Source: Oceaniglobus roseus (GTDB lineage: Bacteria > Pseudomonadota > Alphaproteobacteria > Rhodobacterales > Rhodobacteraceae). Taken from it: 53,570 nucleotides of DNA. A program made the position numbers and the translations under genes. The notes under the pieces are model-generated. The model did no database searches. It was not told the DNA's origin and saw only the letters and a program-made list of their open reading frames with translations. The stretch covers positions 1 through 53,570 of the forward strand of contig NZ_PNOS01000035.1 of assembly GCF_002869745.1 (NCBI RefSeq). Direction: 5' to 3'. Positions within the stretch are counted from its first letter, which is position 1. Every line of letters starts with the position of its first letter. Shown piece by piece: positions 1-53,570 of this stretch.

Positions 1-119
1 GTCAGGCGCGCGGGGCGCGGCCCGTCGTCGAGCAGCGCCATGCGGCCCCGCTTGCGGCGCAGCCCGTGCAGCGCCAGGGTCCGCCCGAGACGGGCACGCA
101 ACAGAAGATCTTGCCGCAT
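1..119 (-). CDS. 5' end of an unidentified protein (runs off the window)
   Basis: Minus-strand reading frame from an ATG at 119, open for 39 codons to the window edge. A good Shine-Dalgarno (GGAG, 7 nt before the ATG) precedes it and third positions are almost all G or C after the first few codons, as in the neighbouring real genes. The translated start (MRQDLLLRARLGRTLALHG...) is basic and leucine-rich. I do not recognise the family; too little is present to assign function. It is divergent from parE. Seen directly: frame, start, ribosome site. Inference: that it is a gene. Confidence 0.4.
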   Translation of the reverse strand, partial: MRQDLLLRARLGRTLALHGLRRKRGRMALLDDGPRPARL

Positions 120-366
120 GGGATCGCTCCAGCCTGCCGCACCCGTCGGCGGCGCAACAGAGGGTGCCGCGGGCGCCGGGCAATTTCATGGCGCAGCGTG
201 GGAAGTTTGTGGGCCCGGGCGCACAGAGTGCGAGGAGCCCCGACGCCCGCGGCATCCACGCCACCGCCGCCTCACCCCATGATCCGACCGGTTCCCGCGA
301 CCGCGCCGGGACCAGGGCGCACGGCGCGGCACCTCCCATCTTTGCTTTCCAAATATCCCGGGGGGT

Positions 367-386
367 CCGGGGGGCTGGCCCCCCGG
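367..386. repeat. GC-rich perfect hairpin upstream of parE
   Basis: Eight-base arms CCGGGGGG and CCCCCCGG separated by CTGG, embedded in a run of G and C (361-391) just after an AT-richer stretch (tttccaaatatccc). It lies in the roughly 385 bases between the partial gene at the left edge and parE. It has no T-tract, so a terminator is uncertain; it could be a dispersed palindrome or a leader element of parE mRNA. I see no clear sigma-70 promoter in the rest of this stretch. Confidence 0.4.
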
Positions 387-504
387 TCCCGGCCTCTCCG
401 CCGCCACCGAAGCCCTGACCCTGCGCGACCGCGGCACCTCGCGCCTTTCCTCACCCCGCCAAACCTGCCATTCTGCCGCCCAATCAGAACAGCAGGTGAG
501 CAGC

Positions 505-2463
505 ATGGCCGAAGATCTTCTTTCCGGAGCCGGTGAACCCGTCTACGACGCCTCCTCCATCGAGGTGCTCGAAGGGCTCGAGCCGGTCCGCAAGCGCCCC
601 GGGATGTACATCGGCGGCACGGACGAACGCGCCCTGCACCACCTCGTGGCCGAGGTGCTGGACAACTCGATGGACGAGGCGGTGGCGGGCCACGCGAACC
701 GGATCGAGGTGGAGCTGCACGCGGACTACTCCATCACCGTCCGCGACAACGGCCGCGGCATCCCGGTGGACCCGCACCCGAAGTTCCCCGACAAGTCGGC
801 GCTGGAGGTGATCCTCTGCACGCTGCACGCGGGCGGCAAGTTCTCGGGCAAGGCCTACCAGACCTCGGGGGGCCTGCACGGCGTGGGCGCCTCGGTGGTG
901 AACGCGCTGTCGGATTCCATGATCGTACAGGTCGCCCGCAACCGCGAGCTCTACGAGCAGCGCTTCTCCCGCGGCATCCCCCTCGGCCCGGTCGAGAAGA
1001 TCGGCGCCGCGCCGAACCGCCGCGGCACCACCGTGACCTTCCACGCGGACGAGCAGATCTTCCACGCCCACCGCTTCAAGCCCGCGCGGCTGTTCAAGTC
1101 GATCCGCTCCAAGGCCTACCTGTTCTCGGGGGTCGAGATCCGCTGGAAATCCGCCATCGACGACGGCGAGACGCCGGTCGAGGCGACGTTCCACTTCCCC
1201 GGCGGCCTTGCCGATTACCTGAACGAGACGCTGAACGGCGCCGTCACCTATTCCGACCGCCCCTTCGCGGGCAAGGTCAGCTTCGAGGAGAAGTTCGGAC
1301 AGCCCGGCTCGGTCGAATGGGCGATCAACTGGACCCCCGTGCGCGACGGCTTCACCCAGTCCTACTGCAACACCGTGCCGACGCCCGAGGGCGGCACCCA
1401 CGAGTCGGGCTTCTGGGCCGCGGTGCTGAAGGGCATCCGCGCCTATGGCGAGCTGATCTCCAACCGCAAGGCCAAGGACATCACGCGGGAGGACCTGCTG
1501 TCGGGCGGCTGCGCCCTGGTCTCGTGCTTCATCCGCGAGCCGGAGTTCGTGGGCCAGACGAAGGACCGGCTGGCGACCACCGAGGCGGGCCGCCTGGTGG
1601 AAGGCGCGGTGCGCGACCACTTCGACAACTGGCTGGCGGCGGACACCAAGGCGGCGGGGGCGATCCTCGATTTCCTGGTGCTGCGCGCCGAGGAGCGGAT
1701 GCGGCGGCGGCAGGAGAAGGAGACGCAGCGGAAGTCGGCGACGAAGAAGCTGCGCCTGCCCGGCAAGCTGACGGACTGCACCTCGAAGGACCGCGCGGGG
1801 ACCGAGCTGTTCATCGTCGAGGGCGATTCCGCCGGCGGCTCGGCCAAGGGCGCGCGGCGGCGGGAGACCCAGGCGCTGCTGCCGCTGAAGGGCAAGATCC
1901 TGAACGTGCTGGGGTCGGCGTCGTCCAAGCTGGGGTCGAACGCCGAGATTTCGGACCTCTGCGAGGCGCTGGGCGTCGGGATGGGGACGAAGTTCAACGT
2001 CGAGGACCTGCGCTACGAGAAGGTCATCATCATGACCGACGCGGATGTCGACGGGGCGCATATCGCATCGCTGCTGATGACGTTCTTCTTCACCCAGATG
2101 CGGCCGCTGATCGACCGGGGGCATCTTTATCTGGCCTGTCCGCCGCTGTTCCGGCTGACCCAGGGGGCGAAGCGGGTCTATTGCCTGGACGAGATGGAGA
2201 AGGAGATGTGGCTGCAGAAGGGCCTGGGCGGCAAGGGCAAGATCGACGTCTCGCGGTTCAAGGGGCTGGGCGAGATGGACGCCAAGGACCTGAAGGAGAC
2301 GACCATGGACCCCGATACGCGGAAGCTGATCCGGGTGACGGTGGACGAGGACATGCCCGGCGAGACGGGGGACCTGGTGGAGCGGCTGATGGGCAAGAAG
2401 CCGGAGCTGCGGTTCCAGTATATCAGCGAGAATGCGCGGTTTGTGGAGGAGTTGGATGTGTAA
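505..2463 (+). CDS. parE: DNA topoisomerase IV subunit B (ParE)
   Basis: ATPase subunit of topoisomerase IV, which decatenates daughter chromosomes together with ParC. GHKL ATPase signatures are present: VLEGLEPVRKRPGMYIGGTD, EVLDNSMDEA, DNGRGIPV and GGLHGVGASVVNALS. The TOPRIM region follows (ELFIVEGDSAGGSAK, IIMTDADVDGAHI), then the GyrB/ParE C-terminal part (SRFKGLGEMDAKDL). Shorter than GyrB, as expected for ParE. A GTG at 496 is in frame, but AGGTG (494-498) is the ribosome site for the ATG at 505, so I start there (652 residues). Stands alone; the next gene is in a base-composition island. Confidence 0.95.
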   Translation: MAEDLLSGAGEPVYDASSIEVLEGLEPVRKRPGMYIGGTDERALHHLVAEVLDNSMDEAVAGHANRIEVELHADYSITVRDNGRGIPVDPHPKFPDKSALEVILCTLHAGGKFSGKAYQTSGGLHGVGASVVNALSDSMIVQVARNRELYEQRFSRGIPLGPVEKIGAAPNRRGTTVTFHADEQIFHAHRFKPARLFKSIRSKAYLFSGVEIRWKSAIDDGETPVEATFHFPGGLADYLNETLNGAVTYSDRPFAGKVSFEEKFGQPGSVEWAINWTPVRDGFTQSYCNTVPTPEGGTHESGFWAAVLKGIRAYGELISNRKAKDITREDLLSGGCALVSCFIREPEFVGQTKDRLATTEAGRLVEGAVRDHFDNWLAADTKAAGAILDFLVLRAEERMRRRQEKETQRKSATKKLRLPGKLTDCTSKDRAGTELFIVEGDSAGGSAKGARRRETQALLPLKGKILNVLGSASSKLGSNAEISDLCEALGVGMGTKFNVEDLRYEKVIIMTDADVDGAHIASLLMTFFFTQMRPLIDRGHLYLACPPLFRLTQGAKRVYCLDEMEKEMWLQKGLGGKGKIDVSRFKGLGEMDAKDLKETTMDPDTRKLIRVTVDEDMPGETGDLVERLMGKKPELRFQYISENARFVEELDV

Positions 2464-2557
2464 TGCAGCAAGAACCAAGAGAAGGCAATTTGGGCGCGCG
2501 TTTTGCACTTATGCTGGGAGTGCTGCCTTGGAAAAACATTGCGAGCGCAATTGAGAA

Positions 2558-2716
2558 ATGCTGGAAGCGTTTGACATTCATACGGTCACATTCTGCGCAT
2601 TCGTAATAATTTATCTTTCATTATCCTTGCTTCTGTTGACTTTCGATCAGGATTTCAGGGATGATTTTATTGACACAATCATACTCAGAGTTCCTCTTCG
2701 AAACATTCTGTTTTGA
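2558..2716 (+). CDS. 52-residue membrane protein, diverged paralog of the gene at 2838-3074
   Basis: ATG at 2558 to TGA at 2716, 52 codons, with a weak purine-rich site (TTGAGAA). One strongly hydrophobic segment at about residues 9-28, then an acidic stretch (FDQDFRDDFID). Aligned without gaps over 44 residues with the minus-strand protein at 2838-3074, about 19 positions are identical, including D6, H8, the aromatic/Ala core FxAF, Y19, S21, and the string DFR.D.ID.I.LR. That conservation in an otherwise non-obvious frame is the reason to call it. It lacks the second hydrophobic segment of its partner, so it may be a shortened copy. Function unknown. Confidence 0.6.
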   Translation: MLEAFDIHTVTFCAFVIIYLSLSLLLLTFDQDFRDDFIDTIILRVPLRNILF

Positions 2717-2837
2717 TACAAAATCTGCACTTCGGATGTGAATCCACCCCGTGCGAAAAAAGTCCGAGGTCAATATTAACTATGTAGCCTACCGCTCGAC
2801 TTCCAAGACCAGGTGGCCGCAGTAAATCTTCCAAAGT

Positions 2838-3074
2838 TTACTCCCCAACAAAGGATAGGAGAAGTGCGCTTGCTACAAAAAGAAGAATTGATGATGAAAT
2901 GAAAATTGGATGTCGCCTCTGGAATTTTGAGCCAAAAGAATCTCTAAGCGTGATTACGTCTATCACATCTTTTCTGAAATCCTCTCTTAATATGATTAAA
3001 AGCACGAAGGACGAAATATAGAGCACGCAGAATGCCACAAATATGGCCATATGAAGGTCGACCAAGTTGAACAC
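2838..3074 (-). CDS. small two-segment membrane protein, unknown function
   Basis: 78 residues in AT-rich DNA. Hydrophobic segment at about residues 9-29, a charged loop (REDFRKDVIDVITLRD, then basic FQRRH), and a second hydrophobic segment at about residues 57-76. Probably an inner-membrane protein with two passes. It converges on the homologous 52-residue gene at 2558-2716. The base composition is far more AT-rich than the flanking chromosome, suggesting acquisition. I do not recognise the family. Confidence 0.6.
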   Translation of the reverse strand: MFNLVDLHMAIFVAFCVLYISSFVLLIILREDFRKDVIDVITLRDSFGSKFQRRHPIFISSSILLFVASALLLSFVGE

Positions 3075-3117
3075 TTTCTTAGAGCCTATACATTGCTACA
3101 GTTGCAACTATAGTTCC

Positions 3118-3136
3118 GTCGCGCAATGTGCGCGAC
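3118..3136. repeat. perfect 8-bp inverted repeat
   Basis: GTCGCGCA, loop ATG, TGCGCGAC: a perfect stem in AT-rich surroundings, just upstream of the minus-strand gene that starts at 3074. Immediately to its left is a near-palindrome centred on AGTTGCAACT (about 3097-3114). Could be a terminator-like stem or an operator; no T-tract follows. The rest of 3075-3385 holds only a REP-like element and no convincing gene. Confidence 0.4.
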
Positions 3137-3186
3137 AAATATTTCTTGGTGAGGCGCTATGTATCGACCGAGCGGAATCTGCTCAG

Positions 3187-3220
3187 CAAGCGTAGCGTGG
3201 GGTTCCGCCCCACCAACGCC
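3187..3220 (+). repeat. REP-like palindrome, copy 1
   Basis: Starts AAGCGTAG and contains the stem GTGGGG/CCCCAC (3197-3202 and 3208-3213) with loop TTCCG, then CAACGCC. A related element in the same orientation begins at 3592 (AAGCGTAG..GGG..CCCCACCATCGCC). A third, shorter relative is at 3821. The two best copies bracket the small gene at 3386-3586. Confidence 0.5.
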
Positions 3221-3385
3221 GGGCGGCCAAAGATTGCACCTTGCCTTAGCGGCCCTCGATACTTACCATTAACCGCGTCGCGCATCCACACCGGAGAGTA
3301 TCGAGCGATAAATGCGCTAGCTGAAGCCCGTGACGAATGTGAAAATAGTCAAACTCGGAGTGCTGGTTAAAAGGATTGGGCGACT

Positions 3386-3586
3386 ATGCAAGATAAAATG
3401 AAGGCAGCAATTTTTGGAGTGCTTGTTAGCCTCGGTTGCGCATTGGTTTCTTGGCTGCTCCTGCAGATCGATAGCCCTAGAACTGAGCGGCTCTTGGCTT
3501 TGTTTTATCTAAGCATCTGTATGGCTGTATGGTTTTTTCTTCGACATGTCCTTTGGGAAGTAATTCGGAAATTTTTTGATAGATGA
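3386..3586 (+). CDS. small two-pass membrane protein, unknown function
   Basis: 66 residues, ATG preceded by AAGGA 10 nt upstream. Hydrophobic segments at about residues 7-27 (AAIFGVLVSLGCALVSWLLL) and 36-55, with a basic tail (RHVLWEVIRKFFDR). Lies inside the AT-rich patch after parE and is flanked by direct copies of a REP-like palindrome. No recognisable family. Most likely an integral membrane protein; nothing nearby indicates its job. Confidence 0.5.
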   Translation: MQDKMKAAIFGVLVSLGCALVSWLLLQIDSPRTERLLALFYLSICMAVWFFLRHVLWEVIRKFFDR

Positions 3587-3591
3587 TAACC

Positions 3592-3680
3592 AAGCGTAGG
3601 GTTGGGTTTCACCCCACCATCGCCCGATTACCGATCATTGCGTCTCGCGTCGGTAGGGTGAACGCCCTTCTACCCAAGAC
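3592..3680 (+). repeat. REP-like palindromes, copy 2
   Basis: AAGCGTAGGGTTGGGTTTCACCCC... repeats the copy-1 layout in the same orientation about 405 bases downstream. It is followed at 3652-3675 by a second stem-like unit (GGTAGGG..CCCTTCTACC). It starts right after the stop codon of the 66-residue gene. Confidence 0.5.
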
Positions 3681-3820
3681 CGCAACCCACGCACAGAGGG
3701 CAGTGCCCGGCCGCCGGGTGGGCGAGAAGCGCCCGCTCGGGGGGGGCGGTCGGGCGCTGCCCGGCGTGGCCGCCGGGCGGCTCGGGGTTCAACGTTCCGC
3801 ACCGATGCCCGCCCAGCGCG

Positions 3821-3843
3821 GTAGGGTGGGCCTCCGCCCAAAG
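3821..3843. repeat. REP-like palindrome, copy 3 (partial)
   Basis: GTAGGGTGGGCCTCCGCCCA: the stem TGGGC/GCCCA (3827-3831 and 3836-3840) plus the GTAGGGT prefix shared with copy 2. It sits downstream of the universal stress protein gene on the minus strand, so it could also end that transcript. The stretch 3681-3820 is very GC-rich and shows no gene. Confidence 0.4.
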
Positions 3844-3878
3844 ATCCAGCCGACCTGCTGTCGACCGCCCCGCGACCC

Positions 3879-4295
3879 CTACCGCACGATGAACACCGAC
3901 ACGTCCGCCTTCGACGCCATCTTCCCCCCGTGGGACGGCCAGATCGCGTCGGCGACGTTCGGGACGTGGGAGGCCATCACCACGAGGTCGGCGCCGAGGT
4001 CGCGGGTGGCGTCGTGGAGGATGTCGTCGATCTCCACCGCCGGGTCGTGGGCGACGTAGCTTTTCGAGCCGACCGCCGCGTCCAGCCCCTCGGCCTGGCG
4101 CTCGGCGAACCCGGCGAGCTTGCGGTCGAACTCCTCGGGGGAATGCGCCACCCGTCCCGGCAGTTCGGAGGTCACGGCGACGAAGGTCAGCTTCGCGCCG
4201 GACTGCCGGGCGAGGTCCTTCGCCGTGTCGATCGCCTTGCCCAGCCGGTCCGCATGTTCGAGATCGACGGGCACCATGATGTGGTCATAGGTCAT
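3879..4295 (-). CDS. universal stress protein family (UspA-like), single domain
   Basis: 138 residues from the ATG at 4295, chosen because GGGAG stands 5 nt upstream; a longer frame to 4343 has no ribosome site. Begins with the typical Usp strand (MTYDHIMVPVDLEHADRL) and has the later strand LGADLVVMASH. The family's nucleotide loop G-x2-G-x9-G-(S/T) is not present; the equivalent region reads SHVPNVADAIWPSHGGK. It may therefore belong to the non-ATP-binding Usp subgroup. Cytoplasmic. Monocistronic by position. Confidence 0.85.
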   Translation of the reverse strand: MTYDHIMVPVDLEHADRLGKAIDTAKDLARQSGAKLTFVAVTSELPGRVAHSPEEFDRKLAGFAERQAEGLDAAVGSKSYVAHDPAVEIDDILHDATRDLGADLVVMASHVPNVADAIWPSHGGKMASKADVSVFIVR

Positions 4296-4475
4296 CGGGT
4301 CTCCCTTTCTCTTTCTCAGCTCCAGAGTTCGTCCTGCGGGCACGGGGATTCCCTGCGCCCACGGGGACTCAACACATCCTCCCCCCGATCCGGTCCGACT
4401 CCTCCGCGGGATCAGGTCCGCCCGGGCCCCTTCGCGGCCCTGCGACCGGTGCCGCTGCCGCGCCTCGGCGCCTTC

Positions 4476-4877
4476 CTACCGCTGCACCGACTCGAGGTAG
4501 TCGACCAGCGCCACCAGTTGCGCGGGGGTCGGCGTCATCCGCCCGTCCCCGGTGTCGACGCCGACATAGTCGCCTTGGGCCAGCAGGTCGCCGAACACGG
4601 GCATGTGGGTGTGCGGGTCGGTGCGGCGGTGATAGCCGTCGATGATGCCCATGACCTTCAGCCGCGGGAAGGTGCCGGCGTTCCGCGCCGCCAGCAGGGT
4701 CAGGTCGGGCGCCCGCTGGCCCATGCCCGCCCGCGCGGGACCGCCGCCCCGCGCGTCGGCGCCGTGGCAGGCGGCGCAGACCGCGTTGAAGAAGCCGCGC
4801 CCCGTCTCCTCGGGCGGCGGCGCACAGGCGGCGAGGCTCAGGGCGGCGAGGAGGGCGAGCGGGCGGGTGCAGGACAT
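4476..4877 (-). CDS. cytochrome c, predicted lipoprotein
   Basis: 133 residues; start at 4877 with GGAGG 4 nt upstream. A short lipoprotein signal (LAALSLAAC, lipobox LAAC at residue 18) precedes a class I cytochrome c domain: haem attachment motif CAACH at about residues 33-37, and a candidate Met ligand in THMPVFGD. C-terminal helix TPAQLVALVDYLESVQR is the usual cytochrome c end. Probably membrane-anchored on the periplasmic side, transferring electrons to or from a partner not in this window. No oxidase or dehydrogenase gene is adjacent. Confidence 0.88.
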   Translation of the reverse strand: MSCTRPLALLAALSLAACAPPPEETGRGFFNAVCAACHGADARGGGPARAGMGQRAPDLTLLAARNAGTFPRLKVMGIIDGYHRRTDPHTHMPVFGDLLAQGDYVGVDTGDGRMTPTPAQLVALVDYLESVQR

Positions 4878-4987
4878 GGGGCCTCCGGGATCGGGTTTCG
4901 ACCATCCTGCCCCCGTCGCGCAGGGGAGACATTGATCCAGATCATGCCACCCTGCCCCGGGGCGCAGGATGGGTGATATCACCCATC

Positions 4988-5425
4988 CTACCGGACCACG
5001 GTGATCCTGGTCCCCTTCATCCCCACCTGCTGCACCATCGCGAAGAGCTTCTTCGCGTTGCCCGTCGACAGCCGCACGCAGCCGGCCGAGGCGGGGCGGC
5101 CCAGCCGCTTGACCTGGTTGGTGCCGTGGATCGCATAGTTGCCGCGGAAGAAGATGGAATACGGCATCGGCGCGTTGTCGTAGAGCGAGGAGTAATGCGT
5201 TTTCTTCAGCGCCTGGGGCCGGAAGGTGCCGGTCGGCGTGACCTTGCCCTTGCGCGCGGTCGAAACGGGCCAGTCGCCGACCACCTTACCGTCCCGCTTC
5301 ACCACCATGCGCTGCTGGGAGATGTCGACCCGCACCTCCAGCGGGGCCGCGGCCAGGGGCGCGGCAAGGGCCAGGGAAATCAGCAGGGCGAAAAGCGGGG
5401 CCATCCGGCGGGTCATGAAATGCAT
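4988..5425 (-). CDS. L,D-transpeptidase (YkuD domain)
   Basis: 145 residues with an N-terminal signal peptide (MAPLFALLISLALAAPLAAA). The YkuD catalytic block is complete: IHGTN followed by SAGCVRL, with the nucleophilic Cys in the latter. Such enzymes make 3-3 peptidoglycan cross-links or attach proteins to peptidoglycan in the periplasm. Two closely spaced ATGs (5425 and 5416) have no strong ribosome site, so the exact start is uncertain; both keep the signal peptide. Compact, little more than signal plus catalytic domain. Confidence 0.9.
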   Translation of the reverse strand: MHFMTRRMAPLFALLISLALAAPLAAAPLEVRVDISQQRMVVKRDGKVVGDWPVSTARKGKVTPTGTFRPQALKKTHYSSLYDNAPMPYSIFFRGNYAIHGTNQVKRLGRPASAGCVRLSTGNAKKLFAMVQQVGMKGTRITVVR

Positions 5426-5623
5426 GGAGAAATGCTGCCAGAGTCGCGGAAGAAATCCACAGGATTCTTGCGCCGACGCAGCCCGGACCGTGAAAAGCCG
5501 GACGGACCGGCCGCTTCCGCCGCCGCGCCCCCCGTTCCCCCGTGTCCCACGTCCCGCACGGCCCCCGCTCCGCCCTCGACGCCGCCCCTACCCAAGCCAC
5601 ATCGGCCCGGCTAACGTCGCGCC

Positions 5624-6295
5624 ATGCGCCTGCTTCTCGTCCTTCTCCTGCTCGCCGCCTGCGGCCGTCCCCTGACCCCGGCCGAGCGGCAGTTCGCCGC
5701 CACCGTGCAGGGCGGCACGCTTGCCAGCGGGCGGGTGAGCGTCACGAAGGGCGCGCTGATCGGCAACGTCATCCACCTGCGTCCCGCCCGCCCCGCGCTC
5801 GCCTGCCGCGAGAAGATCCGCCGCCCCGAAACCGGGACCATCCGCACCTCCACCGCCGCCTTCGTTCTGTTCCAGCACATGTTCGTCGCCCAGCGACTCT
5901 ATCGCGACGACTACCTGCCGCGCTATCCCGAGGAGATGTCGCTGGCCGCGGCGATGCTGCTGGCCCACGAGCTGACCCATGTCTGGCAGTGGCAGAACCG
6001 CAAGGTGACAGGCTACAGCCCGTTCAAGGCGGCGGTCGAGCACAGCGATGCCGACCCCTACCTGTTCGATCTGACGGCGAGAGCCGATTTCCTCGACTAC
6101 GGCTACGAGCAGCAGGGGGGTATCGTGGAGGAATTCGTCTGCTGCCGCGCGCTGGATCCCGAGGGCGCCCGCACCGAGCGGCTCTACGACCTGCTGAAGC
6201 CCTACTTCCCGGGCATCGAGCCCCGCGAAAGCACCCCGCGCGAGGCGATCCGCCTGCCTTGGGACGGTGCCGAAACCCGCGGGATCTGCAGTTGA
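5624..6295 (+). CDS. lipoprotein with HExxH zinc-protease-like motif
   Basis: 223 residues. N-terminal lipoprotein signal with lipobox LAAC at residues 10-13. The middle carries AHELTHVWQWQ, a canonical HExxH zincin motif, and further on YEQQGGIVEEF supplies glutamates that could be the third zinc ligand. No named family recognised; domain-of-unknown-function lipoproteins with this HELTHVWQ motif occur in Rhodobacterales (recollection). Likely in the periplasm, anchored to a membrane. Catalysis is inferred from the motif only. Confidence 0.75.
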   Translation: MRLLLVLLLLAACGRPLTPAERQFAATVQGGTLASGRVSVTKGALIGNVIHLRPARPALACREKIRRPETGTIRTSTAAFVLFQHMFVAQRLYRDDYLPRYPEEMSLAAAMLLAHELTHVWQWQNRKVTGYSPFKAAVEHSDADPYLFDLTARADFLDYGYEQQGGIVEEFVCCRALDPEGARTERLYDLLKPYFPGIEPRESTPREAIRLPWDGAETRGICS

Positions 6296-6341
6296 GCGCG
6301 CCCTACCGCACCGAGTCCGACCAGCAACCCACGGAAACGCC

Positions 6342-6785
6342 ATGACCGACCACCTTCGCCATGCCCTGATCATGCTCGCCTCGGGCATCGGTATCCCGCT
6401 GCTTGCCACGCTGAACGCCCAGCTTGGCGGGCGCATCGCCTCGCCCGTCGCGGCGGCCATCGTGCTGTTCTCGGTGGCGTTCCTCGCCTGCCTGCTGGTC
6501 GGCCTCGTCACCGGGCTCGGCGGGCTGGCGCGGCTGCCGGGGCAGCCCTTGCACCTGTTCGCCGGCGGGCTGTTCGTGGCCTTCTACGTCGTCTCCGTCA
6601 CCTTCATCGCGCCCAAGTTCGGTGTCGGCAACGCGATCTTCTTCGTGCTGATCGGCCAGCTGATCTCGGCCGCGGTGATCGACCAGTTCGGCCTGTTCGG
6701 CGCCCGCCAGCAAAGCCTGACGCTGGCCCGCGGGGCCGGGATCGCGCTGATGGGCCTCGGCGTGCTCCTGACCCAGAAGGTCTAG
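6342..6785 (+). CDS. DMT-type small permease (YdcZ/DUF606 family)
   Basis: 147 residues, almost entirely hydrophobic, with about five membrane segments; typical YdcZ/DUF606 features include GIPLLATLNAQLGGRIASP near the N-terminus and GNAIFFVLIGQLISAAVIDQFG later. Members of the family are small integral membrane proteins of the drug/metabolite transporter clan; substrate unknown. It starts 46 bases after the HExxH lipoprotein gene and may be cotranscribed. Its 3' end overlaps the convergent algL gene by four bases. Confidence 0.85.
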   Translation: MTDHLRHALIMLASGIGIPLLATLNAQLGGRIASPVAAAIVLFSVAFLACLLVGLVTGLGGLARLPGQPLHLFAGGLFVAFYVVSVTFIAPKFGVGNAIFFVLIGQLISAAVIDQFGLFGARQQSLTLARGAGIALMGLGVLLTQKV

Positions 6786-7816
6786 CGCAGGGGCCCCCAG
6801 ATCGCCGTCTGGTCGCCGCCCAGCTTGGAGTGGCTCAGCGGCCGCCAAGGCTCGGCCAGCCTGTCGAGGGCGGGATCGTCGTAGAGCGTCAGGTAAGCCT
6901 CGATCCAGGCGAGGTTGAAGCCCTCGATCTCGTCCGTGCCGTCGAAGAAGGTCTGCACCTCGCCGGTGATGGCGCGGGTCTTCTCGCCGGTGTCGAGGTC
7001 TGACACCGCGAAGCCGACGATGCGCTTCAGCGCCCCGTCGCATTCGCCGGTCAGGTCGAACCCCTGCCGCTTCAGCCGCGCCACGGTCACAACGAGCGGC
7101 GCGATGCTGTGCAGCTGGTAGTGGAGCGCGAAACGGCCGCGGCCCATCTCCTGCGGCAGGCTGCCGTCGGGCGCGGCCTTGCACATGACATAGACGGCGG
7201 ACCAGGCGGACCAGCCCTGGATGATCCTGTCGTCCGCCAGTTCGCCGATGGCGGCGGCGGCCAGTGCCGACCAGGCGCGCAGGTTGCCCTGCGCCGCGCC
7301 GTCGCCGGCCTCCTCCTCCCAGAACGCCATCTGCGCGCGCTGGCGGGTTCTCAGCCAGCCGCGGATGTCGTCGAGATCGCGGTAGAGCGTCGTGAAGGGC
7401 GCGACCTGGAGCGCGGCCAGCCCGAAGGCGGCGAGGCGTGAGCCGATGGTGAGGTTCGAGGTGGTCGAACGCAGGTCGCCCATGGCGTCCTCGCGCGCCC
7501 AGACCGCGATCCGCTTCACCACGCAGTCGGCCACCGCCTGCCGGTCCGAGTCCGGCAGGAACACGCGGTTCGCATCCGCGGTGAGGTCGCGCAGGAAGTC
7601 GTCGATCGGGTCCAGCGCCTCGTCCACCTCGGCATCGGCTTCCGCGTCGAGGGTCGAGGAGTTGCTGCCCTCGGCATAGCGGCTGCCGTAGGCGAGCGAG
7701 AACACCGGCTCGGGCGCCTCGGCGCAGGTGAAGTCCTCGGCCATGGCGGCGCCTCCGGAAAGCAGCAGAAGGCAGGCCGCGCGCGCGGCGTGGCGCAGGG
7801 GGGGCCGTCGGCTCAC
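6782..7816 (-). CDS. algL: AlgL-like alginate lyase homolog, catalytic residues apparently lost
   Basis: 344 residues, GTG start overlapping the algK stop (GTGA). N-terminal signal peptide ending near AAMAEDFTC. The helical (alpha/alpha toroid) alginate lyase family is indicated by YAEGSNSST near residue 48, the WSAW/WSAL helix region and the final ten-gene-operon position. In Pseudomonas AlgL (from memory) catalysis uses His in NNHSYW and Tyr in RALAYHNY; here the aligned segments read GNLRAW (L179 for His) and FALHYQLH (H236 for Tyr). Predicted to have no or altered lyase activity, perhaps a structural subunit of the periplasmic export machine. Confidence 0.72.
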   Translation of the reverse strand: MSRRPPLRHAARAACLLLLSGGAAMAEDFTCAEAPEPVFSLAYGSRYAEGSNSSTLDAEADAEVDEALDPIDDFLRDLTADANRVFLPDSDRQAVADCVVKRIAVWAREDAMGDLRSTTSNLTIGSRLAAFGLAALQVAPFTTLYRDLDDIRGWLRTRQRAQMAFWEEEAGDGAAQGNLRAWSALAAAAIGELADDRIIQGWSAWSAVYVMCKAAPDGSLPQEMGRGRFALHYQLHSIAPLVVTVARLKRQGFDLTGECDGALKRIVGFAVSDLDTGEKTRAITGEVQTFFDGTDEIEGFNLAWIEAYLTLYDDPALDRLAEPWRPLSHSKLGGDQTAIWGPLR

Positions 7817-10569
7817 TGGATCGCCCCCAGTCGCAGGAGGTTGGCCAGCCCCTCGGCCCGCGTCGCGCCAAGGCCCGCGGCGCGGTCGAGCCAGCCGAGC
7901 GCCTGACCCACGTCGCGCGGCACGCCGATGCCGTAGGCCAGGACGTGGCCGTACTCGGCCATCGCCTCGGCATTGCCCGCCTCCGCCGCCTCGCCCAGAA
8001 GCTGCGCCGAGGTGACGAGGTCGCCGGAGCTGCGGGCGGTGTCGCGCAGCATCAGCGCGAAGTCGACCTTCGCGGCCACGTCGCCGGCCGCGGCGGCCTG
8101 CTGGTAGAGCCCGTTCATGTCGATCCGCGCGTCGGCGATCTCGCGCACCGCGGCGGGGGCCCGGCGATAGGCCGCCAGCACGAAGCGCAGGGCCGCGTCG
8201 CTGCGGGTCTGCATCAGCGCGACAAGGTGGTTCGCCGCCTTCGCCGGATCGTAGGTCTGAAGGTCCGGGTCCGAGGTCAGGCGGTAGAGCTGGCGGTGCG
8301 CGTCGGCATCGCCCTCGTCGAGGTCGCGGGCATAGACATCGGCCGCCTGCGGCGCCGCGCCCCTGTCGAAGGCCGCCATCTGGCTGTCGGACAGGCGCAG
8401 CTTGGACAGCACGTTGCCCCCCTCGACCGCCAGCGCGACCCGGCGCCAGTGGTAGGACTGGTCGGGCGCGCTGCGGAGCGCCGCCGCCTCGCCCAGCTCG
8501 TCCACGTCCTTGGTGCCGCAGGTCATCAGCGACACCGCGCGGTCGACGTAATCCGCCGCCTTCTGGTTCGTGACGTAGGGCATGGCGAACATCAGCGCCA
8601 GGAAATCGCCACGGTCCTCGATCACCTGCGCATAATCCTCGTAGATCGCGCGGGGGTCGCGGGTCCGCGACTGGAGCCGGGCCTGGAGGCGGATCGCCGC
8701 CCCCTCGCCGCGTGCGCCCGCGCGCTTCAGCAGGGTCACGATCTCGTCCGCGACGGCGGGATCGCGGGCGTTGTCTTCGGTCAAGGCGATGGCAAGGTCC
8801 AGCGCCGTCGTCACCCCGTTGTTCAGGTAGACCCGGCGGAACAGCTCGACCGCAAGCGCGCGTTCCTGCGGGTTCGTCGCCAGCTCGAACTCGAGCTCGA
8901 CGAAGGCCTCCAGCGCCTGGTCCGAATTGTCGAGCCGGGCCGCCCAGAGCTCGCGGGACGAGGGCAGCGCGGCGGGATCGACCTGCTGGCGCTGCGCGAA
9001 CTGCGCCAGCGCCGCCACCCGGTTGTTGAGCGCCTGGGACTGGATCTGGCCCAGCACCTCGGGCTCCTTGAACGGGTCGAGGGCGACCAGGTCGGTGGCG
9101 CTGACGGTGACGTTGTCGTACTCGGTCGCACGGAAGTTGCGCGCCCAGGTCGCGGCCTCGCGAAGGCGCGGCGCGTCGGGGGCCTGGCAGCGGAACAGAC
9201 CGTCGAGCATCTGCATGGAGCTGGCCATGCCGTGACGCGACACGGTTTCGGCCAGGAGGTCGGCGGCACGGTTCAGCTGCGCCGGATCGTTGCGATACCG
9301 GATCAGCCGCCCGGCAAGGATCTGCATCCCCTCGGGATCGCCCCGGTGGGCGGCCTCTTCCAGCAGCGGCATCGCCTCGTCCTCGCCCCGCCAGCGGCCC
9401 TTGCGCACCAGGATCTCCTTGGCGAGCACGGTGAAGACGAAGCCGGGCGCGTTGTCGAAGGTGGTCAGCTCTCGCAGGTAGTCGAGGTAGACGCTGCTTT
9501 CGTCCGTGGTGTCGCCGTCGACGTTGACCGCAAGTTCCAGCATCGGCACCAGCGAGGGGCGCGTGCGGCCCTTGTCCTCGCTCAGGTTGAAGCCGAGGAT
9601 CCGGTTCAGCTCGGCGTCGTCCAGCCCGCCCGAGGCCTTCAGCTGCGCCACCTGCCGGTCGCTGACGGCGATCCCGCGCTGCACGGCAAGCTTCAGATAG
9701 CGGCGCAGCACCTCGTTGTCCTTCTCGGCCGCGTCGGCGCCCATCTGGTACTCGACCACCTTCCAGGCAGCCTCGGCGCCGCCCATGTCGGCGGCGAAGC
9801 GGCGCCACTGGTAGGCGATGGCGGGATTGGGCGAGACGACCTCGCCCGACTGGTACTCCCGCGCGATCCGCTCGGCCCTGGCGCAGACGCCGTGGTTCAG
9901 CTGCCCCAGCAGTCCGCCGAAGGCCATGGTCACGGTCAGCTCCAGCGGCGCCTCCCACTCGGTGATCGGCGTGCCCTGAAGTTCCAGCCGGGCGAGGGCG
10001 AGAAGCGCGTTGGCGTTGCCGCCGTAGGCCGCGTTGACGATCAGCGTGCGGGCATAGTCGGGATCGGCCTGCACGCCGGTGCCGCTCATGTAGTACTGCG
10101 CCAGCACCATCCGCTGGTTGTTGGTCAGCGCGTCGTCCATGGCGCGCAGCTGGGCGATCAGCCCCTTCTGGCGCAGCTCGTCCAGCCGTCCGGCATCGAC
10201 GTGCAGCGCGATCCGGTCCAGCATCTCGTCGCCGCCCTGGTATTCCTCGTCGATCTCGGCCCGGCGGGTGATCAGCGCCGAGATGAAGTCGAACCAGCGG
10301 TCCGCGTCCTCTGCCTGAAGGCGACGGATGTCGCGGCCGAGGTAGAGGATGCGTACCGTGTCGGTCAGCTGCTCCTGCCCCAGGTCGACGCCGGTGTCCT
10401 CCTCGCGGTCCTCGGCGGCGGCGGCGGCGCTGCAGACGTCCTGCGGCTCCAGCGTGGGCGGCAGGAAGGCCATGTCGAGGGTGCGCGCCTGAAGCGGCAC
10501 GGCGGCGAGACAGCCAAGAGCGAGGGTCGCGGCCAGGAGGCGGCGGGCGGAGGGCGTGCGGTACGGCAT
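7813..10569 (-). CDS. algK: AlgK-like Sel1/TPR scaffold protein, unusually long
   Basis: 918 residues, about twice Pseudomonas AlgK (about 475). Signal peptide at residues 1-28 (LLAATLALGCLAAVPLQA); there is a Cys in it but no clear lipobox, unlike Pseudomonas AlgK, which is an outer-membrane lipoprotein. Repeated helical pairs of Sel1 type: QYYMSGTGVQADPDYARTL, LLEEAAHRGDPEGMQILAG, LLGEAAEAGNAEAMAEYGHV, GIGVPRDVGQALGWLDRAA. Likely scaffolds the secretion complex in the periplasm. AAGG ribosome site 8 nt before the ATG, 4 nt after algX. Assigned to AlgK by repeats and operon context. Confidence 0.7.
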   Translation of the reverse strand: MPYRTPSARRLLAATLALGCLAAVPLQARTLDMAFLPPTLEPQDVCSAAAAAEDREEDTGVDLGQEQLTDTVRILYLGRDIRRLQAEDADRWFDFISALITRRAEIDEEYQGGDEMLDRIALHVDAGRLDELRQKGLIAQLRAMDDALTNNQRMVLAQYYMSGTGVQADPDYARTLIVNAAYGGNANALLALARLELQGTPITEWEAPLELTVTMAFGGLLGQLNHGVCARAERIAREYQSGEVVSPNPAIAYQWRRFAADMGGAEAAWKVVEYQMGADAAEKDNEVLRRYLKLAVQRGIAVSDRQVAQLKASGGLDDAELNRILGFNLSEDKGRTRPSLVPMLELAVNVDGDTTDESSVYLDYLRELTTFDNAPGFVFTVLAKEILVRKGRWRGEDEAMPLLEEAAHRGDPEGMQILAGRLIRYRNDPAQLNRAADLLAETVSRHGMASSMQMLDGLFRCQAPDAPRLREAATWARNFRATEYDNVTVSATDLVALDPFKEPEVLGQIQSQALNNRVAALAQFAQRQQVDPAALPSSRELWAARLDNSDQALEAFVELEFELATNPQERALAVELFRRVYLNNGVTTALDLAIALTEDNARDPAVADEIVTLLKRAGARGEGAAIRLQARLQSRTRDPRAIYEDYAQVIEDRGDFLALMFAMPYVTNQKAADYVDRAVSLMTCGTKDVDELGEAAALRSAPDQSYHWRRVALAVEGGNVLSKLRLSDSQMAAFDRGAAPQAADVYARDLDEGDADAHRQLYRLTSDPDLQTYDPAKAANHLVALMQTRSDAALRFVLAAYRRAPAAVREIADARIDMNGLYQQAAAAGDVAAKVDFALMLRDTARSSGDLVTSAQLLGEAAEAGNAEAMAEYGHVLAYGIGVPRDVGQALGWLDRAAGLGATRAEGLANLLRLGAIQ

Positions 10570-10573
10570 CGGT

Positions 10574-11902
10574 TCAGCCTTTCCCGGAATAGAAGCAGGC
10601 GGTGACCTGCGGCGCGGCGCCGAAACCGGCGGCCAGTTCGATGTCGACGGATTGCGCGCCGCTGTCCCAGAGCCCGCTCATCGGCATGTAGAAGCGGCCG
10701 GTCCGGATCTGGTCGGGGTCGCGCACCACGCTGCGGCTGCGCATCATGCCGTTGCGCGAGCGGAAGGTGAAACGCGCCTCGGCACTGTCGCTGCCGCCGG
10801 TGTCGAGCGCGAGGGTATAGTCCAGCATCGGGTCGAGCGCGTTCAGGTCCACCCGGATCTGGTTCGCCTGCCCGGTCGAGAACAGGTTCAGCGGCACGCG
10901 GCAGGTGTCGCCCGCCGCCGCGATCAGTTCGCGGAGGGGCTGGTCGCCGAAGGCGGCGAGGTTCGCCTCGACCGGCACTTCCCACACCAGCACCGAGGGA
11001 CGGGCCGAGCGGAAGGCGTCGGAGGTGAGGTAGGACGAGATCGCGGCGAAGGCCCCGCCCTCGGGCACGGCGTACTGCATCACCTCGAGCCCGGTGTATT
11101 CCGACAGGAAGCCCGCGAAGTTCACCGAGGGTTCGCCGGTATAGGCGGTGCCGACCACGGCGATGCGGGCGACGCCAAGCGTGGCGCCGGGGCCGAAGAT
11201 CGTCCCCTGCGGCTGCACCGCGAAGCCCTGGGCGCGGCTGGTCGTGTAGGCGGCGGTCTCGACCTTCGGCAGGCTCAGCACGCAGTCGCGCTGCAACTGC
11301 GCCCGCATCTTCGAGTCGATCTCGGTCACGCCGCCCGGGGTGCTGGCGAAGTTGCTCTTCCGCAGGCTCGCCGCCGCGGGGGCGGCGCCCAGGCGCTCGG
11401 CCACGGCATCGGCGGCCAGGCGTCCGCCCTCGGCGGTCCAGCGGTAATCGGCCCTGTGATAGGGCAGCGGCCCGCCCCTGGCCGACACCATCGCCCTGCG
11501 CACGTCGGCCGTGGCCACGCCCTTCGCCTCCAGCCGCTTCACGATGTCGGCGTAGAGCGTCGTGGCGAGATCCGGGTCGAAACCGAAATCCCAGGCCTCG
11601 GGCGGCAGGTAGCCGGGCATGGCAAGGCTCTTCGTCGGCACGGGCAGGTAGATCAGCTGCGTTCCGCGCTCGGCCAGGGCGTCGGAGAGTTCGGCCACGA
11701 GTTCGATGCTGCCGTCCGAGAAGGGGTGGAACATCTTCAGGTCGGGATCGACGCGGAAGAACACGCCCTCCCGCCCCTCGACCGCCTGCATCCCCTGCCG
11801 GGTCGCAAGGCCGCTGCACCCGAAGGCCGATTGCGCCTCGGCCCCCATGGCCCCGGCCAGCGAGATTGCCGCGGCCAGAAGGAATCCGCTCAGTCTTTTC
11901 AT
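10574..11902 (-). CDS. algX: AlgX-like alginate O-acetylation protein, catalytic Ser and His replaced
   Basis: 442 residues with signal peptide (residues 1-24). SGNH/GDSL-like N-terminal domain and a C-terminal jelly-roll region as in AlgX. Very recognisable stretch RIAVVGTAYTGEPSVNFAG then FLSEYTG and SYLTSDAFRSARPSVLVWE. Pseudomonas AlgX (from memory) has GTSxSG with the nucleophilic Ser and GDHHWTP with Asp/His; here they read GTAYTG (A253) and ADYRWTA (D152 kept, R154 for His). Predicted not to acetylate but possibly still to bind polymer. Start at 11902 behind AGAGG. Lies between an unknown periplasmic protein and algK. Confidence 0.85.
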   Translation of the reverse strand: MKRLSGFLLAAAISLAGAMGAEAQSAFGCSGLATRQGMQAVEGREGVFFRVDPDLKMFHPFSDGSIELVAELSDALAERGTQLIYLPVPTKSLAMPGYLPPEAWDFGFDPDLATTLYADIVKRLEAKGVATADVRRAMVSARGGPLPYHRADYRWTAEGGRLAADAVAERLGAAPAAASLRKSNFASTPGGVTEIDSKMRAQLQRDCVLSLPKVETAAYTTSRAQGFAVQPQGTIFGPGATLGVARIAVVGTAYTGEPSVNFAGFLSEYTGLEVMQYAVPEGGAFAAISSYLTSDAFRSARPSVLVWEVPVEANLAAFGDQPLRELIAAAGDTCRVPLNLFSTGQANQIRVDLNALDPMLDYTLALDTGGSDSAEARFTFRSRNGMMRSRSVVRDPDQIRTGRFYMPMSGLWDSGAQSVDIELAAGFGAAPQVTACFYSGKG

Positions 11903-11934
11903 GCCTCTGCCCCCGTTCACGGTGCGTCGCGTCC

Positions 11935-12726
11935 TCAGTTCTTCACGGCGGCTCGTCCGGCCGTCTTGTCGTCGAGATAGGCCAGCAGGTTCTGCGCCGT
12001 CGTCTTCACCGCCAGCAGCTTCGACCCTTGCGCCCGCTCCAGGTACTCCCGCGCGCGTGCCAGGTCGGTCGGAGCGGCGGCATCGTCGCTCAGGATGTCC
12101 AGCGCGAGCCTCAGCTCGATCCGCCCGTTGCCCGATTTCGCCTGGTCGAGGATCCGCTGGCGCGTCGCCTCCGACAGCGCGCCGAACAGCTTGCCCTCGC
12201 CGTTGAACTCCACCACCGCGTCGAGCGCGGCCGAGTTCCCGGCCCAGGCATAGGGATAGAGCACCGAGATCAGGTGCTTCATCCGCGCCGCCGGTTCGGT
12301 CGCGGCATCCAGATGACCCATCGCCTCGATCATGTCCGGCAAGGCATAGGCGCGGCCGGTCGCCGCGGCGATGCCGTAGAAATATGCGAGGTCCGAGGCG
12401 TGCTTCGCCCGCCCCTGCTTCGCCAGCCGGTCGGCATAGCGCTTCGCCGCCATCCCGTCCCAACGTTCGGCCAGGGCGCGCAGGTCCTCGTCGCTCAGCC
12501 GCTCGCCCGCGTTCATCCGCTGCCGCGCGCCGCGCAGGGCGTCGGTCGGCAGCTCGCGGGTGGCGGTCACGCCCGCGCGCACCACGACCGAGATGGCGCG
12601 CGACTCGGCGTCGTCCGAGATCACCATCGGGATCGACCCGGCCGCAAGCGGCGCCGCCAGGGCGGCGGCCAGGGCCAGGCCGAGAGCGAGGTGCCGCGCG
12701 CGGCGAAGGGATCCGCCGCGCGTCAT
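11935..12726 (-). CDS. secreted alpha-helical protein of the alginate operon, unknown
   Basis: 263 residues; its ATG overlaps the algG stop (ATGA), so it is translationally coupled. Signal peptide at residues 5-30 (LALGLALAAALAAPLAAG). The rest is predicted helical, rich in Ala and charged residues, with TPR/Sel1-like spacing (YAWAGNSAALDAVVEFNGEG, ARAREYLERAQGSKLLA). No counterpart in the Pseudomonas operon that I recognise at this position. Probably a periplasmic partner of AlgG, AlgX or AlgK. No function can be read from motifs. Confidence 0.75.
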   Translation of the reverse strand: MTRGGSLRRARHLALGLALAAALAAPLAAGSIPMVISDDAESRAISVVVRAGVTATRELPTDALRGARQRMNAGERLSDEDLRALAERWDGMAAKRYADRLAKQGRAKHASDLAYFYGIAAATGRAYALPDMIEAMGHLDAATEPAARMKHLISVLYPYAWAGNSAALDAVVEFNGEGKLFGALSEATRQRILDQAKSGNGRIELRLALDILSDDAAAPTDLARAREYLERAQGSKLLAVKTTAQNLLAYLDDKTAGRAAVKN

Positions 12727-14261
12727 TTCCGGCAGTCCTCGGGACGGTCGGCCGAGCCCGCCGGAGCGGGCGTCGCGCCGAGCGCGGTGAGGGTGACGGC
12801 CTTCTCGCCCGCAAGATCCCCGGCGATGAAGGCGCTCTGGCGCGACAGGTCGCCGCCGAGAAAGCGCGGGTACTGCTGCGTGAAATCGTTCTTCGCCAGC
12901 ACCAGGCTGGCCCCCGTGGCGGTGGACAGGCCCGCGCGGTTGGCGCTCAGGACGTTGCCCTTCAGCCAGGTCTCGCTGTCGTCCTGCTGGGCCGAGACCC
13001 AGATTCCCGCGCTCTGGTTGGCGACGACGCGGTTGTCGGCGACGACGGTGCCGCGGCTGTCGCGCACCTCGATCCCCTTGTGGCGGTTGTCGAGCACGAG
13101 GTTGCCGAGGATCCGGCCGCAGTCCGACCCGGCCACGGTGATCCCGCCGCCTTCGCGCCGCCAGACGATGTTGCCCGCGACCAGCGCGTTGTGGCTGTGG
13201 CGCCGTACCGCGATCCCGGTTTTCTCGCCGCCAAGGACGACATTGCCCGAGACCACCGCATCGCGGGACCGGGACAGCACCTGGATCGCGTTGAACTCGG
13301 TCTTGCCGTAGAAGATGTTGGACAGGATCCGCGGTTCGCGGGCGCCGCTGACGACCAGCGCGGGGCCGCGGGCGGCGCGGAACTTGTTGTTCTCCACGGC
13401 GACGCCATCGAGCCCCGACAACGCGACCGACACCAGCCCGTCGAACAGGCTGTCGCGGACGAAGGATGCGCGGCGCACCACCATCATGTTGTTGCGCATC
13501 ACCGAGAAGCCGCCGAACTTCAGCGTCTTGCCGAAGCCGAGGCCGGTGAACCGCGCGTGGTCGACCTGCACGGTGCCGCTGGCGGCGGTGGTGACGAAGG
13601 GCGCGAAACGGCCGGTGACGGTGTTCGCCCCGCCCACCGACTCCACGCTGCCGCCGGCGATGGCGAGGTGGCCGAAGTTGATCAGGAAGGCGCCGTCGGG
13701 ACGGCTGAGGCGCAGCGTCTCGCCCGGCCCGATCTGGAGCGCGGCGCCGTCCCACACGACGACCGGCACCCGCAGCACGAAGCCGCCGTTGTCGGCCTCG
13801 GCGGGTTGCAGGCGGTATTGGCGGGTCAGAAGCTCGATATCCGACAGCCGCGCGGTCCCCCGGCGGATCACCAGCGCCCGGAGCTCGGGATCGCGCTGCG
13901 CGTTCAGCACGCCCTGGTTGTCGGTCGCCCCGGCCGTCTGGGTCAGCATGGTCAGCGCCAGCCGCACGTCGAGACCCTGCGCCTCGAGCGGATCGGAAGT
14001 GTGATCGCCCGCCATTGGCATCGCCAGCGGTCCGGGTTGCACCGCGGGGGCAAAGCCGTCGAGGCCCGCCGCGCGCAGCAGGTCGAGGTTCGCCACCACG
14101 GCGTTCGCCGGGGCGACGAGGCTCTCCTCCAGCCCCTCCAGCGCCGAGCGCAGCCCCGCATCCGGCAGGTCCGGCGCGGCGGAGGCCCCCGCCGCGGCCA
14201 GAAGCCCCAGCGCAAGCCCCGCCCCGCCGCGGCGCAGCCGGTGCCACAGTCCGTCACGCAT
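12723..14261 (-). CDS. algG: AlgG-like mannuronan C5-epimerase homolog without the DPHD motif
   Basis: 512 residues, signal peptide residues 1-28. The C-terminal two thirds are a right-handed parallel beta-helix with repeated asparagine ladders (VVSGNVVLGGEKTG, LVAGNIVWRREGGG, ILGNLVLDNRHKGIEVRD, VVADNRVVANQSAGIW). This matches periplasmic AlgG, which epimerises mannuronate to guluronate. The catalytic DPHD motif of known AlgG (from memory) occurs nowhere in this protein; the aligned region (about residues 300-330) has SGAREPRILS and FNAIQVLSRS. Likely inactive as an epimerase; a structural/protective role is still possible. Overlaps algA by 8 bases. Confidence 0.85.
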   Translation of the reverse strand: MRDGLWHRLRRGGAGLALGLLAAAGASAAPDLPDAGLRSALEGLEESLVAPANAVVANLDLLRAAGLDGFAPAVQPGPLAMPMAGDHTSDPLEAQGLDVRLALTMLTQTAGATDNQGVLNAQRDPELRALVIRRGTARLSDIELLTRQYRLQPAEADNGGFVLRVPVVVWDGAALQIGPGETLRLSRPDGAFLINFGHLAIAGGSVESVGGANTVTGRFAPFVTTAASGTVQVDHARFTGLGFGKTLKFGGFSVMRNNMMVVRRASFVRDSLFDGLVSVALSGLDGVAVENNKFRAARGPALVVSGAREPRILSNIFYGKTEFNAIQVLSRSRDAVVSGNVVLGGEKTGIAVRRHSHNALVAGNIVWRREGGGITVAGSDCGRILGNLVLDNRHKGIEVRDSRGTVVADNRVVANQSAGIWVSAQQDDSETWLKGNVLSANRAGLSTATGASLVLAKNDFTQQYPRFLGGDLSRQSAFIAGDLAGEKAVTLTALGATPAPAGSADRPEDCRK

Positions 14262-15732
14262 GGCGCAGACCCGGGGTTTCGCTGTCCTTCAGCGTCGTCG
14301 CGCGGACGTGGGGCCGCGTGCTGGGGCGGGCGGCGCCGACCGGCACCGCGGTGATCGCCTCGGCCAGGCTGACCTCGGCGGCGAGGCTCAGCAACGCCAC
14401 CTCCACCGGCTCGTCGGTGCGGTTCGACAGGCGGCTGGCCGACTTCGGGTCGAGCAGACCGCGCTCTCCGGCCACCAGCGTGCTTTGCGCGGTCGCGTTT
14501 TCGACGTGCAGGCTGCCGCGGACGACGATCGCCTCGCGCGACGCGGTCGGCGCGATCTCCAGCACTGCGCCGGGGCGCAGGGTCAGCGTGGAAAGATTTA
14601 CGCCATTCTTATCGATCAGCTGCGCGTGATCGCCCCAGCTGTTGTGGCTGCCGCGGTGCTTCTCCGCCTCGGCGCGCTTGGCGGCCTTCAGGTGCTCGGC
14701 CACCTTCTTGACGTTCTGGCAATGGCCGACCTTCGTGACGAGCAGCGCGTCGGGGGTGTCGATGATGATGACGTCGGACATGCCCACGACCGAAACCAGC
14801 CTCGTGTCCGAACGGACCATGGAGTTCGACGTCTCGACCGCGATCACGTCGCCCTGGAGCACGTTGCCCTTGGTGTCGGGCTTCGAGATCGAGTACATCG
14901 CCGACCAGCTGCCGACATCGTTCCAGCTGACGTCCAGCGGCGCGAGCGCGATGCGGCGGGTCTTCTCGAACACCACCTGTTCGGTCGGCAGGCTTTCGGC
15001 GTGGCGGAAGCAGTCGGGGTTCAGAAGCAGGCCGCGGCCGTCGTCCGCGCCGGTTTCCAGCGCCTGCTGCACGGCGACGAAGCTGCCGGGATCGAACCGC
15101 TGGTATTCCTCGATGATCGTCGCGGCCGAGAACATCGAGATGCCCGAGGCCCAGTAGGCGATGTCGCTTTCCACCAGCAGGCGGGCCTTCCGGACCGGCG
15201 GCTTCTCGACGAAGCGCTCGACCTTGCGGAGGCCGGGATAGTCGGCGATCGGGCCGCCGTCGGTGATGTAGCCGAAGCCGGTCTCGGCATAGCGCGGCTT
15301 GATCCCGTAGGTGACGATGTAGCCGTCCGAGGCCGCGCCGCGCATGGCGAGGATGGTGGTGTTGATGTCGCCCTCGATCACGTGATCGGCGGGGATCACC
15401 AGCATCAGCGCCTTCGGATCGCGGGCATAGAGCGTCAGCGCGGCGGCCAGCACGGCGGGGCCGGTGTTGCGCCCCATGGGTTCGTAGATCAGTTCGGCGT
15501 CGGTGCCGAGCTGGGCGAGCTGCGCCGCGACCGTGTTCCTCTGGCCCACGGAGGCGACGATCACCGGCGTCTCGAACCCTTCTCCCGAGTGCCGCTGCAC
15601 CGCGGTCTGGAAGAACGTCAGGGAATCCTCGCCGCCGATCCGCTGGAACTGCTTGGGCGACTGGGTCCGCGACATGGGCCACAGACGGGTACCGTTGCCG
15701 CCGCAAATGATGAGGGGATGAATGTTGGTCAC
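14254..15732 (-). CDS. algA: AlgA-like mannose-1-phosphate guanylyltransferase; isomerase half degenerate
   Basis: 492 residues from GTG 15732 (AGG 7 nt upstream; GTGA overlap with alg44). N-terminal nucleotidyltransferase domain complete: GGNGTRLWPMSRTQSPKQF at residues 11-29, and FVEKPP. It should make GDP-mannose for AlgD. The C-terminal cupin (about residues 365-450) corresponds to the phosphomannose isomerase half of bifunctional AlgA, but the metal-binding histidine cluster (HHHRAEHW in Pseudomonas, from memory) is replaced by APTASREAIVV. Mannose-6-phosphate would have to come from another isomerase. Cytoplasmic. Confidence 0.92.
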   Translation of the reverse strand: MTNIHPLIICGGNGTRLWPMSRTQSPKQFQRIGGEDSLTFFQTAVQRHSGEGFETPVIVASVGQRNTVAAQLAQLGTDAELIYEPMGRNTGPAVLAAALTLYARDPKALMLVIPADHVIEGDINTTILAMRGAASDGYIVTYGIKPRYAETGFGYITDGGPIADYPGLRKVERFVEKPPVRKARLLVESDIAYWASGISMFSAATIIEEYQRFDPGSFVAVQQALETGADDGRGLLLNPDCFRHAESLPTEQVVFEKTRRIALAPLDVSWNDVGSWSAMYSISKPDTKGNVLQGDVIAVETSNSMVRSDTRLVSVVGMSDVIIIDTPDALLVTKVGHCQNVKKVAEHLKAAKRAEAEKHRGSHNSWGDHAQLIDKNGVNLSTLTLRPGAVLEIAPTASREAIVVRGSLHVENATAQSTLVAGERGLLDPKSASRLSNRTDEPVEVALLSLAAEVSLAEAITAVPVGAARPSTRPHVRATTLKDSETPGLRHA

Positions 15733-16808
15733 GACTCTGCCTTTCTGGCAAACAGCGAGCCCCCGAAGATCGACTTCGACAGGCGGACGCGGGCCGGTTT
15801 CCCGATGTCTCCGGGGGTGAGGGCGCCGTCTTCCGCACGCAGCACGACGGGCAGGTAGAGGTCACCGTTCTGGGCGGCGTCGTCGGTGGCGGAGGTCAGC
15901 ACGACATCCACCGGGACCGAACGACCGTCGCCCAGATCCAGCCAGACCTGCTCGCCGTTCATGGCCTTGGTCAACCCTTCGATGCTCATCTGGGATTGAA
16001 CTCTGACCTGGACGCTAGAGTCGAAAAAGGTCAGAATTGGGTCGCTGGGAAGAACAGTTGCGCCCTCATAGATCCCGTCCGCCAGGGTTACGTCACAATC
16101 GCAGGGCAGCACGAAATTCAGCGTGTCGCCGCTGTTCGAGCTGATGGCATAGACCACCTGCCCGGCCCGTGCCCGGGGGTTCAGCATCGAGATCTGGCCG
16201 GGGCTCGTCGCCTGCATCTCCTTGCCCTCGCGGGTGATGAAGACGGGACGCGCCTCGTAGCTCTGGGTATAGCGCAGGCGCAGCGCGTTCAGGGCGACGG
16301 CGATCAGCACCACCGACAGCACGATCGCCCCGATTCGCCGGATCATGTCCGCGCGGTCGTTCCTGCCGCCGGCCTTGACCTTGGACGGCTTCGGCTTGAC
16401 CGGGCCGGTATAGGCCATCATCGCGCCGAGCGACACGAAGTCGCCCGCGATGAAGCTGTTCAGGATATAGCGCAGCTGCGGCAGGTGCGGCCCTGTCGGG
16501 TCGATGAACTGGAGCTTCAGGTCGTTCGTGTGGAGCCCCGTGAGGCGCGCCTCGGGGAACAGGTCGATGCTGAAGCCCTCGAAGTTGAACTCGAGCTTGA
16601 TGATGTGGCGGCTGCCCTCGAAGCCGGGGTCGATGGGCCCGGGCGCAATGACGTGGGCCGCGGTCAGCGAAAGGCCCGTGCCCTGGAACACCTGGTCCCC
16701 GACCTGGGCGGTGAAGGGCACAGGAAGCACCGGATGCTCGGTCTCGAACACGAAGTCCGAGGCGATCTCGGCGTCTTCCTGGGCTGCGATGTCAATCTGC
16801 TTGTTCAT
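15729..16808 (-). CDS. alg44: Alg44-like co-polymerase, PilZ signature lost
   Basis: 359 residues. N-terminal PilZ-like domain (residues about 18-125) ending in LPQLRYILNSFIAGDFVSLG, very like the Alg44 segment after PilZ. One membrane segment at about 157-178 (RIGAIVLSVVLIAVALNALR) then a periplasmic adaptor-like domain with LPCDCDVTLADGIYEG. Partner of Alg8 in polymerisation and export. In Pseudomonas, c-di-GMP binding needs arginines near residue 20 and D-x-S; here the region reads FETEHPVLPVP and GLSLTA (G45-L-S47), with no arginines and D replaced by G. AGGAG ribosome site 6 nt before the ATG. Confidence 0.87.
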   Translation of the reverse strand: MNKQIDIAAQEDAEIASDFVFETEHPVLPVPFTAQVGDQVFQGTGLSLTAAHVIAPGPIDPGFEGSRHIIKLEFNFEGFSIDLFPEARLTGLHTNDLKLQFIDPTGPHLPQLRYILNSFIAGDFVSLGAMMAYTGPVKPKPSKVKAGGRNDRADMIRRIGAIVLSVVLIAVALNALRLRYTQSYEARPVFITREGKEMQATSPGQISMLNPRARAGQVVYAISSNSGDTLNFVLPCDCDVTLADGIYEGATVLPSDPILTFFDSSVQVRVQSQMSIEGLTKAMNGEQVWLDLGDGRSVPVDVVLTSATDDAAQNGDLYLPVVLRAEDGALTPGDIGKPARVRLSKSIFGGSLFARKAES

Positions 16809-16833
16809 TCAAAACTCCTAAGTCCGCGGCCCC

Positions 16834-18309
16834 TCAGACCTTGGTGAGAAACATGACGGCAAGTGTCAGCCAGATGACGGCAAGCACGTGGTGAACGGCG
16901 GATTCCCGTGCCCGGAGCCGGTCGGCAAGGGCGACCTGGGCCTTCTCGGCCGAGGTCTGTCGGGTCCATTTCTGCTTGTCGAGGCGGAACAGGACGAAGG
17001 TCTTCGTCGCCGCTCCGGCGATCTGGCCGAAATACAGGATGGGCGGGTGCGTCACCGGGAACCAGGTTCCCCGGAACAGCGAGATGATGACGCAGAAGAT
17101 ATAGCGGGTGGACAGCACCCAGGCGGCATAGAGCGGGATCACCTCCCACGAATGCAGCAGGGCGGCGAGGATCACGGTGATCGGCCCGACGAGGGTCGTC
17201 CACATCGACAGCCGCTGGTCGAGGATCGACCACCAGGTGAAGAAGCCGATCTCCCTCGGCGGGATCTTCAGGGCCCGGCCGTTGGTCCGCATCATGTTGC
17301 CGAACCAGCGGGTCATCAGCACCTGGCTGCTGTCGAGGAACCCGGGACGCGGCTGGGTCTCGTAGGACCAGGAACGCACGTCGGGCAGGTACGACATCTC
17401 GTAGCCGTTCTTCAGCAGCCAGTACCAGGTGGACTTGTCGTCGCCGGTCAGGAACTTCACCGTGCCGAGGCGCCAGTGTTCGAGATAGTCGTCGCGCACC
17501 TGCTCGATGAAGCCGGGATCGCAGGCGAGGTTGGCGCGGAACACCGACATCCGCCCGGTCAGCGTCAGCACCCGGTTGCCGAGGCCCATGGAGCACATCA
17601 TCACCTGGCGCTGGTTGAAGCGCAGCACGAACCAGTCGCGGAACAGGTTCTTCTTGTCCAGCATCACCCCTTCGTCGGTGGTCAGCGCGCCGACCTTCGG
17701 GTCCATGAACATCGGCGCCGACTGGGTGGCGATGTCGAGCGGCACCATCGTGTCGCCGTCGACGAACACCAGGATGTCGCGGTGGGTGGGGTTGCAGCGG
17801 CCGATGATCTCGAGCGTGCGGGCCAGCGCGTCGCGCTTGCCGTTCGCCTTGATCCGGTCGATCACCAGCTTCACCTGGCTCATGTCCACCGGCATCGTGT
17901 CGTAGATGTGCTGGATCAGCCGCGCGTCGGCCCCGTCCACCACCGACGACACGATGGTCGCGCCGTCGGGGTTCCTTGCCGCCGCCGTGAACACCGAACG
18001 GTAGACCGGCAGCGTGACCTCGGGTTCCACCATGTAGGAGGTGACGAGGAAATAGGCGTGGCTCTTGCGGCCCTCGGCGGCAAAGGCCCGCCGAAGGCGC
18101 CGTTTCCTCGCGGGGTACACGACACGGCGGAAGTAGAGGGCACGCGCGAAGTTGAGCGTGGCCCAGGAATATCTCCACATTCCCAGGAAGCCGACAATGA
18201 AGATCGAGTTCGTTGCCCCATCGAGGGAGCCCAGGAACCCCGGAGGAACCGTGGTGGCCAGGAGAACGACGACCGCAAAGTAGGCTGTGTGTGTCAGTAC
18301 CTGCAGCAC
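16834..18309 (-). CDS. alg8: Alg8 glycosyltransferase, mannuronan polymerase subunit
   Basis: 491 residues, GTG start. Family-2 glycosyltransferase embedded in the inner membrane, joining GDP-mannuronate units. Hydrophobic segments at the N-terminus and at about residues 370-430 and 470-490 flank a cytoplasmic catalytic domain with FVDGDTMVP, VLTLTGRMSVFRA, LEHWRLGTVKFLTGDDKS and ILYFGQIAGAATK. These blocks match Pseudomonas Alg8 closely (recollection), including the end FFRLDxQxWTRQ (here LFRLDKQKWTRQ). Length also equals the family norm. Follows algD by 16 bases. Confidence 0.95.
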   Translation of the reverse strand: MLQVLTHTAYFAVVVLLATTVPPGFLGSLDGATNSIFIVGFLGMWRYSWATLNFARALYFRRVVYPARKRRLRRAFAAEGRKSHAYFLVTSYMVEPEVTLPVYRSVFTAAARNPDGATIVSSVVDGADARLIQHIYDTMPVDMSQVKLVIDRIKANGKRDALARTLEIIGRCNPTHRDILVFVDGDTMVPLDIATQSAPMFMDPKVGALTTDEGVMLDKKNLFRDWFVLRFNQRQVMMCSMGLGNRVLTLTGRMSVFRANLACDPGFIEQVRDDYLEHWRLGTVKFLTGDDKSTWYWLLKNGYEMSYLPDVRSWSYETQPRPGFLDSSQVLMTRWFGNMMRTNGRALKIPPREIGFFTWWSILDQRLSMWTTLVGPITVILAALLHSWEVIPLYAAWVLSTRYIFCVIISLFRGTWFPVTHPPILYFGQIAGAATKTFVLFRLDKQKWTRQTSAEKAQVALADRLRARESAVHHVLAVIWLTLAVMFLTKV

Positions 18310-18325
18310 AGCGTGTCCCGCCTTT

Positions 18326-19645
18326 CTACCAGCAGATGCCTTCGTAGTTCCCGCCCGAGACCAGCTTGCGGTTCATCCGCGTCAGGTCCAGGACGGGGCG
18401 CGACTGGGCGGCCTGCGACAGGCGATCCACGGTCTCGCCGTAGAAGTTGCCGACCAGCACCGCGCCGCTCTCGTCGATCAGCGCATCCAGGCTTTCGACC
18501 ATCCGCTCCTTCAGGTCGGGGATGACGTCGTTGCCCCGACCCGCGGTCGAGTTGTCGTTGGCATAGGCCTCGAACACGTAGGGGTCGTGGATCTTCACCT
18601 CGATCCCCTTGGCGATCAGGCGCGCGGCCAGTTCCGCCAGCGGGCTTTCCCGCAGGTCGTCGGTACCCGGCTTGAACGAGATGCCGACAAAGCCGACCTT
18701 CTGCGCGCCCGAGGCGGCGATCATGTTCTCGGCACGCTTGATCTGCGCCTCGTTCGCTTCCAGCACCGCGTTCAGCAGGTGCGCCGGGGTGTCCAGTTCC
18801 GCCGCGAGATGGCGCAGCGCGCGCACGTCCTTCGGCAGGCACGAGCCGCCGAAGGCGAAGCCCGGGCGCATGAAGTAGGACGAGATGTTCACCTTCTTGT
18901 CCGAGCAGAGGATCTCCATCACCGTCTGCCCGTCGAGGCCGGAGGCCTTGGCGATGTTGCCGATCTCGTTGGCGAAGGTCACTTTTACGGCGCGCCAGGT
19001 GTTCGAGGTGTATTTCACCATTTCCGCGGTGCGCAGGTCGACGACGTGGATCTTGCAGCCCAGGCCCTCGTTCAGCTCGGTCAGGATCCTGGTGGTATAG
19101 TCGTCCATGGCGCCGAAGACGATCAGGCCGGGATCGTAGTAATCCTCGATCGCGGTGCTCTCGCGGAGGAACTCGGGATAGTAGCCGACGCCGAAATCCT
19201 TGCCCGCGACCTTGCCCGACGCCTTCTCCAGCGTCGGGATGCAGGTGTTCTCGCAGGAGCCGGGAACGATTGTCGAGCGGATGACGACAGAGTGGTGCCC
19301 ATCCTTCTTCGCCAGCGCGCGGCCGATGTTCTCGCACACCGCGGTGACGTATTTCAGGCCGACCGACCCGTCGGGAGCCGAGGGCGTGCCGACCGCGATG
19401 AAGGACGCGTCGGTATTGTCGATGGCGTGCTGCACGTCATCGGTCGCGGTCAGCTTTCCGTCGGCGACGACCTGTGCGATCAGTTCGTCGAGACCGTTCT
19501 CGACGATCGGGGACAATCCCGAGTTGATCGCCTTGATCTTGCCCGGGTCGACGTCGACCGCAATGACCTCGTGACCGTCACGCGCCAGGCACGCCGCCGA
19601 AACGACACCAACGTACCCGATGCCGAAAACACTGATTTTCGCCAT
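18326..19645 (-). CDS. algD: GDP-mannose 6-dehydrogenase (AlgD)
   Basis: 439 residues. Oxidises GDP-mannose to GDP-mannuronate, the committed step of alginate synthesis. Rossmann NAD site at the start (ISVFGIGYVGVVSAACLARD); conserved VGTPS, YPEFLRESTAIEDY, and KVTFANEIGNIAKASGLDG. Active-site Cys in FGGSCLPKD (C269). C-terminal GTDDLRESPLAELA and the terminal GICW are AlgD hallmarks. GAGG lies 5 nt before the ATG. First gene of the operon, so its 5' region (19646-19981) should carry the operon promoter. Confidence 0.96.
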   Translation of the reverse strand: MAKISVFGIGYVGVVSAACLARDGHEVIAVDVDPGKIKAINSGLSPIVENGLDELIAQVVADGKLTATDDVQHAIDNTDASFIAVGTPSAPDGSVGLKYVTAVCENIGRALAKKDGHHSVVIRSTIVPGSCENTCIPTLEKASGKVAGKDFGVGYYPEFLRESTAIEDYYDPGLIVFGAMDDYTTRILTELNEGLGCKIHVVDLRTAEMVKYTSNTWRAVKVTFANEIGNIAKASGLDGQTVMEILCSDKKVNISSYFMRPGFAFGGSCLPKDVRALRHLAAELDTPAHLLNAVLEANEAQIKRAENMIAASGAQKVGFVGISFKPGTDDLRESPLAELAARLIAKGIEVKIHDPYVFEAYANDNSTAGRGNDVIPDLKERMVESLDALIDESGAVLVGNFYGETVDRLSQAAQSRPVLDLTRMNRKLVSGGNYEGICW

Positions 19646-19802
19646 ATCTGCCTCATCTATGTCTGCTCGTCACAGCTTTTGGCGCTGCTTTAAGTCTCCG
19701 TGCTAAGGCGCTGCATCTGTTGCGTAAACAATTTATCAACAAAGATGCGGTTTTCGCCCTGCTCGGTGGCCAATCAGCGACAGTCGGTTCCGTGAACAAG
19801 CC

Positions 19803-19814
19803 GTTAAGGTTAAC
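19803..19814. promoter_or_regulatory. short inverted repeat in the algD/lyase divergent region
   Basis: GTTAA-GG-TTAAC in the 336 bases between divergent algD and the lyase gene. The same interval holds AT-rich DNA near algD (TTGATAAATTGTTTACG on the minus strand at about 19723-19739) and a TTGACA hexamer on the plus strand at 19927-19932. No well matched -10 element is seen at the right distance, so I do not assign promoters. Candidate operator only. Confidence 0.25.
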
Positions 19815-19981
19815 TCCGTGGTCAGCGTGATAGAGGGCGGGCAAGGCGGAAGATTGCCTCAATTGCGGCGTTTATCAGATCATTTTACGAAAACTGTTTC
19901 TCGTCGCGCGTCCGGCGGATCGGTCGTTGACAAGACCGGGCGGCCTCCGCGACTAAGGACGAAACAATCATACGGGCCGCC

Positions 19982-20899
19982 ATGACAAGCACCAGACACC
20001 GCGTCGTCGCCATACTCTGCAGTCTGACCCTGCTCGCGGGGTGCGTGGGCGACGGGCTCTGGAAAGGTCCCGACAACGGCCCCATTCCCCGCGGCACCGA
20101 ACTGCTGTTCAGTCCCGCCCCCCACGCCTTCCGCCGCGCCACCGCCCCCGAGCCCGTGCGCCGGGGCGAGCGGAGCGAGCGGTTCGAGCTCAGGAACGGC
20201 GATTGCGGCGGCAGCGACTGCGGCAACCCCCGCTACCGGGCCGAACTGCGCAACGTCTCCGACGACGCCCGCATCGGTCAGGACATCTGGTACGGCTGGA
20301 GCTTCCTGAACCAGAACGTCCCGAGCTTCAGCGAGGATAGCGCGCTGCGGAACGTCTTCGGCCAGTGGAAGGTCAGCGGCGACGCGCGCGCGGCGATCCG
20401 GCTGATCCAGATGGGCCGTGGCGCGGGCAACTGGCGCGGCTGCGATCCGACGGTCTGCCGCCAGACCAACGACACCGCCTCCGACCTGGTGATCCAGCTC
20501 GACGACATGGCGAACGCGAAGGGCTGGGGCGACCGCCAGAACGACGGGCACATCTGCAGGCTGTTCTCGCTGGAGCAGACGAAGGGCCGCTGGATGGACA
20601 TCGTGCTGAACACGAACTTCGGCGCCGGGCCCGACGGCTATCTGAACGTCTGGGTCAATGGCGAACAGAAATGCGCCTATCGCGGCCAGATCGTCGCCAC
20701 CGCGGATCCGGGCCTTAAAGCGGTGCCGAACTTCCGCCACGGGATCTTTGCCAGCTACACCGAACGCTGGGATTCGACCCGCGGCGCCGCGCCGAAGCCG
20801 ACCATGGTCGTCTATTACGACGAGATCCTGTCGGGAAGGACCCGCGGCGACGTCGACACCCGCCTGCGCGAGATGTCCGGCCTGCCGCCGAAGGACTGA
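19982..20899 (+). CDS. putative polysaccharide lyase lipoprotein (heparin-lyase-I-like fold)
   Basis: 305 residues. Lipoprotein signal with lipobox LAGC (residues 18-21). Jelly-roll features of the Polysacc_lyase group: ERFELRNGDCG, RYRAELR, DIWYGWSFLNQNVPSF, FGQWKVSG, WMDIVLNTNFG, GYLNVWVNGE, and the closing NFRHGIFASY ... VVYYDEIL. Several Cys pairs suggest disulfides. Divergent from algD, so it probably acts on the polymer made by that operon, in the periplasm or at the outer membrane. The ribosome site is weak and the start is taken as the first ATG giving a full signal. Family assignment is from pattern, not search. Confidence 0.65.
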   Translation: MTSTRHRVVAILCSLTLLAGCVGDGLWKGPDNGPIPRGTELLFSPAPHAFRRATAPEPVRRGERSERFELRNGDCGGSDCGNPRYRAELRNVSDDARIGQDIWYGWSFLNQNVPSFSEDSALRNVFGQWKVSGDARAAIRLIQMGRGAGNWRGCDPTVCRQTNDTASDLVIQLDDMANAKGWGDRQNDGHICRLFSLEQTKGRWMDIVLNTNFGAGPDGYLNVWVNGEQKCAYRGQIVATADPGLKAVPNFRHGIFASYTERWDSTRGAAPKPTMVVYYDEILSGRTRGDVDTRLREMSGLPPKD

Positions 20900-20904
20900 G
20901 CGCG

Positions 20905-21587
<683 letters not shown>

Positions 21588-21591
<4 letters not shown>

Positions 21592-22337
21592 CCCTCCTCC
21601 CCCAGGTAGGCGCGGCGGACGGCGGGGTCGGCGCGGATCTCGGCCACGGTGCCGGTGGCGATGATCGCGCCCTCGACCAGCACGCTGATCCGGTCGGCCA
21701 GCGCGAAGACCGCGTCCATGTCGTGCTCGACCAGCAGGATCGGCGCCTCGTGGCGCAGCCCGTCGAGCAGGGCGCGCAGCGACAACGCCGCCTCACCGTC
21801 CAGACCGGCCATCGGCTCGTCCATCACGAAGACCCGGGGCGCGAGGGTCAGGGCGACGGCGATCTCGAGCAGCCGCCGCTGCCCGTGGGACAGGCTGCCC
21901 GCGCGCTGCCCGGCGCATTCGCCCAGCCCGACGCGCGCCAGCGCCGCCTCGGCCGTATCGCGCAGCCGCCCCCGCGCCAGGGCCCGGCCGAAGGGAGAGG
22001 GCGCCCTGCCCCGCGCCCCGAGCGCGCCGAGGATCGCGTTCTGCAGCACCGTGTCCTCCATCGCCAGCGCCGAGACCTGGAAGGTCCGCCCCAGCCCCAG
22101 GCGGGCCCGCGCCGCGACGCCAAGGGCGCTGACGTCGCGCCCGGCCAGCCGGACTTCCCCCGCGTCGGGCCGGAGGCTGCCCGCAAGCTGCGCGATCAGG
22201 GTGGACTTCCCCGCCCCGTTCGGCCCGATCAGCGCGTGGATCTCGCCCGCCCGCAGGTCGAGCGACACGTCGCGGCTGGCCTCAAGCGCGCCGAACCGCT
22301 TGGTCAGGCCCCGGGCCGAAAGGATCGCCTCAGCCAT
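21588..22337 (-). CDS. livG: branched-chain amino acid ABC transporter ATPase, LivG type
   Basis: 249 residues from the ATG at 22337 (GGAGAGG 4 nt upstream); a longer frame lacks support. Walker A GPNGAGKST, signature LSHGQRRLLEIA (a His in place of the second Ser/Gly position), Walker B VFVMDEPMAGLD, and a LivG-like FQVSALAMEDTVLQN. Overlaps livM and livF. Substrate class inferred from family. Confidence 0.92.
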
Positions 22338-23310
22338 GGCGCCTCTCCCCGCAGACAAGGCCGACGACGCCGCCCCGCGCGAACAGCACGACCGCCAGCA
22401 GCAGCAGCCCAAGCCAGATGTGCCAGAAGTCCGAAAGCTCGCCCAGCAGGTGTTCGAGCGCGACGAAGACCCCCGCGCCCGCCACGGGACCGAACAGGCG
22501 CGCGGTGCCGCCGAGGATCACGAAGACGATGATCTCGCCGCTGGTCTGCCAGCTGAGCATCGCCGGGCTGACGAAGCGGTTCAGGTCGGCGTGGAGCGCG
22601 CCGGCCAGCCCGGTGATCGCACCGGAGAGGGTGAAGGCGGCGAGGCGCAGGCGATAGGGCGACAGGCCGACGGTCTCGGCCCGCTTCGCCGACTGCCGCG
22701 CGGCGTTCAGCGCCAGACCGAAGGGCGAGCGGGCGATCTGCCAGCACAGCATCAGGGCGAGCGCGAGCACCGCGAGGCAGAGGCCGTAGAATGGCAGCGG
22801 CACCAGGGTGTTCACGCCGGGAAAGCCGTTCCGGACATAGATCGACAGCCCGTCCTCGCCGCCGTAGGCGGGCCAGGAGATGGCGAAGTAAAAGAACATC
22901 TGCCCGAATGCGAGGGTGATCATGATGAAGTAGACGCCCGAGGTCCGCAGGCTCAGCGCGCCGATCGCCAGCGCGGCGAGGCCCGAGGTGGCGACGGCCA
23001 CCAGCCAGATCACCGGCATGGATTTCGTGCCCTCGATCAGCAGCGGCCACTCGGCCAGCGGCGTGTAGCCCTGGGCGTGGCTGGCGAGGATCCCCATGGC
23101 ATAGCCGCCGATCCCGAAGAACGCGGCGTGGCCAAGGCTGACGAGGCCGCCAAGGCCGAGCGCCAGGTTCAGCCCCACCCCGGCCAGCGCCAGGATCACC
23201 GCGCGGGTCGCCAGCGTGACGAGGAACGGTTCGTCCATCGCCTGCGCGGCAAGCGGGAATGCCACCAGCAGCCCGGCAAGGGCGAGGTTGAACCAGCCCT
23301 CCCTGCTCAT
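22330..23310 (-). CDS. livM: branched-chain amino acid ABC transporter permease, LivM type
   Basis: 326 residues, about eight to ten membrane segments. Contains the LivM signatures GLNLALGLGGLVSLGHAAFF, SLRTSGVYFIMITLAFGQM and LSGAITGLAGAL. The start overlaps the livH stop, and the 3' end overlaps livG by 8 bases, giving tight coupling. Inner membrane. Confidence 0.93.
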   Translation of the reverse strand: MSREGWFNLALAGLLVAFPLAAQAMDEPFLVTLATRAVILALAGVGLNLALGLGGLVSLGHAAFFGIGGYAMGILASHAQGYTPLAEWPLLIEGTKSMPVIWLVAVATSGLAALAIGALSLRTSGVYFIMITLAFGQMFFYFAISWPAYGGEDGLSIYVRNGFPGVNTLVPLPFYGLCLAVLALALMLCWQIARSPFGLALNAARQSAKRAETVGLSPYRLRLAAFTLSGAITGLAGALHADLNRFVSPAMLSWQTSGEIIVFVILGGTARLFGPVAGAGVFVALEHLLGELSDFWHIWLGLLLLAVVLFARGGVVGLVCGERRHG

Positions 23311-24227
23311 GCTTCGGCGCCGTAAAGGCCGGTGGGGCGGAAGATCAGCACCGCCGCCATCAGGATGTAGATCAGCATCGAGGCCAGCGCCGACCCGGCC
23401 GAGGCGGCGGCCGAGGGCTCCATCACCAGCGCGAAGAGCCGCGGCAGGAACAGCCCGCCCAGCGTGTCGGTGAGGCCGACCAGCAGCGCCCCGATCAGCG
23501 CCCCCCGGATCGAGCCGATGCCGCCGATCACGATCACGACGAAGGCGAGGATCAGCACCGGCTCGCCCATGCCGACCTGCACCGACTGGATCGCGCCCAC
23601 CATCGCCCCCGCCAGCCCCGCAAGCCCCGCGCCGAGCGCGAAGACCACGGTATAGAGGCGGCGGATGTCGATACCGAGGGCGGCCGTCATCTCGCGGTCG
23701 GCCTCGCCCGCGCGGATCCGGATGCCGAGGCGCGTCTTCGCGATGAGCAGGCCGAGGCCGCCGGCGATGGCAAGGCCGACGACGATCAGGGCAAGCCGGT
23801 AGGCCGGGTACTGGATGCCGCCGGGAAGGGCGACCGGCCCCGAAAGCCAGCCGGGCGTGTCGAGATAGAGCGGGAAGGAGCCGAACAGCCAGCGGGTGCC
23901 TTCGGAGAAGATCAGGATCAGCGCGAAGGTCGCCAGCACCTGGTCGAGGTGGTCGCGGTCGTAGAGGCGGCGGATCACGATGACCTCGACCAGTGCACCG
24001 GCCGCCGCGGCGGCGGCCAGCGCCGCGGCGAGGGCCAGCAGGAACGATCCCGTGGCGGCGGCGACGGCGGCGGCGGCGAAGGCCCCGATCATGTAGAGCG
24101 ATCCGTGGGCGAGGTTGATCAGGCCCATCACCCCGAACACCAGCGTGAGCCCGGCGGACATGAGGAACAGCATCACCCCGAACTGGAGACCGTTCAGGAC
24201 CTGCTCGGCCAGCAGCAGCAGGGTCAT
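23307..24227 (-). CDS. livH: branched-chain amino acid ABC transporter permease, LivH type
   Basis: 306 residues from the ATG at 24227; the frame extends to 24332 but the upstream part is hydrophilic and unsupported. LivH signatures: LNGLQFGVMLFLMSAGLTLV, GVMGLINLAHGSLYMIGA, and VVIVIGGIGSIRGALIGA. An Ala-rich membrane segment at about residues 45-75. First gene of the minus-strand transporter operon; its binding protein gene lies further upstream beyond a GNAT gene. Confidence 0.92.
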   Translation of the reverse strand: MTLLLLAEQVLNGLQFGVMLFLMSAGLTLVFGVMGLINLAHGSLYMIGAFAAAAVAAATGSFLLALAAALAAAAAAGALVEVIVIRRLYDRDHLDQVLATFALILIFSEGTRWLFGSFPLYLDTPGWLSGPVALPGGIQYPAYRLALIVVGLAIAGGLGLLIAKTRLGIRIRAGEADREMTAALGIDIRRLYTVVFALGAGLAGLAGAMVGAIQSVQVGMGEPVLILAFVVIVIGGIGSIRGALIGALLVGLTDTLGGLFLPRLFALVMEPSAAASAGSALASMLIYILMAAVLIFRPTGLYGAEA

Positions 24228-24403
24228 GGGTTGGACGACCTCAAGGAGTGCCGGGGGGATCCGCGATGATCTGCAAGGCTCGGACCAAGACGGCGGGCGG
24301 GGGTTGTCCGGCGTCGTCGTCCCAAGGAACATCCGCGCCGCTGCGCTTCAAATCCGATGCCCGGGCGGTTAGGTCCGTCCGCAGAACTTCCGGAGGCCGC
24401 CCC

Positions 24404-24892
24404 ATGACCATCCCCGTCCGCCCTGCCACCCCCGCCGACGCCGCGGCCATGGCAGACGTCATCAACCCGCTGATCCGCGAAGGCACCACCACGGCCATCG
24501 CCACCGAGTTCACCGTCGCGGCGATGGAGCGCAAGATCTTCCGGGATCTCGACCTCGTCTGCTGCCACGTGGCCCTCGACCCCGAGGGGCGGGTCGCGGG
24601 GTTCCAATGGCTGTCCCGCGTCGAGGGATTCCCGGCCGACTGGGGCGACATCGCCACCTTCGCCCGCCCTGCCCCGAAACTGCCCGGCGTCGGCCGGGCG
24701 CTGTTCGCCGCGACACGGGACGCCGCCACAAAGGCGCGGCTCACGGCCATCACCGCCCGGATCCGCGCCGACAATGCGGGCGGACTGGTCTACTATGGCA
24801 AGATGGGGTTCCAGGATCATGACGTCGTGACGGGCGTGCCGCTGAAGGACGGCACGCCGATGGACAGGATCACCAAGCTCTGTCGCCTCTGA
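24404..24892 (+). CDS. GNAT-family N-acetyltransferase
   Basis: 162 residues, GGAGG 8 nt before the ATG. Typical GNAT start (IPVRPATPADAAAMADVINP) and the acetyl-CoA site region LPGVGRALFAATRDAATKA, then IRADNAGGLVYYGKMGFQ. Substrate unknown; phosphinothricin-acetyltransferase-like members begin similarly. Transcribed against the surrounding liv genes, separating the transporter from its binding protein and converging on the latter with 3 bases between stop codons. Confidence 0.88.
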   Translation: MTIPVRPATPADAAAMADVINPLIREGTTTAIATEFTVAAMERKIFRDLDLVCCHVALDPEGRVAGFQWLSRVEGFPADWGDIATFARPAPKLPGVGRALFAATRDAATKARLTAITARIRADNAGGLVYYGKMGFQDHDVVTGVPLKDGTPMDRITKLCRL

Positions 24893-24895
24893 GCC

Positions 24896-26035
24896 TCACA
24901 TCTTGCACTCGGCGGCATAGGCGTCGCCGTGGTCCTTCAGCGCCGTGGCGATGATCCTGTTGGTGAAGACGTCGCCCTCCTGGATCACCTCGCGCACGTA
25001 GATGTCCTGGATCGGGTGGTGGTTCGTGTTGAACCTGAACGAACCGCGGGTCGAGGCGAAGTCGGCCTCCTCCAGCGCCGCGCGGAAGGCGTCGGCATCC
25101 GAGACCGAAGCCTTGGACATGGCCGAGAGCAGCAGGTTCGCCGTGTCGAACCCCTGCGAGGCATAGAGCGAGGGCAGGCGCCCGTACTCGGCCTGGAAGC
25201 TCTCGACGAAGGCCTTGTTCGCAGCGTTGTCGAGGTCCTTCGACCACTGCGAGGTGTTCTTCACGCCAAGCGCCGCCGCGCCCACGGCCTGCAGGATGCC
25301 CTGGTCGAAGCTGAAGGCGGGGCCGACCACCGGCAGGCCCACGCCGCTGTCGGCATACTGCTTCAGGAACGAGATCCCCATGCCGCCGGGCAGGAAGAAG
25401 AAGACGGAATCCGCACCGCTCGCCCGGATCTGCGCGATCTCGGCGGCATAGTCGGTCTGGCCGAGCTCGGTATAGATCTCTCCGGCGAGCTCGCCCTTGT
25501 ACATCCGCTTGTACCCGGTCAGCGCGTCCTTCCCGGCCGGATAGTTCGGCGCCAGGATGAAGCTGTTCTTCAGCCCGGCGTCGTTGGCATAGGCACCCGC
25601 GGCCTCGTGCAGGTTGTCGTTCTGCCAGGCGACGTTGAAATAGTTCCTGTCGCAGCCCTGCCCCGCCAGCTGCGAGGGGCCGGCGTTGGGCGAGAGATAG
25701 AACTTGCCCTGCGCCACCGCGCCCGGCACCACGGCCATGGCGAGGTTCGACCAGATGATGCCGGTCAGCACGTCCACCTTCTCGGACTGGATCATCTTGT
25801 CGGCGAGCTGCACCGCGATGTCGGGTTTCTGCTGGTCGTCCTCGACCACCACCTCGAGGTCGGGATTGCCCGCCTGCTTCACCGCCAGCATGAAACCGTC
25901 GCGCACGTCGATGCCGAGGCCCGCGCCGCCGCCGGACAGCGTGGTGATCATGCCGACCTTCACCGGCTCGGCCGTCGCTCCGCCCGCCATCGCCGCCGCC
26001 AGCCCCGCGGCCAGCGTCATCGCCCTGATCTTCAT
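24896..26035 (-). CDS. ABC transporter substrate-binding protein, LivJ/LivK type
   Basis: 379 residues from the ATG at 26035 (GGGAG upstream). Signal peptide residues 1-25 (MTLAAGLAAAMAGGATA). Periplasmic binding protein type I fold: VKVGMITTLSGGGAGLGID, VVVEDDQQKPDIAVQLAD, GIIWSNLAMAVVPG, FILAPNYPAGKDAL. Family members bind branched-chain amino acids, amides or aromatic acids; the ligand here is unknown. Presumed partner of livHMGF. Confidence 0.9.
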   Translation of the reverse strand: MKIRAMTLAAGLAAAMAGGATAEPVKVGMITTLSGGGAGLGIDVRDGFMLAVKQAGNPDLEVVVEDDQQKPDIAVQLADKMIQSEKVDVLTGIIWSNLAMAVVPGAVAQGKFYLSPNAGPSQLAGQGCDRNYFNVAWQNDNLHEAAGAYANDAGLKNSFILAPNYPAGKDALTGYKRMYKGELAGEIYTELGQTDYAAEIAQIRASGADSVFFFLPGGMGISFLKQYADSGVGLPVVGPAFSFDQGILQAVGAAALGVKNTSQWSKDLDNAANKAFVESFQAEYGRLPSLYASQGFDTANLLLSAMSKASVSDADAFRAALEEADFASTRGSFRFNTNHHPIQDIYVREVIQEGDVFTNRIIATALKDHGDAYAAECKM

Positions 26036-26179
26036 TCCGTGTCTCCCTGGTCCCGTTGTCCTGGCCCGCCTGGCGCGGCGCCTTGGCGCAAGGCTATCGG
26101 GCGGCATCGCGCCGGGCAAGCGCCGAGCGCCGCAGGGCGCAGGCCCGGGACGGGTGTGATGTGTCGAGGCCGGAGAGGA

Positions 26180-26253
26180 TGGAGCGGGCGACGGGAATCG
26201 AACCCGTATCTCTTGCTTGGAAGGCAAGGGTCTTACCATTACACAACGCCCGC
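26180..26253 (-). tRNA. tRNA-Gly (anticodon TCC)
   Basis: Cloverleaf on the minus strand: acceptor GCGGGCG/CGCCCGC, anticodon arm CTTGC-CTTCCAA-GCAAG with anticodon TCC, T arm CGGGTTCGATTCCCG, discriminator T at 26183 and an encoded CCA (26182-26180). Reads GGA (and other Gly codons by wobble). Confidence 0.95.
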
Positions 26254-26389
26254 GCGCCATACGGGGTTAGGCGAACAGCGCATTTGGGTCAAGAGCGACC
26301 GGAGCACGCGCGGCAGAAGACTCTGCGGAACGCGTGTCCGGAAGGTGGATGACACCGGCTGTCGACGCCCAGACGGCAAGACGTACGCC

Positions 26390-27175
26390 TTATCGGCCTA
26401 GCGTCTCGACCATCCGGCGCACCGCCGCGACATCCCAGCGAAGGATGTCGTCGTCGTCGATTCCCTTGCGCAGGAGCGATGTGCTGACAACCACACCGTC
26501 GGCCTCGGCCAAGGCGGTGGCGATGTTGTCGGCGTCGATGCCCCCGCCGATGAACAGCGGCCGCTTCACGCCCGCCGCCCGCACCGCGGCGACCTTCGCG
26601 CGGCTGTCGTCGAAGGAGGATCCGGTCAGCACGATGGCATCCGCGCCCATGTTCTGCGCCCATCCGGCGGCGGTGGCGTCGTCCACCCGGCTGAGCGGAA
26701 CCGAGGTCCGGTCGTGCACGTCGGCCATGATGGCGATGTCGGGTCGCGCCAACTCTTCGCGGCAGGCCGCGGCCTCGACGGATAGCGCATTTCGCGTCCC
26801 TTCGGCATTGACCGAGGTGCCGACGAAGACCTTCAGCCGCACGAAGTCCGCCCCGCAGGCATCGGCGATGGTGAGCGGCGCGACGGCATCATGGGCCTGC
26901 ACGATGATCCCCAGCGCGACGTCCGGGTGCGCCTGCTTGAACATGCGGCCCAGCACGGACATCCGCGCGATGGTGCGCTGGCCGGCCGCGCCGGTCTGGC
27001 GCGTCTCGTCCTGGATCTTGATCGCCCTGATGCCGCCCGCGACGAAGGCTTCGGCATTGGCCAGCAGGTAATCCTCGTACCATGACATCGGCATGACGTC
27101 CGGGCCGCGGAAGGGCGGAAACTGCAGCGCGGCGATGACGTCGGGCAAGCGGGCGGGAGAGTTTGGCAAGGGCAT
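26390..27175 (-). CDS. BtpA/SgcQ-family protein
   Basis: 261 residues, predicted TIM barrel. Family features: LQFPPFRGPDVMPMSWYEDY, AGGIRAIKIQDETRQTG, ALGIIVQAHDAVAPLTIADA, ADFVRLKVFVGTSV, IMADVHDRTS and ADAIVLTGSSFDD, then FIGGGIDADNIATAL, a phosphate-binding-like end. BtpA was named from a photosystem I biogenesis phenotype in cyanobacteria; SgcQ sits in a sugar operon of enterobacteria. Here it is divergent from the DeoR regulator of a catabolic island, so a metabolic role (aldolase- or lyase-like) is more likely. Reaction unknown. Confidence 0.85.
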   Translation of the reverse strand: MPLPNSPARLPDVIAALQFPPFRGPDVMPMSWYEDYLLANAEAFVAGGIRAIKIQDETRQTGAAGQRTIARMSVLGRMFKQAHPDVALGIIVQAHDAVAPLTIADACGADFVRLKVFVGTSVNAEGTRNALSVEAAACREELARPDIAIMADVHDRTSVPLSRVDDATAAGWAQNMGADAIVLTGSSFDDSRAKVAAVRAAGVKRPLFIGGGIDADNIATALAEADGVVVSTSLLRKGIDDDDILRWDVAAVRRMVETLGR

Positions 27176-27289
27176 CGGTCCTCGATTTTCGGCTGAACGG
27201 AGCGCATCGCGAATGGAGGATGGACTCCCTGCGACTATCGGCTAGCCTGACCTCCGGGCCCGTCTTGTCAATACCAAAAGGTTTTCTCT

Positions 27290-28063
27290 ATGCCGACTTT
27301 GAAAGCAATGCAAAGACACCGGCAGATCGTCGAACTGCTGGGCGCCGAGGGGCGGCTGGACGTGATGGACCTGACGGACCGGCTTGGCGTGTCCTCGGTC
27401 ACGGTGCGCGCGGACCTGCTGTTTCTCGAGAAGGCGCAGGTGCTGCGGCGGGTGCGCGGCGGCGCCATCGCGATGCAGCCCAGCCGCTACGAGCGGCCTG
27501 TCGACCTCAACGCCTCCCTGCGCGGCGCCGAGAAGGACGCCATCGCCGCCATCGCCGCCGACATGATCCGCGACGGCGAGACGATCCTGATGGACACCGG
27601 CTCGACCATCGCGGCCCTTGTCGGCTTCATCCCGGACAAGCTGACCGATCTTGCCGTCGTCACCAACTCGCTCAACGTCGCCGTCGAGCTGTCGTCGCGC
27701 CCGAACGTGACCGTCATCGTCACCGGGGGTACCGTCCGGCCCAAGCTGAACTCGCTCGTCTCCCCCTTCGGCACGCTGCTGCTGGACCGGATCAACGCCG
27801 ACGTCGCCTTCATCAGCTGCGCCGGCGTGGACACCGAGAAGGGGTTCACCAACAGCAACTGGCACGAGGCCGAGATCAAGCAGAAGATGATGGCCGCGGC
27901 GAGCCGGGTGATCGTGCTCGCCGATCATTCGAAGCTGAAGCATGTCGCCACCGCGAAGATTGCCGACCTCGACGCGGTGGACCTGCTGATCACCGACCAG
28001 GGCGCGTCGCCCTCGGTGATAAAGGAGCTTCGCGCGGCGGGACTTGAAGTCGTCGTGGCATAA
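27290..28063 (+). CDS. DeoR-family transcriptional regulator
   Basis: 257 residues. N-terminal winged helix (RHRQIVELLGAEGRLDVMDL then RLGVSSVTVRADLLFLE) and C-terminal sugar-phosphate sensor domain (DGETILMDTGST, VVTNSLNVAVELSS, VIVTGGTVRPKL, VIVLADHSKL). Regulators of this family repress sugar catabolic operons and release DNA on binding a phosphorylated intermediate. Divergent from the BtpA gene and upstream of a SIS/PfkB pair. The candidate operator is the 15-base element at 28078-28092 and 30318-30332. Confidence 0.93.
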   Translation: MPTLKAMQRHRQIVELLGAEGRLDVMDLTDRLGVSSVTVRADLLFLEKAQVLRRVRGGAIAMQPSRYERPVDLNASLRGAEKDAIAAIAADMIRDGETILMDTGSTIAALVGFIPDKLTDLAVVTNSLNVAVELSSRPNVTVIVTGGTVRPKLNSLVSPFGTLLLDRINADVAFISCAGVDTEKGFTNSNWHEAEIKQKMMAAASRVIVLADHSKLKHVATAKIADLDAVDLLITDQGASPSVIKELRAAGLEVVVA

Positions 28064-28077
28064 GCCGACGGCAAAAC

Positions 28078-28092
28078 GAAAGTTTTCGAAAG
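28078..28092. promoter_or_regulatory. candidate DeoR operator, site 1
   Basis: GAAAGTTTTCGAAAG, that is two GAAAG blocks exactly 10 bases apart with an internal TTTCGAAA palindrome. It lies 15 bases after the DeoR stop and about 110 bases before the SIS gene. The exact reverse complement occurs at 30318-30332. Ten-base-spaced CTTTC/GAAAG repeats resemble known DeoR-family sites such as those of AgaR (family knowledge). Confidence 0.55.
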
Positions 28093-28199
28093 TCCTTCCT
28101 TGCCCAGACTTTGCTTGCCTGTTCCCGGGTGACATTGCCAGTATCGGCCCCGAACCGGCGCGCCGCGCCGCAGGGATCAGCAGAGACAGGAGAGACGCC

Positions 28200-29318
28200 T
28201 TGACCCAGGACGCCCAGGCCGCCGCACCGGCAGGCGAAGGTTCCGCAACGCCGATGCACGACGACATCCTTCGCCAGCCGCAGCTGCTCGCCGCGCTGCT
28301 GGAGCGGCGCGGCGAGGTGGAGGGGTTCGCGCAGAGCCACCTTGCGCCGGGGGCGAACGGCAGGCTCCACGCCTACGGCAGCGGCGACGGCTGGTTCGCG
28401 GCGAGGGCCGCCCTTGCCGGTCAGTCGGCCGGTGGCCGGCCCGCGCAGGCCTGGGGCAGCATGGACTTCCTGCTGGGCGTCGCCCCGGGCCTTTCGGCCG
28501 AGGACCGCGTGCTGGGCATCACCATGTCGGGCGGCGTCGATCGCAGCCTGCAATCGGCCGAGGCGGCCCTGGCGCACGGCCCGATCGCGGCCCTGCTGAC
28601 CAACCGCGACGGCGGCCGGGTCGGCGCCCTGGGCCTGCCGCGGTTCGAGCTGGGGATCGAGGACGTCGGCAAGTTCCTCTGCGGCACGTCGAGCTATACC
28701 GCGACGGTTCTGGCGCTGTCCCTCGCCTGCGACGCCGCGCCCCTGCCCGGCGCGCTGGCCTCCGCCCTGCCCGACCTTCCCGCCATGATCGCACGCGCCG
28801 ACGCGCAGGCCCGCGAGATCGCACAAGCGACGTCCGGCGGCCTCGACGGCATCCGCATCCTCGGGACCGGCACCGCGGTGGCGACCGCGGATTACGGCGC
28901 GGCCAAGATGGTGGAAGTCACGACAGTGAACGCCTGGAGCGACGAGCTGGAGGAGTTCGCCCACCGGCAGTACTGGGCCCTGAAGCGCGGCGAGGTGGTG
29001 GTCCTCCTGCCCCATGACGCCCGTGCCGCGCGCTTCGCCACGGCCTCGGCCGAAGCCCTGAACCGGCTTGGCATCGCGACGGTTTCGGTCGAATCCGGCG
29101 ACACCCCGGTGCCGGACGCGACCCATCGCATCGCGGTGCCGGGACCGGCGGCGGCGCTGCCGATCACGCAGGCCATAGCGTTGCAGCTGCTGGCCTACCG
29201 GCTGGGCCGCGCGAACGGGACGGATCCCGACCGGCGGCTCCACCTCAAGGACGACACCCGGAAGTTCACCGTCTCTCGGCTCCTGACCCGGCGGTCGCTG
29301 GTCGGCACGGGAGAGTGA
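28200..29318 (+). CDS. SIS-domain sugar isomerase/deglycase-like protein (pair 1)
   Basis: 372 residues from TTG 28200, chosen because GGAGAG stands 5 nt upstream; an ATG at 28254 is the alternative. Two SIS domains: AYGSGDGWFAAR and ITMSGGVDRSLQSAEAAL in the first, ILGTGTAVATADYGAAKMVE in the second, with the active-site-like DELEEFAH typical of fructosamine-6-phosphate deglycase/GlmS-type isomerases. Cytoplasmic. Followed by a PfkB kinase 4 bases later, a pairing that recalls FrlB-FrlD. Substrate inferred only as a phosphorylated amino or Amadori sugar. Confidence 0.82.
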   Translation: MTQDAQAAAPAGEGSATPMHDDILRQPQLLAALLERRGEVEGFAQSHLAPGANGRLHAYGSGDGWFAARAALAGQSAGGRPAQAWGSMDFLLGVAPGLSAEDRVLGITMSGGVDRSLQSAEAALAHGPIAALLTNRDGGRVGALGLPRFELGIEDVGKFLCGTSSYTATVLALSLACDAAPLPGALASALPDLPAMIARADAQAREIAQATSGGLDGIRILGTGTAVATADYGAAKMVEVTTVNAWSDELEEFAHRQYWALKRGEVVVLLPHDARAARFATASAEALNRLGIATVSVESGDTPVPDATHRIAVPGPAAALPITQAIALQLLAYRLGRANGTDPDRRLHLKDDTRKFTVSRLLTRRSLVGTGE

Positions 29319-29322
29319 GGCC

Positions 29323-30162
29323 GTGCGCCCGGTGATGGACATCGTCGGCTACGCCTCGATCGACCGGATCGAGACCGGGGGCCGGTCCTTCGAATGCGTG
29401 GGCGGCGCGGCGATCTATGCCGCGCTGTCCGCCGTCCGCCTCGGGGTGACACCGCGCCTCTGCATCGCCGTCGGGGAGGATTTTCCCGACAGCTGGCTGC
29501 ACCGGCTCGCCGCGCTCGGCATCGACACCGGGCGGGTGGACCGGCGGCAGGGTCCCTCGCGCCGCACCCGGCTGCGCTATGGACAGGGCGAGGCGCGGCA
29601 GGACAGCGCAAGCCGCTCGGACGAATGGTGGGCGCGCCCCCTCGCCCTTGCCCCGCCGCTGCCTCCGGAGGGCGGGGCGGTCACCCTGCTCTGCCCCCTG
29701 CCGCCCGAGCGCGTGGCGGAGATGCGCGCGGCGTGCGGCGGCCTGCTCGTCGCGGACACGAGCGAGGTCTTCGCGGCCCGCGGCGCCCCCGTCCTCGACC
29801 TGCTCCGCGGCGTGGACGTCTTCGCGCCCAGCCTCGACGAGGCGCAGCTGCTGACCGGCGAAACCGAGGACGCCGCGATCCTCAGCAAGCTGTCGCGGGT
29901 CGCGCCGCGGATCATCCTGAAGCGCGGAACGAGAGGGCTCATGGCCTTGCAGGATGGCAGGACGACCCTCCACGAATCGCCTCCGGAACCTGCCGTGGAT
30001 CCGACCGGCGCCGGCGATGCCTGCATCGGGGCGATCGCCGCCGCAATCGCGCTCGGCCTCGGCGTGGAAGAACAGTTGGCCGCCGGCGCCAGCGCGGGCG
30101 CCCTGACGGTCGGCCGGCCGGGACCGGAAGCCTTGGGATGGCGCTCAAACGAACAGGCCTGA
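29323..30162 (+). CDS. PfkB-family carbohydrate kinase (pair 1)
   Basis: 279 residues from GTG 29323 (ATG at 29335 is an alternative). PfkB motifs: early GGAAIYAALSAVRLG and the ATP/anion-hole motif DPTGAGDACIGA near the C-terminus. Shorter than ribokinase. Predicted to phosphorylate a sugar-containing substrate for the adjacent SIS protein. Last gene of the first plus-strand unit of the island. Confidence 0.85.
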   Translation: MRPVMDIVGYASIDRIETGGRSFECVGGAAIYAALSAVRLGVTPRLCIAVGEDFPDSWLHRLAALGIDTGRVDRRQGPSRRTRLRYGQGEARQDSASRSDEWWARPLALAPPLPPEGGAVTLLCPLPPERVAEMRAACGGLLVADTSEVFAARGAPVLDLLRGVDVFAPSLDEAQLLTGETEDAAILSKLSRVAPRIILKRGTRGLMALQDGRTTLHESPPEPAVDPTGAGDACIGAIAAAIALGLGVEEQLAAGASAGALTVGRPGPEALGWRSNEQA

Positions 30163-30260
30163 CTTAACTTTGGGCGGTTCTGAAAAATTATCCTCCCGGA
30201 GGAAGGACGGGCGCGACCGCCGAGAGTTGCCCCACCCCCCGGACGAAAGCCTTTCCTGCC

Positions 30261-30272
30261 TTTGCTATAATG
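30261..30272 (+). promoter_or_regulatory. extended -10 promoter of the transporter/amidohydrolase operon
   Basis: TTTGCTATAATG contains TG-n-TATAAT (TATAAT at 30266-30271), the best promoter element seen in the window, about 140 bases before the amidohydrolase start. No clear -35 is needed for extended -10 promoters. GAAAGCCTTTC just upstream (30246-30255) and CTTTC repeats downstream (30318-30346) flank it. Confidence 0.55.
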
Positions 30273-30317
30273 CCTGTTCGGCCTTGGGTGCGGCCGGAAA
30301 TGGCCGCCCTCGAGATT

Positions 30318-30346
30318 CTTTCGAAAACTTTCTTGAACGGGCTTTC
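30318..30346. promoter_or_regulatory. candidate DeoR operator, site 2
   Basis: CTTTCGAAAACTTTC at 30318-30332 is the exact reverse complement of the site at 28078-28092. A third CTTTC follows at 30342-30346. It lies about 40-75 bases downstream of the predicted transcription start, where a repressor would block elongation. Confidence 0.55.
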
Positions 30347-30412
30347 CGTAATTTTTCTTGCCGAATGGCATTCCTTCTCGAACACTCGTCGCAACGGTGA
30401 GGATGGACGGCA

Positions 30413-31903
30413 ATGATCGAGAGAGTGAAGGCGCGCTGGGTTCTGGACGGGACGGACGACTCGCACCGCCTGATCCCTGACGGCGAGGTCCTTTTCGACG
30501 GCGACACCATCCTCCACGTCGGCCCGGCAAGCGACCGTCCCGCAGACCGGACCACCGATTGCGGCCGGGTCCTGATCGCGCCGGGATTCGTGGACCTGAA
30601 CGCCTTGGCCGATGTGGACACCACGATCCTCGGCGTCGGGGCGCCGCGCGACGGCCGCGACACCGCCTGGAGCCGTGCCTATGCCGAAGGCGCGCGCCGC
30701 GACGTTCTGGACGCGGCCGAGCGGGAAACCTCGGTGCGCATCGTGTTCGCGCAACTGCTCGCCTCCGGCATCACCACCGCCCTGCCTGTCACTTCGCTGC
30801 TGTTCCGCGAATGGGCCGAGAGCGGGGACGAGTTCTGCCGGATCGCCGAGATCGGCCAGGAGATCGGGCTGCGCCTTTGCCTCGGCCCGAGCTTCCGCAG
30901 TTCCGTGAACGTGGTGGAAGCGGACGGCAGCTTCGGACAGTACAGCCGGGACGACCTCGGGCGCGCCGGCCTCGACGAGGCCGTGGCCTTCATCCGCGAC
31001 TGCCGCGACATCGGCCCGCTCGTCACCGGGCTCCTGGTGCCCTCGACCATCGACACCTGTTCCGACGATCTTCTGCACGCCACGGCGGCGGCGGCGCGCG
31101 ACCTTGGCGTGCCGTTCCGCCTCCATTGCTGCCAGTCCCTGCGCGAAGCCGAAATCCTCTGGAAGCGCTCCGGACGCTCGTCGATCGGCCATCTCGCGGA
31201 TCTCGGCGTACTCGGGCCGAACGCTCTGCTGCCCCATGCCGTGAACCTCGGCGGCCCCGAGGCGCGGCCCGATCTCGTGGCCGGGGACATCGACCTCCTG
31301 GCACAGAGCGGCGCGGTCGTCGTGCATTGTCCGCTGGTGATCGGCCGCGGCGGCCGGCGGCTGAAGTCCTTCGGCGCCTTCCGCGCGCGCGGCATCGCCA
31401 TCGGGCTCGGCACCGACACCGCGCCGCCGGACATGCTGATGAACCTGCAGATGGGGCTGGCCATGGGCCGGGTGGACGACGGCGACAGGGCAAGCCCCGC
31501 CGCGCTGTTCCACGCCGCGACCATCGGCGCGGCGGATGCCATCGGGCGTCCGGACCTCGGGCGGCTGGCCGCGGGCAAGCGCGCCGACATCGTGGCCTGG
31601 GACCTGTCAGACCCTGCGGTGCAGCCCGTCTTCGATCCGCTCGAGGCGCTGTTCCTGATGCCGCCCGGACGGCGCGCCCGCCACGTCTGGGTCGGCGGCG
31701 CCGCCTCGGTGACCGGGTTCTCGCCCGTCGCCGCGCTGCCGAAGGATCCCGCGGGCGAGATCGAGCGGATCTTCTCGAAGCTCCTTCACAGCTACGGCGA
31801 GCGGAACTGGCGCGGCCTCGACGCCGCGGCGATCTTCCCGCCCTCGCGTACCCCGACGACACCCACAAGAAACGACACCCAGCAACAGAGAGGAACGAAA
31901 TAG
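30413..31903 (+). CDS. amidohydrolase-superfamily protein lacking the HxH metal motif
   Basis: 496 residues. Overall chlorohydrolase/deaminase-type layout: beta-sandwich start, IAPGFVDL at the first barrel strand, VPFRLHCCQS, ALLPHAVNL, VVHCPLVIG, GIAIGLGTDTAPPDML and the C-terminal LAAGKRADIVAWDL. The first-strand motif, normally H-x-H directly after GFVDL, is N63-A64-L65. The later His residues and the TDT Asp are kept. So either an altered metal site or no hydrolysis. First gene of the operon that includes the dipeptide-type transporter, directly followed by its binding protein. Confidence 0.85.
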   Translation: MIERVKARWVLDGTDDSHRLIPDGEVLFDGDTILHVGPASDRPADRTTDCGRVLIAPGFVDLNALADVDTTILGVGAPRDGRDTAWSRAYAEGARRDVLDAAERETSVRIVFAQLLASGITTALPVTSLLFREWAESGDEFCRIAEIGQEIGLRLCLGPSFRSSVNVVEADGSFGQYSRDDLGRAGLDEAVAFIRDCRDIGPLVTGLLVPSTIDTCSDDLLHATAAAARDLGVPFRLHCCQSLREAEILWKRSGRSSIGHLADLGVLGPNALLPHAVNLGGPEARPDLVAGDIDLLAQSGAVVVHCPLVIGRGGRRLKSFGAFRARGIAIGLGTDTAPPDMLMNLQMGLAMGRVDDGDRASPAALFHAATIGAADAIGRPDLGRLAAGKRADIVAWDLSDPAVQPVFDPLEALFLMPPGRRARHVWVGGAASVTGFSPVAALPKDPAGEIERIFSKLLHSYGERNWRGLDAAAIFPPSRTPTTPTRNDTQQQRGTK

Positions 31904-31904
31904 G

Positions 31905-33434
31905 ATGTTCAGAAAGACTTCATCGCGGTTGGCCCGGCAGCTGATGCTGTCCTCGGCCGTCGCCCTGACCATGGCCGCCGCGCTGCCCGCCCCGACTTGG
32001 GCGCAGGACAACGAGACGATCACCATCGCGTCGGCCAACGATGTCATCAGCCTCGATCCGCACATGCTGAACTCGAACCATCCCACCGGCTCGGTAATCT
32101 GGTCGATCTTCGACAGCCTGGTGCGCCGCGCCCCCGACGGCACGCCCGAGCCCCGGCTGGCCACCTCCTGGGAGCGAATGGACGACGTGACCTGGCGCTT
32201 CCACCTGCGCGAGGGCGTGACCTTCACCAACGGCGAGCCGTTCAACGCCGAGGCGGTGAAGGTCAACTTCGAGCGGATGAACACCGCGCCCTTCTCGACC
32301 TACCAGCAGCTGCACGACCAGACCGGCCTGAAAGAGGTCAACGTCATCGACGACTACACGATCGACCTCGTGACCGAGGCGCCGACGGTCAACATGCTGT
32401 ACTGGCTGGCCGAGGCCTTCATCAGCGCGCCGAAGTACATGACCGAAAGCGCGCCCGACAAGGTGGCGAACGAACCCGTCGGCTCCGGCCCCTACAAGCT
32501 CGAGTCCTGGCAGCGCGACGACCGCCTGACCCTGACCGTGAACGAGGATTACTGGGGCGAGGCGCCGGATGCGGAAACCGTCGTCTTCCGCGTGGTGCCC
32601 GAGACCTCGTCGCGGCTGAACGAGCTGCGCGCGGGCACCGCCGACATCGCCGTCGACATCACCCCCGACATCGCCGGTCAGGCCGACAGCGACATCAGCA
32701 GCGCGGTCTACGTCGAAGGCCTGCGCAAGATGCACATGGGCATCAACCTCAACGGCGAACAGCCCGCGCTGAAGGATCCGAAGGTCCGGCAGGCCCTGAA
32801 CCACGCCGTCGACGTCGACACGATCATCACCGCGCTTCTCGACGGCAAGACGGTGCCGATCCCCTCGATCGTCAACCCGCCGAACAACAACCCCGACCTG
32901 AAGCGGTTCGAGTACGATCCCGAGAAGGCGCGCGCCCTGCTGGCCGAGGCGGGTTATCCCGACGGCTTCCCGCTGACGATCCAGTATTCCACCCGCTATG
33001 CCGGCGGCAAGGAAGTGTCCGAGGTGGTCGCCTCCTACCTCTCCGAGGTGGGGATCCAGCCCACGGTCGAGGCGGTGGAACTGGGCCAGTTCCGCGAGAT
33101 GCTCGCCAACACCAGCACCAAGGGCATCTACTTCATGGGCTGGGCGGCGCTGATCAACCCCTCGGTCGAGCTCGTGATCCTGACCTGCGGCCACGTCGAC
33201 AACTCGTCGGGCTACTGCAACGAGGAATACGATGCGCTGGTCAAGAAGGCCTCGCAGACCCTCGACGACGCCGAGCGCAAGAAGCTCGAGTTCCAGGCGC
33301 AGGAGATCGTCTGGAACGACGCGCCCTGGCTGTACCTGTGGCGCCTGCCGGTGGTCTTCGGCAAGGCGAACAACATCACCTACGATCTGCGGGCCGACAA
33401 CTATGTCGAACCCTACCTGATGATCGTCGAGTAA
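31905..33434 (+). CDS. ABC transporter substrate-binding protein, DppA/OppA type (SBP_bac_5)
   Basis: 509 residues with signal peptide (residues 1-37, ending PAPTWAQ). Family-5 binding-protein features: VISLDPHMLNSNHPTGSVI, TSWERMDDVTWRFHLREGV, GSGPYKLESW, VRQALNHAVDVDTII, and AWDAPWLYLW-like WNDAPWLYLW near the end. Binds a peptide-, nickel-, opine- or glycoconjugate-type ligand; the island context favours a sugar-amine conjugate. Followed by a strong hairpin before the permease genes. Confidence 0.92.
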   Translation: MFRKTSSRLARQLMLSSAVALTMAAALPAPTWAQDNETITIASANDVISLDPHMLNSNHPTGSVIWSIFDSLVRRAPDGTPEPRLATSWERMDDVTWRFHLREGVTFTNGEPFNAEAVKVNFERMNTAPFSTYQQLHDQTGLKEVNVIDDYTIDLVTEAPTVNMLYWLAEAFISAPKYMTESAPDKVANEPVGSGPYKLESWQRDDRLTLTVNEDYWGEAPDAETVVFRVVPETSSRLNELRAGTADIAVDITPDIAGQADSDISSAVYVEGLRKMHMGINLNGEQPALKDPKVRQALNHAVDVDTIITALLDGKTVPIPSIVNPPNNNPDLKRFEYDPEKARALLAEAGYPDGFPLTIQYSTRYAGGKEVSEVVASYLSEVGIQPTVEAVELGQFREMLANTSTKGIYFMGWAALINPSVELVILTCGHVDNSSGYCNEEYDALVKKASQTLDDAERKKLEFQAQEIVWNDAPWLYLWRLPVVFGKANNITYDLRADNYVEPYLMIVE

Positions 33435-33454
33435 AATCCACTGCACGCGACGCC

Positions 33455-33482
33455 GGGTCGGCCGATATGCTTCGGCCGACCC
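33455..33482 (+). terminator. intergenic hairpin after the binding-protein gene
   Basis: Perfect 11-bp stem GGGTCGGCCGA / TCGGCCGACCC around TATGCT, then GATTTCC. Located between the binding-protein stop and the permease start. In such operons a partial terminator or mRNA-stabilising stem gives more binding protein than permease (general knowledge). A hairpin with the same arms is at 46840-46864. Confidence 0.6.
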
Positions 33483-33507
33483 GATTTCCGACAAGGTTTC
33501 TCCCGCA

Positions 33508-34425
33508 ATGCTCCGGTTCCTGCTCCGCCGCCTGTTCATGGCCGTCATCGTCCTTCTGGTCGTCTCCTTCGGGACCTTCATCATCGGCCACCTGACCGGC
33601 GATCCGGTCGAGCTGATGGCCCCCGAGAACGCCACCCGCGAGGCCAAGGACGAGCTGCGCTCCTATCTCGGGCTCGACCGGCCCCTGCTGGTCCAGTACT
33701 TCAGCTTCATCGGCAACGCGCTGCGGGGCGACCTCGGCTTCTCCTTCGTCCAGCAGACCGCGGTCAGCGACCTGATCCTCGAACGCCTGCCCGCCACGCT
33801 GCAACTGGCGGCGACGGGGTTCGTGCTGTCGCTGCTCATCGCGGTGCCGCTTGGCATCTTCATCGCCCTGAACCGCAACACCGTCTGGGATTTCCTGGCG
33901 ACCAGCGTCGCCATGATCGGCCAGTCGGCGCCGAACTTCTGGATCGGGCTGATGCTGATCGCCCTCTTCGCGGTCCAGCTGCGCCTGCTGCCGGTCTCGG
34001 GCTACGGCGGGATCAGCTACCTGATCCTGCCCGCCATCACCATCGCCCTGCAATCGGCCGCGCGCCTGACCCGGCTGATGCGCGCCAGCATGCTCGAGGT
34101 GCTGAACGCGGATTACGTCCGCACCGCCCGCGCCAAGGGGCTGCGCCAGAAGACCGTGCTCTGGGTCCACTCCTTCCGCAACGCCATGATCCCCGTCGTG
34201 ACCATGGCGGGGCTCGAGCTGGCCGAGCTGATCGGCGGCGCCTTCATCACCGAGACGATCTTCGCCTGGCCCGGCGTCGGCCGGCTGGCCGTCAACGCCG
34301 TCTACCAGCGCGACTTCCCGCTGCTGCAAGGCGTCGTGCTGTTCGCGGCGACGGCCTTCGTGCTGATCAACTTCCTTGTCGACCTGCTCTACGTCGTCAT
34401 CGACCCGCGGGTGAAGCTGTCATGA
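33508..34425 (+). CDS. dipeptide-type ABC transporter permease, DppB class
   Basis: 305 residues, six membrane segments. DppB-class signs: FLLRRLFMAVIVLLVVSFGT at the start, YLGLDRPLLVQYF, and the permease loop ADYVRTARAKGLRQKTVLW followed by FRNAMIPVVTM. The end overlaps the next permease start (ATGA). Inner membrane. Confidence 0.93.
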   Translation: MLRFLLRRLFMAVIVLLVVSFGTFIIGHLTGDPVELMAPENATREAKDELRSYLGLDRPLLVQYFSFIGNALRGDLGFSFVQQTAVSDLILERLPATLQLAATGFVLSLLIAVPLGIFIALNRNTVWDFLATSVAMIGQSAPNFWIGLMLIALFAVQLRLLPVSGYGGISYLILPAITIALQSAARLTRLMRASMLEVLNADYVRTARAKGLRQKTVLWVHSFRNAMIPVVTMAGLELAELIGGAFITETIFAWPGVGRLAVNAVYQRDFPLLQGVVLFAATAFVLINFLVDLLYVVIDPRVKLS

Positions 34426-35276
34426 GCCCGCGCTTCCGCCTTCGTCCCGGCCGGCGCGACACGCTCGGCCTCATCGGCGCGACGATCCTGCTTCTGGCGG
34501 CAGGCTGCGCCCTGCTTGCGCCGTGGATCGCGCCCCACGATCCCACCGCGGTCAGCCTGCTGGCGCGGATGAAGCCGCCGATGTGGATCGACGGCGGCTC
34601 CCTCGCCCATCCGCTGGGCACCGACAACCTGGGGCGCGACATCCTCTCGCGGGTGATCTGGGGTTCGCGCATCTCGCTGGCCGTGGGCGTGGCGGCGGTG
34701 ATCGTCGGGGCCAGCATCGGCTCGACCATCGGCATCGTCGCGGGATATTTCGGCGGCTGGATCGACAACATCCTGTCCGTCGTCATCAACGCCCAGCTGT
34801 CCTTCCCCTTCATCCTGCTCGCGATCTTCCTGCTGGCGACCTTCGGCGGCGGCTTCTGGCCCGTGGTCTTCGTCCTCGCCCTCGGCGCATGGGTCAACTA
34901 CGCCCGCGTCGTCCGCGGCATGGTGATGTCGGTGAAGAACCAGGACTATGTCCACGCCGCGATCAGCGTCGGCGTGCCCACGGCCCGCATCCTGCGCACC
35001 ACCGTCCTGCCGAACACGCTTTCGCCCATCGTCGTCGTCGCCAGCTTCTCCATGGCGCAGGCGATCCTGGCCGAGGCCGCGCTGTCCTTCCTCGGGGTCG
35101 GGGTGGACGGGTCGAACCCGTCCTGGGGCGTCATGCTGAACGACGGGCGGGCCTACCTGCAGACGGCCTGGTGGCTGACCGCGATGCCCGGCCTCGCCAT
35201 CGCGCTGACCGTGCTCGGTGGCAACCTCTGCGGCGACTGGCTCCAGGACCGCTTCAACCCGAGGATCGGCAATTGA
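34422..35276 (+). CDS. dipeptide-type ABC transporter permease, DppC class
   Basis: 284 residues, about six membrane segments. DppC-class signs: HPLGTDNLGRDILSRVIWGS, the loop DYVHAAISVGVPTARILRTT, and LSFLGVGVDGSNPSWGVML. The stop overlaps the TTG start of the ATPase gene. Confidence 0.93.
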   Translation: MSPRFRLRPGRRDTLGLIGATILLLAAGCALLAPWIAPHDPTAVSLLARMKPPMWIDGGSLAHPLGTDNLGRDILSRVIWGSRISLAVGVAAVIVGASIGSTIGIVAGYFGGWIDNILSVVINAQLSFPFILLAIFLLATFGGGFWPVVFVLALGAWVNYARVVRGMVMSVKNQDYVHAAISVGVPTARILRTTVLPNTLSPIVVVASFSMAQAILAEAALSFLGVGVDGSNPSWGVMLNDGRAYLQTAWWLTAMPGLAIALTVLGGNLCGDWLQDRFNPRIGN

Positions 35277-36252
35277 GCGCTTCCATACTGGATATCGAGG
35301 ATCTGCACGTCACCTTCCGCCAGGGCGGCCGGTCGATCCACGCGGTGCGCGGCGTGTCGCTGCGGCTCCAACCCGGCGAGGTCGTGGGCGTGGTCGGCGA
35401 AAGCGGCTCGGGCAAGTCCGTCGCGATGATGTCCGTCGCGCGGCTGCTGGACGAGAAGCAGGCCGGCATCCGGGCCGACCGGCTGGACCTCGACGGCCAG
35501 CCGGTGCTCGGGCTGAGGAAGCGCCAGCTCGAGGCGCTGCGCGGGCCGACCGTGTCCTACATCTTCCAGGATCCGCTCAGCTCGCTCAACCCGGTGCTGA
35601 CCGTGGGCCGCCAGGTGACGGAGGGGCTGCGCCGCCATCGCGGCCTCGACCGGGCCGAGGCGAGGACGGTTGCCATCGACCTGCTGCGCCAGGTCGGGAT
35701 TCCCTCGCCCGAGCTGCGGGTCAACCAGCACCCCCACGAGGCCTCGGGCGGCATGCGCCAGCGCATGATGATCGCCATGGCCCTTGCCCTGCGCCCGAAG
35801 CTTCTGATCGCGGACGAGCCGACGACGGCGCTGGACGTGACCGTGCAGGCCGACATCATCCGGCTGGTGCAGGGCATCCAGCGCGAGGTCGGCATGGCGA
35901 TGATCTGGGTCACCCACGACCTCGCCCTGCTTGCCCGGGTGGCCCGGCGCGTGGTGGTCATGTACGGCGGGCGCATCGTCGAGGACGCGCCGAGCTCCGT
36001 CCTCTATTCCGCCCCCGCCCATCCCTACACGCGCGGGCTGCTCGACTCGACCTCCCGCTTCGACGTGCCGTTCCGCCAGCAGACGCCGATCCCCGGCACG
36101 CCCCCCGATCCCGCGCAGCGGATCGAGGCCTGCGCCTTCGCACCCCGCTGTCCCCGCGCGACCGATCTCTGCCGTTCGAGGATCCCGCCGCTGGAAGATC
36201 GCGGCCAGGACCGGCGGGCGGCATGTTTCCACCCCCTGACGGGAGGCGCGTG

Positions 36253-36253
<1 letters not shown>
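35273..36253 (+). CDS. dipeptide-type ABC transporter ATPase, DppD class
   Basis: 326 residues from TTG 35273, which overlaps the preceding TGA; GAGG lies 8 nt upstream and no ATG fits. Walker A GESGSGKSV, Q-loop FQDPLSSLNP, signature SGGMRQRMMIAMAL, Walker B LLIADEPTTALD. C-terminal oligopeptide-type extension with cysteines (CAFAPRCPRATDLC), typical of DppD/OppD. Confidence 0.92.
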
Positions 36254-37289
<1,036 letters not shown>

Positions 37290-37293
<4 letters not shown>

Positions 37294-38453
37294 CCCAAGC
37301 TCCGTTTCCGCCCCATGCCGACGACATAGAAACCGCGATGCGGACGGCGCTCGACTACGAAGGGCTGGTGAAGACCGTCGACGCCACCGTCGCCGCCGCG
37401 CTGCAGAAGCCCGGAGTCGCGCAGGCGAAGCGGCTGTTCCTCGCCGGTTCGGGCGACAGCTATTTCGCCGCGCTCTCGGCCGCGCCCGCGCTGGAGCGCT
37501 GGACCGGCCTGCCCGTGCAGGCGCTGACGGCGATGGAGCTGGCGCGCTACCAGATCCCGGTCTGCCGCGAGGGCGACGTGATCGTCAGCATCTCGAACTC
37601 GGGCTCGTCGTCGCGGGCGCGCGAATGCGTCGCGCTGGCGAAAAGCGCGGGACTGGTCACCATCGGCATCACCGGCACGATGGAGGGGCGCCTTGCGAAA
37701 AGCGCCGACGCCGTGGTGCACCGCCCGGTCGGCGACATCTCGGGGATGCCCGAAAGCTATGGCCGCTGCTTCCTGAACTTCGCCGAATACGTCGCGGTCC
37801 TTCAGGCGCTGTTCACCTTCGGCATCGAACTCGGCAGCACCCGCGGCCACCTGTCCGACGCCGGGGCCGCCGGGCTGCGCGCCGACCTGCGCCGTTCGGT
37901 CGAGTGCCTGCCGCAGGCCGCGCGCGACATCGACGCCACCGCGCGGGACACCGCCGCGAAGCTGTCCGGCATCCACACGATCTTCGCCCTCGGCGCCGGG
38001 CCCAGCCGCGGCACCGCCGCCTACTCCGCCGCGAAGTTCCACGAGCAGATGCCGATCAACGGCGTGCATCAGGATCTCGAGGAATGGGCCCATCTCGAAT
38101 ACTTCCTGACCTACTTCAACTGGCGCGAGGCCTCGGTCGCCTTTGTCATCGCTCCGCCGGGCAATTCGGCGGACCGGGCGGCGGAGATCGTTTCGGGCAT
38201 GAAGGGCGCGGGCGGCCGCGCGCTGCTGGTCGCGCCGGGCTCGGCCGACGGGTCCGACGCCTTCGCGCATTTCGCCATGCCAGAGGATCTCGGCGACCTA
38301 CTGTCGCCCATGGTCTATCACCTGCCCGCGCAGCTGCTGGTGCTCTACATGGCGCATCTGTCGGGAATCACGGCGATCCCGCTGCGCCGCACCGACGGGT
38401 TCGAGCTGATCTCGAACAGCGCGATCCGCGACGACGTGGCGAGCCTGGCGTGA
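37290..38453 (+). CDS. SIS-domain sugar isomerase/deglycase-like protein (pair 2)
   Basis: 387 residues from GTG 37290. Two SIS domains: FLAGSGDSYFAA and SISNSGSSSRARECVALAK, then IFALGAGPSRGTAAYSAAKF with the active-site-like DLEEWAH (compare DELEEFAH in pair 1). FrlB/GlmS-like isomerase or deglycase on a sugar 6-phosphate. Coupled to transporter genes upstream and to a PfkB kinase downstream (stop/start overlap), so its substrate is probably the imported compound after phosphorylation. Confidence 0.87.
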
Positions 38454-39400
38454 GCGGACCCGATCTGCTCCTCCTCGGACAGGTCACGATCGACCATGTC
38501 GTGCCCGCCGTGCCCGCCCCCTGGGAGGCGAAGATGGGCGGCAACGCCATCTACTCGGCGGCGGGCGCGCGGCTCTGGCTGGATCCCGCCCGCATAGGGG
38601 TGACGCTGCGCATCGGTACGGGCTTCCCGTTCGATGTCGAGGCGATGCTGCGCGGCGCGGGGATCGGGCACGTCCACTGCCGCGCCGTCGACCTGCCGCA
38701 CATCACCGAGTGGATCGTCTACGAGACCGACGGATCGCGCCGCTGCCTGCCGAAGAATGCCGGGCTGACCCATATCGGCTCGGAGGGCGATCCGGGCGAC
38801 ACCGACACCTACCTCGACTACCTCCTGACCTTCTCGCCCGAGGCCGCCGACGTCCCGGCCGCCTGGCTGCCCGCGAAGGCCGCACATCTGAACAACCAGG
38901 TGCGCGACCGCACGCCGCAAAGCCTGGCCGCGCTGCGCGGGAAGGCAGGATACATCTCGGTCGACCCCTCGCCCTTCGTCGCCCGCGGCCTCGACGCGCC
39001 GGGCCTGGCCGCCGCGCTTCCGGGCGCCGACGCGGTGATGCCGAGCGAGATGGAAAGCGCCCACATCGCCGCCGGGGACTGGCGGGGCGCGGCACGGGCG
39101 CTGGCATCGGCCGGTTTCGCCGAGGCGATCATCAAGCGCGGCGCGCAGTCGGTGATCCTGGCCCATGGCGGCGGCACCAGCGAGGTTCCGGTGCCGCCGG
39201 TCGAGGTCGTCGACGTGACCGGGGCGGGCGACAGTTTCGGCGGCGCCTATTGCGCCTGCCGGATGCTGGGGCTCGACCCGGTCGAGGCGGCGCGCCGCGC
39301 CATCGTCGCGGCGGGCATGGTCATCGGCTGCTCGGGCGCCGACGCGGCCCTTGCGCTGGACCCGGACGAGGCCGGGCGGCGCCTGCAAGGCATGTCCTAG
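38450..39400 (+). CDS. PfkB-family carbohydrate kinase (pair 2)
   Basis: 316 residues from GTG 38450, overlapping the SIS stop. PfkB signatures: GGNAIYSAAGARLWL and DVTGAGDSFGGAYCA. Only modestly similar to the pair-1 kinase. Predicted kinase of the imported sugar conjugate. Ends four bases into the convergent binding-protein-like gene. Confidence 0.87.
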   Translation: MSGPDLLLLGQVTIDHVVPAVPAPWEAKMGGNAIYSAAGARLWLDPARIGVTLRIGTGFPFDVEAMLRGAGIGHVHCRAVDLPHITEWIVYETDGSRRCLPKNAGLTHIGSEGDPGDTDTYLDYLLTFSPEAADVPAAWLPAKAAHLNNQVRDRTPQSLAALRGKAGYISVDPSPFVARGLDAPGLAAALPGADAVMPSEMESAHIAAGDWRGAARALASAGFAEAIIKRGAQSVILAHGGGTSEVPVPPVEVVDVTGAGDSFGGAYCACRMLGLDPVEAARRAIVAAGMVIGCSGADAALALDPDEAGRRLQGMS

Positions 39401-40545
39401 CCATGCCAGGCCTCCACCACCCGCCGCGCGGTCTGCCCGAGGTCCGGGGCGCCCGCGCGCAGCGCCGCCCTGATCTCCCGGTCCGCCGCCGCGCTCCAGT
39501 CGAGGGCGTTCTCGCCCCGCGTCACCGGCGAGCAGACCGCCCGCGCCCGGTCGGCGGCGATCCGTGCGACGGCGGCCTTGGCGACCGGGGCGGGGAACAA
39601 CCGTTCATGCTGCTCCCACGCTCCCCCCATGTCGCAGGCGACGGGGAAGAAATGGTCGCGGTGCCAGCGGCGATGCACGCCCTCCCCCCCGAGCCAGGCC
39701 ATGAGCGCCAGCGCATCGTCGCGCCTTTGCCCTTCCACGCCGCGTCTCAGGCACAAAAGCGCGTGCCCCGGCATCAACGGCGTGCCCGTCCGTCCCGGAA
39801 GCGGCACGGGAACCCCCACGGGCGCGCCGGACAATTCGAGGGCGTCGGCCGCCAGGTAATCCATGGTGAAGGTCGCACAGTGGGCGCCGCTGGCCCAGCG
39901 GTGCAGCGCCGGAGCGTCCCCCGCATCGTCGAGGCTTTCGGGCGGCACCAGGTCCTCGGACAGCAGGGCGGCCCAGAGGTCCAGCACCTCCCGCACGGCC
40001 GCTTCATCCTCCAATGCGAAGACGCCCTCGGTGGCGAGGTGGCACAACAGGCTCCAGGCCAGACCGGTCTGCGTGGCGTGCCAGCGGGGCACGAAGGGAT
40101 GCCGCGCAAGGCCGTCCCGCTTGCAGCGGCGCATGAGGTCGAGAAACGCGGGCCACGTCGCGGGCGGCTCCAGCCCCTCGCGCAGGAAAAGCGCGAAGGG
40201 CCCGCCATTGTAATAGGTCAGCCCCAGCAGTCGGCCCCGCCCGTCCCGCGCCCCCTCGACCAGCCTCGGATCCATGGCCGAGAGTGCCGGGGCCAGCGCG
40301 GGGTGGCCGGGATCGAGCGGCGCGACATGCCCCTCCGCCCCCCAGAGCGCCGCCTCGGCGCGCTGCGCATAGAAAAGGTCGGGGCCCCGACCGGTGGCGA
40401 ACTCCGCACCGAGAAGCCGGTGATAGTCGCCCTCCACCACGCGCATCCCGACCGGCGTGCCGGTGTCCCGCACGAAGGCGTCGACATTGTCCTGCACGGT
40501 GTCGGGCCGGACGTTCCAGAGCACGAAGTCGAGCGGTCGGTCCAC
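39397..40545 (-). CDS. family-1 solute-binding-protein-like, no signal peptide
   Basis: 382 residues from GTG 40545, preferred because GGGAG stands 8 nt upstream; the ATG at 40560 adds five residues and has a poor site. Contents resemble extracellular binding protein family 1: FATGRGPDLFYAQRAEAALWG, LTYYNGGPFALFLREGLEPP, TWPAFLDLMRRCKRDGL, MAWLGGEGVHRRW. Neither start gives a signal peptide, and no permease of the matching type is nearby. It may be a cytoplasmic sensor or a relic. Nested between divergent/convergent neighbours. Confidence 0.75.
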   Translation of the reverse strand: MDRPLDFVLWNVRPDTVQDNVDAFVRDTGTPVGMRVVEGDYHRLLGAEFATGRGPDLFYAQRAEAALWGAEGHVAPLDPGHPALAPALSAMDPRLVEGARDGRGRLLGLTYYNGGPFALFLREGLEPPATWPAFLDLMRRCKRDGLARHPFVPRWHATQTGLAWSLLCHLATEGVFALEDEAAVREVLDLWAALLSEDLVPPESLDDAGDAPALHRWASGAHCATFTMDYLAADALELSGAPVGVPVPLPGRTGTPLMPGHALLCLRRGVEGQRRDDALALMAWLGGEGVHRRWHRDHFFPVACDMGGAWEQHERLFPAPVAKAAVARIAADRARAVCSPVTRGENALDWSAAADREIRAALRAGAPDLGQTARRVVEAWHG

Positions 40546-40558
40546 GAAAGGAACTCCC

Positions 40559-42064
40559 ATGTCTGATCTGATCCTGAGGGGCGGCCTGATCCTGGCCGAT
40601 GCCGCAAGCCCCGCCCCGGTTGCCGCCGACATAGCCGTCGAGGGCGGGACGATCAAAGCCATTTCGGCGGACCTGCCCGCCGACATCCTGCCCGGCGCCG
40701 AGGTGCTGGACGTCACCGGCAGGCTGGTCGTCCCCGGCCTGATCAACGCGCACATCCACTCGCCGGGGAACCTGATGCGCGGCACGCTGGACGGCCTGCC
40801 GCTCGAGGTGTTCATGCTCTACGAGGTGCCGCAGCAGGACGACGGCGGCGAAGAGGCGGGGGTCCTGCGCCTGCGCACCCTTCTCGGCGCGGCCGAGATG
40901 CTGCGCCTCGGGATCACGACCGTGGCGGATGACGCCTTCTTCGTGCCGCTGACGACCACGGGTGCCATCGACGCCATTGCCGGCGCCTACGACGAGAGCG
41001 GGATGCGCGCGACCCTGGGCCTCGACCAGCCGGTGGTGGTGGAATACGAGAAATATCCCTTCCTGGCCGAGATTCTGAGCGAAGGGCAGAAGGCCCGGAT
41101 GCGGGCGCTGCCGCGCGAGACGCCCGAGGGGATGCTGGCGCATTACGACCACCTGATCTCGCGCTGGCACGGCGCCGGAGGCGGACGGATCGGTGCCGCC
41201 CTCTCCTGCTCGGCCCCGCAGCGGGCGACGCCGGACTACCTGCGGGCGCTGTCGGCGCTGGCCAGGCGGCACGACCTGCCGTTCTTTTGCCACATCCTCG
41301 AAACCCGGACCCAGCGGGTGCTGGGCGACATGAAATACGGCAAGTCGCTGGTGCGCCACGTCCACGACGAGGGCGTGCTGGACGCGCACATGCAGGTGAT
41401 CCACGCCATCTGGGTCGACGACGACGACATCGCGCTGCTGGCCGCATCGGGCGCCACCGTCGCGCACAACCCCGTCTGCAACATGCGGCTTGGCAGCGGC
41501 GTGATGCCGTTCCGGGCGCTGGCGCGGGCCGGGGTGCCGATCTGCCTCGGCACGGACGAGGCGATCAGCGACGACAGCCACAACCTGTGGGTCGCGATGA
41601 AGACCGCGGCGAACATCCACGCGCTGGGCGATCCCGACCCCGCGACATGGCCGCGGGCCGAGGAGATCCTGTCGGCGGTCTGGGACGGCGGCAACCGGGT
41701 GCTGCGCCGCCCCGCCCCGCTGGGCCGGATCGCCGTGGGTGCCGCCGCGGATTTCGCGGTGCTCGACCTCGACGCGCCGCCCTACCGGCCGCTGCACGAC
41801 ATCCGCCGCCAGCTGGTGCTGTGCGAGACCGGGGCGTCGGTGGTGCATACCGTCGTCGCGGGCGAGGTGGTGATGCGGGACGGTCGGCTGACGACGATCG
41901 ACGAGGCGGACCTGGTGCGGCAGCTGCGCCGTATCGAGCCCGGCCTGCGCGACGCTGCCCGCGCCCTGCGCGACAGCGCCGCCGAGCTCGAGGGCCCCTA
42001 CCGCGAGATGGTGCGGCGCGCCTTCGCCACGGACGTCGACATGGAACGGAGGCTCGGACGGTGA
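40559..42064 (+). CDS. amidohydrolase / deaminase-type metal hydrolase
   Basis: 501 residues, AAGGA 7 nt before the ATG. Metal site complete: VPGLINAHIHSPGN (H65, H67), FFCHILETR, VIHAIWVDDDD, VAHNPVCNMRLGSGVMP, CLGTDEAISDD. The layout is that of S-adenosylhomocysteine/guanine/chlorotriazine-type hydrolases, which remove amino groups from heterocycles; exact substrate unknown. Heads a tightly coupled four-gene ring-opening set (40559-44569). Confidence 0.9.
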   Translation: MSDLILRGGLILADAASPAPVAADIAVEGGTIKAISADLPADILPGAEVLDVTGRLVVPGLINAHIHSPGNLMRGTLDGLPLEVFMLYEVPQQDDGGEEAGVLRLRTLLGAAEMLRLGITTVADDAFFVPLTTTGAIDAIAGAYDESGMRATLGLDQPVVVEYEKYPFLAEILSEGQKARMRALPRETPEGMLAHYDHLISRWHGAGGGRIGAALSCSAPQRATPDYLRALSALARRHDLPFFCHILETRTQRVLGDMKYGKSLVRHVHDEGVLDAHMQVIHAIWVDDDDIALLAASGATVAHNPVCNMRLGSGVMPFRALARAGVPICLGTDEAISDDSHNLWVAMKTAANIHALGDPDPATWPRAEEILSAVWDGGNRVLRRPAPLGRIAVGAAADFAVLDLDAPPYRPLHDIRRQLVLCETGASVVHTVVAGEVVMRDGRLTTIDEADLVRQLRRIEPGLRDAARALRDSAAELEGPYREMVRRAFATDVDMERRLGR

Positions 42065-42936
42065 ACGACCAGCGCGATTTCCTCGGCTACGGCGCCCACC
42101 CGCCGCGCGTGACCTGGCCCGACGGCGCCCGCGTCGCCGTCTCCTTCGTCCTGAACGTCGAGGAGGGCGCCGAGCACGCGATCTCTTCCGGCGACGGGCG
42201 CAACGAATCCCTTTACGAGGTCGTCGACGAGGTGCTGGGCCAGCGCGACTTCTGCATCGAATCGCACTTCGAGTACGGCCCCCGCGCCGGGTACTGGCGC
42301 ATCGCCCGGCTGTTCGAAAGCTTCGGCGTGCCCCTGACCCTCAACCTCTGCGGCCGCGCCCTGGTGCGCACGCCTTGGCTCGGGCAGCACGCCGTCGCCG
42401 CCGGTCACGAGGCGATGTGCCACGGCTGGCGGTGGGAGCATCACAACGCCATGACCGAAGACGAGGAACGCGCGACGATCCGGCGGTGTGTGGAGACTTT
42501 CGAGGAGCTTCTCGGGACGCGCCCCCTTGGCTGGCACGTGAAGAGCCACCCCTCGCCCGCCACGCGGCGGCTGCTGATGGAAGAGGGGTTCCTCTACGAC
42601 TGCAACGCCTACAACGACGACCTGCCGGCGATCCTGCGCCGCGACCCGCCCTACCTGGTCCTGCCCTATGCCTTCGACAGCAACGACATGCAGTTCTTCA
42701 ACGGCGGCCGCTTCGTGCACGGCGGCGACTTCGCGCGCTACTGCTGCGACGCCTTCGACTGGCTGGCGCAGGAGGAGGTGCCGAAGATGATGACCGTCGG
42801 CCTGCACACCCGCATCGTCGGCCGCCCCGCCCGGATCGGCGGGCTGCGGGCGATGCTCGACCACATGACCGCCCGCGGCGCCTGGGTCGCCCGGCGCGAC
42901 GAGATCGCCCGCGTCTGGCTTGAACAGATGGCCTGA
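42061..42936 (+). CDS. PuuE-like polysaccharide-deacetylase-fold hydrolase (allantoinase-like), copy 1
   Basis: 291 residues from GTG 42061 (GGAGG 8 nt upstream, overlapping the previous stop). Strong PuuE resemblance: VSFVLNVEEGAEH, CIESHFEYGPRAGYWRIARL, EAMCHGWRWEHHNAMTEDEE, GWHVKSHPSP. The PuuE family opens the hydantoin ring of allantoin without a metal amidohydrolase fold. Together with the racemase next door it suggests a ureide or hydantoin substrate. Cytoplasmic. Confidence 0.87.
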   Translation: MNDQRDFLGYGAHPPRVTWPDGARVAVSFVLNVEEGAEHAISSGDGRNESLYEVVDEVLGQRDFCIESHFEYGPRAGYWRIARLFESFGVPLTLNLCGRALVRTPWLGQHAVAAGHEAMCHGWRWEHHNAMTEDEERATIRRCVETFEELLGTRPLGWHVKSHPSPATRRLLMEEGFLYDCNAYNDDLPAILRRDPPYLVLPYAFDSNDMQFFNGGRFVHGGDFARYCCDAFDWLAQEEVPKMMTVGLHTRIVGRPARIGGLRAMLDHMTARGAWVARRDEIARVWLEQMA

Positions 42937-42944
42937 GGACTCCC

Positions 42945-43694
42945 ATGCGCATCCACATCATCAATCCCAACACCACCGCCGACCTCTCGGCGCTCGACCT
43001 CGCCGCCGCCGAGGCCGTGGCGGCTCCGGGCACCACCGTCACGGTGAGCGAGCCGCGGGACGGCGTGCCCTCGATCGAAAGCAGCTTCGACGAGGCCATC
43101 GGCGCCATCGGCGCCCTGGCCGAGATCGCGCGGCTTCGGGACGAGGAGATCGACGCCTTCGTCATCGCCTGTTTCGGCGATACCGGCCTTGCCGCCGCGC
43201 GCGAGGCGGCGGCGGTCCCCGCGGTGGGCATGACCGAGGCGGCGCTGATGGCGGCGGCGCTGGTGGCGCAGACCTTCTCGATCGTCACCCTGCCCGCCCG
43301 CACCCGCCTGCACGCCCACCGGGTCGTGGCGAACCTCGGACTGGGGCTGGCCGGGCGCTGCCTGCCGATCCGCGCGGTCGATCTTCCGGTGCTGCACGGC
43401 GATGCGGACGAGGCCGCGGTGCGCGACCTGCTGACCGCCGAGGCCCGGCGCGCCGTCGCGGAGGGGGCCGAGGCGATCGTGCTCGGCTGCGCGGGGATCG
43501 GACATCTGGCGCAGCCGATGCAGGCCGCGCTTGGCGTGCCGGTGATCGACGGGGTGGCAAGCGCCGTCGGGATGGCCGAGATGCTGGTGCGCTGCCGTCT
43601 TCCCACCTCCCGCGCCTCCACCTTCGCCGCGCCCCCGGACAAGCCGCTTGGGCCCGGCTTCACCCACCTGACAGGAAGGGCGACAGGATGCTGA
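42945..43694 (+). CDS. Asp/Glu/hydantoin racemase family protein
   Basis: 249 residues. Begins MRIHIINPNTTADLS, a hallmark of hydantoin/allantoin racemases. The two catalytic cysteines are present in VIACFGDTGL and VLGCAGIGHL. Likely interconverts enantiomers of a five-membered ureide for the adjacent PuuE-like enzymes. Starts 8 bases after the first PuuE-like gene and overlaps the second. Confidence 0.92.
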   Translation: MRIHIINPNTTADLSALDLAAAEAVAAPGTTVTVSEPRDGVPSIESSFDEAIGAIGALAEIARLRDEEIDAFVIACFGDTGLAAAREAAAVPAVGMTEAALMAAALVAQTFSIVTLPARTRLHAHRVVANLGLGLAGRCLPIRAVDLPVLHGDADEAAVRDLLTAEARRAVAEGAEAIVLGCAGIGHLAQPMQAALGVPVIDGVASAVGMAEMLVRCRLPTSRASTFAAPPDKPLGPGFTHLTGRATGC

Positions 43695-44569
43695 CGCGCC
43701 AGACCCGCTATGCCTATGCGCCGATCACCGAGCGGCCGGACTTCGACTGGCCCGGCGGGAAACGGCTGGCCGTCTATGTCGTGATGGGCGTCGAGGAGTA
43801 CAATTTCGGCCCCGGCCAGACCGAGGACATCTTCCCCGGCGCGCCGAAGCCTGATTTCGTCAACACCTCGTGGCGCGACTACGGGAACCGGGTCGGGGGC
43901 TTCCGCCTGATCGACCGCTGCGCCGACCTGGGGGTGCCTCTGGGGATCCTGCTGAACACCGCCGTCTACGACAGTGCCCCGGCCCTGACCGACCATGCCC
44001 GCGCCGCGGGATGCGAGGTGATCGGCCACGGCATCAGCAACTCCGACACCCTGGCCGAGATGCCCCCGGAGGCCGAGGCGCGCTATCTCGACGCCGTCGC
44101 GTCGCGGATCGCCGCCGAGGAAGGCGCACGCCCCGGCGGCTGGTCGTCGCCGTGGCTGGCGCAGACGGATCTGACCGCTGATCTGCTGAAGGAAGCGGGC
44201 TATCGCTATCTCTTGGACCTGCGCCTCGACGATCAGCCCGTGTGGCTCGACACCCGGTCCGGCCCGCTGCTGGCGCTGCCCTATGCGCTGGAGCTGAACG
44301 ATTCCACCACCCTCATCGGGCGCCAGACCACCGCGGACGCCTTCGCGCGGATGATCCGCGACGAGTTCGACGAGCTGCGGCTTGCGGCGCGGGAGCGGCC
44401 GCTCGTCATGTCGATCGTCGTCCACTCCTTCATCTCCGGCCAGCCCTTCCGGCTGGCCGCCCTGACCCGCGCCCTCCGCCACGTCGCCGCGGGGCACGAG
44501 GACGTGTGGCTGACCACACCCGCCGCGATCGCCGCCCATATCGAGGCCGATCCGTCGCGCGCCGTCTGA
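43688..44569 (+). CDS. PuuE-like polysaccharide-deacetylase-fold hydrolase, copy 2
   Basis: 293 residues, GGAAGGG 7 nt before the ATG. NodB-fold with YVVMGVEEYNFG, GHGISNSDTLAEMPPE, GWSSPWLAQTD and LVMSIVVHSFISGQPFR. Clearly related in plan to copy 1 but divergent in sequence, so probably a different substrate or step. Last gene of the plus-strand island; 105 bases without features follow. Confidence 0.85.
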   Translation: MLTRQTRYAYAPITERPDFDWPGGKRLAVYVVMGVEEYNFGPGQTEDIFPGAPKPDFVNTSWRDYGNRVGGFRLIDRCADLGVPLGILLNTAVYDSAPALTDHARAAGCEVIGHGISNSDTLAEMPPEAEARYLDAVASRIAAEEGARPGGWSSPWLAQTDLTADLLKEAGYRYLLDLRLDDQPVWLDTRSGPLLALPYALELNDSTTLIGRQTTADAFARMIRDEFDELRLAARERPLVMSIVVHSFISGQPFRLAALTRALRHVAAGHEDVWLTTPAAIAAHIEADPSRAV

Positions 44570-44674
44570 GGCGACGGGAACCGCACGCCCCGGAAGCGGC
44601 CCGCGCATTCGGTCGACGCGGTAGCCCTGCCATCCGTCGGCGCCTGGCCTTCGCCTCTGGTTCCGGGGACCGGA

Positions 44675-45424
44675 TCAGTCGGCCCGGCCTGCCTCCGGGC
44701 GTTCTTTGGCGCCCGGCCCCGCCTCCAGCGCGCATTCGGCCCAGACCGGCAGGTGGTCCGACGCCCTGCGGCTGAGGTCGTCGCGCAGGACGCCGGTGTT
44801 CAGCAGCCGCAGGCCCGCGTCGTGGGCGAAGCGGTCGAGCGCGGCGAAGGGGCGGCGGGCGTGGAAGGAGGGGCCGGGCGACTCGATCCGGAACTTCGCC
44901 GCGAGGCGCCCGAGGCCGACCGTCGTCGATATTTCGTTGAAATCGCCGCCGATGACGGTGGGGCGCGGCGGCAGCGTCGCGAGATGGTCGAGGATCCGGC
45001 TCAGCTGCTTGCGGCGCGAACTGCGCAGAAGCCCCATGTGGACCCCGACCACGCGGACCCTCCCCGCGGGGAGCGCGAGGTCGACGATCACCGCGCCCCG
45101 CGGTTCGAGCCCCGGCAGGTCCAGCCGCTCGATCCCCTCGACCTCGGTGCCGGGGTGGATGAAGACGGCGATGCCGTGCCAGCCGAGGCTGACCGGGCTG
45201 CGCGCCAGGTCGACGGGCACGAGGCCGGTGTGGCGGTGTACCAGCGCCTGCGGCAATGCCGAGACGCGCTGACCCAGCCTGAGGTCCGCCTCCTGCACGA
45301 TGGCGACATCCGGGGCGAGCGAGGCGAGGACGAGCGCGATCCGCTCGGGGTCGCGGCGCCGGTCGGTCCCGACGGCCTTGCGGACGTTGTAGCTGACGAG
45401 ACGGAAGGTGGCCGGGGCGCTCAC
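44675..45424 (-). CDS. endonuclease/exonuclease/phosphatase-family protein
   Basis: 249 residues from GTG 45424, overlapping the upstream stop. EEP motifs: RLVSYNVRKAVG, VAIVQEADLR, GVHMGLLRSSRRKQL, IGGDFNEIS and SDHLPVW, giving the Asn, Glu, Asp-Asn and Asp-His active-site residues. May act on DNA, or on lipids/phospholipid head groups like related family members; its coupling to a cardiolipin-synthase-like gene is common in proteobacteria (ybhP-clsB type pairs). No signal peptide. Confidence 0.88.
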   Translation of the reverse strand: MSAPATFRLVSYNVRKAVGTDRRRDPERIALVLASLAPDVAIVQEADLRLGQRVSALPQALVHRHTGLVPVDLARSPVSLGWHGIAVFIHPGTEVEGIERLDLPGLEPRGAVIVDLALPAGRVRVVGVHMGLLRSSRRKQLSRILDHLATLPPRPTVIGGDFNEISTTVGLGRLAAKFRIESPGPSFHARRPFAALDRFAHDAGLRLLNTGVLRDDLSRRASDHLPVWAECALEAGPGAKERPEAGRAD

Positions 45425-46797
45425 AGGATCGGCGCCCCGAGCCGGAACACTCCCTCGACCAGGCGCCGCCAGAGCCGCGAGGGCACGGTGCCGGTGCGGC
45501 AGCGGGATTCGAACCGCCCGAACCAGTCGGCGACCCAGGCCACGTCGGCGGCGCCGTAGAGGAACAGCATCATCTCGAAATTCAGCAGCATGCTGCGGAC
45601 GTCGAAGTTCGCCGAGCCGACGCAGGCCATGTCGTCGATCACGCAGGCCTTGGCGTGGATCATTCCGCCCTCGTAGCGCAGGATCGTGCAGCCGACCGCC
45701 CCGAGGCCGCGGAGGTATCCGCCCCGGGCCAGGTCGGCGATCCGCTGGTTCGACCTGGCGGGCACCAGGATCCTGACGTCGACGCCGCCGCGGGCCGCCG
45801 TGGACAGGGCGTGTTCCAGGTGCTCGGTGGGGAGGAAATAGGGTGTGACGATCCAGATCCGCCGCCGCGCCGAGTAGATCGCCGAGGCCAGGCCGTCGTG
45901 CAGCGGGTCGTCCTTCAGGTCGGGCCCAGAGGGGACAAGCTGCACCTTGCTGTCGCCCGCGCGCGCCGTTCCGACCACCGTCGGCTCCGCCTCCTTTCCG
46001 CCGGTCGTGGCCCAGTCCGAGCGGAACACATCGGCAAAGCCCTGCACCGCGGGACCCTCGAGGACGAAGGACAGGTCGCTCCACCGTCCGCCCTCGGCGT
46101 CGGGGCCAAGGTATTCCGCCCCGATGTTGCGCCCGCCCGACAGCACCCGCATGCCGTCGGCGAGGATCATCTTGCGGTGGTTGCGCAGGTTCAGGTGGCC
46201 GCGGTTCGGCCGCTGCACCAATGGAGAGAAATCGCGCACCTCGCCGCCCGCGGCGCGCAGGGCCGAGAGCTGCCGCGCGGGGCGCAGGAAGCCGCCCAGC
46301 CGGTCGATGATGAGGCGGACCCGGACGCCCGCCCGCGCCTTCTCGGTCAGCGCCTCGACGAAGGCGCGGCCCACGGCATCGTCGGCGATGAGGTAGAAGG
46401 TGACGTCCAGCGTCTTGGTCGCGCTGCCGACGATCTCCAGCACCTCGCGCCAGCAGTCCTGCCCGTCCTCGCAGAGGCGCAGGGCGTTTCCGCCGGTCGC
46501 CGGGGGCATGCCGTAGCCGATGAAGAGGTTCTCGAGATCCGTGCGCCCCGTCGCCTCTTCCGGCACCTCGGCCTCGGCCCCGGCGTCGCGGAAGGCGATG
46601 GGCACGAAGCCCGAGCCGCGCTTGCGGAAGCCGAGGGCGAGGAAGACCGGAATGGCGAGGTAGGGCGCCAGCAGGATGAACATCAGCCAGGCCGCCGTCG
46701 ACTGCGGCGTGCGGCGCTGTTGCAGCACCATGACGGCCGCCATCAGGGTGATCGCCACGCCGATGACGACGGCGATATGGGTTTCGAAAAGGAACAT
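45421..46797 (-). CDS. cardiolipin synthase-like phospholipase D protein
   Basis: 458 residues from ATG 46797 (GGAGG 11 nt upstream). Two N-terminal membrane segments (FETHIAVVIGVAITLMAAVM, AWLMFILLAPYLAIPVFLAL) then two PLD repeats with HKD-type motifs: HLNLRNHRKMILADG ... SGGRN (Asn/His-x-Lys) and MIHAKACVIDD ... GSANFD. ClsA architecture, which condenses phosphatidylglycerol to cardiolipin at the inner membrane. The nuclease-family gene is translationally coupled downstream. Confidence 0.9.
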   Translation of the reverse strand: MFLFETHIAVVIGVAITLMAAVMVLQQRRTPQSTAAWLMFILLAPYLAIPVFLALGFRKRGSGFVPIAFRDAGAEAEVPEEATGRTDLENLFIGYGMPPATGGNALRLCEDGQDCWREVLEIVGSATKTLDVTFYLIADDAVGRAFVEALTEKARAGVRVRLIIDRLGGFLRPARQLSALRAAGGEVRDFSPLVQRPNRGHLNLRNHRKMILADGMRVLSGGRNIGAEYLGPDAEGGRWSDLSFVLEGPAVQGFADVFRSDWATTGGKEAEPTVVGTARAGDSKVQLVPSGPDLKDDPLHDGLASAIYSARRRIWIVTPYFLPTEHLEHALSTAARGGVDVRILVPARSNQRIADLARGGYLRGLGAVGCTILRYEGGMIHAKACVIDDMACVGSANFDVRSMLLNFEMMLFLYGAADVAWVADWFGRFESRCRTGTVPSRLWRRLVEGVFRLGAPIL

Positions 46798-46839
46798 CAG
46801 TGCATTATCCTCCGCCCGGACCTTAGCCTGCACCGGGTG

Positions 46840-46864
46840 GGTCGGCCATACGGCTCGGCCGACC
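46840..46864 (-). terminator. hairpin downstream of the ABC-like gene
   Basis: Arms GGTCGGCC and GGCCGACC (8 bp) around nine bases, about 70 bases past the stop of the ABC-like gene and just before the cardiolipin-synthase-like start. Same arms as the hairpin at 33455-33482, suggesting a recurrent terminator-type stem of this genome. Confidence 0.45.
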
Positions 46865-46933
46865 GGGGCGGGGATTCTCGCGACGGCCCCCGTCCCTGCC
46901 GGTGCCGCAGGGGGGCCAACGCGTCGGACGGCG

Positions 46934-49900
46934 TCAGGTTTCCGCCCGCTCCGCGGGACGTCGGGCGGCGTCGAACTCGGCGAAGTCCACGCCCCGCGCC
47001 GTCGCGTGGGCCCGCATCGCCCGCATCGCCTCGGTCGTGGTGGTCAGGTGGGTCGCAACCGTGCGCAGCAGCAGCGTCGCCACCTGCGCGTCGTGCTCGA
47101 TCACCGACAGAAGCTCGGTCGCGCCGATCCGCAGGAACAGGCAGTCCTCGGTGGCGATCATGTCCAGGAGCCGCCCCTGGTTCTGGATCACCCCGAGGTC
47201 GCCGATCAGCCGCCCCGGGATCACGTCGGTGATCTTCAGCGGATCGCCCGAGGCCGCGGGCCAGTAGAGCGCGGCCAGACCCTTGACGCAGAGGTAGGCC
47301 GCGTCGGGTTCGTCGCCGGTGCGGAAGATCACCTGCCCCGCCCGGGCCCTGTACCAGCTGGCGGAGAAGGCCAGCAGCCGCTGCTGGCGCGTGTCGAGCC
47401 CGCCGAACAGGTCGGTCTGCGCGATGATGCCGAGCTTGCGGTTCAGGTCCTTGCGCGCCGTTTCGTCGGCTTCCGCGTCCTCGGTTTCGCCGCCGCCGAT
47501 CCGGCCGTCGACGATCTCGATGAACTGGTCGTAGCTTTCGGGGGTCTCGATCCGGGATTCGATGAAGATCAGCGTGGTGTCCGGCATGATCGCCCCGATC
47601 CGCTCGCGCATCGCGCGGCGCTCGACCCGGTCGTGGCTGGCCAGCGCGTTGGCGAGGATCAGGATGTCGGGCTTCTTGATCCCGGCACGGCTGAACGCGA
47701 TGCGCTCGCGCAGGTCCGCGGTCAGGTTCACGCCCCCCGGCGCCGTGGTGACGTCGTAGACCGTGTGCGCGAGGGCGCGGCGCAGGCCGTTTTCGCCCAG
47801 CACCTCGACGACGACATCTTCCACCCGCTTCTCCTGCGCGCCCGCGAAGTTCGAGATGCGCCCGAAGATCGCGTTTCCGAGCACGCTCTTCACCGCGAAA
47901 TAGCGGCTCTCGTCAATCGGCACGAAGAGCCCGCCGAGCTGGTCGAGGATCTGCGCCGCGCTCGACCGTCGCAGCTCCAGCACCCGCGCCTTCAGGGCGT
48001 CGGTGAAGGCGGGGCCGAACTGTTCGGACGAGAAGGCGAAGGGCACCGTCAGCATCAGCGCGAAATCCTCGCCCGGCACCCCCGCCTCCCCGGCCTCCCG
48101 CCAGCGCGCGGCGATGTCGGCGAGGCGCAGGTACAGGTCCTCGTCGATGTTCAGCCGCCGGAACAGGGGATGGCCGGTGCCGTCCTTGCCGAAGGTCGAG
48201 ACCAGCCCTTCGATCAGGCCGGCCGACATCTCGGCCAGCGGGGCGGTCATGCCCGCGTCGCGCAGCACCTTGAGGAAGTTCTGCTCGGCCGCGAGGCTCA
48301 GCTGGGTCAGGGGCGCGCCCGGCAGGGCATAGAGCAGGTTGCTGCCAAGCGGCGAGACCGGGTTGTAGCGGTCGGGATGATAGCGGAACACGATATCGTC
48401 GAGCCCGCGTTCCTTCAGCCGCTCGGCGATCACCGGGCGCAGGCGCACGATCTCGGCCTCGAGGCCGGGGTGGGTTCCGGGCACCAGCCGGCCGCGCAGG
48501 GCCATGCGGACGATGGCGTCGTCGATGCCGATGGCCTCGATCAGCTGGAACCACCAGTCGTGGATCTCGTCGGCCGAACCGAAGCCCGCCGGGGCCGGGT
48601 CGATCCAGTCGATCTCCAGCGGATCGGTGCTGTTGCCGGTGCGCCAGGCCTCGTCGCGCCAGCGCAGCACCTCGGGCGGGGTCTCGGGCCCGAGGACGGG
48701 GCCGTGCATGAAGGGCAGCAGCAGGTTGTTGCCGAGCGTGCCGCTGAAAATGTGCGGCTTGGAATGGGCATAGCCGATGCGGTTCGCCACCACCGCCTGG
48801 TGCAGCTCGTTCAGCGCATGGCCCGCGATCCTGACCGTGCCGTGCTGCGGGATCACCTCGCGCGTCAGCACGTCGGCGAAGGCCAGCGCCGCCGTCTCGT
48901 GCGCCGCCTGCACCGCGACATGGGCGCCCTTCGGGATCGTCAGGCTGATGTCGTCCAGCACCACGTGCCCGTCCTCGTCCCGCACCGTGACGTTCGACAG
49001 CTCGATGTCGCCGTCGAGCCGCGGCAGCGTCTCCGGCATCCCCTCGAACAGGGCGTCGTCCACCAGCGTGCGGGGGGCGAAGCGCTCGGTCACGATCTCC
49101 CACCTGAGCGACATGTCCTGGGTCTGGTTGTAGTAGTCCAGAAGCTCCTTCCACGGCGCCGAGAGATCCTTGTAGGCGGCCAGCGCGGCGACGAGGGCGC
49201 CGACGGTGATCTGGCCGCGGATGGCGAGGTAGCCGCCGACGAGGTAGAAGAAGAAGGGGGTCAGTTGGTTGATGAAGTTGTTCAGGAACTTCATGAAGAA
49301 CTTCTTCTGGTAGATCTCGAACCGGATCCCGAACAGCGTCCCGAGCCGGGCCGAGAACAGCGCCAGCCGATAGCGCGAGCCGCCGTTGGTGCGGATGTCG
49401 CTGACGCCCTGCGCCGTCTCGCCGATGTCCGCGGCCAGCTTCCGGGTCTCCTGGATCCGGGCCTTGTTCAGCTGGTTGATCTGGCGTTGAAGCCGCGGGA
49501 TCAGCCAGGCCTGGAGCGGGATCAGCGCGACCGAGGCGAGGCCGAACCAGAAGCTCTGCGCGAAGAGGAAGACGAGGATCGTCGCCATCTGCCCCGCCTG
49601 GAACACGGGCTGGGACAGCATGTCGCCCATCAGCCCGCCCATCGGCTCGGCCTCGGACGTGATCATCGCCGTCAGCTCTCCCTGGCTTGCCGTGCGGAAG
49701 AAGGGCCGCGGGAAGCGTGCCATGCGGGTCAGGAGCTGATAGCGGAAGCGGCGCAGCAGGCGTTCGGCGAGGATGCCCTTCATCGTGTTGATGCGCATCT
49801 TCAGAAGCCCGCTGCCGAGCACCGCCAGCAGGAAGCCGAAGCAGAGCAGCATCAGGTACTGCGTCTGGCTGAAGCTCACTCCGAGCAGCGTCACCGGTTC

Positions 49901-50050
49901 TCCGGTGCCGCCGATCGCGTCGTTGATGATCCGCTTGGGCAGTTCCAGCGAGATGTAGAGGACCGGGAAGGTCAGCAGCGTGACCGCGAGCAGGATCAGC
50001 TGGTTGCGCCTGGAATACTTCCAGATGAATCCGAACAGGCTCTTTTCCAT
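46934..50050 (-). CDS. ABC-exporter-like protein with decayed ATPase motifs and a cyclic-nucleotide-binding domain
   Basis: 1038 residues. Residues 1-310 are an ABC-exporter membrane domain (six segments; FFRTASQGELTAMITSE as in ABCB-type proteins). The nucleotide-binding domain starts at about 348 (IELSNVTVRDEDGHVVLDDI) but Walker A is AVQAAHETAA (about 379-388), the Q-loop Gln is lost (YAHSKPHIFSGTLGNNL), about 335 residues are inserted at 440-775, the signature is LTADLRERIAFSRA, Walker B is DILILANALASHD, and the switch His is Ser (IFIESRIET). Residues about 877-1000 are a cNMP-binding domain (GQVIFRTGDEPDAAYLCVKG). The frame is intact, so the decay is old and the protein is maintained. 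Confidence 0.9.
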   Translation of the reverse strand: MEKSLFGFIWKYSRRNQLILLAVTLLTFPVLYISLELPKRIINDAIGGTGEPVTLLGVSFSQTQYLMLLCFGFLLAVLGSGLLKMRINTMKGILAERLLRRFRYQLLTRMARFPRPFFRTASQGELTAMITSEAEPMGGLMGDMLSQPVFQAGQMATILVFLFAQSFWFGLASVALIPLQAWLIPRLQRQINQLNKARIQETRKLAADIGETAQGVSDIRTNGGSRYRLALFSARLGTLFGIRFEIYQKKFFMKFLNNFINQLTPFFFYLVGGYLAIRGQITVGALVAALAAYKDLSAPWKELLDYYNQTQDMSLRWEIVTERFAPRTLVDDALFEGMPETLPRLDGDIELSNVTVRDEDGHVVLDDISLTIPKGAHVAVQAAHETAALAFADVLTREVIPQHGTVRIAGHALNELHQAVVANRIGYAHSKPHIFSGTLGNNLLLPFMHGPVLGPETPPEVLRWRDEAWRTGNSTDPLEIDWIDPAPAGFGSADEIHDWWFQLIEAIGIDDAIVRMALRGRLVPGTHPGLEAEIVRLRPVIAERLKERGLDDIVFRYHPDRYNPVSPLGSNLLYALPGAPLTQLSLAAEQNFLKVLRDAGMTAPLAEMSAGLIEGLVSTFGKDGTGHPLFRRLNIDEDLYLRLADIAARWREAGEAGVPGEDFALMLTVPFAFSSEQFGPAFTDALKARVLELRRSSAAQILDQLGGLFVPIDESRYFAVKSVLGNAIFGRISNFAGAQEKRVEDVVVEVLGENGLRRALAHTVYDVTTAPGGVNLTADLRERIAFSRAGIKKPDILILANALASHDRVERRAMRERIGAIMPDTTLIFIESRIETPESYDQFIEIVDGRIGGGETEDAEADETARKDLNRKLGIIAQTDLFGGLDTRQQRLLAFSASWYRARAGQVIFRTGDEPDAAYLCVKGLAALYWPAASGDPLKITDVIPGRLIGDLGVIQNQGRLLDMIATEDCLFLRIGATELLSVIEHDAQVATLLLRTVATHLTTTTEAMRAMRAHATARGVDFAEFDAARRPAERAET

Positions 50051-50155
50051 GGCCGACGCTCCGGTGGCGGGTGCGTCCTTTCACACCGCGACGGCATCAG
50101 GCCCGGAAATCCCGGCGCTTGCAACTCTGCTGTTCGGAGGGGGAGGCGCCGCCGT

Positions 50156-50356
50156 TCAGGCCGCGGGCCGTGCGTCGAATCCCTTGGCGCGGATGGCGGA
50201 CAGGATGTCATCGGCCGAGGCCGTGCCCTCCACCGTCACGTCCTTCGATGTCAGGTCGACGGTCACTTCGGCGCCGGGGTCGACCTTCTCCACGGCGGCT
50301 TCGATGGAGGCCTTGCAGTGGTTGCAGGTCATGTCGGGGACGGTCAGGCGGATCAT
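50156..50356 (-). CDS. copper chaperone, heavy-metal-associated domain (CopZ-like)
   Basis: 66 residues from ATG 50356 (GGAG 5 nt upstream). HMA fold start MIRLTVPDMTCNHCKASIEA with the CxxC metal site (C-N-H-C; the His inside is seen in CopZ relatives). Likely carries Cu(I) to CopA. Divergent from copA; its own promoter carries a perfect palindrome (see 50384-50414). Confidence 0.92.
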   Translation of the reverse strand: MIRLTVPDMTCNHCKASIEAAVEKVDPGAEVTVDLTSKDVTVEGTASADDILSAIRAKGFDARPAA

Positions 50357-50383
50357 GTCGGCTCCTTTCGGGCTTGCCTCGTG

Positions 50384-50414
50384 CACATGGTCGGTTCCAG
50401 CGCTGGAACGTCAA
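50384..50414 (-). promoter_or_regulatory. CueR-type promoter/operator of the copZ-like gene
   Basis: On the minus strand: TTGACG (50414-50409), 19-base spacer, CATGTG (50389-50384). The spacer contains the perfect palindrome GTTCCAGCGCTGGAAC (50394-50409). A 19-bp spacer with a dyad between -35 and -10 is the hallmark of MerR/CueR-activated promoters. Confidence 0.75.
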
Positions 50415-50440
50415 GGCCGCAGATAACATCTTTCCCGGCC

Positions 50441-50471
50441 TTGACCTTCCAGTGACTGGAGACCCCATATC
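50441..50471 (+). promoter_or_regulatory. CueR-type promoter/operator of copA
   Basis: TTGACC, 19-base spacer, CATATC. The spacer starts with TTCCAGTGACTGGAGACC, close to the CueR consensus dyad (CCTTCC...GGAAGG, family knowledge). It is 28 bases before the copA ATG, the expected leader length. Confidence 0.8.
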
Positions 50472-50498
50472 CTGTCCGAAGCAGAACCGGAGGACGAG

Positions 50499-52991
50499 AT
50501 GAGCCGCACCCTGACTGTCGGAATCACGGGCATGTCCTGCGCCTCCTGCGCCGGACGGGCCGAACGCGCCATCGCCGCCGTGCCGGGGGTGCGGGAGGCA
50601 TCGGTGAACCTCGCGCAGGAAAGCGCGCGGGTGGTGGTCGAAGGCGCCACCGCTGCGCAGATCGCCGCCGCGCTCGAGACGGCGGGTTATCCGGCGGAGT
50701 CGCGCCGTGCGCGGCTTAAGGTGGGGGAGATGTCCTGCGCCTCCTGCTCGGGGCGGGTCGAGCGGGTGCTTGCCGCGCAGGACGGCGTGCTGTCGGCCAC
50801 GGTGAACCTCGCCAGCGAGGAGGCCACCGTCATCTACCTGCCCGGCACCGTCACCCCCGAAGCCCTCGCCGCCGCCGTGACCGAGGCGGGTTATCCCACC
50901 TCGCCCGAAACCCCCGATGCGCCGCCGATGGAGAACCGCAAGGCGGAAGAGGCGCGCCACCTCGCCCGCCAGACCGCCATCGCCGCGGCGCTGACCCTGC
51001 CGGTCTTCCTGATGGAGATGGGCGGCCATTTCATCCCCGGCGTCGCCCATGCCATCGACGCCGGCATCGGCCGGCAGACCGCCTGGGCGATCCAGTTCGT
51101 GCTGACGACGCTGGTCCTCGCCTGGCCCGGCCGACAGTTCTATGCCATCGGCATCCCCGCGCTCCTGAAGGGCGCGCCGGAGATGAACGCGCTGGTGGCC
51201 CTCGGCACCCTCGCCGCCTGGGGATATTCCACCGTCGCCCTGTTCCTGCCGACGCTGCTGCCCGAGGGCACCCGCACCGTCTATTTCGAGGCGGCGGCGG
51301 TGATCGTCACGCTGATCCTGCTCGGCCGCTGGCTGGAGGCCCGCGCCAAGGGCCAGACCGGCGCCGCGATCCGCGCGCTGGTCTCGCTTGCGCCGAAGAC
51401 GGCGCGGGTCGAACGGGACGGCGCGACCGTCGAGATTCCCACGGCCGAGATCCGGCGCGGCGATACCGTGATGCTGCGCCCGGGCGAGCGGGTGGCGGTG
51501 GATGGCGTGGTGCTGTCCGGCCGCTCCTTCGTGGACGAGAGCATGATCACCGGCGAACCCGTCCCGGTGGCGAAGGAGGAAGGCGCGCGCGTCGTCGGCG
51601 GCACGGTCAACGGCACCGGGGCGCTGCGCCTCCTCGCGACGGCGGTCGGCGCCGACACCGTGCTGTCGGGGATCGTGCGGATGGTGCAGGAGGCGCAGGG
51701 CGCGAAGCTGCCGATCCAGGCGCTGGCCGACCGGGTGGTGCGATGGTTCGTGCCCGGCGTCCTGGCGCTGGCGGTCCTCACCGTGCTCGCCTGGCTGGTC
51801 TTCGGGCCCGCCCCGGCGCTGACCTTCGCCCTGGTGGCCGGCGTCTCGGTCCTGATCGTCGCCTGCCCCTGCGCCATGGGGCTCGCCACGCCGGTCAGCG
51901 TCATGGTCGGCACCGGCCGCGCCGCCGAGCTCGGCGTGCTGTTCCGCAAGGGCGACGCGCTGCAAAGCCTCTCGGGCGCCGACGTCATTGCCTTCGACAA
52001 GACCGGCACCCTGACCGAGGGCCGCCCCGAGCTGACCGACGTGATCCTTGCCGAGGGGCAGGACGAGGCGCAGGTGCTGGCCCGGATCGCTGCCGTCGAG
52101 GCCGATTCCGAACACCCTCTGGCCGCCGCGCTCCTGCGCGCGACCGGCGCGCGGGGCATCGCACCGCTGACGGCGGAGGACGTCGAGGTTCTGGTGGGCC
52201 GCGGCGTGAAGGGCCGCGTCGCCGGGGCGCAGGTGCTGGTCGGCAACGCGGCACTGCTGGAGGGCGAAGGGATCGACACCGCGGCGCTGAAGGACCGGGC
52301 CGCCGTGCTGTCGCGCCGGGGACGCACACCGGTCTTCGTCGGTCTGGACGGGGCCGCCGTCGCCGTTCTGGGCATCGCCGACCGGCCCAAGGCGACCTCG
52401 GCCGCCACCGTCGCGGCGTTGCACGCCATGGGCCTCAGGGTGGCGATGGTGACCGGCGACACGGCCGCCACCGCCCGCGCCATCGCTGCAGACCTCGGGA
52501 TCGACGACGTGGTGGCCGACGTGCTGCCCGGCGGCAAGGTCGCGGCGCTCGACGCGCTGCGGCGCGACGGCGAGACGCTGGTCTTCGTCGGCGACGGCAT
52601 CAACGACGCCCCTGCCCTGGCCGCGGCGGACATCGGCATCGCGGTCGGCACCGGCACCGATGTCGCGATCGAGACGGCGGACGTGGTGCTGATGTCGGGC
52701 GACCTCTCCGGGGTCACGCGCGCCATCGGGATCAGCCGGGCGACGCTGAGGAACATCCGCCAGAACCTGTTCTGGGCCTTCGCCTACAACACGGCGCTGA
52801 TACCCGTGGCCGCCGGCGTGCTCTGGCCCGTCACCGGCACGCTGCTGTCGCCGATGCTGGCCGCGGGCGCCATGGCGCTGTCGAGCGTCTTCGTCCTGTC
52901 CAACGCCCTGCGCCTCCGCTGGGCGGGGGCCAGGCCGGGCGACGGCGGCACGGGGTCCGCGGCAACGATCAACGAAAGGCAACCCGCATGA
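50499..52991 (+). CDS. copA: Cu(I)-exporting P1B-type ATPase (CopA)
   Basis: 830 residues. Two N-terminal HMA domains, each with CASC (C14/C17 and again in [10 protein letters not shown]). P1B core: MITGEP actuator loop ([10 protein letters not shown]), the membrane metal site CPC in [13 protein letters not shown], phosphorylation motif [11 protein letters not shown] motif SEHPLAAAL, nucleotide domain end [14 protein letters not shown] and [10 protein letters not shown]. Inner-membrane Cu(I) efflux pump. GGAGG-type site (CGGAGGACGAG) before the ATG. Overlaps the cueR start by 4 bases, so pump and regulator are cotranscribed. Confidence 0.97.
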
Positions 52992-53389
52992 ACATCAAGG
53001 ACGCCGCCGACCGCTCCGGCCTGCCGCCGAAGACGATCCGCTACTACGAGGACATCGGCCTGATCCGCCCCGCGCGGGGCGACAACGGCTATCGCAGCTT
53101 CAGCGCGGCGGACCTGCACAAGCTGACCTTCCTCGGCCGCGCCCGCGCGCTCGGCTTCAGCATCGAGGACTGCCGCACCCTGCTGGCGCTGTGGGAGGAC
53201 AAGGACCGCGCCTCGGGCGACGTGAAACGGATCGCCCGCGAGCACCTGTCCGAGGTGGAGGCAAAGATCGCCGCGCTGGAAACCATGCGCGGCACCCTCG
53301 CCCACCTCGTCGACGCCTGCGCGGGCGACGACCGGCCCGACTGCCCGATCCTCGCGGATCTTGCGCCGCGCCCGGAGAGGAGATTGTGA
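52988..53389 (+). CDS. cueR: MerR-family copper-responsive regulator (CueR)
   Basis: 133 residues. MerR helix-turn-helix [20 protein letters not shown] then [18 protein letters not shown], dimerisation coiled coil, and the metal loop CAGDDRPDC: two cysteines seven residues apart, the CueR Cu(I) ligands. ATG overlaps the copA stop. Expected to activate the two promoters at 50384-50471. Confidence 0.93.
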
Positions 53390-53466
53390 GGAGGGCCTTG
53401 CGACCGGCGTGACATGGAGGAAGTTGCGCCGGTCGGTCAGGATTTCCTGCCGTTCTTCCGGACGAC

Positions 53467-53500
53467 AAACCCCCCGACGGTTGAATCGTCGGGGGGTTTT
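53467..53500. terminator. strong bidirectional terminator
   Basis: AAAC + CCCCCGACG stem (53470-53479) paired with CGTCGGGGGG (53487-53496) around GTTGAAT, bounded by AAA on the left and TTTT on the right, so it has a U-run in both directions. It should end cueR transcription from the left and the rRNA operon from the right. Bases 53390-53466 show nothing else. Confidence 0.85.
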
Positions 53501-53539
53501 GTGTGTTTGTTTTGTTCAGAGAGGTATGGGTTGTTCGTT

Positions 53540-53570
53540 AGGTTTGGCGGTGACCTACTCTCCCACGTCT
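53540..53570 (-). rRNA. 5S rRNA, 3' end (partial)
   Basis: The minus strand reads AGACGTGGGAGAGTAGGTCA then CCGCCAAACCT, which matches the 3' end of Rhodobacterales 5S rRNA (recollection): helix IV/V strand plus the terminal stem. The rest of the rRNA operon lies beyond the window. Confidence 0.85.

Follow-up and report, generated by a model that had tools for sequence, protein, structure and literature searches.

The nine-gene operon of Oceaniglobus roseus described here belongs to a conserved family of synthase-dependent polysaccharide operons that derive from alginate operons and occur in Alphaproteobacteria, and we regard as strongly supported that it encodes a conserved machine devoid of polymer modification. 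There is about an even chance that the O. roseus lineage uses it to export, unmodified, a beta-1,4-linked polyuronate that is not alginate and is probably glucuronan.

Organization of the Operon and Identification of Its Proteins

The window, that is, the whole stretch of DNA analyzed, comprises positions 1 to 53,570 of O. roseus contig NZ_PNOS01000035.1 (GCF_002869745.1; 53,570 nt). The nine genes lie on the minus strand in the order AlgD-8-44-A-G-helical-repeat-X-K-L, with open frames separated by short gaps or overlapping. A first-pass annotation had described nine tightly spaced alginate-type genes, and families and layout showed both its gene content and its coordinates to be correct; it had passed over the lyase-like PF14099 gene on the other side of algD.

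18326..19645, minus strand: AlgD-like GDP-sugar 6-dehydrogenase; catalytic Cys present, His217 (P. aeruginosa numbering) replaced by Arg
16834..18309, minus strand: Alg8-like polymer synthase of family GT2, with both DGDT and GDDK preserved
15729..16808, minus strand: Alg44-like co-polymerase, without the c-di-GMP RxxxR site
14254..15732, minus strand: AlgA-like sugar-1-phosphate guanylyltransferase, without the isomerase motif; C2-OH contact Asn replaced by Ala
12723..14261, minus strand: beta-helix protein related to AlgG that lacks the DPHD epimerase motif
11935..12726, minus strand: all-helical repeat protein (Sel1/TPR-like); N-terminal signal recognized by eye
10574..11902, minus strand: AlgX-like SGNH protein; catalytic His replaced by Arg and Ser by Ala
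7813..10569, minus strand: AlgK-like Sel1-repeat protein of 918 aa, with weak kinship to Pseudomonas AlgK
6782..7816, minus strand: AlgL-like PL5 protein, without His202, Arg249, and Tyr256
19982..20899, plus strand: divergent member of PF14099 with a pattern-based lipobox; among solved structures, closest to the glucuronan lyase TrGL
19646..19981, no strand: intergenic region common to algD and the PF14099 gene; divergent promoters presumed from the layout

AlgD scored 420.9 bits against the P. aeruginosa GDP-mannose dehydrogenase versus 260.7 bits against the best UDP-glucose enzyme. AlgA matched GMP_PMI at 350.7 bits, where the cut-off is 373, and what is left of its isomerase match scored 17.6 bits; AlgG matched NF038177 at 70.7 bits, far below the cut-off of 700, as well as the PDB AlgG (E-value 2e-13). 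AlgX matched PF16822 (148.8 bits) and the PDB AlgX, and AlgL matched PF05426 (57.8 bits) and PDB PL5 lyases. Pfam searches identified Alg8 as a GT2 protein and gave no match for Alg44; both names rest on homology to Pseudomonas-type operons. Operon homology, placement in the Alg8 tree, and the intact Alg8 motifs, in agreement with an earlier description of Alg8 as functional-looking, indicate that synthase and co-polymerase are both present. The AlgK label appears weak, as the protein contains one Sel1 repeat and the clade profile gives Pseudomonas AlgK frames only 27 bits. The helical-repeat protein, for which a fold search gave no significant match, is encoded in most loci of the alphaproteobacterial clade.

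The Pseudomonas-type operons (L141–L144) share with O. roseus the AlgD, Alg8, Alg44, AlgA, AlgG, AlgX, and AlgL homologs and a repeat protein in the role of AlgK. In contrast, the O. roseus operon has a different gene order, contains the additional helical-repeat gene, lacks algE, algI, algJ, and algF as well as the epimerase, lyase, acetyltransferase, isomerase, and c-di-GMP sites, and shows switched C2-OH contacts in AlgD and AlgA. Also related are acetylating, "type II" operons such as those of Loktanella salsilacus (L036/L072) and Rhizobium rosettiformans (L091), in which the common genes follow the same order, the clade-wide site losses and the switched AlgD and AlgA residues recur, and most loci include the helical-repeat gene; unlike O. 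roseus, they carry algI, algJ, and algF and keep the Asp-His-Ser set of AlgX. A regulator often lies just upstream of these operons, and the PF14099 gene of the O. roseus lineage was not found beside them. "Atypical" alginate operons of environmental bacteria, with losses of algKE and of the algGXLIJF set, have been surveyed (PMC7112194); in the parts relevant here, this survey treats gene content rather than active sites, sugar specificity, or the O. roseus clade.

Clade-Wide Loss of Modifying and Regulatory Sites

The absence of five sites, noted in the first-pass annotation, was confirmed in alignments that for each site take in the Pseudomonas-type operons L141–L144. In O. roseus AlgX, His176 is replaced by Arg and Ser269 by Ala; in AlgL, His202 is replaced by Leu, Arg249 by Phe, and Tyr256 by His, three residues whose roles are described for the P. 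aeruginosa enzyme (PMC8829089); and the QMHHHRAEH isomerase motif could not be found in AlgA. DPHD is present in none of 86 clade AlgG frames (a few of them incomplete) versus all nine canonical loci, and because a DPHD-like motif occurs nowhere in these 86 frames, a shift of the catalytic residues elsewhere in AlgG was rejected. None of 90 clade rows contains both Arg of the Alg44 RxxxR site, in an alignment that is loose. Eight duplicates (L045, L047, L056, L059, L070, L072, L082, and L083) were left out of the counts, as were the short duplicates L123–L140 and the different AlgG/X/L cluster of L145 and L149.

The survey of relatives that had been suggested thus finds the AlgG, AlgL, AlgA-isomerase, and Alg44 sites gone throughout the loci examined. 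These changes are old and common to acetylating relatives, and only the AlgX change accompanies the O. roseus lineage, so that the five losses do not form one set, and "decayed" is a misnomer, the losses being neither private nor decay and four of the five being clade-wide. The AlgA isomerase motif is also missing in two loci with a canonical AlgG (L118 and L122); its loss is not specific, which counts against the glucuronan reading.

AlgX, the Acetylation Genes, and Selection

AlgI, AlgJ, and AlgF are absent from the O. roseus operon, and its AlgX lacks the His and Ser of the Asp-His-Ser set. The reported lack of algE, algI, algJ, and algF was borne out, also by genome searches for AlgE and AlgJ: the O. 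roseus genome contains a single PF16822 match, and thus no AlgJ, and one distant MBOAT (39% over 270 aa) away from the operon. AlgE (PF13372) gave no match in this genome; it was not detected in 19 of 20 clade genomes (O. roseus included) nor in 18 of 19 more, some of which are incomplete, and the matches in the remaining two are weak.

The AlgX site follows the acetylation genes. Its His is retained in 50/50 loci with algI and algJ and lost in 33/33 loci without algI, algJ, and algF; its Ser is retained in all 49 readable loci of the first group and lost in 31 of the 33 of the second (L084, in which algF is missing through the contig end, is labeled as algIJF-lacking in the Alg8 tree and counted here with algI and algJ; the apparent AlgX of L039, an AlgJ at a contig end, was removed). 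In the Alg8 tree (98 rows, quick method, SH-aLRT support only), the 90 noncanonical alphaproteobacterial rows form one clade (support 100) among eight canonical rows. The algIJF-lacking loci correspond to one Rhodobacteraceae clade (31 rows, support 100) and to three rows of Martelella that group with Roseibium, a bearer of algIJF (support 93). The AlgX site was lost together with algIJF in two lineages, and since the protein was kept afterwards, its structural role is separated from its enzymatic one.

One may ask whether the altered AlgG, AlgL, AlgX, and PF14099 sites, instead of being dead, perform new chemistry on a new polymer. The AlgL replacements are indeed conserved (Leu at 202 in 38/38 and His at 256 in 34/37 readable loci, counts that include seven acetylating loci, most acetylating loci being covered only up to AlgK), and Glu or Asp replaces the AlgX Ser in 24 of the 33 algIJF-lacking loci. 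However, residues at the DPHD site of AlgG are highly variable across the clade and the AlgX His disappears exactly where the acetyl donors are lost, and we consider this explanation improbable.

Several missing active sites might equally suggest ongoing pseudogenization after loss of function, which we view as extremely improbable: the nine frames are open, the nine-gene set is complete in 28 of the 31 loci of the O. roseus lineage, and dN/dS is below 1 for every operon gene in nine pairs, with a maximum of 0.55. These figures except one AlgL pair (L030/L054, 1.375), which was set aside as the L054 gene is truncated by the end of its contig. AlgG, AlgX, and AlgL, with dN/dS of 0.05–0.47 across the nine pairs bar that one, evolve under purifying selection. 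Local decay is thus rejected on conservation and dN/dS, in line with the initial judgment that open frames speak against simple pseudogenization, and the proposal that modification was lost while the accessory proteins stayed, probably as noncatalytic parts, gains from both this selection and the parallel loss of the AlgX His and algIJF.

Sugar Specificity of AlgD and AlgA

The AlgD and AlgA transferase sites had been described as functional-looking, which stands for the catalytic residues, all kept, and not for the residue contacting the sugar C2-OH, which is replaced in each. GDP-mannose families fit both proteins, yet AlgD position 217 is Arg in 86/86 clade members versus His in 8/8 canonical ones, and the AlgA contact Asn, present in 7/7 canonical AlgA and 12/12 housekeeping ManC, is Ala in 83 of 84 clade members and Ser in the other. 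In the AlgD structure, a distance of 2.9 A separates His217 from the mannose 2-OH; the authors hold this position clearly responsible for specificity, and it is Arg in UDP-ManNAc dehydrogenase and Leu in UDP-glucose dehydrogenase (PMC4794789). The residue of VTC1 that binds the mannose C2-OH is Asn173 (PMC9168903), the position of which was checked. Two further AlgA differences, SID to PTE and M to F, were set aside as specificity switches, given that Glu and Phe also occur in a plant enzyme at what appear in a by-eye alignment to be these positions. The PF01238 (PMI_typeI_C) search was uninformative (0/26 genomes, including Pseudomonas), and TIGR01479 was used instead.

With both contacts switched clade-wide, the sugar may not be mannuronate, which goes beyond the polymannuronate-type or other mannuronate polymer originally envisaged. 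The main rival of our interpretation, and the principal reading of the first-pass annotation, is that the operon makes unmodified, unacetylated polymannuronate, from GDP-mannose through GDP-mannuronate, with the accessory proteins as scaffolds. AlgD is nearest to GDP-mannose dehydrogenase, the AlgA transferase and Alg8 motifs are intact, and an intact ManC in the O. roseus genome (L177) makes mannose precursors available. Against these stand the two switched contacts, the replacement of the mannuronate-lyase site of AlgL by a largely fixed Leu/His pattern, and the occurrence of a known glucuronan maker among the relatives; we hold this scenario to be unlikely, though a serious contender.

A C2-modified uronic acid, such as a 2-acetamido uronate, as the building block of the polymer would fit the AlgA Asn to Ala change and the Phe to Ser change that accompanies it nearby, as Ala enlarges the C2 pocket, and also the Arg217 that AlgD has in common with UDP-ManNAc dehydrogenase. 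But O. roseus AlgD retains PEFLRE, where ManNAc dehydrogenases have Arg and Pro at two positions (PMC4794789), and the polymer of R. rosettiformans is a homopolymer of glucuronic acid (PMC10180729), leaving this possibility with little probability.

A Candidate Glucuronan Locus

R. rosettiformans DSM26376 makes an acetylated beta-1,4-glucuronan, the biosynthesis genes of which were stated to be unknown in 2023 (PMC10180729). Strain W3 of this species (L091) carries the acetylating version of the operon. It is this co-occurrence in R. rosettiformans that ties the operon to glucuronan production. The link to a producer depends on a single strain, in which another synthase may act, and glucuronan has roughly equal chances of being, or not being, the product. 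No link between alginate-like operons and glucuronan was found in the open-licence literature searched. AlgD and AlgA still belong to GDP-mannose families, and Arg217 matches UDP-ManNAc dehydrogenase rather than the Leu of UDP-glucose dehydrogenase, two observations that count against glucuronan. Also against it, a Sinorhizobium meliloti mutant makes glucuronan, yet no Sinorhizobium is represented among the 14 plasmid records that contain an Alg8 relative.

The two genomes seen with both operon types (L035 and L079) have neither algD nor algA in their acetylating copy, so the two types may share one precursor. However, the Martelella operon L114 also lacks them although no second operon was seen, and their absence need not mean a common precursor.

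The PF14099 Gene beside algD

Among the 31 loci of the O. roseus lineage, 19 have the PF14099 gene next to the operon, versus 0 of 60 other clade loci. Six lineage genomes gave no PF14099 match at all, nor did G056, and these gaps count against the glucuronan reading. In six Rhizobium-group genomes, PF14099 genes lie on contigs other than that of the operon (five linked by eye to transfer agents) and thus lend no support to a lyase link.

By Foldseek, this protein has a PL20 glucuronan lyase fold, its best match being TrGL (2zzj, PL20; E-value 1.3e-11, TM 0.52/0.64), followed by heparinase I (1.6e-8). Searched against PDB sequences, its profile matched glucuronan lyase and nothing else (E-value 1e-6), over the C-terminal third. 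It differs from TrGL in being longer and having six invariant cysteines. The catalytic residues of TrGL are His53 and Tyr200 (PMC7601620). The equivalent of Tyr200 is Phe in a good alignment, so that the protein may not cut anything; that of His53 is Arg in a separate, very weak alignment (-2.1 bits), and the catalytic His is probably replaced.

Proposed Mechanism and Implications

We infer a pathway in which AlgA, acting as a transferase only, would convert hexose-1-phosphate to GDP-hexose, which AlgD would oxidize to GDP-uronate; Alg8 and Alg44 would polymerize and extrude the chain without c-di-GMP gating. In the periplasm, AlgX, AlgG, and AlgL, as former and presumably inactive enzymes, would form a conduit together with AlgK and the helical-repeat protein and do no more than hold the chain. 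The PF14099 protein might bind or trim the polymer, and exit through the outer membrane would take a route other than AlgE. Gene content, site losses and their distribution across the phylogeny, purifying selection, the switched C2-OH contacts, and the PF14099 fold match are shown, whereas the identity of the sugar, the loss of activity, the role as scaffold, and independence from c-di-GMP are inferred. The full scenario, in which the missing glucuronan loci are to be found in these alginate-like operons of Alphaproteobacteria, changes at the AlgA and AlgD C2-OH residues turned mannose into glucose specificity, and the O. roseus lineage is a stripped version whose modifying enzymes and adjacent lyase have all become structural pseudoenzymes, falls somewhat short of an even chance.

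For AlgX, the two losses amount to an evolutionary experiment run twice, in which the acetylation genes were lost, the catalytic site was lost, and the protein was kept. The operon provides a sequenced and testable candidate locus for glucuronan, and it calls for caution with operons named alginate by homology, which may make a different polymer.

Operon content and distribution

All nine genes of the alginate-like operon proposed in the first-pass annotation were confirmed; they lie on the minus strand and overlap or are separated by short gaps. Family and PDB searches recognized the AlgD, AlgA, AlgG, AlgX, and AlgL homologs, although AlgA falls slightly below the cut-off of the bifunctional-enzyme model and AlgG far below that of the curated epimerase model. 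Alg8 and Alg44 were assigned by homology to Pseudomonas-type operons, and AlgK by its Sel1 repeats and position (Pseudomonas AlgK frames gave 27 bits only). The features of the window discussed besides these genes are:

7513-7588, plus strand, tRNA-Ser called by ARAGORN, antisense within algL; 76 bases, which is short for a tRNA-Ser, and probably a false positive
11935-12726, minus strand, gene between algG and algX, encoding a helical-repeat protein according to its predicted model (pLDDT 89.6), for which a fold search gave nothing significant
19982-20899, plus strand, lyase-like PF14099 gene beside algD
20905-26260, minus strand, branched-chain amino acid ABC transporter set beyond the PF14099 gene (two ATPases, two permeases, binding protein)

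The genome as a whole gave no match for AlgE and a single one for PF16822; outside the operon it has one distant MBOAT and a second, intact bifunctional ManC.

Of 295 genomes in the host's family, 20 (its own included) have relatives of AlgG, and 20 regions were retrieved. Eleven have the layout of the window; in the other nine, algI and algJ stand between algG and the helical-repeat gene, with algF after algX in eight, the ninth stopping short of the place of algF. Scanning with an Alg8 alignment gave at least 571 relatives among 594 candidate stretches, of which the best 80, retained here, span Rhodobacteraceae, Rhizobium, Agrobacterium, Devosia, Martelella, and Roseibium, among others. The non-canonical alphaproteobacterial Alg8 sequences form a clade of 90 rows (SH-aLRT 100 in a quick tree without bootstrap). 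AlgE had no match in 19/20 and 18/19 clade genomes of two sets, the two remaining genomes giving weak matches.

Several neighborhoods have features of their own. A putative LuxR-type regulator, identified by eye, lies directly upstream in a cluster of 47 loci, two of them from the Rhodobacteraceae lineage of the window, and an ATPase cluster related to the window's ABC transporter is near the operon in 26 loci. A CBM2 and polysaccharide lyase family 14 protein (L034:811-2610) adjoins one acetylating operon (with algI, algJ, and algF); another is preceded by an RTX-repeat protein, possibly a beta-helix enzyme (L089:5300-7372), with related ORFs in 10 loci, none from this lineage. Loci L145 and L149 hold AlgG-, AlgL-, AlgX-, AlgF-, AlgJ-, and AlgI-like genes, without DPHD but with the AlgX site, and no Alg8 was found within the stretch. 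In four alphaproteobacterial loci with canonical AlgG DPHD (L118, L122, L146, and L148), AlgX was not detected in the retrieved stretch.

Two layers of loss

Alignment confirmed the absence of the five sites first reported missing (in Alg44, the AlgA isomerase, AlgG, AlgX, and AlgL), and the survey of relatives proposed at that stage showed that all but the AlgX loss are common to the clade. The AlgG DPHD motif occurs in 0/86 clade frames versus 9/9 canonical loci, and the AlgA isomerase motif in 0/85. At AlgL position 202, Leu replaces His in all 38 readable loci; at position 256, His replaces Tyr in 34 of 37, the other three having Tyr. No row among 90 has both Alg44 arginines, in a loose alignment.

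Loss of acetylation is recent, the shared losses being old. AlgX could be seen in 83 distinct loci. From 33 of them algI, algJ, and algF are all absent, and in these the AlgX His is lost in every case and the Ser in 31; algI and algJ are present in 50 (algF too in 49, one stretch being cut off), and there the His (50/50) and Ser (49/49) are retained. The loci lacking these genes fall into two groups: a Rhodobacteraceae clade with support 100 (31 Alg8 rows, AlgX being visible for 30 of them), and a Martelella group of three rows, one long-branched, which join two Roseibium rows retaining everything (support 93, below the tool's star). The joint loss occurred in two apparently independent events in the same direction. 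Pseudomonas AlgX activity is reported to be required for acetylation and dispensable for secretion (PMC9734138), with which retention of a structural AlgX would fit.

Nei-Gojobori dN/dS was 0.07-0.47 for AlgG, 0.06-0.47 for AlgX, and 0.02-0.17 for Alg8 (nine pairs each), and 0.05-0.42 for AlgL (eight pairs): the accessory proteins change more quickly than those of the core, yet are constrained. A counter-hint to a machine running without active AlgL comes from P. aeruginosa, in which the catalytically dead variants R249A, R249E, and Y256F are described as harmful to cells during alginate production (PMC8829089); such a machine would therefore need either a different lyase or a product that leaves the periplasm unclogged.

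Residues reading the sugar

Mannose and glucose differ at C2 only. Position 217 of AlgD is Arg in 86/86 clade members versus His in 8/8 canonical loci. In the AlgA WNSG motif, 83 of 84 clade members have Ala in place of Asn and the other one has Ser; the Asn is kept in 7/7 canonical loci and 12/12 housekeeping ManC copies. P. aeruginosa AlgD His217 is described as contacting the mannose 2-hydroxyl, at a position clearly responsible for substrate specificity, and Arg there as otherwise known in UDP-ManNAc dehydrogenases (PMC4794789). VTC1 Asn173, whose numbering we confirmed, is given as a C2 hydroxyl ligand (PMC9168903). The WASG of the window's AlgA lines up with WNSG in a bacterial enzyme, whose Asn, on our reading of the two motifs, would be the counterpart of Asn173. 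Joint loss of both C2 readers is the strongest hint for a non-mannose precursor and speaks against the chief rival product, polymannuronate; it does not by itself identify the sugar.

A known producer supplies a candidate. R. rosettiformans W3 carries an acetylating operon (L091) with the switched Ala in AlgA and Arg in AlgD. We regard W3 as the type strain, which would make it identical to DSM26376. The latter produces a beta-1,4-glucuronan acetylated at O2/O3; according to the authors describing it, the genes and loci for making glucuronan were still unknown (PMC10180729). Both operon types were seen together in two genomes (L035 and L079), and in both of these algD and algA are missing from the acetylating copy, which suggests that the two types draw on one precursor; against this, the Martelella operon L114 is also without algD and algA, and L040 starts at a contig end.

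The lyase-like neighbor

Of the 31 loci of this lineage, 19 have the PF14099 gene next to the operon, 18 of them on the opposite strand; none of 60 other clade loci has it there, some stretches ending before its place. A lipobox by pattern is present in 12 of 19 frames. Genome-wide, PF14099 matches (E 2.5e-16 or better) were obtained for this lineage in 11 of 12 genomes, and weaker ones in two of eight genomes with the acetylating operon only. Among seven more genomes of this lineage without the adjacent gene, six have none and CCMM004 has one unlinked copy. Short PF14099 proteins in Rhizobium-group genomes (L194-L198) adjoin genes that by eye resemble those of gene-transfer agents or phage tails.

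The only PDB sequence match of the protein's profile is Trichoderma glucuronan lyase, TrGL (E 1e-6), also the top fold match of its model (pLDDT 82.9); heparinase I, a second glucuronan lyase, and numerous alginate lyases rank below it. TrGL Tyr200 aligns with Phe and, in a very weak separate stretch, His53 with Arg; because of these replacements, the protein may be a binding protein too.

These data give good support to the view that the operon is a conserved, derived, non-modifying form of alginate machinery. The more specific hypothesis, that its product is glucuronan, we consider about evenly balanced.
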